Of a stretch of DNA of 64,000 bases, positions 1-64,000 are shown piece after piece. Under the pieces are notes generated by a model that was not told the DNA's origin, ran no database searches, and worked only from the letters and a program-made list of their open reading frames with translations. The translations under genes were made by a program, and so were the position numbers. The stretch covers positions 163,165 to 227,164 of the forward strand of contig BCKE01000063.1 in NCBI GenBank assembly GCA_001600495.1, in the 5' to 3' direction. How positions within the stretch are numbered: the first letter of the stretch is position 1; every line of letters begins with the position of its first letter. The DNA comes from Pilasporangium apinafurcum (taxonomy: Eukaryota > Oomycota > Peronosporomycetes > Pythiales > Pythiaceae).

Positions 1-3000
1 AATCCCACAGAGAAATACGAATTTGGCTACGATTTTGTCTACGGCTGCGACACGGAACAGGAAAAAGTCTTTCATGACATTGGTGTCCCGATCCTTGATC
101 GCGCGTTTGGTGGGTACAATGGCACTATCTTCGCGTATGGACAGACAGGAAGTGGCAAGACCTTCAGTATGAGCGGTGTTGCGGGATCCGAGGTCCTTGA
201 AGGACTCATTCCACGCATGAACAAGGCGATTTTCGAGCGGATCAAAGCAGACAGGCAAGCGAATCCGCATAAACTCTACCTTGTGGAGTGCTCGTTCTTT
301 GAGATCTACAACGAGATCATCTACGACCTACTGGACGCGAGTGGCAACAAGAAACAGAGCAAAGGGGGTTTAGAGATCAAAGAGCACTCCGTACTGGGTA
401 TTTACGTGAAAGACCTCCAAGAGCGGGTCGTTGAAAGCCGAGATGAAGTGATTGACCTCATGACCCAAGGTGCAGGCGCCCGCACCGTTGGCTATACACA
501 GATGAACGCTGAGAGTTCGCGGTCACACTCGATTTTTGTGATTAAGATTCACCAGAAGGATGCCACGGACGAAAGCAAAAACATCTTCGCAAAGATTAAT
601 TTAGTTGATTTAGCTGGTAGTGAGCGTGCTGCTTCAACAGGTGCACAAGGTGACCGACTGAAAGAAGGTGCAAATATCAACAAGAGTCTGAGTGCGTTGG
701 GAAATGTCATCAATGCGCTCGTTGAAGCCTCTCGGACGGGCAAGAAAGTGTTTATTCCCTACAGAAATTCCAAACTCACGCGCGTGTTGCAAGAATCGCT
801 GGGCGGAAACAGTCTTTGCTCGATGTTGGCGACGCTTTCGCCGGCAAACATCAACTTTGCTGAGACGCTGAGCACACTAAAATATGCGAGTCGCGCCAAG
901 TCAATCAAAGTAAACGCCAAAAAGAACGAGGCATCGAGTCAGATCAGTCAGCTGAACGATGAGATTGCTGCTCTCAAGAAGAAACTGATGGAGCAAACGT
1001 CGGCAACGCTCGGATTGGATCCAAAGGAAAAAGAAGAAATTGTTAAGCAATACGAGAAGCAGATTCAGGAGATGGATCGTGTACGACTGCAGACCTGGGA
1101 GGACAAAGCGCGACTTTCAAAACAACATGAACTCGAGCGGAAGCGCTTGGCGAAGGAAAAAGCGCTTGCCGATCAGAAAATTCGAGACGAACGCACGCGA
1201 AAATGGAAATTGCTCGAAGAGAAAGGCGATGTGGAGCTGTTGATGCGGGCATTAAGGGATTTGGATGGACCTAGCGGGACTAGTGCTATTGGTTTGAGAT
1301 TAGAAGAGCAGTGGTTAGAGCGAGCGCAGAAGATGAAGGCACTGGAAACGGATGCGAAAGACCACCGGACGCTCATTCTTGTGTTTAAAGACTCGCTTTA
1401 CAAAGATGCGGAGCAATGGGCAAAGCGCTTCCAACTGGATGGTAAAGCTGGTGATGGTGGTGGAGGTACTAGTTGTAATCGTAGGGATGACTCAGCGGCA
1501 GTACACATGACTGCCAGTCAATTGTGTAGTAAACTGCAAAATATTCAGCAGGAAAGCACGCAGTTGCTGCAAATCGAAAATCAATTGATTGTTGAAGGTA
1601 GCACATTGGCAAACGATATAATGAGTGAGCTACTACAATTTAAAGAGCAGCGTGCAATGATCAAGGCCAATCATACAAATAAACCGTCGACTTCAGCTCC
1701 AACCACAGGAGGTAATAAAATGGCGGTGAAAGAGGAGGAGCAGTTACTAGAAGAGCGTGAAAAAGGACTTTCCATGACGCTGATGATGGTACAAGCCCAA
1801 CGCGCAAAGCTGGTCAGTTCGATAAAGCGCGAACGGATGAAAATTTTTGACTTCCAAGTGATTACAACGCAGTTTGCCGCATACATCGACCAGCAGACCG
1901 CGAATCTGCAATCAGCGGAGGAAAATGGCAGCTCAGAGAAGGTAGCGAAGATCGGGATGTGGCGAAACGCCAAGGCGGCGCTATTGAATGTTGCCAACAC
2001 GTGGCGAACTGCTTGTCCATCCGAAACAGCAGTAGAAATTTCAACACCATTATTACCAGCTGTGACGTATACGTCAAAGGGAGAGACGAGACCACTTGGA
2101 ATCGAATCCAAATCGGTCTCAGACGAATGTTTGCTGATGTCTTCGAAGAAATCGGACGCCAAGTTTGTGCGGATGAACAGTCCACATTTCTGGCTGCCGG
2201 AGGAGCAAGACAAATCACCAGCGTTGATAATCGATTTCGAACTCCCAAGATTCTTTGATTCAATCATGATCGTTGGTGGAATGTTTAACGGGTCCACTAC
2301 TTTCCCATACACACCCAGTGGAGGTGCAAGTATTTCCAGCTTAAATGGACAGGTAAATCCCAATCGCCCACGAAGTCCAAATGACGCTGTTACTGCAGGA
2401 ACATCATTGCCTCCACAGTCTTTATTTGTGCTCAAATCAGCAAGTGAATTGCAGGCAGAACTACATAAATACAAACTGGCGGAAATCACCGGTGACTACG
2501 AGACAACCTATGCGATTTTGAGCAACGTCATGTCCTGGGTTGACTTGTTGAAGACGGCAGTTGTGCCCGCGAAACTGTTTGCGCGGCCTCCCGTGCGCTT
2601 TCTGCACGACGTCATCTCGATGGCCATCCATAACACAAAATTCGCCGACGATTTGTTCTCTCCCACTGAAAAAGATTATACACAACTCACATCCAAAACC
2701 GAGCGTGCGGATTACTTGACCAAGATCCTCGATTTCGTCCAGGAACATTACAAACAGAAGAAAGACCGTGGCGAATGCGACTATAGCGTCGTGATTGCTG
2801 CAACGGCATTTAATATCTTGACTGGAAAAGAAGCAACTGACACGCTCAAATTCCTTTCGTTCTTTGGTCTGGCAGCTATGGAACATGCAATGCTACACCC
2901 GCTGTCTACTATTACACCTTCTTCGGTCATATCTCCAAGTCAAACCCCAGTGACTACCACTGGAATCAATCAAGAAACCATCACTGCAGTGGCAAGTCCT

Positions 3001-5285
3001 CGTTCTTCCGAAGAGACTAGCAAACAAAATCCAGTTGATCAGAATATTACGAAACCGACCGAGCCAGCAGTAACAAATGTGGAGCAGCAACAGTCTCAAC
3101 TCCACTCGTGCTATGTGAAGAAACTACGTGTCGCAACGAGTTTTAACGGGAAAGATTGGACAGCATTGGGCGATTTCGAGGCCAACAGCGACGCCACAAC
3201 AATCAATTCCATCATGTTACGCAGTGGGGCCGTTGGAAGGTTCTTGCGACTCACGTGCATGGAATGGGCGGAGCTACCACTCTTTCAAGTCGAAGTCTTT
3301 GGACGCGAAGCTAGTGAGAGCAACGAGTTAGCGAAATCTATGGAGATGCTTGGGGCAAAGGCAACAGATTTTCTGCAACAATTACTCAATACAGCGTCGT
3401 TGCTTCTCGACGAAGCAAAAGCATTGTGGGAGAAAGCTAAAGATGTTGATCGTGAGAAGCAGGAGGAAATGACGAATCTCGTGGCCGAACTTTCACGCTT
3501 GAAACAACAAAACACAGGGCTGGAGAAGCAAGTAAAGGATTTACAACATCATCAGGCGCAATTACAGCTTCATTTAGATCAAGAAACCAAAAAAATCCAG
3601 GAAGAGCAGGATAAAAGCATGAAACTCACCACGGAAACGCAGCAAATAGTGTGTCAGCTTGAGGAAATGAAGAAGCAACGTGATGCAGTCGAAGCAAAAG
3701 TGAGTGAACAGGTCCACACGATCACAACCATCACACTCCAGCAATCAGAACAGCAAAAAACAATCGAGTCCCTTCAACAATCGAAACGTGATTTGGAGGA
3801 GCTCTGTACAAACCTTCGAAACCAGCTACAGAATAAAGACCAACAGGAAGGTCACAATGAGTCCAAGATTGCCAGCATTTACGGTGAGCTGATGGCAGCG
3901 AATGTGCAGATTGATGAGCTGAAGCGCCAGTTGGAGACCTCGGAGCAAATGCGAAAAGAACAGGAAACGCTGCGCGAGAGTTTGCATGCGCAATTGCAGC
4001 AACAGCGAAGTTCAATGGCTGAGAAAGAGACAAGATTAGAGCAGGTAATCAAACAGAAGCAACAAGATGCAGATCAAGCGCTACTTGGCATAAAAATGGA
4101 GAACGAACGGCTTCGCCGAGAGGTGGATCGCGGTATCGCAGCCGAAAAAATACATCAGACAAACAACAACGACTTGGTTGAACAGGTGAAGACTCTAAAG
4201 GACGAGATCGACGAGTGGAAACAAAAGCTGAAAACTGCTGAGGCTAAAAGCGCAGCCCTGGCCACGCCTGAGTATGATTCGCCTGCAAATAGCAACAACC
4301 GGAACGCCGAGGAACAACAAGAAAAGCTGTTGCTGGAAGCGCAGACCCGTGAATTGCGTTGTCTCGCGGAAATAGACAAGATGGAGACCAAATTGCATGT
4401 CTGCGAAGAAAATTTGAAGCAAGCCGAGCAGAAACTCGTAAAATCCGAGAAAGAGCATCAGGTGCTAAAGCAGCGTATTGCGGAGCTGGAAGATATTGAA
4501 GAAGAGCTGCAACTGCAATTGCAAGTCGTGATCGACGAACGCGATTCTGCGCGGCAAAAAGAGGAGCAACTTTTTGCCGAGAACAACGAAAAAGAGCAGG
4601 AAATTGAGCGCATACGTGACGGCTACGGTGCGTACCATTGATTGTCTCATTTGGTTGAGTAAATGGAATGACCTTTACCTGATTTTTTTGTTTGCATCTG
4701 TCATGTAGTGTGGGTAACAGATCGGATGAACTCGAAAGAAGACGAGCTGAGCGAGTTACAGGAACAACTGGAGAAATATCAATCGCTATTGGAAATTACG
4801 ACGAAGAAGAAAAACTCACTGAGCGCTGATCCATCGACCATTAACCTAATGAAGGTTTACACGCATGTCCTTGGTATGATTACACTTTTAATTATCGGTA
4901 TATTTCACGACATGAGGCAACCTGATTTTGACTTTACTCTTGATTCGTAGGTTCGCAAACAAGTGAGGAGCCTGGAACGGCCGAAGAAATGTTGCGTAAA
5001 CTGGCGGAATGGTTTGAGCGGTCGTCACCTCATTCTTCAGAAGCTCTAGTTGCTAACAAGGCGAACCACAAAGCATCCGTACAACTGTCCAATGGGCTAG
5101 CAGCACCATCTCCATCTTCTGACGAGCAGAAAAAGGTGAAATCGACACCGTCAATAGAGAGAATAGGAACGCGTAGCCGCATATCTGCTGATGGTACGGA
5201 CGTAAAAGACGGGGAAGTGGACTATGACGATGACTTTGACGTGGACGAGAGTGATAGTAGGAAGAAATTGGCTGTCAACACGTAG
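1..5285 (+). CDS. Kinesin heavy chain-like protein with discoidin-like and IFT54-like domains (5' partial)
   Basis: The frame is open from base 1, so the start lies outside the window; 1708 residues are visible. Exons: 1-4627, 4709-4873, 4951-5285. Introns of 81 and 77 nt (donors GTGCGT and GTATGA, acceptors TAG) keep the phase; an in-frame alternative acceptor ends at 4720. The motor is plain: P-loop GQTGSGKT, switch I NAESSRSH, switch II LVDLAGSE, then a coiled coil. Around visible residues 715-760 and 1034-1102 are two halves of an F5/8-type (discoidin-like) beta sandwich. Between them, at about 835-965, a helical stretch with PPVRFLHDVI resembles the N-terminal tubulin-binding calponin-homology-like domain of IFT54/TRAF3IP1. 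A long coiled coil (about 1105-1550) and an acidic tail DYDDDFDVDESD follow. Expected role: microtubule motor, possibly ciliary. Motor call very sure; IFT54 resemblance is my inference from memory of the family. Confidence 0.93.
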
Positions 5286-5412
5286 TTTGGGGTGCCGCAC
5301 ATAAGCAGCAGTGATATACAATGCAGCGCTCTGCCATATTTATCAAATAACAACAAAATCATTTTTTTACATACTTTCATGTATACATCCATACCTTTTG
5401 TATGGAATTATC

Positions 5413-8400
5413 TCATTCTTCCCATCCAAGTTGATTCGCAGCGACACTGTCACCATCGGCGTCGATCTCTTGGCAGTTATAGATCGCATACAGCAATTTG
5501 TCGCGGAGCACCTGTTCACATGAATAGATCGGTAGTTCTACTGAGAAGAAACACGTGTGTGCAATTGGAAGGTAAAGATCAGCGCTTCGACCAGGCTGCT
5601 GCTTTGAAAACGACTGCAATTTGAACAGTTGAGGGAACTCCTTCTCATTCGCCGGCAGCCGTGAGCGTCCCCACACAAACCGTAAAAATGCGCTCCGTTC
5701 ATCGTGTGAGAAGTTACGCAGAACTTGCCAGAACCACACGATATGTTCGTCGCTGGCATTGCAACTCGAGTATTCAGTACATCTCTGCAGTAAATCCACA
5801 TCTATCTCAGGCGATCCGCAGACGAGTTGCTCCAGTTCAGACCCGCAAAAGCACGACAACAGTTTTGCCGGCACGACCTTCGCAAGCCCACGAAAAACTG
5901 CAGCAATTTGATCGTCAAACTCTTGCAAGCGATAGCGTTCGACTAGATCGGCGTACTCGCATCGCGTCGCAAAAGTGACCGGAATTGATGCACCCCCAGC
6001 TTTCAGCTCGACGACACGATTGTCAGCCGACAGTGTCGTAAATGTCTCCATCACTACATCTTCAAACATCTCGTCCGTCACGCCTAACTGGTCGATCGTG
6101 CGCATTTTCTGCATCGAATTCACAATCATTGTATCCATAGCCGCTAAATCTTCTACTGTCACGCATTCCCCAACCAATTTCTTCCATACTAGTAGCGCAA
6201 TATGCAACGGTAGATAGTGCTTACTCCGAATCGAAGCACCCAATAGTTTCCCCAGAAACTCGTACATCTGCAGCAGCATTGGCTGCGTTGCCCCGGGATT
6301 CAATATCCATTTTTCACGGCCAATACCAACGTTGTGTTGTGCGTTCGATGTTGTCAGCAGCAATGGCAACTGGCCACTTTGAAGCTCTTCGCAGTACTGC
6401 GCAAACGTTTCTCTGTATGGTCCCCCTGCATCCTGTGCGTTTTCGCCCAGAAATTGGACATGGTAAATGTTCTCTGCCCGTCGAAAATGTCCGCCATCCA
6501 GTGTGTTCAACTGCCTGAACGCTTGAGAAAAAAGTGTGTACCTTCCCTCCAGATCAACTTTTCCTGTAGCACGATGCCGCATCGCTTTCACGCGGTTCAG
6601 CGTGAGTTCAAACGCCACAGCACTATCGTTTGTGCGCCCGATGGCATCTTCCCACACTGCACGCTTCACGAGGTAAAACATCCGGAAGCGGTGCTCTGCC
6701 ATCAACTGATGAAGGAGAACTTGGTTGCCGTTTTCTGCGAGGCTAGTGGTGGTACCAACTGATGGAGAACGGAAGCCAACGTACGGCAGCACACGGTGGA
6801 TAAGAGCGTTGAACTCTTGCAGGACCTTAAAGCGCCGTGCAAGGCGATCGTGAGCATCTCCAGCTCTCGTCAGTGCACGGATGGTTAACTCCTCTTTCCC
6901 GTCTGAAATGGAAGATCCAACTACTTGAGCTGTGGTAATTTCCATGAGCACCGGCCACCGCAACATTTCTTCTTCGTCTGGTGCTATTTCGCCCCAAGTG
7001 ACGCGCAGCAGCTGATTTACGGTGAGCTGCTTTGTTTGAGCGATTTTATTGACATACTTAACCAGTTGCTGGTCGTGACGAGACAAAAATCCATTCGAAC
7101 CTTCTGCAAGCCGAATTGTATTGGCATGGAAGCGTCGACGGCCAATAGATTCCAAGGAGAAATGTGGGATCACAAAGAACTTGTACCCCCAATATTGTAT
7201 CTCGTCTTTCTTTGATTGATCATGCGATGAAAAGAACGGAGAAGAACCCTCTTGGTTCCTTTTCGCTGCTACGATGTCTGGGATGCAACCGTCATCCCAT
7301 ACGTCCTCATCCTGGCGTCTACTGTCGTCAGCAGCTGAAGCTGGCGAAGCGACGCAAATTCTTCCGATTTGGTCGTTGCCGCTGGCGTCGTTCGCCACCA
7401 TTCCCGATCCTTCATCCAGCTTCCACCAGCCAACCACACGTGGCGTAAATTCTTGAACTTTGTGTCGATACACTACCGGCTCCCATTTGGTGACACCATA
7501 ATCAAAGATCTCAAACTGAATATCTGTTTCAGAAATGCCACACGCCTCCAGAACTGACACGGTTTGCATCTCCTCCGCTTGGTATTTCGGTATGTGTCTA
7601 AATGGTCTTTGTCCAAAGTTCCACGCAATTGCTTGCGCACCCTGATGCCCAAGGCTCGCGGCGGGAGCAAATCCACCCTGGTGAACGGCATCAATCACAG
7701 AAAATGTATTGGATTCAGCTCTAGTCGATGAATGGTGCCGAGGTGAAAACGGCGAAGATAATGCCGAATCTGACCGTCGAATAGGGCTTTTTGGGCTTGA
7801 AATTTGAGTTCCACCTCTTCTGGGTGTCAATGGTCGTTCACTTAACAGCCAATTGACAGCCGTAGACACGTCTGCAGCACCAGACGCAGCTACAGATTCT
7901 TCTGATACTTGACGAGAAAATCCAATTGAGAACATCTCTTCCACAAGTTTATCAAAGCCATTTACGTGATCATCAGACGTCGCACTTTGATCAAATCTAT
8001 CATTATAAGCTGCAGTCGTGCTGTGTAAGTCCGTGGTCGCGACCAGCTCGCCGTTGATATAGAACAGCATATTTAACGTCTTGCGTTCGAATGCACAACC
8101 AATGATGTCACCATTACGGGAGAATATATCACTGAAAAAAGTACCACCACCGCTCGCGCGCGGACTGGCTATCCCGGTATTGTCATCAGCCTGACCCGCA
8201 GGTGCCTTATTTATCGTCCCCGCAAAATGGCTTAAACGCTGAGCTGGTTCAATACCAAACGAATGCGGGTCTTCACCGACCATTATGTCACGACCGCTGA
8301 GCTTCGCATGCTTCCAAATCCACCCAATCGACATTTTACCAGTCGTTAATGCATGAGCCTCAAAATACACGACATCATCCAACCTCGATGCTTCAGTTGG

Positions 8401-11400
8401 AGGCGACGTCGAAACAAAACCATTCAGTCTCACTGCTACCAAGTCTTTTCCAGTCCGGTTTGTTGTCACGAATTTTTTCATATGTGGTGGAACGACGAAT
8501 GCTCGTGATGGAGATCTTGGAGGAGACGGTGGTACTATCAATGGCGACAGAGCAGATTTTAATTGTCGTGGAGTTCCAGATTGCATGCTAGTGGGTCGAT
8601 TCCCTCTGTCTGCACCTTCCAAACCGTTAGCATGGCTGCGCACTTGTTCCATTTGAAGAGCGACATCCCATATTCGAACATCGCATAAATGACCATGAAG
8701 CGGTTTTAATTGAGAGGCAAAGTAATGTTCCCCAAACTGAATTGATGCCAGCGGTATATGTCGCAGTTGTTCCCGTTGTTTACATCGACTGGAATACGCT
8801 AACTGGCCATTTTGATACAACAACGCTTTCGAACCGCACCAAACGAATGCAACATGAATCCATTCGTCTACAACTGCCTTAGACATGTCAACGCTATCAT
8901 CCAAGGTTGTAGTCGATCCGTTCATAGAGAGCGAATCAGCATGTGCTGTGAGCACAAATTTCTTGTGGCGATCGATCGACACAACAAGGGAAAAGCGAGA
9001 ATCAGAACCGCTGATGCGAACTAATTCCATCCCCGCATCCCCGTCAAGACTATCTGGTAGTTGAATTGTATCTGAATCAATGTATAGCCAGAATTCGAGC
9101 GTGTAGTCATCACCGAAGTTGAGTTTGCTTGTCTCTGGGTCGAGATCCAATACAACTGCCGTCGAACCAGTCAATCCCACACTTCCACAGAAGTCAGTGA
9201 TCTGAGAGCTCAGATTGAGTGCGGACTGTGTTGTACTACCGGATTCGATTTCATATAAGAGGGAATCGCCATTAATAACCAGTGATGAGAAAGGTTGAAC
9301 GGTAAGACGAAGTGCCTGAATATCGTATCGTCCCTTCGCACCAAAGCGGTAAACATTTTCGTTTCCAGTAACCTCCCATCTGATACGTAAGGCAGATCCA
9401 GCGTCACCTTCCCATGCAACAACTTCGAGTACCGTACCAATGCTTCCTGCGCCACCATCTTCGTTTCCATACTCCCAATCGAGAGATCGAACGACATGAT
9501 CACCAGCACGAAGCAATGTGCCTCGTCTTGACGCTTCAGATGAGAATAAGTGAGGATGCTTATCTTCTTCTACATCGCCGTTGAGCCCAGTGAAAGTGAA
9601 CTTGGGGTCATTTTCACCCTGATTATCGTAAAAACGGATTTTATCGTCCGCTGGGAGCTTTGTGCGTTTGTCAAATCTGATTTCCAGTGCAATAGCTCCA
9701 GGTACATGAACAGTGTCGCGACTCGTCTTCTTGCCTTCAGTTAGAAAAGGGTGACGACTTTCCTTCGCGATCACATTCGACATGCGATTTTCACGGAAGT
9801 CCAACATCATCCCGACAGCGTCGACAAGCTGTGTGTACCAACTTCGATGAACGGGTGTTGGAAGTAATGCTATAGGTGAGCAGTACAACATGCGGAAGTC
9901 AATCTGATCAGTGGGATCTGTGACAACAACTGCAACACGAAATTTGTTTGCTTTTATGAGTAAATCCAATGCATGCCATGAAGATGCGCTTTCGCAACCG
10001 CTCTGTCCGCATATAACAGCGGCTAACATTCTGTTCTTCCTGACCACCAATATCCGTAGATTGAAGTTTAATTGGATTGACAGTACGTCGCCCTCGCGAA
10101 GTGGGCTTCCAATTGCTGCAATATCACTGAAGTGGTCATCTCCAACACAACTTTTTATGCCTGTATCACTCCACTGAATAAAAAATTTGGGTTGTTCACT
10201 ATCTGACACCCCTTCTGCGATACCAACCACGATAGTGCCAGTAAGTTTTTTGACACTAATCTCGAACTGATGAAGTCCAGCTGGGATCAACTCTTCACTT
10301 GCCCAGTATCGCGATCGGATCCGCTCATCAAGGCTACCCGAAATCGGCATTGAATATTGGTCGTCTGCGATCCTAACGTAATGTCCGCTGTCAATCGCAA
10401 GATCCAAAGCTAATGAGCATTGCACTAGAACTTGTAAGTACTGCGATTTCGACTCAACTCGCTCTTCTGTTTCGTATTGTGCACGAAGTTGGGCGTTTAG
10501 AATATCACGGACTCTCTCCACGACAAAGCACGGAAGCCTGTGAAAAGCTTTTAAGTTCTGAGTAAGATTGATCACAATCTGCAAAATATAGATCTTGATG
10601 CGTTGCGGAAATTCTTCGAGGCAGAACGCCAGTGTTTGGATCAACTCATATGAATATAGGAACTCATATATCTCATCACCTGGCAATAAGTGCGTTGCCA
10701 AGGATGATGCAATAGATAAAATCCAACAATACATTGCCAATAGCGCAACCGTTGTTTCCATAGTTTTCCCAGATGTTTCCACATTGATAAATGTATCATC
10801 TTCATCGAAGATTCCAATGGCGTATAATTTGAAACCCCAATCATTTTGGCTCGAATCAGAGTGGAAATACACTTCAAACGACTCCGCATCGATAATTAAA
10901 GGCTCTCGACCACCACAACCCGGCCAGGTTTCACTTCCTCCGCGTCCTCCATATTGAGTTTCGCCAAACGTTTCCGTTCGATTTGATCCTTGCTTGTAAA
11001 ATGCTATCCAGTCGCAACCTGATTCACTCTTGGACCGTGGATCAAATACAACCTTAATCTTCTTGGCCCCCGGTATCGATACAACCCAATATTCGTCCAT
11101 ATTATCGTGATATGGATGGGTACTTTCAAGAATTCGCATTGCTCCGCGGCCCTTAGGCAGGATTTGTGGGGCTGCTTGCAGTAGCTCAGTGCAGCGCATC
11201 AATAGTTGTTGTGCCGCAACTTGATTGGCTTTATCCAATATGCACTGCTCAAGTCTGCTGCCCAAGGCAGAAAGGAGATGGGATTCATTATCGTATCGAA
11301 GTTCTTGTTCCTCTTGCAAAAAGTAGTGTGAGAGCAGTAATAACACTTCTTCGACGCTCCCCAGTTCATCAAGACGAATAGGCTCATGCTGTAGTCGACA

Positions 11401-14400
11401 TGAAAAAAACTCTAAAATGGCTTCTCGAGCTGATTTTGTGGCCAGTGCGCGATGGCAATCATACGCAAAGCTATGGAATCGCTTTGTTTGCTCCTTTAAT
11501 CCTTCAAACGAAAACTGCGAATAGAAATGAGTCAATAACTCACGCTCCGGATTCGAGTCATCCATCTCGATAACGGTGTGAGACGATTCTAACTGTGCAT
11601 CATCAATACCCAATACCAAGAGATCTTCGCGTTTCATGAAGGAATCAGCCGACACAACATGTAGTTTTTCACCCGACCGATGCCAAATCCATCCCTCAAT
11701 ATCGTCACACACAAATTTCAACCATCCAGATTTGTGCTCCAGCACCACAAATTCATCTCCTACAGCTAGCTCTCGCACAACCTCAGCTGTATCGCTCCTG
11801 TCTTTGTAAACGTTTACGCCACCGCTCTCAATGACACGATATTTTCGCTGGTTTGATTGAATCCCGTCCGTCATTTCTCGCGCTTTGTTCCGCCAATATA
11901 TCAGGTCTCGCACTGGATCTTTCACCCACAGACACCGTGTGACTTCGTCTGCGTTAAGTGCTTTCTCAAATCCGTCAAACTCTTCTCCAAACGGAATTCG
12001 TTGATGAAGCATCTTTTCGTTCAGAATCTCAAACATATGATAAGACGTTTTGTTCAACTGTTCCAGGGAAAGAGTCAGCGGATAAACTGATGGGAATTCC
12101 GCATTGACTGTAAACTTCCATCCCCAATCGACATTCGATGCGTCTGTGCACCACAACAGCGTAAACGAATCGCTGGGGATGGTAAGAGGTGGTCTCTCAC
12201 CGACACCTGGCCAATTGGCAGCGTCACCGACCCCAGAGTATTGGTACGCTCCCCAACGATCTGTAAGTGACTTGTCCTTGAAAAAGCAAAGGTAATCGCA
12301 GCCAAGCTCCGTTTGACTTTGAGGATCAAATGTGACATGTAACATGGATGCACCACTGAACGTTACCGCCATATACTCCATCACAGAATTTGAGTAGGGA
12401 TGTTTAGATTCAAAGATTTGCGACTTTGGGGACGACCGTGTCGGTCTCCCATCGGTTGGTGCATTGGCAAGCTTCGTCAGTAACGGTAGCAGAGGCGCAA
12501 ATGAATGCACGATCTCCTTATTCTTTTCTAGCCCAAACAAAAGATTAAGTGACTTCAAGCATCGAGCCCTAATGTCGTTGAATGCGCTGACTACAATTGA
12601 CGGTGGAACTTCAGGTGGAAGAGTCAAAACTTCCTCGTATGCGTGAGCAGTGAGTTTAAATCCCCATTCGAGAGGAACATTTGACGAGCTTTCTGTATGA
12701 AACCGCACATCGACACTGGATGCAGTGATACGAAGCGGGGGAATATTCCCTGCACCAGGGAAATGGTCACCAAAATATTTCTCTTCGCCCCAGTATTCCT
12801 CTTCTGCCCCTGTTTTCTTATTGCGTTTAACGAATTGAATATAATCATTTGGTCCTGCCGTGTACGACATGTTGTCAAAATAAATGACGATCTCGTTGGC
12901 TCCAGCAAAGCTAAGCGGATATGTCATATCTTCGCCTCTCGAGTACGGATGCTCACTTTCCAACACCTCCACCATCTCGTTTCTCGTCGTTTTTGGCTTA
13001 AATATGCCATAATGGTGTGACGCTTCAACATTAAGCTGTAAAATGCGTTCATATGCTTGTCGCAGCTCTGATGCAGAGGAAATCATTCCACGTAGAAAAT
13101 GAGACAGTTCAACGTGCTTTTCATCATTTAAGTACATGACATCACCCACTGGGACATCAATCAGACGGGAGCGATCACAATCGAATAGAACTCGAGCTAC
13201 ACGAGTTTCATTTCGCAAGCAGAACTGTACTAAGAAACCGCTTTCAATCGATTCCTTGCCATCAATATTAACGCAGCATCTCACTCTTCCACCAATATAG
13301 ACTCCATCATATGTCCCACCAAAAAGAGCAAAAATTGCTAGCACATGCCCAATTGTCTCCGAAGGAAATAGGTCCATCGCCCTGTCCCATGACTTCACAG
13401 GTTCCATTGACGAATTTATCCAATAAACCAGGGCTTCTCTCCAGCTAAAATGTTCACTCATTCGGCGGGCAAGCGAAATGTATCCTGCGATGAGACTTGT
13501 TTCACTTTCCGACGATATTTGCAACTTCAGCATTCCATCAGCAAACTGTTCGTTTTCTTGCTGAAGGTTATTTCTTATGTCATGGAGTTCCCTTACTTCG
13601 TCATCATATTTTCGCCAGACATTTAAGGAGTTTGAAAGACACATCATCAGAAATTCCAAGAAAGTGCCGTTAATAGCCGGAAATGCTCGTGTAAATTGCG
13701 CGTTCATCACCTCTGGAGACAGATGAGCAGCCAAATCGGTCATCACTTTCATACTACCACAACGAACTTCCACGGACACAGTGTCGCTGAAGGCCAAAAA
13801 CATGAGATTTCCAATGTTTTCAGGAGTAGCAATCAAGTTTTGGCTGAAACTTGTCTCTGAGCATGTTCGAATCAATCCCAAAATATGTAAAGTTCTTTCG
13901 TTCGGTACGAGAACCGGTACATTTTCAGGTCCTGGGCACGTGGATTGGATTTCAGCAATTAAATCAGCCTCGGAACAAGCGTAGTTGAGCACTTTCGGCT
14001 GATTAATCCAGCATTTCGAAGCCTTGGCCATCAGAACACGACTCGGTGGTTCTCCGAAATAAAATGGATATGCATTTAGACAAGGACTCCAAATTGATGA
14101 CTCATTCTGCGACTCAACAATTGGGAATTCCGGTGAAGCAAGCAACCTAAATCCCCAGCCGCTAGTACTCCCCTCGTTATGAAAGTACACCCAAAATTGA
14201 TCGGAGAAAACTTCAATAGCATTTTGGACCGGCTTCTGGATGTCAATACCAGCATTGCGACGTCCACGGGATCGATTACTTTGAGCACCTGGAAAATTAC
14301 GCTCAGGATCATGATATTTCCCCGAGTATTCTCCTTCACCCCAACACTCATCAAAGCGTTCGTCCTTGTAAATCCGAACAAACCCGGTCGACTTGTCAAT

Positions 14401-17400
14401 GTCACAAAGAGGATCAAATGTGACACGTATTCTTAAAGCGCCTGGGATATGCACAGCCCAATACTGATCCACTGAGTCAGCAAATGGATGAGCAGACTCG
14501 ACTATCTTAGAGTAAGAAGCATTTACATTCCCATCCATAATCAAGAATGGATCCAGCAAATGTTGAGCAGTCATGGACCCATTCACATATAGCTTCAGCA
14601 TCTCTTCTTCTTGAACAATTGCAATATGAGTCCATTCATTAACATCCAATTCGTGATTTACTGGATAAACATTTTCTTTGTCAGATCCGCATGCAATTTT
14701 GTATGTCAATTGACGCTGATCATTCATAAACAGGCCAAGATGGCTCCAAGGGGTGGCATGGACGGTATCATCCACTAATGTCTTGTTCCCTTTGTAGAAA
14801 ATCACTCCGCCAACCCCTTCATCAGCGAGAATGATCTCGAATATACCCGATTTCGGGTCAAATGTATGTTCACTAGTGGCACCAGAATTATTCCACCGAA
14901 TTTCTATGATCGTAGAATCGCGTATTGCGGTAACAATACCGGTTTCTTGTTCTCCGCTGTCGTCACCTGAACCTTTCCAATCGGGACCATGTCGGACTTC
15001 GTCGCCGACCTTCATCGCGTATAGTGACGAATCACTTGCAAGATATAGCCATAGCGTAAAGGAATGGTTCCACCGAACGCTTGTACTCTCTAAGCAAGGT
15101 GAAGTCAGACCTGGTGAATTTTCAGGCAAATATTGTGGACGAGTATTGTACATTTCGTCGTGTAGCACCCCTTGTTGGTCATAGCTCTGCGACGAACTGG
15201 TAATGGAAACGACACCATCGAGTTGAAATCCAACAGCAGCGATGAGTTGTTTTTGAAAAGCAAAAGCATCTGTGCCTTCGTTATTCTCATCGCCGGATTC
15301 CAAACTTGTATTTGGTTTCCCACCAACGAAACGCGACAGAAATACACTGAGGATAGATTGTGCAGCTTGACGTATTCGTAGTGAGTTGGACGATAATAAT
15401 CTCAAAATTTGCGCCAGTATGCGACTGTCATGTAGCAAATACGAATCTTCGACTTGATAATCCAGTGCACAGGACTTGAGTATCCCGATGATTAACGGCG
15501 AGCTCGAATTATCTAGGGACGGTACTGAATTTAACACTTCACTGAAACTCCCTAGGCACATACCGAATGCTTCAGCAATTTGTTGGCGAAGTGATTCGTC
15601 GCAGCCGCTTAGCCCGGTGTCAAAGTGCACACGCGAACCCAATACGGTGGACGTGTCAGCAATCTTTCTTACTAGAGTACTCTCAAGCGAGTAGGAGGCT
15701 GCAATAGCCTTCAACGTCGATGCAAAAGATTCCAATAGCAGGCACTGCAATCGCATACTGGAACAAAGTTTCAGTGTACGCATGAACACTTTAATACCTA
15801 GTACGCGACTTGTCGCTCGTCGATTGCGCTTGTTAATCACATGTCTAAGTTCTTCGACATCCACGTCACTCTGAACGAATTCAAGGACTTGCTCCGTTAC
15901 AGATTTCACCTGTCCGCGTTTCATTCGCTCACTCGAATTTCGTCGGTACTGAAATAGGTTTCTTAACTCCGTTGCAGCCTGTAACTCGTCTAAAAGGTTG
16001 TACCATTTGTCAAGTGGAGATTCAGACGGACTGGACTTCCCAATGGCATACCCGTACTTTGCCAGCAANCCCCACCGCCGTTTCGCACCACTAACGTAAG
16101 AAAATGATGCCGGTGTAAGCTCTAGGAGAAATTTTGCACGTTTCACCACATTTGTGCATAAAATCTGTAGAGCTTCTTCGGATACTCCTTTAAACGCAGA
16201 GGGTTGACGTCTCAGCCTTCGTGAGCGTCGCCGACGCGGAGATGCAGTCACATGAATACTTGCGTCTGCTGCATCACCTAGGTGAAACCAATCCCTCATT
16301 TTTTGAGCGTTCTTCCAGCCGCGAAGCATTTGTTGGGAGATATCAGATCGTAAATTTTGTGCAAATGCGTAAGCATCCATACCCCACATATTATGATGCA
16401 AGATTGCTGCCGCCACTGCACGAACCGCAGTATTGACACCGTCGTGCGAAAGGTTTTGAGATGCACTTGAAAAAGATGCTGAGTTCGGTAGTGTTCGTTG
16501 GCGAAGTGCCCCACTTCGTTCCATCAGCGCTCCAATGACTGCGGCGGCTTCTGAATCCTCTGGTGGGTTGGCAAAATCTTGAAGCAATTGGAGTACATTA
16601 GTGTTCTGATTATCTTCGGCACAGACACCACTTCTGAGCAAATCACTTTGTAAGACACGATCGTTCAATAGTTCTGTTTCGTCGATTGGAGCAAACAGAC
16701 TCCCATCCACCAGTACCTTCATACTTTCATCCACAATTTGCACAACGTTTTCCTGAAAGAAAACCATCCAATGCAAACGTAGGGACGATTTCTTTTCCAA
16801 GATTTCCCCTATTGCTGTGAACTTGAATCCCCAATCTGTATTGGAGCTATCTGAATGGAACAATACGTAGCAATGATCACTGTCAATGACTAGCGGAGCG
16901 TTCGTTCCAACTCCAGGCCAGTTGAACTCCAAGTCGCGACCAGAGTAGCACTGACTTCCATAAAAGGCACCTTGAGTTTTGTCTTTGTAAAAGGTAACGT
17001 AGTCGTAATTAAATTCTGTCCGACTCTGTGGATCAAATGTGATCGAGATTCGGCTCGCACCAGGAATACGAAGTTCAGTTGTCACGTCCATATTATTCTC
17101 ATACTCATGGGCCGACTCCATGACTTCCTGTTTTCTCCTCACAGATATGCCTTCAATGAGTTGCTCGCGTCGTGATGGCTCAATCATACCCACCAGGTTA
17201 TCCAAAAAGGTCATGAGTTTCAGCATTTTTGGGGTATTTACCTTGAGAAAATCATAATAGATGACCTCAAGCTGACGATCATTATTAGTACGATCTTCAT
17301 AGTTGTTGTCACAATTATTGTTCATCACCCCACTCTCATTTGCTGCAAATTGTGAGGTAAAGTCGATTCGTTTTCTCAAAAATGTGATACCACATGACAG

Positions 17401-20400
17401 TACCACAGGCGAAAGGATGCCAACAAACCCATTTTCCATGGCTTTTTCGACTTGACGCCAGTGCTGTTTTAGATCTGACGAACATATTTGAGTCGTTAAA
17501 TCAGCTAGCACACTTTGAAATCCGTCACAGAGCGCTCCAAAGACAGTAAAAGCAGTTCCGAGGACAGACTTGATGCTCGGGCCACTTGCTTCACCAACTT
17601 TTATAAATATTGCTTGAGCGATGCAATTGATAAGCGATACTAATTCTGCAGAAACAATTTCCTCGTCCGCCGATAAAACAATAGCCCCATTTTGCGCGCA
17701 AACACTGAAAATCTGTCGCTTTTGCGTTGCGATAGCGAGCTCGATGAGTTTTAAAACTTGGCTGACAGTTTCAGATTTTTCAAGAATTGAGGGCTGGATA
17801 GTATCGATTCGCGCAGATATATCGACCAAAAGTCGCACAATAATCGTCATGTCCGTATAAGATGATTTTCCCTTCTCCCACAAATGCAAATACTCAAGAA
17901 TACGTCCGAGCTGCTCAGACATGTTCGAATGGAAAATGTGAATAGAGGTAGTGTATAGGTCCAGCGCAGCAGTAACCACACGGATCCTATTGTCCTCCAT
18001 TGAGTCATGTTTACTTGGATCGGAGACAATGTTTAATACTCGGTGGATGGCATCATCACTTGGTCCCTTGTATTGAATTAACCCATTCAACGGGGTTGAA
18101 AGATCAGTTCGTAATAATTCTGATACTTTTTCCGTATTCCCACTGGATGTACGAATCAGAGCCTCAATATTAATAGTGAGAACGCTGAGACAGGCTTGGA
18201 GGCAGTAAATCTGAAATGGTGTAGCCTTGTTGGCCTTGAAGACTGAAGCAAATTCATTAATCAACGCCAGCAATACCGTGAAGCTAAAGACGCGAAGATC
18301 AGCAACAAACGGAATAGCCAATTCTCCCGCCTGCTCACTGAGAGATTCACTGATGTCACTTGCTGTAGCATTTCGATGCAGAAAGCTAAGCACACGGATA
18401 GCGATTTTCTCTTCATAAGTCGGCTGTGGAAATGCTTCTGGATCTGCAACAGCGCTTATATTTGTATCTTCGCACAGCAACTGATCCAATTGGAATCTTG
18501 CGCATGTGCTCGGAATAAGTGCTTCATTGAGTGATATTCTTTTCCCCGTGTTTTTATAAGATACCAAAGACGATTTCGAACTGTCAAACATCCAGATAAG
18601 ATTATTTCGTGCATCAAAGCAAGCTGCCGTTCCCGCAAACGCTCGCTTGAAGCATCCCAAGGCAGTTTTGTCTGGACCTACACAGCTCTCACCATCCGCT
18701 CCCTTGCATAATCCCGTTTCACAGTCAAAAACTACTCCATGGAAGGTAGTCAACCCAGCTGTAGTTGCTGAAGACGTGTCAGTGCTCCCTGATCCTAAAT
18801 CTTGGAGAAACATACAGATTGATCCTCCATTCGTGTAGCATATCGGCATGGCAATACTCAACGAAGTCACGTGTAATTCCATCTTGAGAATGTTCACGAG
18901 AAAGCTCACATACGCTTGACATTGATTTTGTTTAATACTTATCTCAAATGATCGAACAAACGAAAGGATGTGGCCAGCAGTGGAACTCGTCTTCGGTGAA
19001 AAAACTTGCACTTGAAAGCGATCAGCACTCATTTCCAGTTCATAAATAAACGCGCCTTCTGTGATATAGGAATACAACGGCTTTGTGAACTTCATTGCTA
19101 CCACAGATCCATCACACTCGGGAGAGCTCTCTAACACAACCACATCCGTAACATGTAGGTCGTATGGAGATACTCGAATCAACTCGCGTGGCTGACGTTT
19201 CTTGAGGCTTTGACCAGTTGACAAAACATCTTGTGGACACAACAAACTCAGATATAGCCAATCACCACAAAAAACGAGACTTGACATATAGATAGAATCG
19301 CTTCTATCTACGTATCGGCTGATCCGATCTCCATACTTGAGCACTTCACACTCCAATCCCGCTTGTCCCTCAACAGAGTAGAGAAGTATCAACGTTGAGC
19401 TATCTGTCTGCATAGCTGGTGGAGAGTCGCTGGATGCTAAAACACCAGATAATATCTCTGGGGAGTACAAAATACCGTCCTCTTCTCCGCCAAAGCCGTC
19501 ATCTTTAGGAGTATTCCCAATCCTTTCGCAAAGATTCAACAACGCTTGTTCGCCAAGTGATTCAAACGATCCATAAAAAGCTCGATAGATATGTATGTCT
19601 TCGTTTGACATGTCGATAGATTGCAAGTACTGCTCTTTCCATTGTGGAGGGGGAAGTTGAAAACTATCATTGTCTTTGAAAATCCAAAATCCCTCCACTT
19701 CTCCAACAGAAAATGAGATAAACAACGAAAAATCAGCTAGCGTTGTCACTAGGCCCTCCAGCGTTTCTGTTACAAACACTTGGTGGACTATTTTGGCTGA
19801 TTGAGTATTTTGCGCACGGACCAGATCTTCTCGGGCAACCGCAGTGACATCTCTTCCAGATCCGTACATCAGATTCGTAAACGTTCTCTTTCGCTTCAAC
19901 ACGTGTGCATACTCTGCAGCTGTGCGTTGAGCATAAATTCTTCCGGCAATCGTAAAGTTCAGTCCTGTTCCAACCTTTACGAGGCCCTTTCTTAAGCTCC
20001 AAACATATATAAAGCTTCCATCGGTTGCAATAGATGACAGGAGTTGATGACTGGCGCGCTCGTTCACGTCTGTGGCACCATCATCTGTATTTGCAATCGT
20101 TTTAAGAGGAAATTGTTGCAATAAAGATCCATCTTCGAGTGTGCCCAATTTGTAATCGAGTCGATAAGTTTCCAGTTGATCAACGAGACTGTTGGCCCAT
20201 GAAGTAAACGAACGTCCCTGCAAAACACCACTGGATTGAGCTTTATTGTCAATGCTGCCATGAACTATCTCGTTGACGAAGTCCAGCAATAAGCCTATGC
20301 GACCACTGCTCACACCAAATGCGAGTAAGAGCAGCATCAGTACCTGTTTCTGACTAGCTGTGAGATCTTGTTCCTGCAAAAGACTACGACAGAACTCATG

Positions 20401-21258
20401 TGTGTCTGACACGAGTGCATCTTCAGCTGAATTAGCGTCAACCTCGCGCAAAACAAATGGCGGAAAGTCAATGACCGTCTGAACAATCGCAAGAATGCCA
20501 TTCTCAAAGAAACGTGGATTGATTTGGCGGAAATCACGGAGCATTTCCAGTTGGACGCGATACGAACTCACCGAGAACAAACTCGCGGGCGAAGTCCCAG
20601 AAATTGCATGAGCACTCTCGCGCCGACTGAGCGCGTTACGGTTTCCAATCTCCGGTGATGATGATATTCTCGATGTCACAGACTGGCGGTCAGTGGATGT
20701 GGAACTCGCTGATCGTTGCTGTTGCTTGATAGTTGCAGATAATGTTGCAACGTAGTCTGCCACAATCTCTGCCCGCTGCATACGCAAGCGGTCACTGGCG
20801 ATTGTCTCAGCTGAGTGTTGTTTAAGTGCGTTCCCAACCAAGTCTGAAAGTCCATTATTGCCGACTGTGTTATCGTCGAAGTTTGAAGAAGACGACGATG
20901 ACGAGGTAGTTGAAGACGAGCCCGATGCACCACGATCTTCAGTTAGGGGACTCTCGACGCGCATGTGCTTCGTGAACAATTGTACTCGTGCAGCGTCGAC
21001 CACTTGCCTCATTTCTTCAAGTGAAACTTCATTCGTTCCAGAGACATTCACAACGTCTTCCTCCAAGCTGGGATTGGAGACTTTACCGAGCATAACTAGT
21101 TCCTGGTATTTCTCGGTGACAAAGGCTTGATCATGCAGCAACGTGAACGGGACGCCTTCGCGCCATATACGCGCAGACAATCGCTCGCTATTACCGCCGC
21201 CAAGAAAGGTAGAGGTAGCATCCGCATCCTCACTTGATTTCGATCCCTGTGCCCCCAT
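5413..21258 (-). CDS. Giant HECT-type E3 ubiquitin ligase with CUB-like repeats (5281 aa)
   Basis: A single uninterrupted frame of 15.8 kb. I start at the ATG at 21258 because it gives MGAQGSKSS, an N-myristoylation-type terminus; the frame stays open to an ATG at 21360. Approximate residues: CUB-like modules at 1378-1483, 2253-2376, 2764-2876, 2947-3056, 3373-3486 and a partial one at 3828-3906, each beginning near ES-x-HP and ending near WGFK; MIB/HERC2-like beta modules near 2076-2150 and 3912-3980; LamG/concanavalin-like folds near 2060-2235 and 4030-4200; SH3-like 3139-3203; SPRY-like 4296-4410; UBA-like 4433-4476; HECT about 4889-5281. The thioester cysteine is C5236 in AHTCF. It would transfer ubiquitin from an E2 through this cysteine. 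CUB folds are usually extracellular, so here they are probably intracellular binding modules. One N (16069) makes residue about 1730 unknown. HECTD4/HERC-like in style, but no orthologue is claimed. Confidence 0.95.
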   Translation of the reverse strand: MGAQGSKSSEDADATSTFLGGGNSERLSARIWREGVPFTLLHDQAFVTEKYQELVMLGKVSNPSLEEDVVNVSGTNEVSLEEMRQVVDAARVQLFTKHMRVESPLTEDRGASGSSSTTSSSSSSSNFDDNTVGNNGLSDLVGNALKQHSAETIASDRLRMQRAEIVADYVATLSATIKQQQRSASSTSTDRQSVTSRISSSPEIGNRNALSRRESAHAISGTSPASLFSVSSYRVQLEMLRDFRQINPRFFENGILAIVQTVIDFPPFVLREVDANSAEDALVSDTHEFCRSLLQEQDLTASQKQVLMLLLLAFGVSSGRIGLLLDFVNEIVHGSIDNKAQSSGVLQGRSFTSWANSLVDQLETYRLDYKLGTLEDGSLLQQFPLKTIANTDDGATDVNERASHQLLSSIATDGSFIYVWSLRKGLVKVGTGLNFTIAGRIYAQRTAAEYAHVLKRKRTFTNLMYGSGRDVTAVAREDLVRAQNTQSAKIVHQVFVTETLEGLVTTLADFSLFISFSVGEVEGFWIFKDNDSFQLPPPQWKEQYLQSIDMSNEDIHIYRAFYGSFESLGEQALLNLCERIGNTPKDDGFGGEEDGILYSPEILSGVLASSDSPPAMQTDSSTLILLYSVEGQAGLECEVLKYGDRISRYVDRSDSIYMSSLVFCGDWLYLSLLCPQDVLSTGQSLKKRQPRELIRVSPYDLHVTDVVVLESSPECDGSVVAMKFTKPLYSYITEGAFIYELEMSADRFQVQVFSPKTSSTAGHILSFVRSFEISIKQNQCQAYVSFLVNILKMELHVTSLSIAMPICYTNGGSICMFLQDLGSGSTDTSSATTAGLTTFHGVVFDCETGLCKGADGESCVGPDKTALGCFKRAFAGTAACFDARNNLIWMFDSSKSSLVSYKNTGKRISLNEALIPSTCARFQLDQLLCEDTNISAVADPEAFPQPTYEEKIAIRVLSFLHRNATASDISESLSEQAGELAIPFVADLRVFSFTVLLALINEFASVFKANKATPFQIYCLQACLSVLTINIEALIRTSSGNTEKVSELLRTDLSTPLNGLIQYKGPSDDAIHRVLNIVSDPSKHDSMEDNRIRVVTAALDLYTTSIHIFHSNMSEQLGRILEYLHLWEKGKSSYTDMTIIVRLLVDISARIDTIQPSILEKSETVSQVLKLIELAIATQKRQIFSVCAQNGAIVLSADEEIVSAELVSLINCIAQAIFIKVGEASGPSIKSVLGTAFTVFGALCDGFQSVLADLTTQICSSDLKQHWRQVEKAMENGFVGILSPVVLSCGITFLRKRIDFTSQFAANESGVMNNNCDNNYEDRTNNDRQLEVIYYDFLKVNTPKMLKLMTFLDNLVGMIEPSRREQLIEGISVRRKQEVMESAHEYENNMDVTTELRIPGASRISITFDPQSRTEFNYDYVTFYKDKTQGAFYGSQCYSGRDLEFNWPGVGTNAPLVIDSDHCYVLFHSDSSNTDWGFKFTAIGEILEKKSSLRLHWMVFFQENVVQIVDESMKVLVDGSLFAPIDETELLNDRVLQSDLLRSGVCAEDNQNTNVLQLLQDFANPPEDSEAAAVIGALMERSGALRQRTLPNSASFSSASQNLSHDGVNTAVRAVAAAILHHNMWGMDAYAFAQNLRSDISQQMLRGWKNAQKMRDWFHLGDAADASIHVTASPRRRRSRRLRRQPSAFKGVSEEALQILCTNVVKRAKFLLELTPASFSYVSGAKRRWXLLAKYGYAIGKSSPSESPLDKWYNLLDELQAATELRNLFQYRRNSSERMKRGQVKSVTEQVLEFVQSDVDVEELRHVINKRNRRATSRVLGIKVFMRTLKLCSSMRLQCLLLESFASTLKAIAASYSLESTLVRKIADTSTVLGSRVHFDTGLSGCDESLRQQIAEAFGMCLGSFSEVLNSVPSLDNSSSPLIIGILKSCALDYQVEDSYLLHDSRILAQILRLLSSNSLRIRQAAQSILSVFLSRFVGGKPNTSLESGDENNEGTDAFAFQKQLIAAVGFQLDGVVSITSSSQSYDQQGVLHDEMYNTRPQYLPENSPGLTSPCLESTSVRWNHSFTLWLYLASDSSLYAMKVGDEVRHGPDWKGSGDDSGEQETGIVTAIRDSTIIEIRWNNSGATSEHTFDPKSGIFEIILADEGVGGVIFYKGNKTLVDDTVHATPWSHLGLFMNDQRQLTYKIACGSDKENVYPVNHELDVNEWTHIAIVQEEEMLKLYVNGSMTAQHLLDPFLIMDGNVNASYSKIVESAHPFADSVDQYWAVHIPGALRIRVTFDPLCDIDKSTGFVRIYKDERFDECWGEGEYSGKYHDPERNFPGAQSNRSRGRRNAGIDIQKPVQNAIEVFSDQFWVYFHNEGSTSGWGFRLLASPEFPIVESQNESSIWSPCLNAYPFYFGEPPSRVLMAKASKCWINQPKVLNYACSEADLIAEIQSTCPGPENVPVLVPNERTLHILGLIRTCSETSFSQNLIATPENIGNLMFLAFSDTVSVEVRCGSMKVMTDLAAHLSPEVMNAQFTRAFPAINGTFLEFLMMCLSNSLNVWRKYDDEVRELHDIRNNLQQENEQFADGMLKLQISSESETSLIAGYISLARRMSEHFSWREALVYWINSSMEPVKSWDRAMDLFPSETIGHVLAIFALFGGTYDGVYIGGRVRCCVNIDGKESIESGFLVQFCLRNETRVARVLFDCDRSRLIDVPVGDVMYLNDEKHVELSHFLRGMISSASELRQAYERILQLNVEASHHYGIFKPKTTRNEMVEVLESEHPYSRGEDMTYPLSFAGANEIVIYFDNMSYTAGPNDYIQFVKRNKKTGAEEEYWGEEKYFGDHFPGAGNIPPLRITASSVDVRFHTESSSNVPLEWGFKLTAHAYEEVLTLPPEVPPSIVVSAFNDIRARCLKSLNLLFGLEKNKEIVHSFAPLLPLLTKLANAPTDGRPTRSSPKSQIFESKHPYSNSVMEYMAVTFSGASMLHVTFDPQSQTELGCDYLCFFKDKSLTDRWGAYQYSGVGDAANWPGVGERPPLTIPSDSFTLLWCTDASNVDWGWKFTVNAEFPSVYPLTLSLEQLNKTSYHMFEILNEKMLHQRIPFGEEFDGFEKALNADEVTRCLWVKDPVRDLIYWRNKAREMTDGIQSNQRKYRVIESGGVNVYKDRSDTAEVVRELAVGDEFVVLEHKSGWLKFVCDDIEGWIWHRSGEKLHVVSADSFMKREDLLVLGIDDAQLESSHTVIEMDDSNPERELLTHFYSQFSFEGLKEQTKRFHSFAYDCHRALATKSAREAILEFFSCRLQHEPIRLDELGSVEEVLLLLSHYFLQEEQELRYDNESHLLSALGSRLEQCILDKANQVAAQQLLMRCTELLQAAPQILPKGRGAMRILESTHPYHDNMDEYWVVSIPGAKKIKVVFDPRSKSESGCDWIAFYKQGSNRTETFGETQYGGRGGSETWPGCGGREPLIIDAESFEVYFHSDSSQNDWGFKLYAIGIFDEDDTFINVETSGKTMETTVALLAMYCWILSIASSLATHLLPGDEIYEFLYSYELIQTLAFCLEEFPQRIKIYILQIVINLTQNLKAFHRLPCFVVERVRDILNAQLRAQYETEERVESKSQYLQVLVQCSLALDLAIDSGHYVRIADDQYSMPISGSLDERIRSRYWASEELIPAGLHQFEISVKKLTGTIVVGIAEGVSDSEQPKFFIQWSDTGIKSCVGDDHFSDIAAIGSPLREGDVLSIQLNFNLRILVVRKNRMLAAVICGQSGCESASSWHALDLLIKANKFRVAVVVTDPTDQIDFRMLYCSPIALLPTPVHRSWYTQLVDAVGMMLDFRENRMSNVIAKESRHPFLTEGKKTSRDTVHVPGAIALEIRFDKRTKLPADDKIRFYDNQGENDPKFTFTGLNGDVEEDKHPHLFSSEASRRGTLLRAGDHVVRSLDWEYGNEDGGAGSIGTVLEVVAWEGDAGSALRIRWEVTGNENVYRFGAKGRYDIQALRLTVQPFSSLVINGDSLLYEIESGSTTQSALNLSSQITDFCGSVGLTGSTAVVLDLDPETSKLNFGDDYTLEFWLYIDSDTIQLPDSLDGDAGMELVRISGSDSRFSLVVSIDRHKKFVLTAHADSLSMNGSTTTLDDSVDMSKAVVDEWIHVAFVWCGSKALLYQNGQLAYSSRCKQREQLRHIPLASIQFGEHYFASQLKPLHGHLCDVRIWDVALQMEQVRSHANGLEGADRGNRPTSMQSGTPRQLKSALSPLIVPPSPPRSPSRAFVVPPHMKKFVTTNRTGKDLVAVRLNGFVSTSPPTEASRLDDVVYFEAHALTTGKMSIGWIWKHAKLSGRDIMVGEDPHSFGIEPAQRLSHFAGTINKAPAGQADDNTGIASPRASGGGTFFSDIFSRNGDIIGCAFERKTLNMLFYINGELVATTDLHSTTAAYNDRFDQSATSDDHVNGFDKLVEEMFSIGFSRQVSEESVAASGAADVSTAVNWLLSERPLTPRRGGTQISSPKSPIRRSDSALSSPFSPRHHSSTRAESNTFSVIDAVHQGGFAPAASLGHQGAQAIAWNFGQRPFRHIPKYQAEEMQTVSVLEACGISETDIQFEIFDYGVTKWEPVVYRHKVQEFTPRVVGWWKLDEGSGMVANDASGNDQIGRICVASPASAADDSRRQDEDVWDDGCIPDIVAAKRNQEGSSPFFSSHDQSKKDEIQYWGYKFFVIPHFSLESIGRRRFHANTIRLAEGSNGFLSRHDQQLVKYVNKIAQTKQLTVNQLLRVTWGEIAPDEEEMLRWPVLMEITTAQVVGSSISDGKEELTIRALTRAGDAHDRLARRFKVLQEFNALIHRVLPYVGFRSPSVGTTTSLAENGNQVLLHQLMAEHRFRMFYLVKRAVWEDAIGRTNDSAVAFELTLNRVKAMRHRATGKVDLEGRYTLFSQAFRQLNTLDGGHFRRAENIYHVQFLGENAQDAGGPYRETFAQYCEELQSGQLPLLLTTSNAQHNVGIGREKWILNPGATQPMLLQMYEFLGKLLGASIRSKHYLPLHIALLVWKKLVGECVTVEDLAAMDTMIVNSMQKMRTIDQLGVTDEMFEDVVMETFTTLSADNRVVELKAGGASIPVTFATRCEYADLVERYRLQEFDDQIAAVFRGLAKVVPAKLLSCFCGSELEQLVCGSPEIDVDLLQRCTEYSSCNASDEHIVWFWQVLRNFSHDERSAFLRFVWGRSRLPANEKEFPQLFKLQSFSKQQPGRSADLYLPIAHTCFFSVELPIYSCEQVLRDKLLYAIYNCQEIDADGDSVAANQLGWEE

Positions 21259-21469
21259 TACTTCCAGGAACAATGGGGGGAAAGAGAAAGGAAATATGCA
21301 GGTACATTGAAGTAGCCCAGATACAATGTGGAACGTTCCACAAATGATGTGAGACCTCATCTGAAATTGTGCTCCTCCTCGCGTTATACAATTTTTCTAT
21401 CAAAATGGGGTATAATTCCCCAATCTCGGCATGAAAGTCTACTCACCCATTATCCCAGCAGAAGCGTAG
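21259..21469. promoter_or_regulatory. Head-to-head intergenic region between HECT ligase and phospholipase B-like gene
   Basis: Only 211 bp separate the chosen starts of the two divergent genes, so their upstream control elements must overlap. It contains an inverted repeat at 21406-21422 with arms TGGGG and CCCCA around TATAATT. I see no experimentally defined promoter motif. If the ligase begins at the upstream ATG (21360) the shared space shrinks to 109 bp. Confidence 0.4.
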
Positions 21470-23359
21470 ATGACTGCTTCTCCTTCGGGTAACTCAAGTG
21501 AGCGCTATGGCACGTTCCAACGTGACCTAGAATCATATGTAGAAAAACAACGAGCATCGTGGAAGCGTCAACGAGGCACAAGATGGAGACAACGATGGAG
21601 CACGCGCTTGTTATTAGGGGGAGCGGTGACACTTGCTGTCGTGGTAGCTGTGTTCGTTTCCATTGATATTGTTCGCACCACCACTAAAACAAACACCTCT
21701 ACTAAATCTATAGAAGGAGGGGTTCAGACAATCTACGTCTACACGAACGCTAGTGGTCGCGTAGACGTCACATTTTCCAATATCGTTGAGGAAGAGTACA
21801 CAGCTGATGCTGATGCGTGGGCATTTTTCAATGATAGTCTACATTCAATTGGATGGTCACAGCTATGGGTTCAGACTGCTCAATTGCTGCCAGATGAAGC
21901 CAATAGCTCGACTCTATTGCGACAAAGACGCAAGGAGATCTACTATGCAGCAGGATACGCAGAAGGTGCGTTGACGCATCATCGCATGGACCAGCATTAC
22001 CAAAATGTTTTTTCCACATTCTTCCCCAATGATGACCCAAAGACCAAAGAGACGCTGGCTGGTGTTCAACAGTTTCTCCGTGAAAACATCGAATGGATGG
22101 AAACGCAAGTCGAGCATTACGCAGCCCACCCTGATTTACCAGAAGCGACGTACTGGGATGTTATGGGTGATTTGTTAGCACAGTTTCACGGTCTAGTCGA
22201 TGGATACCAGCGATTTTCCGAAAGTAAATCTCCGGCGTCTGAAGTGGATTGGTTTATGATCAGTTCTGATGGCGACTTGGAAGATATTATACCTATCATA
22301 CAACTACGACAGCAAAATCGAATGCAGGTTGATTGGACAACGGAGTCATTTTATAAGTTTCTCAAGAACATGCGCTGCTCTGCGCTTATTCGCATCCTTC
22401 CAGGCTTCTCAGATCTGCTCGTGGGCCATGCTACGTGGGACGTCTACGCCTCGATGAACCGCATTTTTAAACATCACGAATTCCCATTGTCTACGGGTAA
22501 CGATCGGCGCAAGATCTCGATGTCAAGCAGCCCTGGTTTCTTAACGTCACTGGACGATTGGTACATAACCAATGCAGGGCTCAGTGTCATGGAAACCACC
22601 AACGGTGTCTTTAACAATGCTCTGTACGAATTGGTGACACCAAACAGTGTACTCTGTTGGCTACGAGCAAAAGTAGCGACTTTTCTAGCGGCAGATGGGC
22701 CATCTTGGGTCAGTATCTTTTCGAAATATAATAGCGGCACTTACAATAATCAGTGGATGATCACAAACACCAACAAATTCACTCGAGGGTCAGGATTTCA
22801 GCCTGGTGGACTCACTGTATTAGAGCAGTTGCCTGGTTACATCCGCGCAATGGATGTCTCGTCAATTGTCAACGCTCAAGGATACTGGGCATCCTACAAC
22901 GTTCCTTACTTTCCCAGGATCTACGAGCAATCCGGCTACCTCGCTGCCTACTTGGCGTCTAACGAAAGTACCTCTTGGTCCCACGAGAATTGTTCCCGCG
23001 CCAAGATCTTCCAGCGTGATGCGCCAACGATTGAATCCTTCGACGACTTCAAGCGTCTGATGCGCTACAACGACTGGGAACACGATATCTTGTCCGAGGG
23101 TCACGCGTCATATGCAATCGCGTCTCGGTTCGATCTCGAGCGAGATCCGTCGCTCTTTGGGCTGATTGGTGCTATTGACGCCAAAGCAGCAACACTAGAG
23201 AAGCTTCAACGGCTCGAATGTGACGCCGTCATGGGTCCGACACACGACCGGGTTCCGGTCTTTGAATGGACTGAGCAATTTGCAGCCAAGAGTGCGCATT
23301 TTGGCCACCCTGCTCGGTTTGACTTTCAGTATGAGCGCATGCACCATGAATGGAGTTGA
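21470..23359 (+). CDS. Phospholipase B-like (PLBD family) hydrolase, membrane anchored
   Basis: A 629-residue single-exon protein of the PLBD/laminin A family of N-terminal-nucleophile hydrolases, which remove acyl chains or act as lysosomal amidases. A basic cytosolic head (residues 1-46) precedes one hydrophobic segment (about 47-69, LLLGGAVTLAVVVAVFV), suggesting a type II signal anchor rather than a cleaved signal peptide, with a lumenal or extracellular catalytic part. The expected self-processing nucleophile is C303 in RCSALI, followed by the family block PGFSDLLVGHATW. Later family blocks are FQPGGLTVLEQLPG, YWASYNVPYFPRIY and SYAIASRFDL. Several N-glycosylation sequons are present. 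Length is normal for the family plus the anchor. It starts 211 bp from the divergent HECT gene. Confidence 0.9.
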   Translation: MTASPSGNSSERYGTFQRDLESYVEKQRASWKRQRGTRWRQRWSTRLLLGGAVTLAVVVAVFVSIDIVRTTTKTNTSTKSIEGGVQTIYVYTNASGRVDVTFSNIVEEEYTADADAWAFFNDSLHSIGWSQLWVQTAQLLPDEANSSTLLRQRRKEIYYAAGYAEGALTHHRMDQHYQNVFSTFFPNDDPKTKETLAGVQQFLRENIEWMETQVEHYAAHPDLPEATYWDVMGDLLAQFHGLVDGYQRFSESKSPASEVDWFMISSDGDLEDIIPIIQLRQQNRMQVDWTTESFYKFLKNMRCSALIRILPGFSDLLVGHATWDVYASMNRIFKHHEFPLSTGNDRRKISMSSSPGFLTSLDDWYITNAGLSVMETTNGVFNNALYELVTPNSVLCWLRAKVATFLAADGPSWVSIFSKYNSGTYNNQWMITNTNKFTRGSGFQPGGLTVLEQLPGYIRAMDVSSIVNAQGYWASYNVPYFPRIYEQSGYLAAYLASNESTSWSHENCSRAKIFQRDAPTIESFDDFKRLMRYNDWEHDILSEGHASYAIASRFDLERDPSLFGLIGAIDAKAATLEKLQRLECDAVMGPTHDRVPVFEWTEQFAAKSAHFGHPARFDFQYERMHHEWS

Positions 23360-23730
23360 TCGTTTGTGCTATGTGTCGTTTGAGGATCCGTATCCGTCCG
23401 CCAACAAACAGCGTGAGTGGATCCACTCAGTGGACGGAAGTGTACTGGCGTTTCCAGAATATTCCTCTTGTGCACCGTGAGTATAACCTATCCGAGGTTT
23501 TATTTGATCATAATAAAATCAAGTAAAAACTTGTAAAAAACCTCATTTGAGGTCAAAAGTGATGAGATCGTGTTTTCGTGGGGTATCCATGGCGGATGAT
23601 ATTTGTGAATTAACTTGATCAGCGCACATACATATAAGCACAAGGTGCGTCCATGGTAGATGGAGATGATGGTGTTTCTGCTTGTGAACTAACGATATGG
23701 GGGATATATGCTTTGTGAAGGAAGATAGCA
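23360..23730. other. Intergenic region after the phospholipase B-like gene
   Basis: A 371-bp stretch. An AATAAA at 23512-23517 may be the polyadenylation signal of the upstream gene. A near-perfect palindrome ACCTCA-TT-TGAGGT lies at about 23541-23554. A short open frame runs from the end of the PLBD gene to 23480 in another phase, but I see no family resemblance and no splice logic linking it, so it is not called. The remainder presumably holds the immunophilin gene's promoter. Confidence 0.4.
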
Positions 23731-25414
23731 ATGGCTGAAGAAAATAAGAACGTAATTGATTTGTCGGGAGATGGTGGTGTGCTGAAAGAAGTGTACCAGG
23801 AAGGTTCGGGTGATCTCCCTCCTGCTGGCTACGAGATTCGAGGTAAGATCCAAAAATTATAAGCAGCGGCTGTTCTATTACAAGCATATCTTAAATTTTC
23901 AATTTTGCGGTGCTAAACAGCGCATTACACCGGTACTTTGCTGGATGGTACGAAATTTGATAGCTCTCGCGACCGTAATTCGGAATTTAAGGTGTGTTCG
24001 GAGCTTTCAACGGCTTTACCATCGGGAGGAATGTTTTTGCTAATGATGTGATGCAATGTGACTGTTTATGTGAGTAGTTTGTGCTTGGTAAGGGCAATGT
24101 TATCAAGGCCTGGGATTTGGCTTTTGCCACCATGCAAGTCGGAGAGGTACGATTTCATCAATTACTGTCCCATAATCTATCTGATGTGAAAGAGATACTC
24201 ATGCTGATTCATTTGCATTCCCAAATTTGTAGAAAGCTATCTTGACTTGCAAACCTGAATATGCATACGGTGAAAATGGTAGCCCACCAAAGATTCCAGC
24301 AAACGCCACGCTGAAATTTGATGTTGAACTGCTCGGCTTCAGCCCGAAGGCCAAGGAAATGTGGGAAATGGATGCTGATGAGAAACTGACAGAGTGTGCC
24401 AAGTTGAAAGACGAAGGGACAGCGTTGTTTAAGGCACAGAAATTTGACGAAGCCGCTGCCAAGTATAACGAAGCGGCTTCGTTCATGGAAGATGTGTATG
24501 ACGTGTCAGATGAAGACAAGCAGAAGATGAAGGAGTTGCAAACGACCTGCTTTCTCAACGCTGCTATGTGTTTCTTGAAGGTGAAGGACTACTCTGAAGC
24601 CGTAGTCATCGCTACGAAGGCATTAAAGAACGATCCCAACAGTGTCAAGGCTTTATACCGTCGTGGTGTTGGCCGCCTTCATTTGAACGATTTGGATCGC
24701 GCCAAGGAAGACTTGGTCGCTGCTGGAAAAATTGATCCGACGAATCGTGATGTTCGTCGTGAATTGGACGTGCTGAAAAAGAAGCTGAAGGAGGTTCGAC
24801 AGCACGAGAAGTCGGTCTTTGGCGGGCTTTTCAACAAAGTATCAATGTACGACGACAAATCTACGGTCGAAACTGAACCCGTGCCAGACCCAAACAACCC
24901 GAAGGTGTTCTTTGATATCACCATCGATGGTGAAAGCGCCGGCAAAATCGTGATGCAATTGTTTGAGGATATTTGCCCGAAGACGGCTGAGAACTTCCGC
25001 GCGTTGTGCACGGGTGAAAAGGGTAACTGCTCGACTGGGCAGCCATTGCACTACAAGGGCTGTTCATTCCATCGCGTGATCAAGAGCTTCATGTTGCAGG
25101 GCGGTGATTTTACTCGTGGTGATGGTACTGGCGGCGAAAGTATTTACGGCGAGAAGTTCCCGGACGAGAACTTCCGTCTGAAGCACTCAGAAGCCGGCTT
25201 GCTTTCGATGGCAAACGCAGGGCCGAACACGAACGGCTCGCAGTTCTTCATCACCACTGTGCCGACGCCGCATTTGGACGGCAAGCACGTGGTGTTTGGT
25301 AAGGTTGTTGAAGGATACGATGTGGTGACAAAGATCGAGAACCTCGAGACTGACTCTGGAGACAAACCAAAGAAGGATGTGATCATTGCTGACTGCGGTA
25401 TTTATGGATCGTAA
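23731..25414 (+). CDS. FKBP-TPR-cyclophilin dual peptidyl-prolyl isomerase
   Basis: Four exons (23731-23842, 23921-23991, 24078-24146, 24233-25414) give 477 residues; every junction has a GT donor and AG acceptor and keeps phase. Residues 1-123 form an FKBP domain with HYTG, KFDSS, VIKAW and YAYG pocket elements. Helical TPR repeats occupy about 140-265. Residues about 300-477 are a cyclophilin with the catalytic [29 protein letters not shown] and GKHVVFGKV blocks. The cyclophilin carries histidine where human CypA has Trp121 (TPHLDGKH), a change that in CyP40-type proteins weakens cyclosporin binding. The order FKBP-TPR-CYP matches the dual immunophilin (FCBP) class described in apicomplexans. 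No signal peptide, so cytosolic; the TPRs may dock a chaperone such as Hsp90 (inference). Confidence 0.92.
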
Positions 25415-25838
25415 TCAAAGAAACAAATGCCACAGAGCATAGTTGGTTTGAGGCGTTGCGTTAGATAAGCGATATCCATACAGTCAATATACAGCAAGTT
25501 AGCCATGCATTTGTACATCATTCAATCATCCCATTCTTGGTCATTGATATCGCTTTAGTATCATGTCACTATTCTAATTTTCAGCCACATGTCTTGATTT
25601 AAATTACTTTATTGGTTAAAAATGTGCTGATACACTAATTGACTATTCTAATTGGCTAAAAACATGCGTAGTCCCGTTGATTGGTTACAGAAAATTGGTA
25701 GCTAGTCGCGTGTGACCCAGTTTAATGGCAGCGCGCAGTCACCACCAGTAGATTTTCTTCAATTGAATTGTGAGCAACAGGCAATCGGCACTGGATTTGC
25801 GTTTGGCTTAACTTGCTTGGAGGAATCACATCCGCAAC
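25415..25838. promoter_or_regulatory. Upstream region of the RNA polymerase I large-subunit gene
   Basis: A 424-bp gap between two same-strand genes. Between about 25565 and 25690 it repeats ACTATTCTAATT twice and carries three ATTGG (inverted CCAAT) cores: ATTGGTTA, ATTGGCTA and GATTGGTTAC. CCAAT boxes bind NF-Y in many eukaryotes; their role here is inference. No TATA-like element stands out. Confidence 0.35.
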
Positions 25839-28800
25839 ATGGAGTCGGCGACGGACCAGACGATTCTGCGCCATGAGGTGCAAGAAGTGGCCTTTGGTTT
25901 TTACAGTGATGCTGAGATCCGCGACTTGAGCGTCAAGCAGATCACGAGTCGAATGTCATTCGATACACTCAATAACCCCGTCATTGGTGGGCTGTATGAT
26001 CCTGCGCTTGGTCCGGTGGACTTTAATATGATTTGTCCAACCTGTCATCAAACGCAAAAGGAATGTCCGGGTCATCTCGGCCACATTGAGCTTCCTGTGC
26101 CCGTGTACAACCCCGTGCTCTTCGGCCACATGCTCAACATTTTGAAGCGCAAGTGCTTCACATGCCACAAGTTTCGTGTCTCTTCGGCGCGGTCACGCGT
26201 CGTACGCGTCAAGATTTTGCTGATAGACAATGGCTTTGAGGAAGAAGCGGCGCAACTGGCGGAACTGCTCGAGCAACGTAACGGCGTGGAAGACGAGCCA
26301 CCACAACGTACGTTCCAGCGCCAGCAAGCCATTTTAGATGAATACGAGCGGCTTGCACTGTCAACAGTTAAAGACTCGGATCGCCCCACGAAATTACGGG
26401 CACTGCCGCGTCATGCTGAAGTGTTGCGCGAGAAAATCGCGACGGAATTTTTGAAAGGCATGAAGGCAAAATGTGAAAACTGTGGTGCCATCTCGCCTGG
26501 TGTTCGTCAGGATTCAAACGCCAAGATTTTCTTGAAAGGACTAAGTGCACGCTCGCGGAAGATCAATCGCTCGAAGAACCTCACGGTCACGTCTGCATTG
26601 GACACGATGCACGGCCACTTATCGGACGAAGAGCAGCCAGTGGACGATGACTCGGACGACTCAGAATCAGACATGGAAACTACGCGTAATAACAAGAACG
26701 GTAAATATGCCAACACAGAAGACACTTCTTCGAGAAGCAAGTTCCTACCGCCATTAGAAGTACAATCGCAACTGCAGATGATGTGGAAACATGAAGACGG
26801 ACTCATGGAGTTGCTCTACGGTGATCGTAACATCGCAAATGGACGTGCATCACGGCAACGCAAACCGGAAGGCTGGATGAAATTTTTCCTGAATGTGATC
26901 CCCGTCGCACCATCACGGTTCCGACCGCCAGTGTTTATGGGTGACAAGCAATTCGAGCACTCGCAGAACTCGTACTTATCCAAGATTCTATCACTGAGTG
27001 AAAGCATCGTCCAGGGCAGCTACTATGAGCAGCAAAAGCGTGGTAACACTACTGAAGATGATGACGAAGAAGCGGAAGCGAAACAACAGATCGATCTCTC
27101 GCGAAAACTTGCACTCTGGACGGATTTGCAGACCAGTGTTAATTGTTTGGTGGATAGCAGTCGCGCAAAACCCGGCGAGGATGCCGCCCAAGGTATTAAA
27201 CAAGTGATTGAGAAGAAAGAAGGGTTATTCCGTAAGCACATGATGGGCAAGCGTGTAAACTACGCCGCCCGATCAGTGATTTCGCCTGATCCATACATCA
27301 GTACGAGTCAGATCGGTGTACCGTTACGATTCGCTAAGACACTGACTTACCCACAGCCTGTGACACCGTGGAACGTGGAGGAAATGCGACAGTTGGTCAT
27401 CAACGGACCGGATTTGCATCCTGGTGCCAACTTTGTAGAAAGTGAGACTGGACGCTTGATTGATTTGCGGAAGCGCACGCCACATCAGCGTGAGGCAATC
27501 AGTAAGACGCTATTGACGCGGTCCGCAAGTGCACAGGGTACGAGCAAGAACCGTGTGAAGCGCGTCTGGCGGCACTTGAAGACCGGTGATGTTGTGCTTA
27601 TGAACCGTCAGCCGACACTTCACAAGCCGAGTATGATGGCTCACGTTACTCGAGTGTTGACGAACCCGAAGATGCAGACCATTCGCATGCACTACGCCAA
27701 CTGTAACACGTTTAATGCCGATTTCGATGGTGACGAAATGAACATGCACTTTCCCCAAAACGAACTTGCGCGGTCGGAAGCGTATAATATTGCGTCTAAT
27801 GACAATCAGTACCTCGTGCCGACTGATGGCTCGCCTTTGCGTGGTCTCATTCAGGATCATGTTGATTCTGGTGTCAAATTGACGCAGAGAGACACTTTTT
27901 TGACAAAAGATATGTACATGCAGCTACTTTACAACGCTTGGGCAAGTATGGAAGATGCCGGCGTGGAGAAGGCACACATTGAGACTATACCACCTGCAAT
28001 TCTGAAGCCTCAGCCACTCTGGACAGGAAAACAAGTTATCACCTCGGTGCTGAAGTTATTGACCAAAGGACTGCCCCCACTGAATCTGAACAGCAAAGCC
28101 AAGATCAAGGGAGATTTGTATGGCAACTCCAATGCCGAGCATATCGTGATCTTTCGTGACGGTGAACTGCTACAGGGTGTGTTGGATAAGAGCCAATTTG
28201 GTGCGTCGATGCATGGGTTTGTTCACGCCTGCTACGAAATTTATGGCAGCCGTATCGCTGCAGATTTGCTGTCGACATTAGGTCGCTTGTTTACGTGTTA
28301 CCTCCAGTTTGCAGGCCACACATGCGCGTTGGAAGATTTGACTCTGAACAAAGGAGCAGAGACACGCCGACGCAAATTGGTTCAGGATTCTGTTGTGGCA
28401 GGTGAAGAAGCGTATGCTGAATTCGCGGGACTTACGGACCTCTTGGAAGCGAAGCGTGAGTCGGAACAGAACGAATGTGGCGGTGAAAAGCGACGTATGA
28501 ACGATGAAGAACGTGTGCAAATTCGCGAGAGCATGCGGAAGCTGCTCTCTGGTCCAGACGCTGAGGAAAACGCCAAGGCGCTGGATGCCCACATGATGGG
28601 GACGGTCCACGGATCCAATTCTGAAATCATCAAGACTTGTCTGCCGTCGGGCCAGACCAAGTCTTTCCCAGCGAATTGCTTTTCGTTGATGGTTTTGACT
28701 GGTGCGAAGGGATCGATGGTGAACCACTCGCAGATTTCCTGTGGACTTGGGCAGCAAGCGTTGGAAGGTCGACGTGTGCCGATTCTGTGCAGTGGTCGGT

Positions 28801-31349
28801 CGCTGCCATCATTTGAGCCTTTTGATCCTGCACCGCGTGCTGGTGGGTACATTACCGATCGATTCTTGACCGGTTTGCGCCCACAAGAGTACTATCATCA
28901 TTGTATGGCCGGTCGTGAAGGATTGGTTGATACGGCTGTCAAGACTAGTCGCAGTGGATACCTGCAGCGTTGCCTCATCAAGCACTTGGAAGATTTACAA
29001 GTCAGTTATGATCACACCGTGCGCAACTCGGATGGCAACGTGATTCAGTTTTTGTATGGTGAAGACGGGATTGACCCTGTACAAAGCGCGATGTTGTCGG
29101 GCAAAGACGATCAATTCAGTTTCCAGGCCATGAACCATCGCAGTATCTCGCACAAGTATGGTATCAACGCTAAATTTTTCGAGCACACAAAGCTAGATAT
29201 CATGAAGCCATTGCAGCTCCATGCTGAGATGCGTGAAGCGAAAACGAACAACTACAAGAGCTCGTCTTCGATTTTGAAACCAGGCATACGCGTAATGTGT
29301 CGCCGATTAAAGCAAGGTGAAACCAAGTGGAAGCGTGGTAACATTGAACTGGGATTCCATGCCGCTGAGATTCTGGCGCTTATTGATGAATATGAAGATG
29401 GCCGTGACTGTACGTACGACATTCAGTACTTGGACACAGGGTTGAAGGCGTTTAAGGTACCTCGTACCGCTGAGTTCAAGGCTAAGAAGACGAGCAATAC
29501 CAGAGCCATGTCTGGACGTGTGGATATTATTAAGGTTGTCCAAGAAGACCCAGTGATGCAAGCTTTGGAGCTGAATCAACATGTGGGCTGTGTCTCTGAA
29601 CGTGTCCAAGACAAATTGATTAGCTATAACGCGCGAAACCCAGCAAACTGCTTAGAACTTTCCAAGAAGAAGAAAAAATCCAAGAAATCCAAGAAGAGTA
29701 GCAAGCGTGACGATGAAACCAGTGAAATCGATCGCGAAAAAATGCAGTCCAAGCATGTTGTCAGTCCTGATGCGTTCCAATTGTTGGTCTGGGTCAACTA
29801 CTTGAAGAGCATGTGTGCGCCAGGTGAAAACGTTGGTGTGATTGCCGCGCAAAGTATCGGCGAACCTTCGACACAGATGACATTGAACACGTTCCATCTG
29901 GCCGGGCATGGTGCTGCAAATGTGACGCTCGGTATCCCACGTCTGCGTGAAATCATCATGACCGCCAGTGAGAAGATGTCGACGCCGATGATGACGATCC
30001 CGTTGCTGGACTCGGCCAATCCATCGCGCGCACAGGAAGTCGAACGGCGTTTGAACCAAGTTGCGTTGTCGACATTGCTGAGCAACTCGGAAGGTGTGCG
30101 CGTGAAGGATGAATTTGTAAAAAGCGAGAATGGCATCCTATGGGTGCGTGATTACACAGTACGGTTGACATTCTTCCGCATGAAGTACATCAAGAAGGCG
30201 TTTGGGCTGAGTGCAGATGAAGTATACAATGCTGTTGGCAAGAGCTTTGTAGGAAAATTGCTGTCGTTGATCTCGCGTGAAATGAAGAAAAGTGGTGTGA
30301 GCGTATCTGCTGTCGCGGACACCAGCGGTGGCTTTGCCAGTTCGGGAATGGGAAGTCGCTCGCAGAAGAAAACCGACGACGACGATGATGAGGACGACGA
30401 TGATGAACAAGGCACGTTACGCTTCGGAAGCCGTCGTGAGATGCGCGGTTATGGAGACATGGACGACGAGGATGAACGCATTCAAAAATCACAAAACAAT
30501 GACGACTCGGACAACGATTCCGACGATTCTGATAGTGAACGTACCACCAAGAAGAAGCGATCCACTGAAAACGGTGGTGGTGACATGGACATGAGTGACG
30601 ATGGATTGCCCACCAACACAAACTCCAAGGTAGCGAAGCAATTGAAGAAAACGTTTGCAAATGCGGACAACATGGATTCGCTGGCGGTGCCCAATAGTGT
30701 GCGCAAGAATCGGTACTTTGTGTACTGTGGCCGCAATACAAAGGAACATTACGTAGAACTGCGGCTGCGGTTTCCCACGCACTCAAAGACGCTTTTGATG
30801 GTGCCACTCGTCGAGAAAGTGTCGAAGCAGGTCTTAGTGCAGCATTGTCCGGGTATTTCACGTTGTTATCTGATCAACCAACGCATTGGTGATTCTCAAG
30901 AGGAGAAACCGTGCATTCAAACCCAGGGGCTCAACTTCCAGGAGATTTGGGGATTTGACGACATCCTGGATGTCAACCAATTGGTCACGAATGATATCTA
31001 CCAAGTGTTGCAGACGTATGGTGTCGAGGCCGCGCGTGCATCGATCTCAAAGCAGATCAATGATGTGTTTGGTGTCTATGGTATCAGTGTGGACCCGCGG
31101 CATTTGAGTCTCTTGGCAGACTACATGACTGCCCAGGGTGGCTACATGCCACTGAATCGCATGGGGATGGTCAACAAGGGCTCACCATTCCAGCAGATCA
31201 CATTCGAGACGTCAATGAAGTTTTTGACGCAGGCAGCGCTTGGCAACCTCGTGGACGATCTCGAAAGTCCATCAGCGCGGCTGGTGCTCGGCCAACCACC
31301 GCGTGTGGGTACAGGCAACTTTTCTCTTTTGCAACCGATTGCAATATAA
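25839..31349 (+). CDS. RPA1: DNA-directed RNA polymerase I largest subunit (RPA1/RPA190)
   Basis: An intronless gene for a 1836-residue protein, the catalytic large subunit that transcribes rRNA in the nucleolus. The clamp zinc site is C66-x2-C69 with C76-x2-H79 (CPTCHQTQKECPGH). The metal-binding catalytic loop is NADFDGDEMN with D628, D630 and D632. Further hallmarks are GKRVNYAARSVISPDP, NRQPTLHKPSMMAH, the bridge-helix region, and GVIAAQSIGEPSTQMTLNTFH. Pol I identity rather than II or III rests on FLNVIPVAPSRFRPP, the absence of a CTD heptad tail, and an acidic jaw insertion (about 1513-1600, runs of D/E). A Tudor/KOW-like stretch at about 1147-1218 looks extra. The ATG lies in a short 5' context with no upstream in-frame competitor that I noticed. 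Confidence 0.97.
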   Translation: MESATDQTILRHEVQEVAFGFYSDAEIRDLSVKQITSRMSFDTLNNPVIGGLYDPALGPVDFNMICPTCHQTQKECPGHLGHIELPVPVYNPVLFGHMLNILKRKCFTCHKFRVSSARSRVVRVKILLIDNGFEEEAAQLAELLEQRNGVEDEPPQRTFQRQQAILDEYERLALSTVKDSDRPTKLRALPRHAEVLREKIATEFLKGMKAKCENCGAISPGVRQDSNAKIFLKGLSARSRKINRSKNLTVTSALDTMHGHLSDEEQPVDDDSDDSESDMETTRNNKNGKYANTEDTSSRSKFLPPLEVQSQLQMMWKHEDGLMELLYGDRNIANGRASRQRKPEGWMKFFLNVIPVAPSRFRPPVFMGDKQFEHSQNSYLSKILSLSESIVQGSYYEQQKRGNTTEDDDEEAEAKQQIDLSRKLALWTDLQTSVNCLVDSSRAKPGEDAAQGIKQVIEKKEGLFRKHMMGKRVNYAARSVISPDPYISTSQIGVPLRFAKTLTYPQPVTPWNVEEMRQLVINGPDLHPGANFVESETGRLIDLRKRTPHQREAISKTLLTRSASAQGTSKNRVKRVWRHLKTGDVVLMNRQPTLHKPSMMAHVTRVLTNPKMQTIRMHYANCNTFNADFDGDEMNMHFPQNELARSEAYNIASNDNQYLVPTDGSPLRGLIQDHVDSGVKLTQRDTFLTKDMYMQLLYNAWASMEDAGVEKAHIETIPPAILKPQPLWTGKQVITSVLKLLTKGLPPLNLNSKAKIKGDLYGNSNAEHIVIFRDGELLQGVLDKSQFGASMHGFVHACYEIYGSRIAADLLSTLGRLFTCYLQFAGHTCALEDLTLNKGAETRRRKLVQDSVVAGEEAYAEFAGLTDLLEAKRESEQNECGGEKRRMNDEERVQIRESMRKLLSGPDAEENAKALDAHMMGTVHGSNSEIIKTCLPSGQTKSFPANCFSLMVLTGAKGSMVNHSQISCGLGQQALEGRRVPILCSGRSLPSFEPFDPAPRAGGYITDRFLTGLRPQEYYHHCMAGREGLVDTAVKTSRSGYLQRCLIKHLEDLQVSYDHTVRNSDGNVIQFLYGEDGIDPVQSAMLSGKDDQFSFQAMNHRSISHKYGINAKFFEHTKLDIMKPLQLHAEMREAKTNNYKSSSSILKPGIRVMCRRLKQGETKWKRGNIELGFHAAEILALIDEYEDGRDCTYDIQYLDTGLKAFKVPRTAEFKAKKTSNTRAMSGRVDIIKVVQEDPVMQALELNQHVGCVSERVQDKLISYNARNPANCLELSKKKKKSKKSKKSSKRDDETSEIDREKMQSKHVVSPDAFQLLVWVNYLKSMCAPGENVGVIAAQSIGEPSTQMTLNTFHLAGHGAANVTLGIPRLREIIMTASEKMSTPMMTIPLLDSANPSRAQEVERRLNQVALSTLLSNSEGVRVKDEFVKSENGILWVRDYTVRLTFFRMKYIKKAFGLSADEVYNAVGKSFVGKLLSLISREMKKSGVSVSAVADTSGGFASSGMGSRSQKKTDDDDDEDDDDEQGTLRFGSRREMRGYGDMDDEDERIQKSQNNDDSDNDSDDSDSERTTKKKRSTENGGGDMDMSDDGLPTNTNSKVAKQLKKTFANADNMDSLAVPNSVRKNRYFVYCGRNTKEHYVELRLRFPTHSKTLLMVPLVEKVSKQVLVQHCPGISRCYLINQRIGDSQEEKPCIQTQGLNFQEIWGFDDILDVNQLVTNDIYQVLQTYGVEAARASISKQINDVFGVYGISVDPRHLSLLADYMTAQGGYMPLNRMGMVNKGSPFQQITFETSMKFLTQAALGNLVDDLESPSARLVLGQPPRVGTGNFSLLQPIAI

Positions 31350-31456
31350 ACGTGAACAATCAAGCGAGAGCTTCACTTTAGATATTCGTAGTAATATATG
31401 CAAAAATCGTCAATACTCGCTGTGGCGCTTTTCTCTGTGGCAAATGCTTTAGACAA

Positions 31457-33238
31457 CTACTTGGGTTGTGGTTTACTAGGTGATGCGATGTTAGCAGCGT
31501 TGGTTGGAGAAGTGTTATCCTTCATTGGAGACGTGACATGCATACTGAATCGCCGTTGGAGCGTCTTGGGCTGATCTTTGTCGGTCGTGATGGTCGGCGT
31601 GCATAAGCTCAAGTGGCGTGTCATTGGTGGACGTGTGGTTGAAGCTGTTGGCGATGCTGACAGCAAGCCGACAGAAGCTGGAATCTTATTGATATGACTG
31701 TCCAACTCGGCGCTGTTAATGGTTCGGTTCCCAATGTAGTCCCTGTAGTGTCATGACTATATCAGATGAAGTAAATGTGAAGCAAAAAGTTGGAAATGTG
31801 GAACGTACTCATAGTGGTCCTTCTTCCAATACTTTTCAAAGTGCAGTAGAAATAACTTTGTGACCTGTGATGAGCATAGTATGCGAATGCATATTAGTTA
31901 ATTAACCACATTCATTCATTGTGTAAGATATGACGATATCATGGCGGTAGCTTACATCGACGCGATCAGTCTTGAGCACATCCGTGATCTTCAATGCACG
32001 AGGCGAATTCGACGCCAACGAGAGCCACATGAGCTGAAAGAGCCCTCTGTATTAACAACAATATGAACAATCAACACAATAGTCAGTTTGTTTCTTCCTT
32101 TTTATCTCAGCCCCTCCACCTTCCTCAACTTACTTGAGTTTCTTGTGGCCAGGAATGTTTTCATCTGTGCAGGCTTTCCGCGCTAATCGTACCAGCAACT
32201 CACAAAAGCACTCGTAAGTCAACACGCGGTCGTACTCTGTCGAGGGTGACTTCGTGAGGCTGTCAATGTAAATGGTGGCGAACTCGGTTGTTGTCAATAC
32301 ACCATGTGTGATAATGCCATACTTGCGGCCAAAGGCAACGCATTCTGCGTAGCCCATATGTGGAGGACTCTGCAATGCCATCTTTGGATCCAGTTTCTCT
32401 AGTTTTGTGTGGCTTTGGGTTGCGTAGAACGCAAACATCTTTGCATATAAACGAATGAATATCTTGGTAAACAGGAGAGAGCAAATGGATAACAGCTGGA
32501 GCGGATTGGTACCTTCGTGAGCGGATCTTCAAATGCAATGAGAACTTTTCTGCATTCTTGAAGCTCCTTAGTAATGGCGATTCGAGCTCTGTAATTTATA
32601 GGCGCGTCTTAGAATTGTGAACGAAATAGTGATCTACATAAGAATGCAATTAGGTACCGTGGCTTCTGCTGCTTTTCCAGACAGGTTCGCACCAGAGAAT
32701 CGTATGCACGGTTCGGGTCCTGATCGCCTGACTGTAATTACTCCATGAACCAAAATTAGTATGAGCTACAGCATTCGTCTTCACTGGTGTTAACGCGTAC
32801 CATTTTGGCGAAATGCTGTAGTAGCGCTAGAAACGCCGTGAAATTAAGTTTCTTACTACTTTCACGGTCGCTTGGAAGTGTTTTGAGGAAAGACTCGCAA
32901 ACAATTGATACTTCTTTCTCGATCATTTTGGCTTCTTCGGTATTGTTTCCATCGATGATACCGCAATCTTGCAGGATCTTGATCACGTTCGCCACGCGCA
33001 TGCGTGTTGGGTCCTCACAGGAAAGCTGTAGTGCATAAGTCGCAAAGATCTCCCACAGCCGCTCCTGCTGCGAGCGCTTCCGTGCAACTGCGAGACTTGC
33101 ATCAAATGGTGAGTCATAGTGCTGCTTGGTCAGTGATTTCACCTCCTCAGGAGTCATAACGTCACTAATAATAGACGAACGCGAACTCTTTCGGCGCGTA
33201 AATTCCGCTCGTGGCTTCACGACAACAGCATTCGCCAT
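31457..33238 (-). CDS. Conserved-looking helical protein of unknown function (7 exons, 441 aa)
   Basis: I join seven exons, in reading order 33238-32801, 32731-32658, 32588-32513, 32438-32134, 32046-31956, 31864-31809, 31742-31457; all six introns are GT-AG and phases fit. The TAA at 32130-32132 is part of a GTAAGT donor, so stopping there would truncate the protein. The start MANAVVVKP is preferred; an upstream in-frame ATG lies at 33298. The protein is mostly helical with two repeats of a similar flavour ending in NFTAFLALLQHFAK and YECFCELLVRLARK, loosely like degenerate EF-hand units without calcium loops. The last 70 residues are Ser/Thr/Pro-rich and probably disordered. I do not recognise the family. 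Its 3' end faces the Pol I gene, 107 bp away. Confidence 0.75.
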
Positions 33239-33844
33239 TGTGTTTCTCTCGTTCTCAACCACAAAAACAAAAGTGCTTGACACCTTTAAATATTGCATGG
33301 AACTATCATAACGAAGGGTTGTATTATTGTGATTGTTTTGCGTCCTCGGTCGTCTTCGTCGTTTGAGTCGAATTGCGCGAGGAATGGGTTCATTTCGCTA
33401 GTCGTTGTTATCAGATGCGAATGAACTGTCCAATCATTAGCAAGCATCTCAATCTTGTACCCATTTCCCTCCAGTTTGTTTCTATGTTTATCACTGTTGT
33501 CATTCGTATATATGAGCATAAAATCGTATCCATGTGGTTCTGGTGCCCGTGCGAATGCTTCTTGTTCATTCCATATCTCACAAGAAGAAGAATGTGATAC
33601 TCAAAGCACTGGTTGCTTCGAAGAGCTTGCCATAGAGCTGACAAACTCACCACTACACAAGTCGTCGTGGCTCTGTGAAGCAAGAAAAGTATTTGTATTG
33701 GTGTAAGATTGGCAGTATCGATGGGACTGGCGCTAGCCCTATCCCAATTTCCCTAAACACGTAAGATTCGCCATGCTTTTATTAAAAACGAAGGGCTCAT
33801 CTTTGTTAATTATGCTAGTGATTAGAATAAGCAGCAACTACATT
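33239..33844. other. Intergenic region, no gene recognised
   Basis: About 600 bp between the 5' end of the unknown seven-exon gene and the GH1 fragment. Several short open frames of 70-90 codons overlap each other on both strands, none with a recognisable motif or compatible splice sites. I see no repeat or RNA gene. Confidence 0.4.
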
Positions 33845-34125
33845 TTACGGAAATTCGATCGTACAGAAATAGCAATTTCGATGCCGTGGAATCATGGTTG
33901 GTGTTATTAGAAATCCAGGCACTTGTTCATTGCCGCTATTCCATACTGTTTGGCAGCTAGGCGAGGAATCCGCGCCAGGCAATGTCACATTCGGCGCAAA
34001 CTTCTCAATCTGTCTGTTGTTGTCAGGGAAATCCACATTGTGTAATTCGTAGCGACTCTTATAGATCTTCTGCTCGTAATTTTTCATGAACGACTACAGA
34101 ATGTACCCAGTATAGCCAGATATGA
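33845..34125 (-). pseudogene. C-terminal remnant of a second GH1 beta-glucosidase
   Basis: On the minus strand the stretch SFMKNYEQKIYKSRYEL, then HNVDFPDNNRQIEKFAPNVT, lines up with SFMDNYEWSSFESRYGL, then FHVDYPSNIGQKEGFVPNVT of the intact beta-glucosidase next door. The similarity extends upstream to a GYT that matches GYTAW, where an in-frame TAG now sits, and it frays downstream where the intact gene has the DLARTPRTAAKWF block. Only the last tenth or so of the enzyme remains and both catalytic glutamates are absent. It lies 110 bp downstream of the intact gene in the same orientation, as expected for a decayed tandem duplicate. The window shows no expression evidence. Confidence 0.8.
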
Positions 34126-34234
34126 TCTAAGTTTGTCATTATTAAGTATCTTTCGTAGTGGATAGGGTGATTCCAACTAACCGCACTGAAGAAGCTTCCT
34201 CAGCAAATACTCACGATACATTCGAGTTTCAAAC

Positions 34235-35845
34235 CTAAGCAGACACATCGGGGCAGATTGGCGTAGTTGTATTGCCGCCATCACTTCCATGGGATCCGTT
34301 ATCACTCTTCGATCCTCCATCAGCATCATCGAGACACGTGCTCATAGCCAATTGGCCAAACCACTTGGCAGCCGTACGAGGCGTACGTGCGAGATCCGTT
34401 ACGTTGGGCACAAAGCCTTCTTTCTGCCCGATATTTGATGGGTAATCCACATGGAACAAACCATATCGACTCTCAAACGAAGACCATTCATAATTGTCCA
34501 TGAATGACCATGCCGTATACCCGATGATTGGGATATTTTCCACTGTAATAGCCCTATACACTTGCTCGGTGAATTGTTGGAAGTACCAGAGCTGGTCGGT
34601 GTTGTCAATGGTTTCATTCCCACAGAACCCGTTTTCGGTGAGAAGGATGTCAGCTGATGGATCTTGCGCATGGATCCACTTGATTGCATCCATGTAACCC
34701 TCGGGCAACAAATACTTACCACAACTGTCTGTCCGCACATTCTCAGGCATGTACGAGGTGTCGACTCCAAGGTCACGTTGCCAACCAGCGAACAAGCTGG
34801 AGCAGTTGACGGTAGAGGAAGCAGAGTTACAGTCCGTGACGATCTTCGTCGAGTAGTGGTTAAGCATGAGTAGATCATACGAGCCTTTTACAATCACAAT
34901 TTCTTCTTCTGTGAATTTCGGCAGGCGGTCACCAGCACGTTCACGCATGACCGCAGGATAGTCACCGGTCACAAGTGGTGTGATAAACCAACCGAGCTCA
35001 AACTGCGCTCTCCTTTCAGCCGCAGCTACATCCACCGGATCAGAGGCATTCAATGGATACCCAAAATCGTGGTTGACGACGATACTAATGCGTGCATCAG
35101 AACTGACCACACCTGAGGTCTGGAGCTCGCGGAACCGTTGAACCGCTTTCCCGTGCGAAAGCAACACGTTGTGCGTAGCGATGTATGAGTACGTGTCGTT
35201 TCCAGACAAATTTGGTGGCAAGTACCCGTATTCGAAGCTCAACGGCACAAACGACAATGGCTCGTTGAACGTGGACCAGAATTTCACTTTGGCGCCGAAT
35301 TCTTCAAACATGAGCTCAGCAAAGTCCATAAAATGGTCAACGATGCCAGCATTGAGCCACGAGGTCGGAGTCAATTCATTCTGTAATTCTGATGGGAGAT
35401 CCCAATGATAGAGTGTGAGGATCGGGGCGATATTGTTGGCTAGTAACTCATCGATCAGATCGTGGTAAAAATCGATTCCCGGTTGATTGCGAGCCATCCG
35501 CTGTGTCGTGGTATTCCAGTTCATCACACGAGACCACGAAATAGAGAAGCGGAAGGAATTGTATCCCATACCAACCATCAGCTGGATATCATCGCGATAG
35601 CGATGGAAGAAATCATCGGCAACATTGGCACACTGGACTGAGGGAACTGCTCGGCAGAAATCGTCCCAGATGCTTGGCGTGCGTCCAGCTTCGTCCCATC
35701 CGCCTTCAACTTGGTAAGCAGAAGTAGCGGTGCCGAAGAGGAACCCTTCCGGGAAACAACGGGAGGAAGCAGCGGCCGCAGTCCACGTCGTCGCACTATA
35801 AAATGCAGCTGCAGCACCGGCTGCTAGTACCGAGAGTAGCTTCAT
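34235..35845 (-). CDS. Secreted glycoside hydrolase family 1 beta-glucosidase
   Basis: A 536-residue single-exon GH1 enzyme that removes beta-linked glucosyl units with retention of configuration. A signal peptide is likely at residues 1-27 (MKLLSVLAAGAAAAFYS, Ala-rich cleavage region). The fold starts at FPEGFLFGTATSAYQVEGGW. The acid/base is E195 in TFNEP and the nucleophile is E404 in LLTENG. The aglycone-side blocks NSFRFSISWSR and GYTAWSFMDNYEW are present. The C-terminal tail is low-complexity Ser/Gly/Asn, perhaps a linker. Several N-glycosylation sequons agree with secretion. A decayed relative lies just downstream, so this was once a tandem pair. Natural substrates could be cellobiose, plant glucosides or the organism's own beta-glucans; the sequence does not decide. 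Confidence 0.96.
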   Translation of the reverse strand: MKLLSVLAAGAAAAFYSATTWTAAAASSRCFPEGFLFGTATSAYQVEGGWDEAGRTPSIWDDFCRAVPSVQCANVADDFFHRYRDDIQLMVGMGYNSFRFSISWSRVMNWNTTTQRMARNQPGIDFYHDLIDELLANNIAPILTLYHWDLPSELQNELTPTSWLNAGIVDHFMDFAELMFEEFGAKVKFWSTFNEPLSFVPLSFEYGYLPPNLSGNDTYSYIATHNVLLSHGKAVQRFRELQTSGVVSSDARISIVVNHDFGYPLNASDPVDVAAAERRAQFELGWFITPLVTGDYPAVMRERAGDRLPKFTEEEIVIVKGSYDLLMLNHYSTKIVTDCNSASSTVNCSSLFAGWQRDLGVDTSYMPENVRTDSCGKYLLPEGYMDAIKWIHAQDPSADILLTENGFCGNETIDNTDQLWYFQQFTEQVYRAITVENIPIIGYTAWSFMDNYEWSSFESRYGLFHVDYPSNIGQKEGFVPNVTDLARTPRTAAKWFGQLAMSTCLDDADGGSKSDNGSHGSDGGNTTTPICPDVSA

Positions 35846-37199
35846 GACTTGACCAAATGACCCAAATGTAATGCACTAAACGAGGAGAATTTGAGAATGT
35901 AACAACAATCTTGACGTAACCATGACAAGAGCTTCAGTTTTTACATTCAACGATGCATTAACTAGAGAGTATATTTGCTGCTGGATACGACGTGGTGATC
36001 GAAGTTCAAGCGCTCATCTAACCTTTCGATCGCCCCCATAAGCAATCGGGTAAGGTCATCGGGTTGCCATCATAGAGTCGCTCAGATTCGGCTTTTTTCC
36101 TCACGGCAGGAGGAATAAATCAAGTGCATCTACAGCTTTGCTAGACGACGTGCTTGAACTTGAGGCAATCACACAATCCTGAGAAGATTTACATTGACAT
36201 ATGCAGTAAGTTTAGTAATATGATGGATTATGATGGATCTTGAGCAATGATAATCGTAATCGTTTACCCGAAACGTATCAGCGCGGTGATGTGCGCACAG
36301 CGATTTTAGTATATGCATCTTTAACGCATCTACTAGATTTATTATTGCTGTTTGGAGGGACTTCAATGTGGTGAGTTGGGTCTTCATCTGCTGACTAACA
36401 TCTATGACTAGTTTCGACCAATTAGTGACGTGAAGAGAGGTGATGAGATCCTTTTTCGGTATCTAACTTCATATTCCCGTCCAATCGATGACCTCAGTTT
36501 CTGTAACAGCGTAATCATGAGAGCCAAAACAATATCGTAATCCAGGAGTCACTTGAAACAAATGAAATGGAGCTCATTTCACTGAATTCGCACCGCTTTT
36601 CAAGAAAAAATGACGACTGGCACGCGCAAAAAACACACCGGGTACTTGGTCATGTCGATAACGCAACTGATTACGCGTATGAATTCGCGTTCTTCCTCAA
36701 CCCGACAACGTTGTAACCATTGCAGTAATGAGAAATCCGCCTATCCATGAAGATTTCAACATAGGGAGACAGGCTTTACCTGATCAATTTTTCAAGAGAA
36801 TCACATCATCAACTGCATTGCCTTTACTTAAATACCACTGAGCAAGCGGTAAGACTTAGTCGCTGAGCCAACGGTGTCTTCTCGTGATTTACGAGCACCA
36901 TCACCGAATTTGTCACAGCATTTACATCAATCCAGTCAATAATACTTGGAGCTTGCGAAGAAAACGAGTGCACTCGGTTCATCACATGCTTTAGGTCAGC
37001 AATATCACCAGTGTCTGCAAGCAAACGTATTCAATATCTTGTCTATTCGAGTTCGTATTCCATTTTGTAGTCCATGACATCATAAGTGCAAATTCTCTGT
37101 ATGGTTGTTCATGGAACCGAAGATAGCTAGCTGATCGACAGCAGTGCATCAGAACAAATGCAGGACCACAATGTACTATATCCAGTATTTTCTTTATTT
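35846..37199. other. Long intergenic region with possible decayed coding traces
   Basis: About 1.35 kb without a supportable gene. Minus-strand short frames between 36820 and 37200 include TGDIADLKHVMNRV and DWIDVNAVTN, faintly reminiscent of ankyrin-repeat spacing, but the frame is broken and no full repeat can be assembled. The rest is AT-richer than the flanking genes with scattered stops. The beta-glucosidase promoter must lie in the first few hundred bases. Confidence 0.4.
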
Positions 37200-37999
37200 T
37201 CATTGCCCATCACTCCTTGGATTGATTTGATAGCGGCGCCGCCGAGTCATTCTTGCAGTCGCATCCAAAGCTTCTTGCTGTCGCATTCTGGCAGCATGCA
37301 GTGCTGTATCCCTCGCCGGGTTCGCAATTACAAACCGTGGATTGATCATATTGACAATCATCCCAAATAGTCGAGTCATCATATCGAAGAAAAACACAAT
37401 GCACCCAAGATATACGACACCCATCACTACAAATCGCCAATCGAGCACACTTCTTCCCATCGAAAACAGCACAATGGGGAACTCGAAAATATAAAACCTC
37501 AGCACATCCATCCAACTCAAAGATGATGGGATCAGCTTGGTGTTCCACGGATTTCTGTCATTAACTGTTTTGCGCATCAACGCTTCCTCTCCGAGTTGTT
37601 GGTCATACTGTGCGCGTGAGACGGAGTTCCCCAACACTTCGTAAGCATCTATAAACACGCAATCAGCATATAGAAAGACATATGTCACTTATGATACTTC
37701 TGTGCAATTACGTGCAGCAATTTCATGCTCATATGAACAAGTAAAAACTCACGCGAAATATGGTGAAAGCGGTGAACATTTAACTCGGAGCCAGTGGATT
37801 TATCAGGATGATACTTGAGTGACAGCTCTCGAAACGCTCGCTTGATCTCTGTGGTCGTTGCATCTTTACGCACCCGTAGCACTTCATAATGGTTCATCCC
37901 AGAGAAGTCGTTCCACCATGTTTCATACACCCAAAATCCCACAGTGATACCCGCTACTATCACCGCCAACACCGCTGCGATCTTCGCTCGTATCCGCAT
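37200..37999 (-). CDS. Membrane-bound DnaJ (Hsp40) domain protein
   Basis: Two exons, 37999-37753 and 37648-37200 in reading order, separated by a 104-nt GT-AG intron that splits the J domain in phase 1; 231 residues. I start at ATG 37999 because MRIRAKIAAVLAVIVAGITVG makes a clean N-terminal membrane anchor; an upstream in-frame ATG pair at 38062/38059 would add 21 residues. The J domain (about 35-105) has NHYEVLRV, the YHPDKS HPD motif needed to stimulate Hsp70, and AYEVLGN-RAQYD. Two or three further hydrophobic segments follow (about 140-200), then a basic tail RMTRRRRYQ. The layout suggests an ER or other endomembrane co-chaperone, something like DNAJC25, though the exact orthologue is not established. 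Head-to-head with the lysine-rich gene. Confidence 0.88.
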
Positions 38000-38144
38000 T
38001 TTTGTTAAAGTTGTGACTGCTGCTTGGCAGTTTTCATAGACAAAAACCCAATTTACCATCATTTCGGTGTGTTTTTTAAATAACCCAAATACACATCACG
38101 TTAAATTACTCCTTTAATTTGACGCAACTTGTATACCATTAATT

Positions 38145-40675
38145 ATGAGATCCTTGGCAGTACTGTACACACCTGCAATGGGCGCTACAGTTGTGAATTC
38201 GTGCGCGCCATTCAATAGACAATTTACCCACGAACAGGCCGACTGTTGCAAAGTGAAGGAGGTGATGGCAACGGCGCTGGCGACGATGGAGAGTGAGATG
38301 GTGCTGCTGGCGATGCTTCCAATCGCCGATGAGATCATGCTGATCCAGACTCCGCGGAAGCGCACGATCGGCGACCTCGAGACGTTTATTGTCGACGAGT
38401 ATAAGCGCGTCTTTCCGCATCACAACCGCGGGTTGTCGCGCGATTTGCGGATCCAGAAATGCGTTTCGAAAGAGTTAGTAGTCAATCGCCGCCATTACCA
38501 TCACCATAACAATAACAATCACAGTGATAAAAAACAGAATAAGAGTCACTGCTTTGTGGAGCTCGCCAAAAACGTCCAAGTCGGGAACGTGTTTGAGAAC
38601 ATGGAGCAGATTTACGTGGTGACGAACCACCCGGCGAAATCATCGACACCACCGACATCGAACAACAAGACTCTGGCGCTGCCAGCACCAAGTGGAGAGG
38701 GAAAGGCTGCAAACAAAAATGCGAAGAAGCAGCAGAATAAACCAAATGCCAACGATGATAAGCAAAAATACTCTGAACAGTCTGCAAAGAAGCCTGAGGC
38801 TGCTGCTAAGAAGCAACCATCCAAGGAAGTAGCAAATGTTTCTAAATCAAAGCAGGATGCTCCACCAAGTGTTAATGAAAAAACGAATGGCGCTGCTGTA
38901 AAGCCTAGTAAAGATGAGGTAGCTGTGGAAAGCAAGGATGCAGAAAAAAAACTAACTGCAAAGCAAAAACGTGGGCGTGGTCGCATAACTTCAATGGAAA
39001 ATGGTGGATCAGAGGAATCAATTGCTGCGGTACCAGCAGCAAAGAAAGCAAAAGTGACACCAAGTGCCATGAACGGCGATATCACTGAGCCAGATGCTCC
39101 CGCTGCAGCACAAAAAAATGTCAATTCTGCCCCTACTACTGCTACTCCAATTGAAAATGAAAAAGCAAAGCCGAAAGCTGCAAAGGCGAAAAAGTCACCA
39201 AAGTCGTCAAATAAAAGTGATGTTTCGACGATCGACAAGGCCGTAACTGTTGCACCAGCTGATGGCAACGAAAAGGAGAAACCGAAAGCCATAAAAGCAA
39301 AGAAGGCGTCTCCAAGTCCTACAAACGAATATGACACTTCAACAGTCAAAGCGAAAAAGAAAAGTGCAGGAAATAATCCCTTAGAAGAGCCAGCTGCAAA
39401 ACGGGCCAAGACCAGTGAGTCGTCCAAGCAAAAAGAAAAAGCTATCAAGACTTCAAAAGCTAAAGCTGATGAATCCGCGGTGCAAACTGAAGAGCCCGCA
39501 GGTAAGAAGACAAAGAAAGTAAAGGAGCATGCAGAAGCCGATAAATCACCATCTCTCGAGACAGAATCGTCAACACCCAAGAAGCTTGTACGTCGTCCTA
39601 AACCAAGTGGTCAGGAGGCGGAACAAGATGAGAAGGCAGAACAAGACGAGAAGGCGACAGTGGTGAAAAATCCAGTGAAGAGCGCTCCAATGGGTAGCTA
39701 CAGGGAACGATTGGCTATCATTAAACAAAGGATGGAAGCAGAGAAAGCGGCGGCGAAGCGAGATAATGGTAATGAAGTGGCTTCTGCCGCAATATCGAAG
39801 CCAGCTGAATCCGCGACCACTAATCCTGTTGAACCAGAATCATCAGTGACACCAAAGTCGGTTGCAAAGAGTGATAAAGCAAAACCGAAACCTTTGCAGA
39901 AGAAAGCCGTTGAATCGAGTGATGACTCTGATTTTGATGATGCACATGAGAATAGTGCTGTCAGTAAACCATCTCCAAAAGCAGTACATTCTGAACAAAA
40001 AGGCAAGTTGGAAAAGCCTGCTGCTACTCCCCAAAAAGATTCTACTACCGAAAGTGATTCATCAGATGATGAAGAACTGGATTACTCCCAAAGTCTTCTA
40101 GCGGATTTGACAAAGAATGGCAAGTTTTAGTAGAGACAATCATCCCTGCAGCGTAACAACTGTTTAACTGATACTTTGCGGATTTGATCTTACTATGAAT
40201 TTCGTTTAGACTCGGACTACGAGCCTGCATCACAGAGTGCTACCTCTGCACTACCTCAGCCGCCAAAGAAACCAAAAGCCACAAAGAAAACCAAAGTTGT
40301 GTTGCCAACTGATGATTTCGATCATGCTGCCCAAGAAACCTCACAAGAAACTGATTTATCACAAGATCGTACCCAAGCATGTAAGTCTCTACAGTCTCGC
40401 CTTTCTTCACTAATTTGATGGCATCCTTGGAATTGGTTGAGTGCGTGGCCAAATCTGACGTACTACTGGTGGTTATATTGCACATAGCCCAAGAATCAAA
40501 CAGTGTGCTGCTCTCATCTCTCTCCAGAAATCGGTTCTCCTTGGACAACATCCCAGTACCAAAGTTAAAGAAGTTTGGTACAAATAAGTCAAAGAATCCG
40601 TTTGCTTCATCCAGCGCAGCAACAGATCCTACACCCAAGAAACGTGGTCGTCCTCCGAAAAACAAAGCAGATTAG
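38145..40675 (+). CDS. Lysine-rich nucleolar-type protein with C-terminal AT-hook
   Basis: Three exons: 38145-40119, 40210-40380, 40488-40675; 777 residues if the first ATG is used (ATGs at 38265 or 38286 are equally plausible). Intron 1 has a GC-AG structure: GCAAGT at 40120-40125 and TAG at 40207-40209, and only this donor gives the phase that reads through exon 2. The N-terminal ~120 residues (TIGDLETFIVDEY ... NVFENMEQIYVV) may be a small globular ubiquitin-like fold, vaguely coilin-like. The middle is a long disordered Lys/Ala/Pro tract with KAKK-type repeats and acidic serine clusters (SDSSDDEELDYS, ESSDDSDFDD), as in Nopp140/SRP40-like proteins, which are CK2 targets. The end, KKRGRPPKNK, is an AT-hook. 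A nuclear or nucleolar role is inferred from composition. Confidence 0.82.
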
Positions 40676-40831
40676 TTGAGAACTTTTGCTGAGGGAAATC
40701 AATGTGAGTTATTCGCTTGCAAGAGCGCCTGATGGGTTGTTTGAGTTGAGTATCCGATTGTGTATTCTGCTTGAAAACATTGTGACTTTGTTCAAAACTA
40801 AAACTAACCCCGATTTCGGTCCACATCAAAA

Positions 40832-43800
40832 TTAGGGAAGAATGCCATTTGTCATTCGCTGAAAGACATCATACTGTCGTGTGCGATAGCTATTGTGACT
40901 CCGTCGTACGAGACTCAGCACATACTTAATGACTTCGCTTTGGTTCATCTCCAGACGAAATAACCGTTTGGTTGCACTTAAGATGTCTCGCGGGTTCTGC
41001 GACAAGAAGCACGGACAAGATGATTCTTGCGCCATGATCGCGATCATCATCAATACAGTGTCAGCGTGTTGCTGTGAAATGACAAGCAAATACTTCGTCA
41101 GTTTGCATTCTCATACAGCAGCAACAACAATAAATGTAACTACTAACTACACTCACCTGAAGAGCCAGGAAACCTTGAATCAGAAAGATCACGTAAGCTT
41201 TAAAGTATTCCGATTGGGTTCCGCCCATCGCATCCACCATTTCAGCAGTGAGTTTAAAAGGTGCAGTTTCCAAACTGAAGCGTCCACCTGGAGCAATACC
41301 CAAGATGAAGCCAAAATCGATATGCACAACGTGCCCTTCGCTATCGATCATAATATTCCCGTTGTGTCGATCCTTGATCTGCAAGAAGTAACAAGCCAGC
41401 GAGTACGCCGCCATACTTCGAACGAAGTTTGTCATGGCTGTCTTGTAAGGATTAGCTTCCGGGTCTCCATACGTTTTCAAGAAGTGATTAGCAAGCGTGG
41501 TATATCCATTGGTCTTTTTCAATCCATCGAGTGATGTCGCGTTTTTGATGTACTCAATCATACCAGTCGACGCTGACGTCGCAATGATCCCATACGGTAA
41601 GAGTCGAAGCGGCAAGTCTGCACTTTGGAAGATATCCTGCAACTGCCGAATGAGCTGCATGCACAGAACTTCCTGGCGTAAATCATCGTTGGACTTCACG
41701 ATGAAAGCAACACAATCCCAGTTATTCGATTGAGAGAGTTTGAAATACTGCGATGCAATTCGCAGTCGTTCTTTCTTTTCTTCAAAGCTCTCCCCAAAAG
41801 CAGATTCCACTGCAATATGCCGGCGCTTGCGTTTGTCAGCAACATATTCACATAATGTTTCCATTTGGTCCTTGAGAAGACGCAGATCGTCGCGTAATTG
41901 CTCCACGTTGTCCAAGTCATGTCGGGATAAAACGTGCTCTAGCATAGCCCTTTCGACGGATTCAATTGCCGATAGCGCTGCTTCTGGTTGAAATTTTTCA
42001 AATGCAGAATTAAAGTGAACCGTAGAAACCATTGATCGCCGCTCCTCGCCAATGACCGTCATGCGATCCTGATCCGTAGATGGGAAGTGCTGAGTGACAG
42101 TGCTCCGAGGCGATGCCAATCCAGGAAAGGTTTCATCTACAGCACTCGCAAGGCTAACTACATCAAATGGTTTCTTTTCTTGAGAATTGATGATACGAGA
42201 CGAGCCATTCGCTGATCGGGAAGACATACGCAGTTGTGATGGGCGCGGTCCGTCAAACGATGATATCGGCGAAGATCCAGACGATTTGTCACCATCATGG
42301 AGTATATTGTCTCGACCGTTCAGCTTGGGGATGGTGGTCGAATCGCTTCGTAATCGATACGATACATCGTCGCATGGACTGAAAGTACGAGGTGCATGAG
42401 TTGACGATGAGCTGGCTTCAATTGCACCACAACTGACGAGTTCACCTCCCAGCCAAAGCGCATGATTTTTGTCGGAAACAATTTCATTCTGCGTCATCCA
42501 GTCGACAGCCTCCTTCCCAGTAAATACACCCTGTCGTGTTGGGCTCTTAGCGTACATACTCCTTTCTAGAGTTTGCGCCATCGATATCATTTGATCCTGT
42601 GTGAACTTTTCTACTTCATTACGAACGGGTTTCTCATTCTCAAGTGCTTGACTGTTCTCATCCACATCGCCTCCTTCACTTGCTGCTCGCTTTCTATGGC
42701 TGGTTATTGTGCTTGAGCACGCATTAATGATTGACTCTAAAGATTTTGGGGCCGTGTTTACCAAGGATCCCGACCGACGTCGACGCGATTTCTTCTTATT
42801 TCGAACCAACGGAGGGTTCGACGGAACTCGATCCCGTGATTCATCAGAGTCGGTGTCAGAATCGTCGTCCACAGCTTTTCCGTTTGCCATGGTGGTAGTG
42901 CTCAAGTCAGCACCACCAATAGGAGCGTGGTCTTTATCATCCATAGCATTGGCTTCTGTTTCTTCGGAAAGTGTGTTGAGCGATAAAGCCTGCCCAATAT
43001 CACTTTTGGTCGCCATCTCGATCGCATTTTTCGATCCGTCTGCATTATCAGATGCACCATTCAGAGACTCACGACTATCTTGACTACCGATCGAGTGGCT
43101 TAGACGACTTTCAGCGTGGCCAACGGAGCTGGTAGTTAATGAACGAGCCCGTTGAAGCCATGAACTGTTTTCTGCGAGACCTGCAAGCATCTCAACTTCG
43201 AAAAATATAAGCGTTGGTGCGCGAGCACGGGTTGTGAACACAGTGCCTTCATCACGAGCAATCGTGACGAAACGAAGTAGAGGGTCCTCACAAGATCCAA
43301 GCGGACAAAACGCGTATTCTGGAAGGTTAATCTTCTCTAGTTCAAGTTTCAATGCTGCTTTTCGCTGATCTGGTGGGTTGTGCCGCAGTCGCTCGGTCAT
43401 GGCACACAGATCCTCGATAAATTGCATCTGAGTGTCAAATATGCGTCGAACATCGCCATCAGCTTCGTCTTCTGTGCCTGCTCCTGGCTGAAAAAGTAGA
43501 TCACTTGCAGGCAAAAACTCCGATGGAATACAGCAAAGACTGATCGCATCGCAGATTGCACCCAGTGGGCTTTTGTATCCTTTCGTCTTCCCATAAAGTA
43601 ACACAAAGATTCGGTCGAACAAGCATTGAATCATCGTACCTTGCAATTCTGGAGCGGGAATATCTCTATCGGGCTGAAACGTCCAGTTGCCTCTCGATAT
43701 CTGCAATTCCAAGTTGCTCATCATTAGTTTGCACATGCTCAGCTTCCGAAACAGGTAGTCGGGTACAAACAGCTCCGATTGTCCAAAGCCCCATCCACAA

Positions 43801-45188
43801 CTATCATCGATCGCAGCCCTGGTCAACCAATAAATAGACGTCGCCAGACGGATGTGCAGCTGAGACGCAAAGGAAATCACACGGAAGAGCAGCGCCGCTT
43901 TGATGTTGTTGCGTGACCAGTCCACCGTCAGCCACAGGTGGAAAAGTTGTGGCAAGAAGAACTCGAAATCGGGTAAATTCGTTGTCGCCAGCTCGAGCAA
44001 CTTATTAACAACATGCGCATACGCCTCGTCACACCCATGACGATGGAGATGTAGGACTTGGATCACATCTGAAATCCCAAAACCAGGCTCAGCAAACAGC
44101 ATCTCCAATGCTTCAATCTCTTCGGCATCTGCCTGAGATAAAGGAGGTTTTTGAACGCGCTTTACTTGCGCTGTACTCACGCGCTGCACTAACATGGCCA
44201 GCGAGAGCGCAAGGCGTTGAACACGGTGGCAGCCCATGCACAATCGTACCGCGTGGTTCATCTGGAAATGACGAAGAGTAGCAAAGCGAGAGCTGTGATC
44301 GGAACAAACCGTCCCACCACAGTTGCGACAGTGGTGTTGTCGCTTGCTTGCCGCGCCATCAAAGCGTACTGTGCATTTCGGGTGACAACATGCAACCAAA
44401 TTCTTGAATTTCGGGGCCGAAGTCTTTTTTTCAGCAAATGATAGACCTCCTGGAGAGAGTAGCATCGACGATGTCGTCTCAGCATGCACTGTCCAAGTCG
44501 CCAGTGCGGCTGCGTCTCCATCCAGCGCCGTCTGAATGTACTCGATCCACTTCTTTCGATCTTCCTCGCTGTCTGCATCAGCGTTAAACACGACGCCATT
44601 CGTGAAGTACAATTTGAACGAGTTCTTGTATGTATGCCACAGCCCTTTGCCATCCCACTGCTCGACTTTCTGAATTTCTGCGCCAAAGACTGCGTTAATC
44701 AACACACTTGCACTCTCACGTGACGAGAATCGGAAGAAATTTACGCCAACACAGCGACAGTAGTAGCGCTTCATGCGGTGATACGTTACACCTTCGTCTC
44801 GCATACTCAGGTAACCTTTCACACCCAAACCATCAACTTCGACCTGCGCAACGCCGACATTTGTATCCGTTAAGGATGATGTGGACGCGGCCGTTGACAA
44901 CGGCGTGGAATGCGATGCGGCTAGGGAGCTCACGTATTCATCAGATGATTGTCGGTTTGAGGACGATGATGACGACGAGTACATAATGACGCTATCAGTT
45001 AACTCGTTCGCACCCACTTCATCTTCTTCTCCGGTAGCGTCATCATTCGTATCGATGATCATATCCACAGCTGCATCTTCCACATTCTCACCTACCATCT
45101 TCGCATCCATTGTGGTGCCTCCTACATCTGCTAAGGAGTCTGAGACGGAAGCGGTCAACACGCCGCTCTCGCTTCCGCCCTGCATCAA
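40832..45188 (-). CDS. Phosphatidylinositol 4-kinase with PH, FYVE-like and DEP domains
   Basis: Two exons, 45188-41157 and 41071-40832, joined across an 85-nt GT-AG intron in phase 0; 1423 residues. In order: acidic Ser-rich head (1-115), PH domain (about 122-226), FYVE-type zinc finger (about 263-330, RQHHCRNCGG), PIK-accessory-like helical region (about 350-560), disordered Ser/Lys-rich linker, DEP domain (about 876-930, GVFTGKEAVDWM), and a PI3/4-kinase domain (about 1115-1400). The kinase has KSNDDLRQE, catalytic KDRHNGNIM and HIDFG, and ends YDVFQRMTNGI, closest to PI4K type III beta. It should make PI4P; the PH and FYVE modules would add membrane or PI3P targeting. The finger has extra residues between its last cysteines, so PI3P binding is unproven. 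Its stop lies 156 bp from that of the convergent lysine-rich gene. Confidence 0.93.
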
Positions 45189-45828
45189 CTTGCTCTCTCT
45201 TTCTCTCTCTCAGTCTGTCCTTCGATCGATGTGTCGCTCAATGGCAAGACAACAAGCGGAGAGAGAGCGTGGTCGTGTATGTCTGTATGCGTAGGGTGAG
45301 GAGGAGACCGTCGATCGCTTGCTTGCTTAAGTCCGACTCTATCAATTCGTCCGTCCAAAAGGTTCAGATTGTGCCACCTCTCCTCGTCTCTATTACCTTC
45401 CGCCCTCCCTAAATTAGCTAAAAGACTGGTGTGCTAAACTAATTCTACTCAAATCGTATTAATTTAGGTCAATGCTCTAATTTTAGTAAAAATCAAATTG
45501 AATCTCGTTCGGCATTTCTGTCTCATTTGATACAATGATGGGTAAAGCCATCAACTATCAATCTAACCAGCATAAAAGCAAAAAAGGAAGCAAATAATCT
45601 ACGATTTCATGAATATATCAAATTGGGGAGATATTGGTCCTAAATATCGGACATTGTACCAATTTAGAGAGTGCATCATGGCTCATTTCTCAAAGTCAAT
45701 TGGCATGAGAAATTCGAATCTGTTCAGTCACTCGCACACAACGGAAAGAAAGTGAAGGGAAGGGAGGGAATACTATCCCCCACGCGTGTGCGCAGTGGTT
45801 CGGAAGCGTTCGCGTTATTCTAAGGAGC
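45189..45828. promoter_or_regulatory. Divergent upstream region between PI4-kinase and PX-protein genes
   Basis: A 640-bp region. Near the PI4-kinase start there is a pyrimidine tract (TCTCTCT runs at about 45188-45212) followed by general low-complexity sequence. Nearer the PX gene is an Inr/FPR-like core, listed separately. I see no coding potential or RNA gene. Confidence 0.45.
45681..45696 (+). promoter_or_regulatory. Oomycete Inr/FPR-type core promoter match
   Basis: GCTCATTTCTCAAAGT agrees at about 13 of 16 positions with the published oomycete initiator plus flanking promoter region consensus GCTCATTYYNCAWTTT. It lies 133 bp before the ATG of the PX-protein gene, on the same strand, a reasonable place for a transcription start. 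The match was made by eye. Confidence 0.5.
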
Positions 45829-48442
45829 ATGACGGCAGGCGGTGAGGTGAAGAAGAAGCATCGCAAGATGAAGCAGATGCAGGGGCTGCTGCTGCTCTCT
45901 CGATTGGACCATCACAAGACGAAACCGATTCGCATGAAGAAAGTGCTCGCGGTCCTGCAACCGCAATTGCTTCAACTCACCTATTCCGCGCCGGTATAAT
46001 GGTCACCCCAAATGACGTGGTATAATGTGTGGTAACTTATTTTTGTATATGAACATGAATGGTCTGTCAGGAGGATCAGGAGATGATGCAAATTCTTGGT
46101 CGCATTGATCTACGGGAAGCAAAACTGGAACAAGTTCCGGATGGGTTTGTGATTCATGAGGGCGGAGATGACAGGCACGCCAAAGTAAGTAAATTAAAAC
46201 AATTGTGGAAAGTATCAGCGGTATTCTTTAACAGCTCAACATATTATCTGATACCTACTTCGTCATCAGAAATTCAAACTACAGGACAAGGACAAAGCAA
46301 CCACCGATGCTTGGTTTTATGGTGTGTATGCAGCGATTACCGAGTTTTCACGTCCAACGATCGATGCCAGCGAAGATGTGAGCCGCAAGTTTGCCGTGGT
46401 GATGACCTCCTGTATTCGTGACGAAGCTAGTGAAGAACTGGTAACGTGGTGACTCGCTGCATCCAAAATCATGAGTCGCATTGTCGTTACTAAAAACGAT
46501 TGCGATGATTTGATGCAGGAATTTGAGCTTTCCTGTCAATTGGTGTTGCCTTTGCGATCGCTCGACAAGCCCAGTATCAAGTGGAAAATTTGGAAATCTA
46601 CGGCACAGTTACAATGCTTCGACGAGTAAGATACGCACTGTGTTTCGAATGGATAAGTATCGTTGCTATTCATCATCTGACTTGCTCTACCGATTTGTAG
46701 CGAACTTCGTGTGTCATACGGTGCTATTATGAAGAAAGTGATATTCCCTAGAGAACGCAAACGAGATTCATTATTTGGTGGTCTGCGCAGAAAATCCATG
46801 CAGGATTTGAAGGAACAGCAGCTTGCCGTTTACGTGGAGAAGGTAGGGCTTAGTAACGTTATTTTTTGGTGAGTTTGGTACCTGATATGTATCGTGCTTC
46901 TTTAATCAGTTATTTGAGATTCCTGAACTCTCATCAGATCCAAACTTGGTTGACAAGGTGAAGTCGTTCTTGGGCTTTGACTCTTTCTTTGAGATTACTG
47001 GAGCTAAGGTACGGGAGAACATGTATTATTCTTAGATGTGTAGGAACTAATAATCGTCGTATTGATGGCCTAGGATGCTGAGAGTGATAATCAGAGTGAT
47101 ACTGACAAGCAGCCAACCAGTCAACCGAAGAGCAGTCAGTTCGATCCACACATCACATTTTCGGAAAATGTGACGAATTTTGAATACCGTGAACCTTCAG
47201 GGCGAGATTCCTTCCAGAGTTACGAGGTTGGTACCGTGTAATTGCTTTCTTAATCCTACCCCAAAACTCGAATTTTATTCACTCTTGGTGCTCAAGTCAC
47301 GACAATCCAGCTCGGAATTTCCTCCTCTTCCGCGAACGCTGTCAAGGAGGTACACAACAGGTTCGCTGTTCGAGGATGATGATGATGAAGCTGTCGAAGT
47401 AATCCCAGAAACAGATCCGAAAGCTGCGCGCAAGTTACACAAGAATATTATTCAAACTGTACGAGACATTGTCTCCCAAGATGAAGAACGCGTGCAAGAG
47501 TTTCAAGATCAAACCAAAGACTTTGGTCGAGGCAAGATAACAGCAACGGAGTATTGTGCGTTTCTTTTAGGAGCAGTCGGTGCACATGAATGCCTGCAAT
47601 TAGTTCCACAGATGGCAAAATTACTACCAGACGAAGAAAAAAGGGAAGCGCTAATGGCAGCACGAGCAGCGATTTGGAGACGTACACACCGCCGAAATCG
47701 AAGACGCTCAAAGCAGTTTTCAGAGAGCATTGTGTTTGAAAAGCACAAAACAGATCAGATTCAAACAAACGGTCATTCAAAGCTGCGGCCAAAGTCCGAC
47801 ACCATTACAGGTTTCAGCTCAATGGAGAGTCAGGAACCATTTAATAATCCACTTAGCAGGAATTCTATGATCGAAACACGTCAAGAGGTCATAGAGTTAC
47901 CCATCAGAACCACTGCGTCTGAGCATACCAGTGAATCGACACAATTGCCTTTCAGAAGTTCGATGATCGAGACTAGAAGTGCTTCAATTGAGAGAAGCGG
48001 TCGTGGTCGTATGAGTGAGGGAAATTTGACTAGCTTTCAGATGAAGCCAACGCTTTTAGATCCAAGAAGGAAACTCGAGAACCGTGCATCATTCAGTATG
48101 CGCCGTGATTCGATTCAGCCTGAACCAGTACAGGAAGAGACACCTGTAAGTTTTGACTCAGACAACAATGACGATAGCGACGAAGATGATTGGAAACGAT
48201 CGCTTGATAGAAAAGCATCACTTAATAGGAATGCAATGTCGAAACAGCCTCGCCGGCAATCGTCCTTCGTGGAGAATCAGTACGAAGTAGATGAAAATGA
48301 TGGACATCCTGTCCACCACCGCCTGCAACGTCGTTCGTCCAGTGTAAATGTCGCCGAGGAAGCAAAGGCTCCTGTGGAAGAAGAAAACCCCGTGTTGGCT
48401 CGCTTGAAGAAACAGGGGGCCATTAATTTTATGATTCATTGA
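45829..48442 (+). CDS. PX-domain protein with ZNF598-like C-terminal helical module
   Basis: Eight exons: 45829-45993, 46071-46184, 46270-46440, 46519-46625, 46701-46842, 46910-47008, 47074-47226, 47297-48442, giving 698 residues; all introns are 65-93 nt GT-AG and phases agree. Exon 3 to exon 6 encode a PX-like fold: WFYGVYAAITEF, IKWKIWKSTAQLQCFDELRVSYG (the W-x-V/I-x-(R/K)-x-x-x-x-F strand-helix), a Pro-containing insertion and LAVYVEKLFEIPELS, LVDKVKSFLGF. PX domains bind phosphoinositides on endosomes. Residues about 345-430 (ITATEYCAFLLGAVG, VPQMAKLLPDEEKREALM) resemble the C-terminal helical module of ZNF598/Hel2-type proteins. A Ser/Arg-rich disordered tail follows, with two short repeated lines around MIETR. 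Head-to-head with the PI4-kinase gene. Function beyond lipid binding unknown. Confidence 0.82.
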
Positions 48443-48613
48443 ACGGTTTTCGACATAGTATTGTATATATATGCCTGTTGTGTGTTCCTGTGCTCAATTG
48501 CGTGTTTTTCTTTTTCTCTGCAAACTATATATAGTGTGTAAGCTTGTCATTGTTGAGGCGAACTGTGTTCATTTACATCTTGGCCTAGAAAGAGCAATTC
48601 AGGCGACGAAGAC

Positions 48614-50385
48614 ATGGCTGCGGTAACAAGCGAAGAAATACAGGCAGCGTGGAAACAAGTCAAGAGCATCGCAGTGCTTCCAGATGTACGTGTGTGTGCC
48701 CTTACTTGCTTGCTCTTTGCAGATGTGAATTTGGTAGTAACAGCCGAATGTCTACATAGCCACCAGCGCCAAAGCTTCCCGTCTTTCACGCCAAAACGCC
48801 GATCAAAAGTAGATTGTCTACTATTCAGGCGTTTATTACTTCTCTTGAGTACGTTATCTCACTGTGGCATGCCGTTCGATTTGATATTTTATGGTATTCC
48901 TGCTTTATTTGCATATCGATAGATATAACTACACTGGCACGTTATATTTTGACGTGAACAAGAATCGGAGTTTCAAAAGCATCGTCTCGACAGCCAAAGA
49001 TATCATGAAGGAAGTTTTTCCCATCCAATGTCTAGAAGCTGTGTTCTTGGCATCATATCTCACAGCCAGTCTCGCGGAAGTGGATCGGTTCCCTATCAGC
49101 TTTAAGTCGGTGGCTGGATCCTCCATCCACCGCCATATCATTCTCGCTGTCCGGCATCAGCAAACCAAATGGGGCGCATTGGGGCTGAGTCGGAATGAAA
49201 AACTCATGTATAAAGACCTGAAATTCAGCTCCCTCAGTGAATTACTCCAGGATTACTGTCGTGAATTTGAAAACGTCTATCATAAAGTGGTCAAGATCTA
49301 CGTCGGTTTTCCATTCAGTCATGATATCCATTCATCCGAGAAAGTCGAATGGCGGGTCAGTATTGTGTATCGGGATGTATGCATTGATCGCCATGCTCAA
49401 CCCTATGTTTCATATTAACGTCAGGTCCTAAATCTCCCGATTGAATTATACAACTGGACCGACATGGCGCAACACTTTGATACTTTTGCAAAAGAAGCAG
49501 CGGATATCGTTGCATTCAAACGAGCAAAGGGGACGCTTCCACATTCGTTTGCGTCAAAATTTCCGCTGCATATCCCTGAGGTAGAACCAGGCAAGAAATC
49601 ACCTGATAAACGTATCGCCTTGAATAGTACCGTGTCTCCGATGCCACCTGCTCCTGATACTGAAAATTCTCTGGACCCAATGTGTCCAGAGAAAGAAGTG
49701 CGGAAGCCTTCCGGTCCCATTCTCGTGGCACCGGACCAGCTTGTGTTTAAACACGCACTAGCAGTACGTAATATCGACTTTTGTATTCATAACGAATGGA
49801 TTGTAATCGCGCTGTTTTGCTGAACAGAATACGGCCCAAGTGCTTCCCAACAATATCTTTCTTCAGAATACGACTGTGTCACCGTTCCTCATCGAAGTGG
49901 ATGAACCTTCCGGCCAATTGGAGATTGTCAAACCTCCACGGTCCAAGAATGGTCAACATAACGATGACAATGCGGTAACGACGAATGGCACGAAGTCTGA
50001 TTCGGTATTTCGGATTTCAGGGGTAAGAAATCCGACTTATGCTGAATTGGCCACAATGGTTTGTTCTGTAATGGAAGTATCATGCATGTTTGTGCGAATG
50101 TAGAAGGGAATGATCGTAATCGCTATCAAGTATAACCCCGACCAAGCAGCAGTTAATCCAACTGATACAGAGTACGATAGTTCTATAGTCAAGACGCAAC
50201 ATGTGTCAAGTGTAACGAAGGCAGCACCAAAGACAGGAAAAGTAAATGGGACGACAAAACCCTCGTTGCCAGCGATTTTGTTTCGATGCACACGGCTGGT
50301 AAATCCACAGGAAGACCAGGCAAATGAAGTCGGAGAAGGAGAAACATACGTGCATGAGCTGCCATTTACAATCATATCGGTGTAG
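48614..50385 (+). CDS. Vasohibin-type tubulin tyrosine carboxypeptidase
   Basis: Six exons: 48614-48685, 48760-48848, 48923-49355, 49425-49763, 49828-50022, 50104-50385; 469 residues with consistent phases. Exon 2 was placed by family continuity (VFHAKTPIKSRLSTIQAF) and needs the acceptor ending at 48759. The catalytic region has YNYTGT, the nucleophile C90 in PIQCLEAVFLASYLT, FPISFKS, H125 in HRHIILAV and S143 in GALGLSRNEKLMYK. The spacing C-35-H-18-S is nearly that of human VASH1 (C169, H204, S221). Vasohibins remove the C-terminal tyrosine from alpha-tubulin and in animals work with the small partner SVBP, which I do not see in this window. The region after about residue 260 is family-unlike and partly disordered. 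Its stop lies 16 bp from that of the convergent MORN gene. Flagellar microtubules are a likely target. Confidence 0.9.
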
Positions 50386-50401
50386 ACTGCGTGTATGGCT
50401 C

Positions 50402-51810
50402 TTAACCTAATACTGATAAGGGAATATAGACCAAGGAAATGGTATCCGTGGCTAAACTTTCAAACACCAGATAATAACTCCCTGCCGAAGTTGTCGATGG
50501 CAAAGCCAGGTGATCAAACACTGCTTTTCCACAACTGGTCTCTACGATCACTTCATCCAAACGAGCTTCTTCTCTCAACGGTTTTCCTTCAGCTTCATCG
50601 TTTTCGTAATAGGTAGAACTCAACTCTTGCTGAGTATCACATTTTCCACCTACTGAAGAAGGGTCGAATGAAGCAGTGTCATTGATGAATGGAACAGCAA
50701 CCAACTGCCATCGTGTTGGAGTGACAGGCTCATGTTCCCTCTGTTGATCGTCTGTTATCGACATGCTTGATGGTATTTCTCCCTCAAATATTCGCAATCG
50801 TATACGCCGTCCAGATTCTTCTCGGACTAAAATATCTTGGTGCGTTTCTCCGGAAAAGGAGGCACACAACACAACGATGGCGGGAAGTTGATTCTGTTGA
50901 ATAGTGAGAACGGGCGGCATATCAGTCATAATTCCTTCATGAAGCATCTGATCGTTTCCTTCTACTCTGATTGTGGACGACTCAGCCGTGTTGCTCTGAA
51001 GGAGCTTCACCAACAACTGTGTTGTGCATACTGTACAGAAGCAACAGCGTATACTGTTCATCAGATCTGCAAAATCCTAGGTGAAAGACAAAACATATCA
51101 AGTTTTTTTACCTTTCGGCTTGTCATATGTCCATAATCCCTGATAGCACAATGGATTCGCATCATATCCTCCCTCACTCCTGTTGTTGATGCCAGTGACG
51201 CCTTTTCCTTCACCGTACCTTTGGTTATCCAGCCATTGACCTTCATAAAGTCGACTTCCTTCACTACTCATCAATATACCTCTCCCAGTCCGCTTGCCGT
51301 ACTTCCATTCGCCTTCATAGGACTCTCCTGTCGAAGCAAACACGATCTTCCCAGCACCATGTGGATGATGTTTCTCGAATTTACCGCAATAGAAGTCATT
51401 GTTGGGGAACACCAGCTCACCGTAGCCAGCCCGTTGGTTGTTCTCCCACTGACCTTCGTACTTTTCTCCTGTAATGGATAGATACACACCCTGCCCATGC
51501 ATCTCTCCCAGGTAGAACTGCCCATTATAAGTCGATCCGTTAGGCCAGCGACGCAATCCAATGCCTTCGATTTCTCCATCCTGGAATTCGCCTTCGTAGG
51601 TATTGCCGTCGCCCATGCGGAAGATTCCTCGCCCATGCATCTTGCCCTTGCACCAATCGCCGGTGTAATGAAAGAACTGACCAGGAAATGTGTACGAGCC
51701 ATGACCGTCGCGAAGTCGATCTTTATATTCCCCCACGTATGTCTATTAGACAAGAGCAACGAGATGATCATATTCTAACTATAAGGTAACGTAATAGAAT
51801 CACGTACCAT
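50402..51810 (-). CDS. MORN-repeat protein
   Basis: Three exons in reading order: 51810-51808, 51742-51112, 51066-50402; 432 residues. The first coding exon is only the ATG, directly followed by a GTACGT donor; no other upstream ATG gives the correct phase into ACATACGTG. Residues 2-185 hold about eight MORN repeats (GEYKDRLRDGHGSYTF, YEGEFQDGEIEGIG, YNGQFYLGEMHGQG, YEGQWENNQRAGYG and so on), beta-hairpin units that bind lipids or act as scaffolds at membranes and flagellar structures. Exon 3 encodes a non-MORN beta-rich, Ser/Glu-rich domain that I do not recognise. The last intron is 45 nt (51067-51111) and uses the acceptor GCAG to keep frame; a nearer TAG acceptor breaks it. Tail-to-tail with the vasohibin gene. 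Confidence 0.83.
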
Positions 51811-51982
51811 TGCTATTACTTACACTGAATATGGAAAAAGTTACTTGGACACTCACCAGACGCGTCTATTCGCCTGTGCATTTCTCCATACTTACGAAAC
51901 CGAGTACTGACACGACGGAACGACTTTTTCTCTCTCTATTATATCTATATTTGCAAGATAAATGGATCTATCTTTTGTGCCA

Positions 51983-52783
51983 CTACGAGGTAAAGTGCTC
52001 GATGGCTTTCTCAAAGACAACGGCCATGGCAGCAAATCCAGCAGCACCCTTGGCAGTATTTTGCAGTAATACTAATCACATCAATCCACACCACACATAT
52101 AATCTGTCAAAGTATTCCTCCTCTCTTAAGCATGTAAGTGAAAAACAAAAGAAACACTCACGTTTTGGCCCAGCCTGACGTGCACCCCATGCACCGAGAA
52201 CTCCNCCAGCCACTCCACCAGCAATGATCGTATTGTACATGTCGTGAGCTGCGCGCTCGCGCTCGACGATGCACTCGATCCCTGCAAAGAGACATCCCAC
52301 CATTGCAAATTCCTGATGCATCATAGAAGAACAGTAGCAGTAGCCATAAACAGTCATAATAAATGAATTGGGATACTGATCAGAATACAATCTATCGAGC
52401 TTGTAGCAAGTAGAGGCTATTACCTTGGAGAAGTATACACTACGCTTGTACCCCGCGATAAAGGATTTGCGAAAGCCATTGTATAGCTGCACGAAATAAC
52501 AGCAATATAACTCGTTAGCTTTCCTACACTCATAGGCGTATTGTTGATGCAGTTCGTCATTTCTTACCTGTTCGCGCATGTTGTTTCCCACTAATTCGCC
52601 GTGAGCACCTTCAAATGTGCCCAAGAACGTGCCGAGACCAACCCCCATGCTGGCACCAGCGACAGTTGCGAGCACCGATTTCTTCCAGCAATCCTCTTTC
52701 GATTCTTCCAAGAACTTCATGAGCTGATAGCCCAGGATATCGGCCGCTCTTGGCGGTGGTGGGGGTGATTGCTGCTCTTCCAT
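51983..52783 (-). CDS. TIM22: Mitochondrial carrier translocase TIM22
   Basis: Four exons in reading order: 52783-52568, 52486-52424, 52312-52162, 52071-51983; 172 residues, normal for Tim22. The start [11 protein letters not shown] is favoured; an open frame continues upstream but has no family sequence. The Tim17/22 core is clear: [63 protein letters not shown], and the closing [16 protein letters not shown]. It forms the inner-membrane pore that inserts metabolite carriers. One base is N (52205), leaving one Gly-like residue uncertain. Introns 1 (81 nt) and 2 (111 nt) are multiples of three and free of stops, so unspliced RNA would still read through; excising them restores uninterrupted Tim22 homology. 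Confidence 0.93.
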
Positions 52784-53032
52784 GGTGAAAATGAAAAGAC
52801 AAGAAATCGACAAACACTCACATGCAACAAAATAAGGTCGTTCCTGATCATCATATTTAAGCAATATATAAAATATCAGAGAGATATAACCTTCGTCTGT
52901 GTACTCATATTTAGTACTATTTTTCATTTATTTATTAAGGATATAAAATGATAAAATGAACCAACTCTCTTATTTGGTTGATGTCGTTTATAATATTTCC
53001 ATCGGTCTCTCATCAACAGAAGGAACAAAACA

Positions 53033-54691
53033 ATGCGCATCCGGTTGCGTGCGCCTGATAATGGCGACGCGACTCTGTCAGCATCAACTACTGTCTACGA
53101 TGTTGACAGCCCCACACATAATGGTATGAATAGCATTCGTGCAAATGCTGACGCCTTCACTACACCAAAGCGCCTACCACAACTGGACTTGCGATCGCCC
53201 GAGTACATTGAAGAACGACTGGAGAATCTGAAAAGGAGACCATCGTGGGGCAGTTATCTCGATCAATACGTGAGTGACCATCCAGAGAGTGATGAGAGTG
53301 ATGAAGACGCTGATGAGGTGCGTTTCTGGTACTGGATGGTGATGATTCCGTTAAATGGTTGGTAAGTTGTTTGACATGCATGTGGGGTGGTGGATGCAGA
53401 TGTTTGCCTACAAGATCGACAACACAGCCAAGGCAAGCACAATGTCTGGACCAGGGCTCATACGTTCTATGCTCTGGGCAGTGGTTGTGATTGCGTTCAC
53501 ACCATTGCTTGTTTTATGCTATCCGTGTGTGCGGCATAAAGGCAAAGGGTAAGCTCATCTTGTTTGCATACGTCCTTGTGTTTTTTTCAATTCTTATTGG
53601 TATGTGTTTTACGTGGCAGCTTCTGGCCATTAGGCTGCAGAACCATGCAAGAACTCTATCGGAAAGCAATCACGAACCTGTATTTTACCTTGTTCAGCCT
53701 TGTACTGACGTATTGGGCGATTTGTCGCGAATTCCCGGAATTGGACTATGAGAATGCGCTTATCAAGCTCTCCATCCGATGGAGTGAATTGCTGAAAGCC
53801 GCACAGCTTTGCGAGGCATCGATTGTACAGTGGGAAACTACGATGGTACAGGAGCTTTGCATGCCTGTGGGAATCGATGGGGTGTTGATCCTGGTGAATG
53901 CGGTACTGTTCTTACATAATCACCGCACCTGGGCACGAGTACTGATGATCGTCATGGCCGGAGTTTTTGTACTGGATGTGCCAACAAAGCTGTACATTGC
54001 GACGTTTCCGAGTCCCGACATCGAGTATATTGACCCATCCTTTGCCCTGCTAGATGAAGAACTGCTCGTACGTTCAACGTTGTCTACCCATGGTTGACAT
54101 GTTTTACTAATATTATGCTTTAATATTTTGGATTCCCAGGTGGAAGTGAGTGGGAAGAATCTTAAACCTGGAGGTAGTATTGCGTGGGTTTCTTACTGGG
54201 GATGTGCTGTCTCGACGCCGGTCAATGCCTGTGAGAAACAATTCCATTCAGTGTTTGATATGGGTGTTGTGCCTGTGACGTTTACTTCGATCGATCACTT
54301 TATCCCATGCTACCGAGACCCACCGAATCCACTGAAGGCGCAGGAGTATGAGTGCTTTGAGCACGTCCGCATCCGTGTCAAGGGTAAACAGAGCATCCCT
54401 GGTTGGTCTAAACAGACCGCGCAATCAGTCCAACAGACCCTTCCAGCAGAAAACAACCAGAAAGAAGCAGAAGAGAAGCCGAGACCTACACAGCGAGAGA
54501 CAATACAGATTGTAGAGACTGTTAAAACGGTGGAGATTGTGAAAAGAACAGAACCAAAGAAGACGACAGAGGTAGATCCGTCCACCGCGTCACTGAGCGA
54601 TACCAAGAAGGCTTCGAAAACAAGTCGACATGAGAAATCCAAACGACGCGGGAACACAGTTGCTGTAGATCTGAATGGAGATGTGGCTTAG
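53033..54691 (+). CDS. Multipass membrane protein of unknown function
   Basis: Four exons: 53033-53317, 53400-53548, 53620-54067, 54140-54691; 477 residues, GT-AG introns of 71-82 nt with matching phases. The N-terminal 100 residues are hydrophilic and end in an acidic cluster DESDEDADE. Hydrophobic segments lie near 116-138 (SMLWAVVVIAFTPLLVLC), 158-180 (NLYFTLFSLVLTYWAIC), 228-247 and 252-275. After them comes a beta-looking domain with four cysteines (CAVSTPVNACEKQ, IPCYRDPP, YECFEHV), then a Lys/Glu/Thr-rich disordered tail with a repeated IVETVKTVEIV motif. I do not recognise the family. The cysteine-rich domain could be lumenal or extracellular. Its start is 250 bp from the divergent TIM22 gene. 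Confidence 0.78.
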
Positions 54692-54929
54692 CATTCATAT
54701 GTGCTGAAAAAACCTAGGATTTCGTGTCGGAAATAATGTTACTAAGCGTCCCACTGTTTTGCTGTCGCGATATGGTCCGTTAGACACTTGACCTAGGAGA
54801 GAGATGAGGTGAACAAAATGCTTTTTACACAAACACGCGTCATATTTTTCTGCGCCATCGAAATCCAGGAAGTGATGGAAGCAACATCATCAACCGACTT
54901 CGCAAACGAAAGAAAAGAACACCACATGT

Positions 54930-56189
54930 TTACACGACAGAGGGTTCTGATGTACTGACACCAGCAGCATGAGCACTCGTAATGGCTTCGCGCAAAACTT
55001 CTGCGAGACGAAGGAATTTGGAGCTTTCGCTTTGAGCCTGTTCCTGGTTGGATGCCATCAATTTCTCATGCAGAACGCGTTCTTGTTCTAATTGCTTTTC
55101 CCGCAATACTAGCTCTCGCTCACGCAATTCCACTTCTTTCTTGAACCGTGCTTTCTCAAACTCGAGTCGCTCCCGCTCCAATGCGAGTTGGTCGGCCAAG
55201 TGTCTTTCATAGTCAAACCCCATTCGCAGACCTGCAGCGACCATATTATCATTCCTCTGGCGTACGTGTGCAGCCTCCAGCAGCTGGGATGAACTTGTCT
55301 TACCATTGTAACCCTGTAGAAATCATACACACACAAGGAATTAGCAATCAAGATTTCATACACAGTAAGCGTACAACTTTAACACAAGCTAGTAACTCAC
55401 CGTCAAGTGAGCTCCGGCTGGATTGGCACCATTCAGCCCAGCAGTGGTGGCTGTTGGGACTGTTGAACAAACTTGATGGCTATCACCGATCGCCGTATGT
55501 CCAAGTGCCTGAGCCTGTGCTTGGGCATATGCATTGTCATGCTCGGCATTCAACGTTGATCCACTGAGCACAACGTCATCGACCATGTGCAGTCCGTCGT
55601 ATTGCAACTCACCCTGCATCTGCAGATATCGTGACCGCACAGCCTCCTGCTTGGGAAGCATGTCGTATTCCGCCCATCGCCGCGGATGTGCGCCTAGCAA
55701 ATGGCTACGAATGTTGTCGACTCGGAATGCGCGGAAGAACTTGGTGGTTGTGAGCGACCGCTTGCGGCGCTTCTTGGTTTCATTACCCGCTTCAGCATCG
55801 GCCTGCAGCAACTGCTCGTACTTGCCCTCGCGGCCGAATGCCTTGCAGAATCCACACATCGCGAGCGTCACGTCGCCTGTAGTGGCATCTCGTTCGATCG
55901 CAATAAGCCCAAACTCCATCTCATACCGTGGTTGCCAATTGTGGCGCCGCGATCGTTTGTTACCTGGTCGAACAGCTTTGCCGTCTTTCAATTCGTCGTC
56001 TTTACTATAATCATTGCTGGCGGTGTCGTCGTCTTCTTCGTCGTCATAATCGTCTTCCAACTCACGCTTGCGTCGCAATCCGCTGGCAGCATCTAATTCT
56101 TCAGTGGTGCCGTCATCGTATTTGTCGAGTCCGACAGAATCGACGATGAGGTGATCACTGGCAGCATCATGCGCGCTGCGACTGTCCAT
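54930..56189 (-). CDS. Nuclear BED-like zinc-finger and coiled-coil protein
   Basis: Two exons, 56189-55401 and 55313-54930 in reading order; 390 residues, phase-0 GT-AG intron of 87 nt. The start MDSRSAHDAASD is preferred over an in-frame ATG at 56309 because a pyrimidine-rich, initiator-like TCATTTCTCTC lies 20-30 bp before it. Residues 40-85 are acidic then basic (RKRELEDDYDDEEDDD, KRSRRHNWQPR), a likely nuclear signal. Residues about 95-180 form a putative zinc site, MCGFCKAFG with HLLGAHPRRWAEY (C-x2-C and H-x4-H), in the style of BED-type fingers common in transposon-derived oomycete proteins. Exon 2 is a strong coiled coil (LALERERLEFEKARF ...). It may be a DNA-binding regulator; the partner is unknown. 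It borders the transposon block but is itself intact. Confidence 0.8.
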
Positions 56190-56509
56190 AGTCTTCCACA
56201 GAGATAGAGAGAAATGAACGTGGAAGCAGTCGGTGGTGGTGCTGCTGTTCTTCTTGAGCCTGCGCTTTTTTTGGGAATGGATAGCGAGGATTTTGGTGGG
56301 AAAAGCCACTCAATTTAAGGCTCAGAGCGGAAATAACCTTATTTAAGGTTCAATAAGAGCTATAGAACAAATAATAGTCAGTGAAAGAAAAAAGAAAAAG
56401 GGAATATAAAAATAGGGAAATGTTAGGGACACTCCCAAAACTACTAGGGACACCCCTGTCCATTTGTTTTTAGTGATTCCGAAATCAATAAGCAATTCCC
56501 CAAGATTAT
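56190..56509. other. Boundary between genes and the transposon block
   Basis: A 320-bp stretch containing the 5' leader of the zinc-finger gene and an AT-rich segment with AAGGAA/AAAGAAAAAG runs at about 56380-56420. No gene or RNA is seen. The downstream limit is the start of the FAR1-type fragment. Confidence 0.35.
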
Positions 56510-56966
56510 ATGGAAGTCAACCCGTTGCACATTGCGTCCTCCTCGCAAATGGAAACCAACACAGTACATGCTCCGGCCACTTCGTATCCCGGCCTTACTA
56601 TGCCTTTGGACGGAAATTATGAGCCCAAGGGCACCTTGCTGCAACCAGTCAAAAGCAAGTGTCTCGAGAACGGCTTTGTGGTGTGTATCCTACGCTCAGA
56701 TAACAAGAAGCGCAAGGTCGTCCTTGCGTGCGATATGAGTGGCGAATATCGGAACACGCATCGTTTGACGGGAGAAATGCGTCGGCGAGCAACTTGTAGT
56801 CGCAAGATCAGGTGTCCATTTCGTATCGTCTGCAAGGGGCCACTCATCGGTGTGACGATTACTGGGCTCAGACGACGATGATTGGACGAAAGTAGACTTG
56901 GAGGGTTTTGATTCGCTGAAACACGTGAAACTTCAAGGACGTTGGTGGGCGGAGATGACAACTTGA
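56510..56966 (+). pseudogene. FAR1/MULE-type DNA-binding fragment, frameshifted
   Basis: The frame from 56510 encodes a FAR1-like N-terminal domain of a Mutator-like transposase: CLENGFVVCILRSDNKKRKV, VLACDMSGEYRN, then CSRKIRCPFRI with the spaced Cys pair. It stops at 56881. From about 56865 a +1 frame continues with GSDDDDWTKVDLEGFDSLKH to a stop at 56966, so one frameshift separates the pieces. No catalytic part follows; the next 200 bp are non-coding and then repeat-like. It resembles, in motif order only, the FAR1 region of the larger MULE relic at 59715. Probably a truncated element. Confidence 0.7.
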
Positions 56967-57229
56967 TAGCAAAATGAAAAGTGAATTAGATGGAGGACTT
57001 AGTTTGCTACCACTACCTCTAAGCTCCCGTTGAATGCATGTTTCCTAATCTGATTACGATCAGCTTTCTACTTTCTTCCTTTACACATGTATTATATCCA
57101 ACTATGTATTTCTGACTATTTTCCTTCTTAATGTATTGAAACGACTTAAGGTATGTAATACCGTCTGACCTCGAACGCAAGGTCAGGCACATCCCGACGC
57201 TACGCTTGTTCCTTACGTGCGAGGTCAGG

Positions 57230-57530
57230 CATGTGTTATACTCCATGACTCTCAACGAACCTGCCACCCAATCAATTCACCCGTCAGATGTAAGAATCTA
57301 ATCACAGCCTTAGTGACTAAATCTCATCACGTTCCATTCCAACATCATACACATTCATGCAAACTAAGCACATTTTAGCAAACATGCAAACGCCCATACA
57401 AACCGTGAGGGTACCTCACAGTCTTTCTGGAACAGCTTATGGGGTTCCTACTAGTTGTCTGTCGTGGACTAAGGTCTATCTCAGTTAACTATGTACATGG
57501 TATTTACTGAAATTGAGTTGCTTTTTTATG
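57230..57530 (+). repeat. Diverged repeat related to part of the 61072-62287 element
   Basis: Runs of similarity in the same order to 61340-61680: CCTGCCACCCAATCAATTCA against CCTTGCCATCCGACAATTCA; CATTCCAACATC against CATTCCATACATT; CCTCACAGTCTTTCTGGAAC against CCTCACAGCCCTTCTGAAAA, both followed by CTTATGGGGTTCC or TACATGGGGTACC; and CATGGTATTT against CACGGTATTT. Identity is well below a recent duplication. No ends or target duplication could be placed, so the extents are approximate. Probably an old fragment of the same repeat family. Confidence 0.6.
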
Positions 57531-57678
57531 CGCATGATTAGTCAAAAACAAGTTAAGAAAGATACTTGCAAATGTATTGGTGAAAAAGAAAACATCTAGT
57601 GCTATTTTCTCAGCCCTCATTTGCTCAGGTTGGCGGAGTCAAAGAGAAGTTACAGCGATCGAGAGGTGGAAGAAAAAA

Positions 57679-59004
57679 ATGAGCGCAAATGCTGGCAAGA
57701 AGAAAAAGCGGAAGCTCAACGTGATAACGCACGGCATCGCGATTGCAATCGATCAGTGCAGACAGTATTTTGAGCTGGAAAAGGAGGCCAAGCAGCGTCG
57801 CTTCTTGCAACGGCCTGTGGAAAGAACTGCGGAGTGCTTTGACATCCATCCAAACACAGTCAAAAATATCAGGAAGTGATTGCAGCATGGTGAGTCGTTT
57901 AATGACGGGGGCGAGCGAGAACGGGGCATGGAGGTGCCCGAAATGTTTGCAGGGATTATTCGAGAAACCATCGTCAATACGTATGCGGCCAAGGAGCGGA
58001 TCACGTTGGACTCACTTCAGACAAAGCTGACGGAGGGAGTTGGTACGCGGACCACTGCGTGGAAATGGAGCAGATCTATGCTTCATAGATTTCTTGTTAA
58101 AAAAATGCATTATACTTACGGCGACAGACGATCTTGCTGCCAAGATTTGAAAGAAGATGTCACCATTGCGGCTCAGCGCATCACCTACATCAAACGAGTG
58201 CAGCAGTGTCGAGCTGAGGATAGACAAATATTTTATCAAGATGAAACTTGGGTAAACAAGAATTTGACATCCGCCAAGCTTTGGCTTGATGAAGAAGGAA
58301 AAGGTGGTGTTAAGGTTCCACAAGGCAAGGGAGAACGGTCTATTGTATGTCACGTCAGCAGTGAGTCGGGGGTTTGTCGAGGGTGCGAAACTTATTTTTC
58401 GTGGAAAAAAATCGTTGAAGGATTCCGATTACCACACAGAAATCAATTCCGCGGTCTTTTTGGATTGGTTCGAAAAAACACTCTTCCTGCCGTCCCTCCA
58501 CGCTTTGTTCTTGTGTTAGACAGAGCTTCTCATCACGCAACGCTGATAGAGGAGTCAAAACCAGCAAGAAGTGATTTTCGGAAGCAGCAGTTTGCTCAGT
58601 GGCTGATTGATCATGAAGTGATATGGAACGGCATGAAGACAGTGGATGATTACATGAAAATGATGCAAATTGAAGTGGCGGATATCTGCAAGGAGAATAA
58701 ACCAAAGTCTGTGTATTTAGCGTCCGTCTTGGCTAAGAAATTTGATTGCGATGTGCTGTTTCTACCGGTGGGACACCCCGAACTCAATCCCATCGAAATG
58801 GTGTGGGCGTACGTGAAAGGCTATATCGCACGAAACAACGTGAATTTTTCGCTACTAGAAGTAGAGAGACTAGCGCATAAGGCTATCGATGAGTTCGACA
58901 GTGCAGAGTGGGTGAAATACGTCCGGCATTGTGTTGAAGTGGGGAATAAGTACATGGCTGCAGCTGACGAAACGCCGCTAGATTTGGGCCTTTCGAAAGA
59001 ATGA
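57679..59004 (+). pseudogene. IS630/Tc1-like DDE transposase, broken
   Basis: Homology begins near the ATG at 57679 (MSANAGKKKKRKLN), with a helix-turn-helix-like region (RTAECFDIHPNTVKNIRK). An in-frame TGA follows at 57877-57879, after which the same frame runs to 59004. The catalytic triad is visible: YQDETWVNK, VLVLDRASHH (DxAxxH type) and PELNPIEMVWAYVK. Between about 58365 (a run of five G) and 58505 the frame of the family (FVEGAKLIFRGKKSLKDSD, TEINSAVFLDWFEKT) lies in another phase, so two compensating frameshifts interrupt it. One nonsense plus two shifts make it inactive. I found no terminal inverted repeats or TA duplications by eye. Confidence 0.82.
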
Positions 59005-59714
59005 GCATAACTTTGTGAATTCTATGTCGTTTTTCTTGGTTCTTAGCTCAAATGAACAAGGAAACGCTTGTCGCAATTGTGATATACAATTTGTGTAACG
59101 GGGTAAGCTCCATTACATGCATTTCATTGGTTAAAATTCCACATTTTAACCAATTACATGTTACTTTGCATTCTAAATGCTAAGAGCCACTCATTGGCAG
59201 ATATATCAAGGTTTTAGGTTATTTTACATGCTTATCTTAGCCTAGATTTCCATTTATAACTCACCAAATAATACACTCTCAAATTTTCCACTGATTGCAT
59301 ACTTCCTATACAATCAGGAGTAACTTTAGACTTGCTTAAGTTACTCGTNGTTAGTTAAGTAACACAATACGTTTCCTCAACCTACAGTGTGTGCAGTTGT
59401 AACAGCCACCCTGTTACAATTTGCGTGCCATATATAAAGGGTGCTGTTATTTACACGGGGTAACAAAAAAAGAGCATGATATCGTTTTTGACCATCAAAG
59501 CAAATTGATTAGTGAGTTATGATATCTCTCCATGCAGAGCTATCTCGCTCACTTCGAACCCCGCTTCTCGTCCTATGTCTTCGTGTTCTTATCTCATCCT
59601 CAATTATCTGTTCTGACGATAGCAATAATCAGTAACTCACTACAATAAATCACTTCCTCATGCAACTTTTTTAGTTCACATCTACTCTACATTCTAGTTC
59701 AAGCAAATGAAGCC
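59005..59714. other. Non-coding stretch before the MULE relic, with GTAAC inverted motifs
   Basis: About 700 bp without coding potential. It contains several GTTAC/GTAAC cores: GTTACT (59340-59345) paired with AGTAAC (59358-59363), the inverted repeat at 59398-59418 listed separately, and GGTAACA near 59459. ATATATAAAG at about 59432 could be a TATA-like element. Likely the 5' terminal part of the MULE. Confidence 0.45.
59398..59418. repeat. Inverted repeat TGTAACAG / CTGTTACA (5' of MULE)
   Basis: Two perfect 8-base arms, TGTAACAG and CTGTTACA, around a 5-base spacer CCACC. The same arms recur beyond the other end of the transposase at 62877-62896, and a one-base variant at 63297-63315. Confidence 0.75.
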
Positions 59715-61071
59715 ATGTCTGTAAGCAATCAACTCCGAAATCTAGGGTCTCCCGAAGAAAAACATTTTGATACTCGTGAGAAAGCTGTGCTTGCAATTCG
59801 CACGTTTGCCTTTCAACACGGTTATGCAGTGTCAACAGTGAGCTCAGATCAAAAGAGTGTCACAATCGGCTACGATCGCGGAGGTCAATATCGCAACGTT
59901 CTGAAGTTAACTGATGATCAACGTCAACGACAAACTGGTAGTAGATTGATTGGGTGTCCATTCAGAATCAATCTTACAAAGCTGAAGTCGGAGAAATGGT
60001 CATTGAAGGTACGGGATCCTGTACACAATCGTGGAGCGACAGAAAACATGGCTGCACATGCAAGTGCTCGGCGATTGTCGAGCGTTAAGACATAGGAAAT
60101 CGCAGGCATGGCCGCTGCTGGTGTTATGCCACGTCAGATTGTCACTGCGTTACGACTATCTGAGCCTTCAATTCCAGTTACCGCTCGTACAATATACAAT
60201 CAACGATCGCATGATCAGCGGAAGAAACTCGCTGGAAGAGCACCCATTCAAGCTCTTTGTGATGCTCTTGAGGACAGTCAGTTAGTTTGGGATTTTGAAA
60301 AAGATGATGATGATCGTGTGAAACTGCTTTTTTTGCACCACGTATTTCAATCGAGTTAACTCGCCAGTTTTCAAATGTGCTTATCATGGACAACACACAC
60401 AAGACGAACCGTTACGGTATTTCTCTCTTGGACATCGTGGAAATCACCAGCTGTAACATAAGCTTTTTTTCCTGTTTCTGTTTTTTGAGCGCGGAAAAGG
60501 AAGAAGATTACGTTTGGGCACTTTCTCGACTTCGTGATCTGATCCTGGGCAATCTGAAGCCAAGGGTAATAGCGATTGATTGCGAACTTGGGTTGATGAA
60601 TGCAATTGAAAGAATTTTTCCAAGGACAAAGATTGTACTGTGCCGTTGGCATATACAGAAGAATATCTTGCAAAAATGCAGGCCCAAGTTTGATATGGAG
60701 GAAGCCTGGCAATTATTCATGCGCGACTGGAACAATCTGATGATTTGTTTCAGTGAAGAATCCTTTAGGAAGACATTACTTCAATTCCAAGAACAGCGGA
60801 AGACCCAGCAACAGGCTCTGAACTATGTTATGAACACATGGATCCCTCATAAGGACAAGTTTGTTTCGGCATGGGTAGATCGTCACTTGCACTTGGGGAC
60901 AACGGTAACCTCAAGAGTCGAGGGTGGCCACAAAGTTCTCAAGCAATCCATTATGTTTTCAACTGGCAATTTATCGATTGTTATCGAGAGGATTTTGTTA
61001 GCAGTTAATGCGCAATTGGAAGAGTTCAATGTTCGGAAAGAAGCGGAGGCAATACGACTTTCTCATAGTTT

Positions 61072-62287
61072 TGTGATATTACGGATGAAATCATCAATGT
61101 GGAAAGAGGGAACCTCACGTTGTGAATAAGGTCGCTCAGATTTCTCCAAGCACCTCCCTCAGCCCTTTTAGTCACCCGACCATCAGTATGTTCCACACTA
61201 AGGGTCCATACAATGGCGTCATGCAATCACACCTCAAATGGTTATATAGAATATAAATAAACATCACATTAACTAGGCGAGCCCACATCATAGATATACA
61301 ACATAAAACAAATATATTCGACGAGAATGAATTTCCTCCACGACCCATTCTCTCAAACCTTGCCATCCGACAATTCACCCATCATATGAGGTCAGTTAAC
61401 CATTAGCCATTGATTAACTGCCCTCGACATACCATTCCATACATTGCCATCCACATAAACTAAACAAACCACTCCACATTTTGTCGAATGTGGTCAAACG
61501 TTCATCAGGGCTGCTGGCGTTCCCTCACAGCCCTTCTGAAAACGATACATGGGGTACCCATATTCGTTCGTCACGCGTTTCGCGCCGCACTTATTCGCAC
61601 CACTATTCCCTGGTGGGTTACCCGACCAGCTCCAAACACGGTATTTGAATAGCATCGAATAAATGACTCTATTACAATACATTATATAAATAACCCTCTT
61701 CCTAGCGCCTTCTTGCCTCTAAGATCTCTCACGACACATGCCATTGGTTATAGCATATTCGTGGTTCTAGTCAATAGGGATGGAATAACTAGGCAATCTC
61801 TCAATAGTTCTCCTCGAATGGTTGTGAGGCATTCGGATCACAGAACATGAAAATATACAGATTATTCATACACATATCACTAAGAACCCTCATCATGTTC
61901 ACAAACAAACACTCAGATTCCGATTATATTCATAACTTTACATGCACCGGAGCCCACCTACTAAACGACGACATTCAGACCGGCTCCTACCTTGCAGAGG
62001 TTTTGGAACCTTGCGCCGCAGTTCTGAAGTCGACTTGGGTGTTTAGGGGGAAAAAGTAGACTGATATTAAAATAGTTAGGCTATAATGTAACAATAAACA
62101 ATCGAACTGGGTTCTTGACTACGTGGATTGATCTGATTGGCTGAAAATATCGCTGTCGACATTGAATCTCAGAGTCCATGTAACGTGTGTCTCTGGGTGG
62201 CTTGAATCCGAACTTAGCAAGTGCGAACTTTGTTGTTGTCACAAAATCAGATTTAACCATAAATCCGAATAATTTCATTATATCACA
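61072..62287. mobile_element. 1216-bp element inserted in the MULE (solo LTR or small TIR element)
   Basis: The left end reads TGTGATATTA and the right end reads TTATATCACA, i.e. a 10-base terminal inverted repeat with one mismatch, starting TG and ending CA. The insertion is flanked by GTTT on both sides (61068-61071 and 62288-62291), a 4-bp target duplication. It has no convincing protein-coding frame. TG...CA ends and a 4-bp duplication suit a solo LTR; a non-autonomous DNA element is the alternative. It splits a codon series that is restored by exact removal, which fixes the borders. Confidence 0.82.
61340..61680 (+). repeat. Segment shared with the diverged repeat at 57230-57530
   Basis: This inner part of the inserted element shares ordered blocks with the older copy 4 kb upstream (see that entry for aligned examples). 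The similarity is patchy and by eye; the boundaries are approximate. It suggests both derive from the same repeat family at different times. Confidence 0.55.
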
Positions 62288-62876
62288 GTTTACAGCAACC
62301 TATTTACAAGCAAATTGTCCGGCGAGTGTCACACTTTGCTTTGCAAGAAATCAGAAAGCAACTAGAAAAAGCACTTACTGTTACCCTTGATCATCCACTA
62401 CCACAGTGTACTGGATCCTTCATATCTTCAATGGGTCTTCCATGTACAGATGCACTGATCGATATTCTGCGAGAAGGACGACAAATTTTTTTGGAACAAA
62501 TCCACCTTCAATGGCATCTTGAACCTCGCCTAACTGCAATTCTGGAACTGGATGAGTCCTCTCAGAATTTGCAAGAATTATTATCAATCATAGAGCGGAC
62601 ACATGAGAGTTTATCATCGCACCGTCAAGAAAATTTTGTACAACACCTTAAAGATACTGTGAGGAGCGAAGGGCTGCCTGGACAGGAGCCTGATTCTCCA
62701 AAGACACGTGGGCGACCAAAAGGCGTCAAAAATAAACGAAGCACCACTCAACTCGATCTCTTAGGATTCGAATACGTTGGTAAGACAGCAAAGAAGAGGA
62801 AATGTAGTATTTGCAAACGCGAGGGACATTATAGAACTCGTTGTCCTCAGTCTCAAATATCATCGGTAGTAAGCAG

Positions 62877-62896
62877 TGTAACAGGGGACTGTTACA
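62877..62896. repeat. Inverted repeat TGTAACAG / CTGTTACA (3' part of MULE)
   Basis: Two perfect 8-base arms around GGGA, identical to the arms at 59398-59418. It lies within the last coding part of the MULE, after the zinc knuckle. Confidence 0.75.
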
Positions 62897-62976
62897 CATC
62901 ACTTAGTTACAACTTACAGGCGCACTTAAGTGAGCGTCTAATACCACATGACTTAATGTCACAAGTCTGTGGGTAA

Positions 62977-63461
62977 ATACGTAACTAAGAAGGTTACACG
63001 AATGTTAACGAAATGTTACTCGAACGCAGAGTTACACATATGACAGAACCTTGTCATCAGAAATATTCAAGAGTACACGTCATGCTTTTATAAAGATTTC
63101 ATTGGTAGATACTTAGCGAATAAGATGTGAGTATTAAGAGGTTAGCTGCAGAACTTTGCGGTATTTCTCTCCGCCAATAATTCATTAAATTCACTTTGCA
63201 TTTTTTCAGCAAATACACAAGCGTCTCATTCAAGTAGAGAGCACCAGTCTCATTGACTCTGGGTTTTCTTAACTCTTCCTCTATCGCTATTGTGTGTGTA
63301 ACTGATCCAGTTACATATTTTGTGTTGTAAGGTGCGTAGAAAGGTGAGAATTGGACGGTTGAGGAGCCATATGGTTGCGCAGGGGTGTGAGATTGCGGTT
63401 GAGGGTGTCCGGTTGGTAGTTGTGGTTTTGTTTCGGTGGCGATTTGGGAGCTTGGTGTCGT
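62977..63461. other. Non-coding region between MULE relic and tRNA gene
   Basis: Contains more GTAAC/GTTAC cores (GTAACTAAGAAGGTTAC at about 62990-63006, GTTACTCG, GTTACACAT) and the inverted repeat at 63297-63315. A minus-strand open frame from 63503 to 63099 overlaps the tRNA and has no recognisable motif, so it is not called. The end of the MULE probably lies here. Confidence 0.45.
63297..63315. repeat. Inverted repeat TGTAACTG / CAGTTACA
   Basis: Two perfect 8-base arms with a 3-base spacer ATC. It differs from the 59398 and 62877 inverted repeats by one base per arm. Confidence 0.65.
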
Positions 63462-63534
63462 TCTCCTATAGCTCAGTTGGTAGAGCGTGTGGCTGTTAAC
63501 CACAAGGTCGCTGGTTCAAACCCAGCTGGGAGAG
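63462..63534 (+). tRNA. tRNA-Asn (anticodon GTT)
   Basis: A complete 73-nt cloverleaf can be folded: acceptor TCTCCTA with TGGGAGA (one G-U type pair), D stem GCTC/GAGC, anticodon stem TGTGG/CCACA with loop CTGTTAA (anticodon GTT), T stem GCTGG/CCAGC with loop TTCAAAC, discriminator G. There is no intron. The internal A box (TAGCTCAGTTGG) and B box (GGTTCAAAC) are present for RNA polymerase III. It sits at the edge of the transposon block, a common position for tRNA genes. Confidence 0.95.
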
Positions 63535-63538
63535 TTTC

Positions 63539-63542
63539 TTTT
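63539..63542 (+). terminator. RNA polymerase III terminator of the tRNA-Asn gene
   Basis: A TTTT run begins 5 bases after the discriminator base, the usual Pol III stop signal; a TTT precedes it. Confidence 0.65.
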
Positions 63543-64000
63543 CGTTTACCTCCACCTACCTATCTACCCTTTATCCACAGTCTCTCTCCATAGTGAGAGG
63601 AGATGTCGGTCTCTCAGATTACCCATTACCCATTACTCGTCTCGACTCTTACTATGCTTACTATGCGCATCCGCTGTCGCAACACACGCTCTCTACATAT
63701 GTATGATGGCATCAAAATGACCGAGATTACAAAGTATTGATAAAATGCTGATGAATTATGTCGTTGGTCGGATACCGACGGACTCGACTTGCTATCCACC
63801 GAGCTGCACTAAAGTGTTACTACGGCTTTGTACGTTTAGCCCNCTGAACTACAACCAAGTTATTCTCTATTAATGGACTAGCGGGACAAGCACAATGGCA
63901 TTAAACCGCAGACCTAGTCTCAGAGTTGGTTGTGTGTTGTTCAAGGCAAGTTTGACAAGCACGGACACCTATAGGCTGCTACCGGGACCGACGTTGCGAG
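63543..64000. other. Terminal non-coding region
   Basis: About 460 bp with one N (63843). No coding frame is supported. A tRNA-like segment on the minus strand is listed separately. The rest shows nothing I can name. Confidence 0.35.
63745..63870 (-). repeat. Possible tRNA-derived SINE fragment
   Basis: Read on the minus strand, GGTTGTAGTTCAGNGGGCT resembles a Pol III A box region (TAGTTCAGNGG) and about 45 bases on, AGTCGAGTCC resembles a damaged B box (consensus GTTCGANTCC). The intervening part does not fold into a full cloverleaf. A 5-bp hairpin GTCGG-TAT-CCGAC follows. tRNA-derived SINEs are known in oomycetes; no tail or second copy is visible here. Confidence 0.3.

What the first reader, a model, noticed from the sequence alone, without database searches (positions are those of the whole stretch)
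2145..3305. Kinesin carrying an IFT54-like domain nested inside a discoidin-like fold
Downstream of the motor, two halves of an F5/8-type fold flank a helical stretch whose core PPVRFLHDVI and following spacing recall the N-terminal tubulin-binding CH-like domain of IFT54 (TRAF3IP1). A motor and an IFT-B-type domain in one chain would physically couple a kinesin to ciliary transport. IFT25 is itself a discoidin-like IFT protein, so both accessory folds have IFT parallels.
Basis: partly seen in the sequence, partly recalled or inferred. Interest (0 to 1): 0.75.

Follow-up and report, generated by a model that had tools for sequence, protein, structure and literature searches.

The report
Kinesin with nested IFT54-type domain
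A protist motor protein carries, inserted in a loop of a second sticky domain, a piece otherwise known from the cilium-transport protein IFT54; the combination looks real and unusual, but what it grips is not yet shown.

Summary
One stop-free frame (window 1-4641, +; 5' end outside the window) encodes a kinesin motor with intact nucleotide-binding motifs, then an F5/8-type (discoidin) domain split by a ~268-residue insert. The insert carries a CH-like domain of the IFT54/TRAF3IP1 family (Pfam MIP-T3, E 7.6e-12). In the intact chain Pfam sees only the second discoidin half. With the insert left out, the match extends to profile 21-117 (E 2.2e-9), while four controls start at 59-61 (1.3e-5 to 3.4e-5). 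The CH domain sits between two Pro/Ser/Thr/Asn/Gln/Gly-rich tethers.

The part of IFT54 essential for IFT-B function is its C-terminal, IFT20-binding coil, with no match here. The IFT54 CH domain is reported to bind tubulin and, directly, dynein-2's WDR60, and is dispensable for ciliogenesis. I read it as a tethered second grip on tubulin/microtubules or dynein-2, not as IFT-B membership. No relatives were found in the collections open to me, structure models were poor, and conservation is untested. New variant of a known kind.

The parts
1..915 (+). Kinesin motor domain (N-terminal part lies outside the window); P-loop GQTGSGKT, switch I NAESSR, switch II DLAGS intact
   Evidence: Pfam PF00225 E 6.8e-104, residues 4-302, profile 39-327 of 327; motifs; KIF1A, OSM-3, KIF13B and KIF3B among the best PDB matches
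916..2091 (+). Neck and mid region, no known domain
   Evidence: Pfam lists none at E up to 10 for nt 1051-2052
2092..2298 (+). N-terminal half of a split F5/8 type C (discoidin) domain
   Evidence: No Pfam hit alone; joined with the C half it extends the match to profile 21-117, E 2.2e-9 against 1.3e-5 to 3.4e-5 in four controls; aligned to neuropilin-2
2299..2418 (+). First tether, 68% P/S/T/N/Q/G
   Evidence: composition
2419..2541 (+). Lead-in before the CH-like domain, probably helical
   Evidence: composition; helices in a low-confidence model
2542..2904 (+). IFT54/TRAF3IP1-type CH-like domain (MIP-T3), core KLFARPPVRFLHDVI
   Evidence: PF10243 E 7.6e-12 in the whole chain, 3.3e-13 for the fragment; PDB 5fmt, 8bd7, 2eqo, 5fmu
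2905..3099 (+). Second tether, 65% P/S/T/N/Q/G
   Evidence: composition
3100..3306 (+). C-terminal half of the split F5/8 type C domain
   Evidence: PF00754 E 6.4e-6 alone (26.8 bits, just under the cut-off of 28.2), profile 62-117; 29 bits in the whole chain
3307..4627 (+). Long coiled-coil-like tail
   Evidence: 116 of 416 28-residue windows above the 99% shuffle level, against 5 of 277 in the motor and 7 of 377 in discoidin plus CH (own crude score)
4709..5285 (+). Last two exons (4709-4873 and 4951-5285) after introns 4628-4708 and 4874-4950; the tail ends in an acidic stretch
   Evidence: one of 8 frame-keeping splice combinations, chosen by donor sequence; inference

Best explanation
Shown by sequence: an N-terminal kinesin motor, a discoidin domain opened in one loop by an IFT54-type CH-like domain between two low-complexity tethers, and a heptad-rich tail, all in one frame. 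Inferred: the chain dimerises through its tail and walks on microtubules, so each dimer presents two tethered IFT54-type CH domains. These bind what the IFT54 CH domain binds, most likely tubulin (free dimers as cargo, or the lattice as a second microtubule contact). The discoidin domain holds the CH domain out and may bind a further protein or membrane partner. Action in the flagellum is likely if the organism has one, but is not shown.
For: PF10243 match across nearly the whole profile. All 4 PDB sequences matched at E up to 10 are IFT54 (three are labelled IFT54 or TRAF3-interacting protein 1, and 5fmt, labelled 'flagellar associated protein', is identical to IFT54 of 8bd7 over the printed stretch). 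No other CH-type family is listed at E up to 10 (HMMER's filters drop most matches above about 0.1). Over 60 aligned residues it is 22/60 identical to 5fmt and 19/60 to 5fmu, which are 30/60 identical to each other, so the core has been kept. Split discoidin shown by the join test with controls. Motor motifs intact. Heptad-rich tail. In print: the IFT54 CH domain is involved in tubulin binding (PMC4617596 passages; PMC10320715 passages citing Taschner 2016).
Against: Tubulin-contacting residues of IFT54 could not be checked (that paper is not held). The aligned 60 residues carry net charge 0 (5fmt 0, 5fmu +1), so no extra basic patch is seen. Structure models are poor and Foldseek gives nothing significant; in the 50 best rows shown for each I saw no CH or IFT54 chain. 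The stretch just behind the motor is only weakly heptad-like (6 of 133 windows), so dimerisation rests on the distal tail. No relative was found in the viral and prokaryote collections open to me, so long-term conservation is unshown. No ciliary family appeared in 12 of the 13 neighbouring frames of 250 codons or more, the 12 that I scanned.
Confidence: 0.42

Rival explanations
1. The tethered CH domain is a hook for dynein-2: it binds the WDR60 tail as the IFT54 CH domain does, so that this kinesin carries or positions the retrograde motor independently of the IFT-B train.
For: Human IFT54 CH binds the WDR60 N-terminal extension directly in a pull-down with purified proteins (PMC10987677, passages); CH is minimally required for IFT54 to bind WDR60 (PMC10110421, passages). 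The domain here is IFT54-type and sits between low-complexity tethers; [quoted passage not shown]
Against: WDR60 of this organism was not available; WDR60-facing residues not checked; ciliary location unknown. [quoted passage not shown]
Confidence: 0.28
2. The kinesin is an IFT-B-coupled motor because it contains an IFT-B-type domain.
For: IFT54 is an IFT-B subunit and its family domain is present; DYF-11/IFT54 may help load kinesin-II on the IFT complex (PMC2268012, passages).
Against: The IFT20-binding C-terminal coil of IFT54 has no match listed here; IFT54 without its CH domain still supports ciliogenesis, so CH is not what places IFT54 in IFT-B.
Confidence: 0.08
3. A lineage-specific cytoplasmic or hyphal kinesin in which the CH domain is only a general second microtubule contact (cross-linking or processivity), with no ciliary role.
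For: Most of the 105 kinesin architectures in a 45-genome survey were specific to one organism (PMC2867816, section 6); [quoted passage not shown]
Against: The domain kept is IFT54-type and not a generic CH.
Confidence: 0.17
4. The insert is a passive, decaying passenger or an assembly or gene-model artefact.
For: Only one sequence was available; no conservation test.
Against: No stop and no need for an intron between the motor and the second discoidin half; both flanks of the insert are halves of one domain, which a random junction would not give; core residues kept.
Confidence: 0.05

Closest known systems
IFT54 / TRAF3IP1 / MIP-T3 / DYF-11 (IFT-B2 subunit)
   Same: CH-like domain of the same Pfam family, 22/60 identical to 5fmt (Chlamydomonas by recall); low-complexity linker next to it
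   Different: No C-terminal IFT20-binding coil family listed; fused to a motor; domain is internal and not N-terminal
N-terminal kinesins near kinesin-3 and kinesin-2 (KIF1A, OSM-3, KIF13B, KIF3B)
   Same: Motor; PDB scores 272.5, 270.6, 267.2 and 262.5 bits
   Different: No FHA hit; tail with discoidin and IFT54-type domain; family not assigned
Neuropilin and factor VIII discoidin (F5/8 type C) domains
   Same: Joined halves align over residues 14-153 of 156 with neuropilin-2: best single stretch 1.4e-6, 9.2e-14 for the two-domain chain as a whole
   Different: Intracellular by context (inference), and one loop opened by a ~268-residue insert
KCH kinesin-14 of plants (kinesin with a classical CH domain; recalled, not from a call)
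   Same: A motor and a CH-class domain in one chain
   Different: Different CH class, different motor family, no discoidin (recalled)

Membership tests
Kinesin superfamily | Motor domain PF00225 with P-loop, switch I and switch II | tested here: met
   E 6.8e-104; motifs
A named kinesin family (2, 3, 9, 16, 17) | Placement in a motor-domain tree | not tested
   No tree was built; PDB bit scores of kinesin-3 and kinesin-2 members are too close to decide
IFT54 | MIP-T3 CH-like domain | tested here: met
   PF10243 E 7.6e-12
IFT54 | C-terminal IFT20-binding coiled coil (MIP-T3_C; family name recalled) | tested here: not met
   No such family listed at E up to 10 in residues 1-1546 or in the tail and the last two exons searched apart; that the model is in this Pfam copy was not checked
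IFT54 | Binding of tubulin or WDR60 by the CH domain | not testable with these tools
   needs bench work
F5/8 type C (discoidin) domain | Match over both halves of the profile | tested here: met
   joined halves profile 21-117, E 2.2e-9; four controls start at 59-61; the intact chain shows only profile 47-116
IFT25 (discoidin-like IFT protein) | Sequence relation to IFT25 | tested here: not met
   0 of 60 matched PDB sequences (E up to 10) is named IFT25; distant kinship of fold not excluded
CH-like fold | Predicted structure superposes on a CH domain | tested here: inconclusive
   single-sequence AlphaFold2 pLDDT 49.9, all helical; Foldseek 0 matches at E <= 0.001

The most novel reading that the evidence does not exclude
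A one-chain motor-adaptor: a kinesin that has captured the IFT54 CH domain inside a discoidin loop and uses it as a tethered hook for dynein-2 (WDR60) or tubulin, transporting flagellar cargo or the return motor without needing the IFT-B train.
Probability: 0.25. Interest if true: 0.78.

Novelty: new variant of a known kind. Interest (0 to 1): 0.52.

Why it matters
The CH domain of IFT54 is dispensable for ciliogenesis in the IFT54-knockout cells and the Chlamydomonas mutant described in PMC10320715, yet missense changes in it are found in nephronophthisis patients (PMC4617596), so its own job is unsettled. A natural fusion of just that domain to a kinesin separates it from the rest of IFT54 and suggests a portable cargo or track hook. 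If conserved, it would give a direct, testable link between a kinesin and either tubulin supply or dynein-2 handling in flagella, and a neat case of a domain nested in the loop of another.

Tried and rejected
Relatives: two protein scans of viral contigs matched no pattern. Two alignment scans of viral contigs and one of genome contigs gave 31, 83 and 29 pattern matches, none confirmed as a relative. These collections hold viruses and prokaryotes, so this says little about other protists. No whole genome is held for the window.

Structure: two single-sequence predictions (residues 690-1115 and 840-972) were low confidence, and Foldseek against the PDB gave 0 matches at E <= 0.001 for either (50 of 135 and 50 of 170 weaker rows seen). 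These are not evidence against the fold.

Profile search with alignment A1 is circular, because A1 contains IFT54 pieces; its E-values are not used.

Considered and rejected: IFT25 kinship of the discoidin; false CH resemblance; chimera. CCDC22_CC at 0.003 to 0.097 is below its cut-off and was set aside. Charge comparison is uninformative. The join test used one junction that I chose by eye; other junctions were not tried.

Literature: ten searches ran. None of the titles or abstract starts that were listed describes this architecture. Listings were cut (20 of 194; 20 of 1,150; 25 of 92; 30 of 75), and the 45-genome kinesin survey keeps its full architecture list in supplements that I could not open. 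I therefore do not claim it is absent from print.
Full report
What is there. The + strand frame from the window start to 4641 is open for 1,546 codons. It is cut by the window start, so the kinesin motor is seen from profile position 39 onward and anything N-terminal to it is unknown. Pfam finds the motor (6.8e-104), a MIP-T3 CH-like domain (7.6e-12) and an F5_F8_type_C match (1.3e-6) in the same chain. P-loop, switch I and switch II motifs are intact. No stop, and no need for an intron, lies between the motor and the end of the discoidin, so the combination does not depend on a gene model. Two short introns and two small exons complete the gene at 5285 in the model I prefer, which is one of 8 splice combinations that keep the frame.

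The IFT54-type domain. A phmmer search of residues 802-970 against all PDB chain sequences at E up to 10 returns four sequences: 5fmt, 8bd7, 2eqo and 5fmu (E 2.6e-6 to 7.3e-5). Three are labelled IFT54 or TRAF3-interacting protein 1; 5fmt is labelled 'flagellar associated protein' and is identical to 8bd7 over the printed stretch. By recall, 5fmt and 8bd7 are from Chlamydomonas and 5fmu from mouse. The Pfam match runs over profile 13-110 of 113. Over 60 gap-free residues the domain is 22/60 identical to 5fmt and 19/60 to 5fmu, against 30/60 between those two. It is therefore an IFT54-family domain and not a generic CH. I did not test it against each NN-CH profile separately. No other CH-type family was listed at E up to 10, where CCDC22_CC appeared below its cut-off.

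The split discoidin. In the intact chain Pfam sees only the second half (profile 47-116). The C-terminal half alone scores 6.4e-6 (26.8 bits, just under the cut-off of 28.2; profile 62-117) and the N-terminal half alone gives nothing. With the insert left out, the two halves match profile 21-117 at 2.2e-9 (38 bits). Four controls with the N half shuffled (two), reversed, or replaced by another stretch of the same protein score 1.3e-5 to 3.4e-5 (24.4-25.8 bits) and begin at profile 59-61. One junction was tried. Against the PDB the joined form aligns over residues 14-153 of 156 with neuropilin-2. The chain as a whole, with two discoidin stretches, scores 9.2e-14; the best single stretch scores 1.4e-6. 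Neuropilin-1 and factor VIII follow. The insert (about residues 767-1034, nt 2299-3102) replaces the loop between the strand ending IMIVGGMFNGST and the strand beginning YVKKLRVATSFNGKDW. By recall from factor V and VIII structures this is one of the ligand-face loops; I did not test that. The CH domain is flanked by stretches of 68% and 65% Pro/Ser/Thr/Asn/Gln/Gly, so it is likely held on two flexible tethers.

The tail. My own crude heptad score puts 116 of 416 windows after the discoidin above the 99% shuffle level, against 5 of 277 in the motor, 6 of 133 just behind the motor, 10 of 192 in the mid region and 7 of 377 in discoidin plus CH. A dimer through the distal tail is the natural reading but is inferred.

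How it may work. I read passages, not whole papers. The IFT54 CH domain is involved in tubulin binding (PMC4617596; Taschner 2016 as cited in PMC10320715; the Taschner paper itself is not held). It is minimally required for WDR60 binding (PMC10110421), and purified human IFT54 CH binds the WDR60 N-terminal extension directly (PMC10987677). [quoted passage not shown] see also PMC10191852). It is dispensable for ciliogenesis, while the C-terminal coil that binds IFT20 is essential. Against the idea that the domain is idle, missense changes in it occur in nephronophthisis patients. This chain has the CH domain and no listed match to that coil. So the fusion gives the motor the portable hook of IFT54 and not its IFT-B anchor. 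I rank tubulin or microtubule binding first, dynein-2 hooking second, and IFT-B membership low.

What could not be done. No eukaryote collection was open, so conservation, presence of a separate IFT54 gene, and kinesin family placement are unknown. For context, Phytophthora infestans is reported to have each IFT protein described for Chlamydomonas, with the flagella-associated kinesin genes among those induced during sporulation (PMC3471859, passages; IFT54 is not named in its main text). If the window is from an oomycete, a separate IFT54 would therefore be expected; this is an inference.

Novelty. A survey of 1,624 kinesins from 45 eukaryotes found 105 domain architectures, most in one organism only, and 1,300 of 1,624 kinesins with no domain beyond the motor (PMC2867816, section 6). 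An odd tail is thus not rare in itself. The nested IFT54-type domain is the surprising part. None of the titles or abstract starts listed by my ten literature searches describes it, but four listings were cut and the survey's supplements could not be opened.

Noticed in passing
window 5413-21396, -: Giant frame of 5,327 codons: HECT ligase with MIB_HERC2, Laminin_G_3 and weak UBA, SPRY and SH3 matches. By eye it carries several copies of a CUB-like repeat (HPY...PGA...FDP.S.TE...CDY...WPGVG...DWGFK) that Pfam scores only weakly as CUB (0.0027, below its cut-off) in one half; the translation holds one ambiguous residue (X).
   Followed up: partly
window 24233-25414, +: One frame joins the end of an FKBP domain, TPR repeats and a cyclophilin: two kinds of peptidyl-prolyl isomerase in one chain.
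   Followed up: no
window 41061-45209, -: PI3/PI4 kinase domain together with a FYVE finger and a weak DEP match (below cut-off) in one frame.
   Followed up: no
window 57880-59004 and 60314-61129, +: DDE_3 (below cut-off) and MULE transposase-like frames near the window end.
   Followed up: no
window 38118-40130, + and 55389-56309, -: Frames of 670 and 306 codons without any Pfam match at E 0.001.
   Followed up: no
window 63462-63534, +: tRNA gene, the only Rfam match at gathering level in the window.
   Followed up: no
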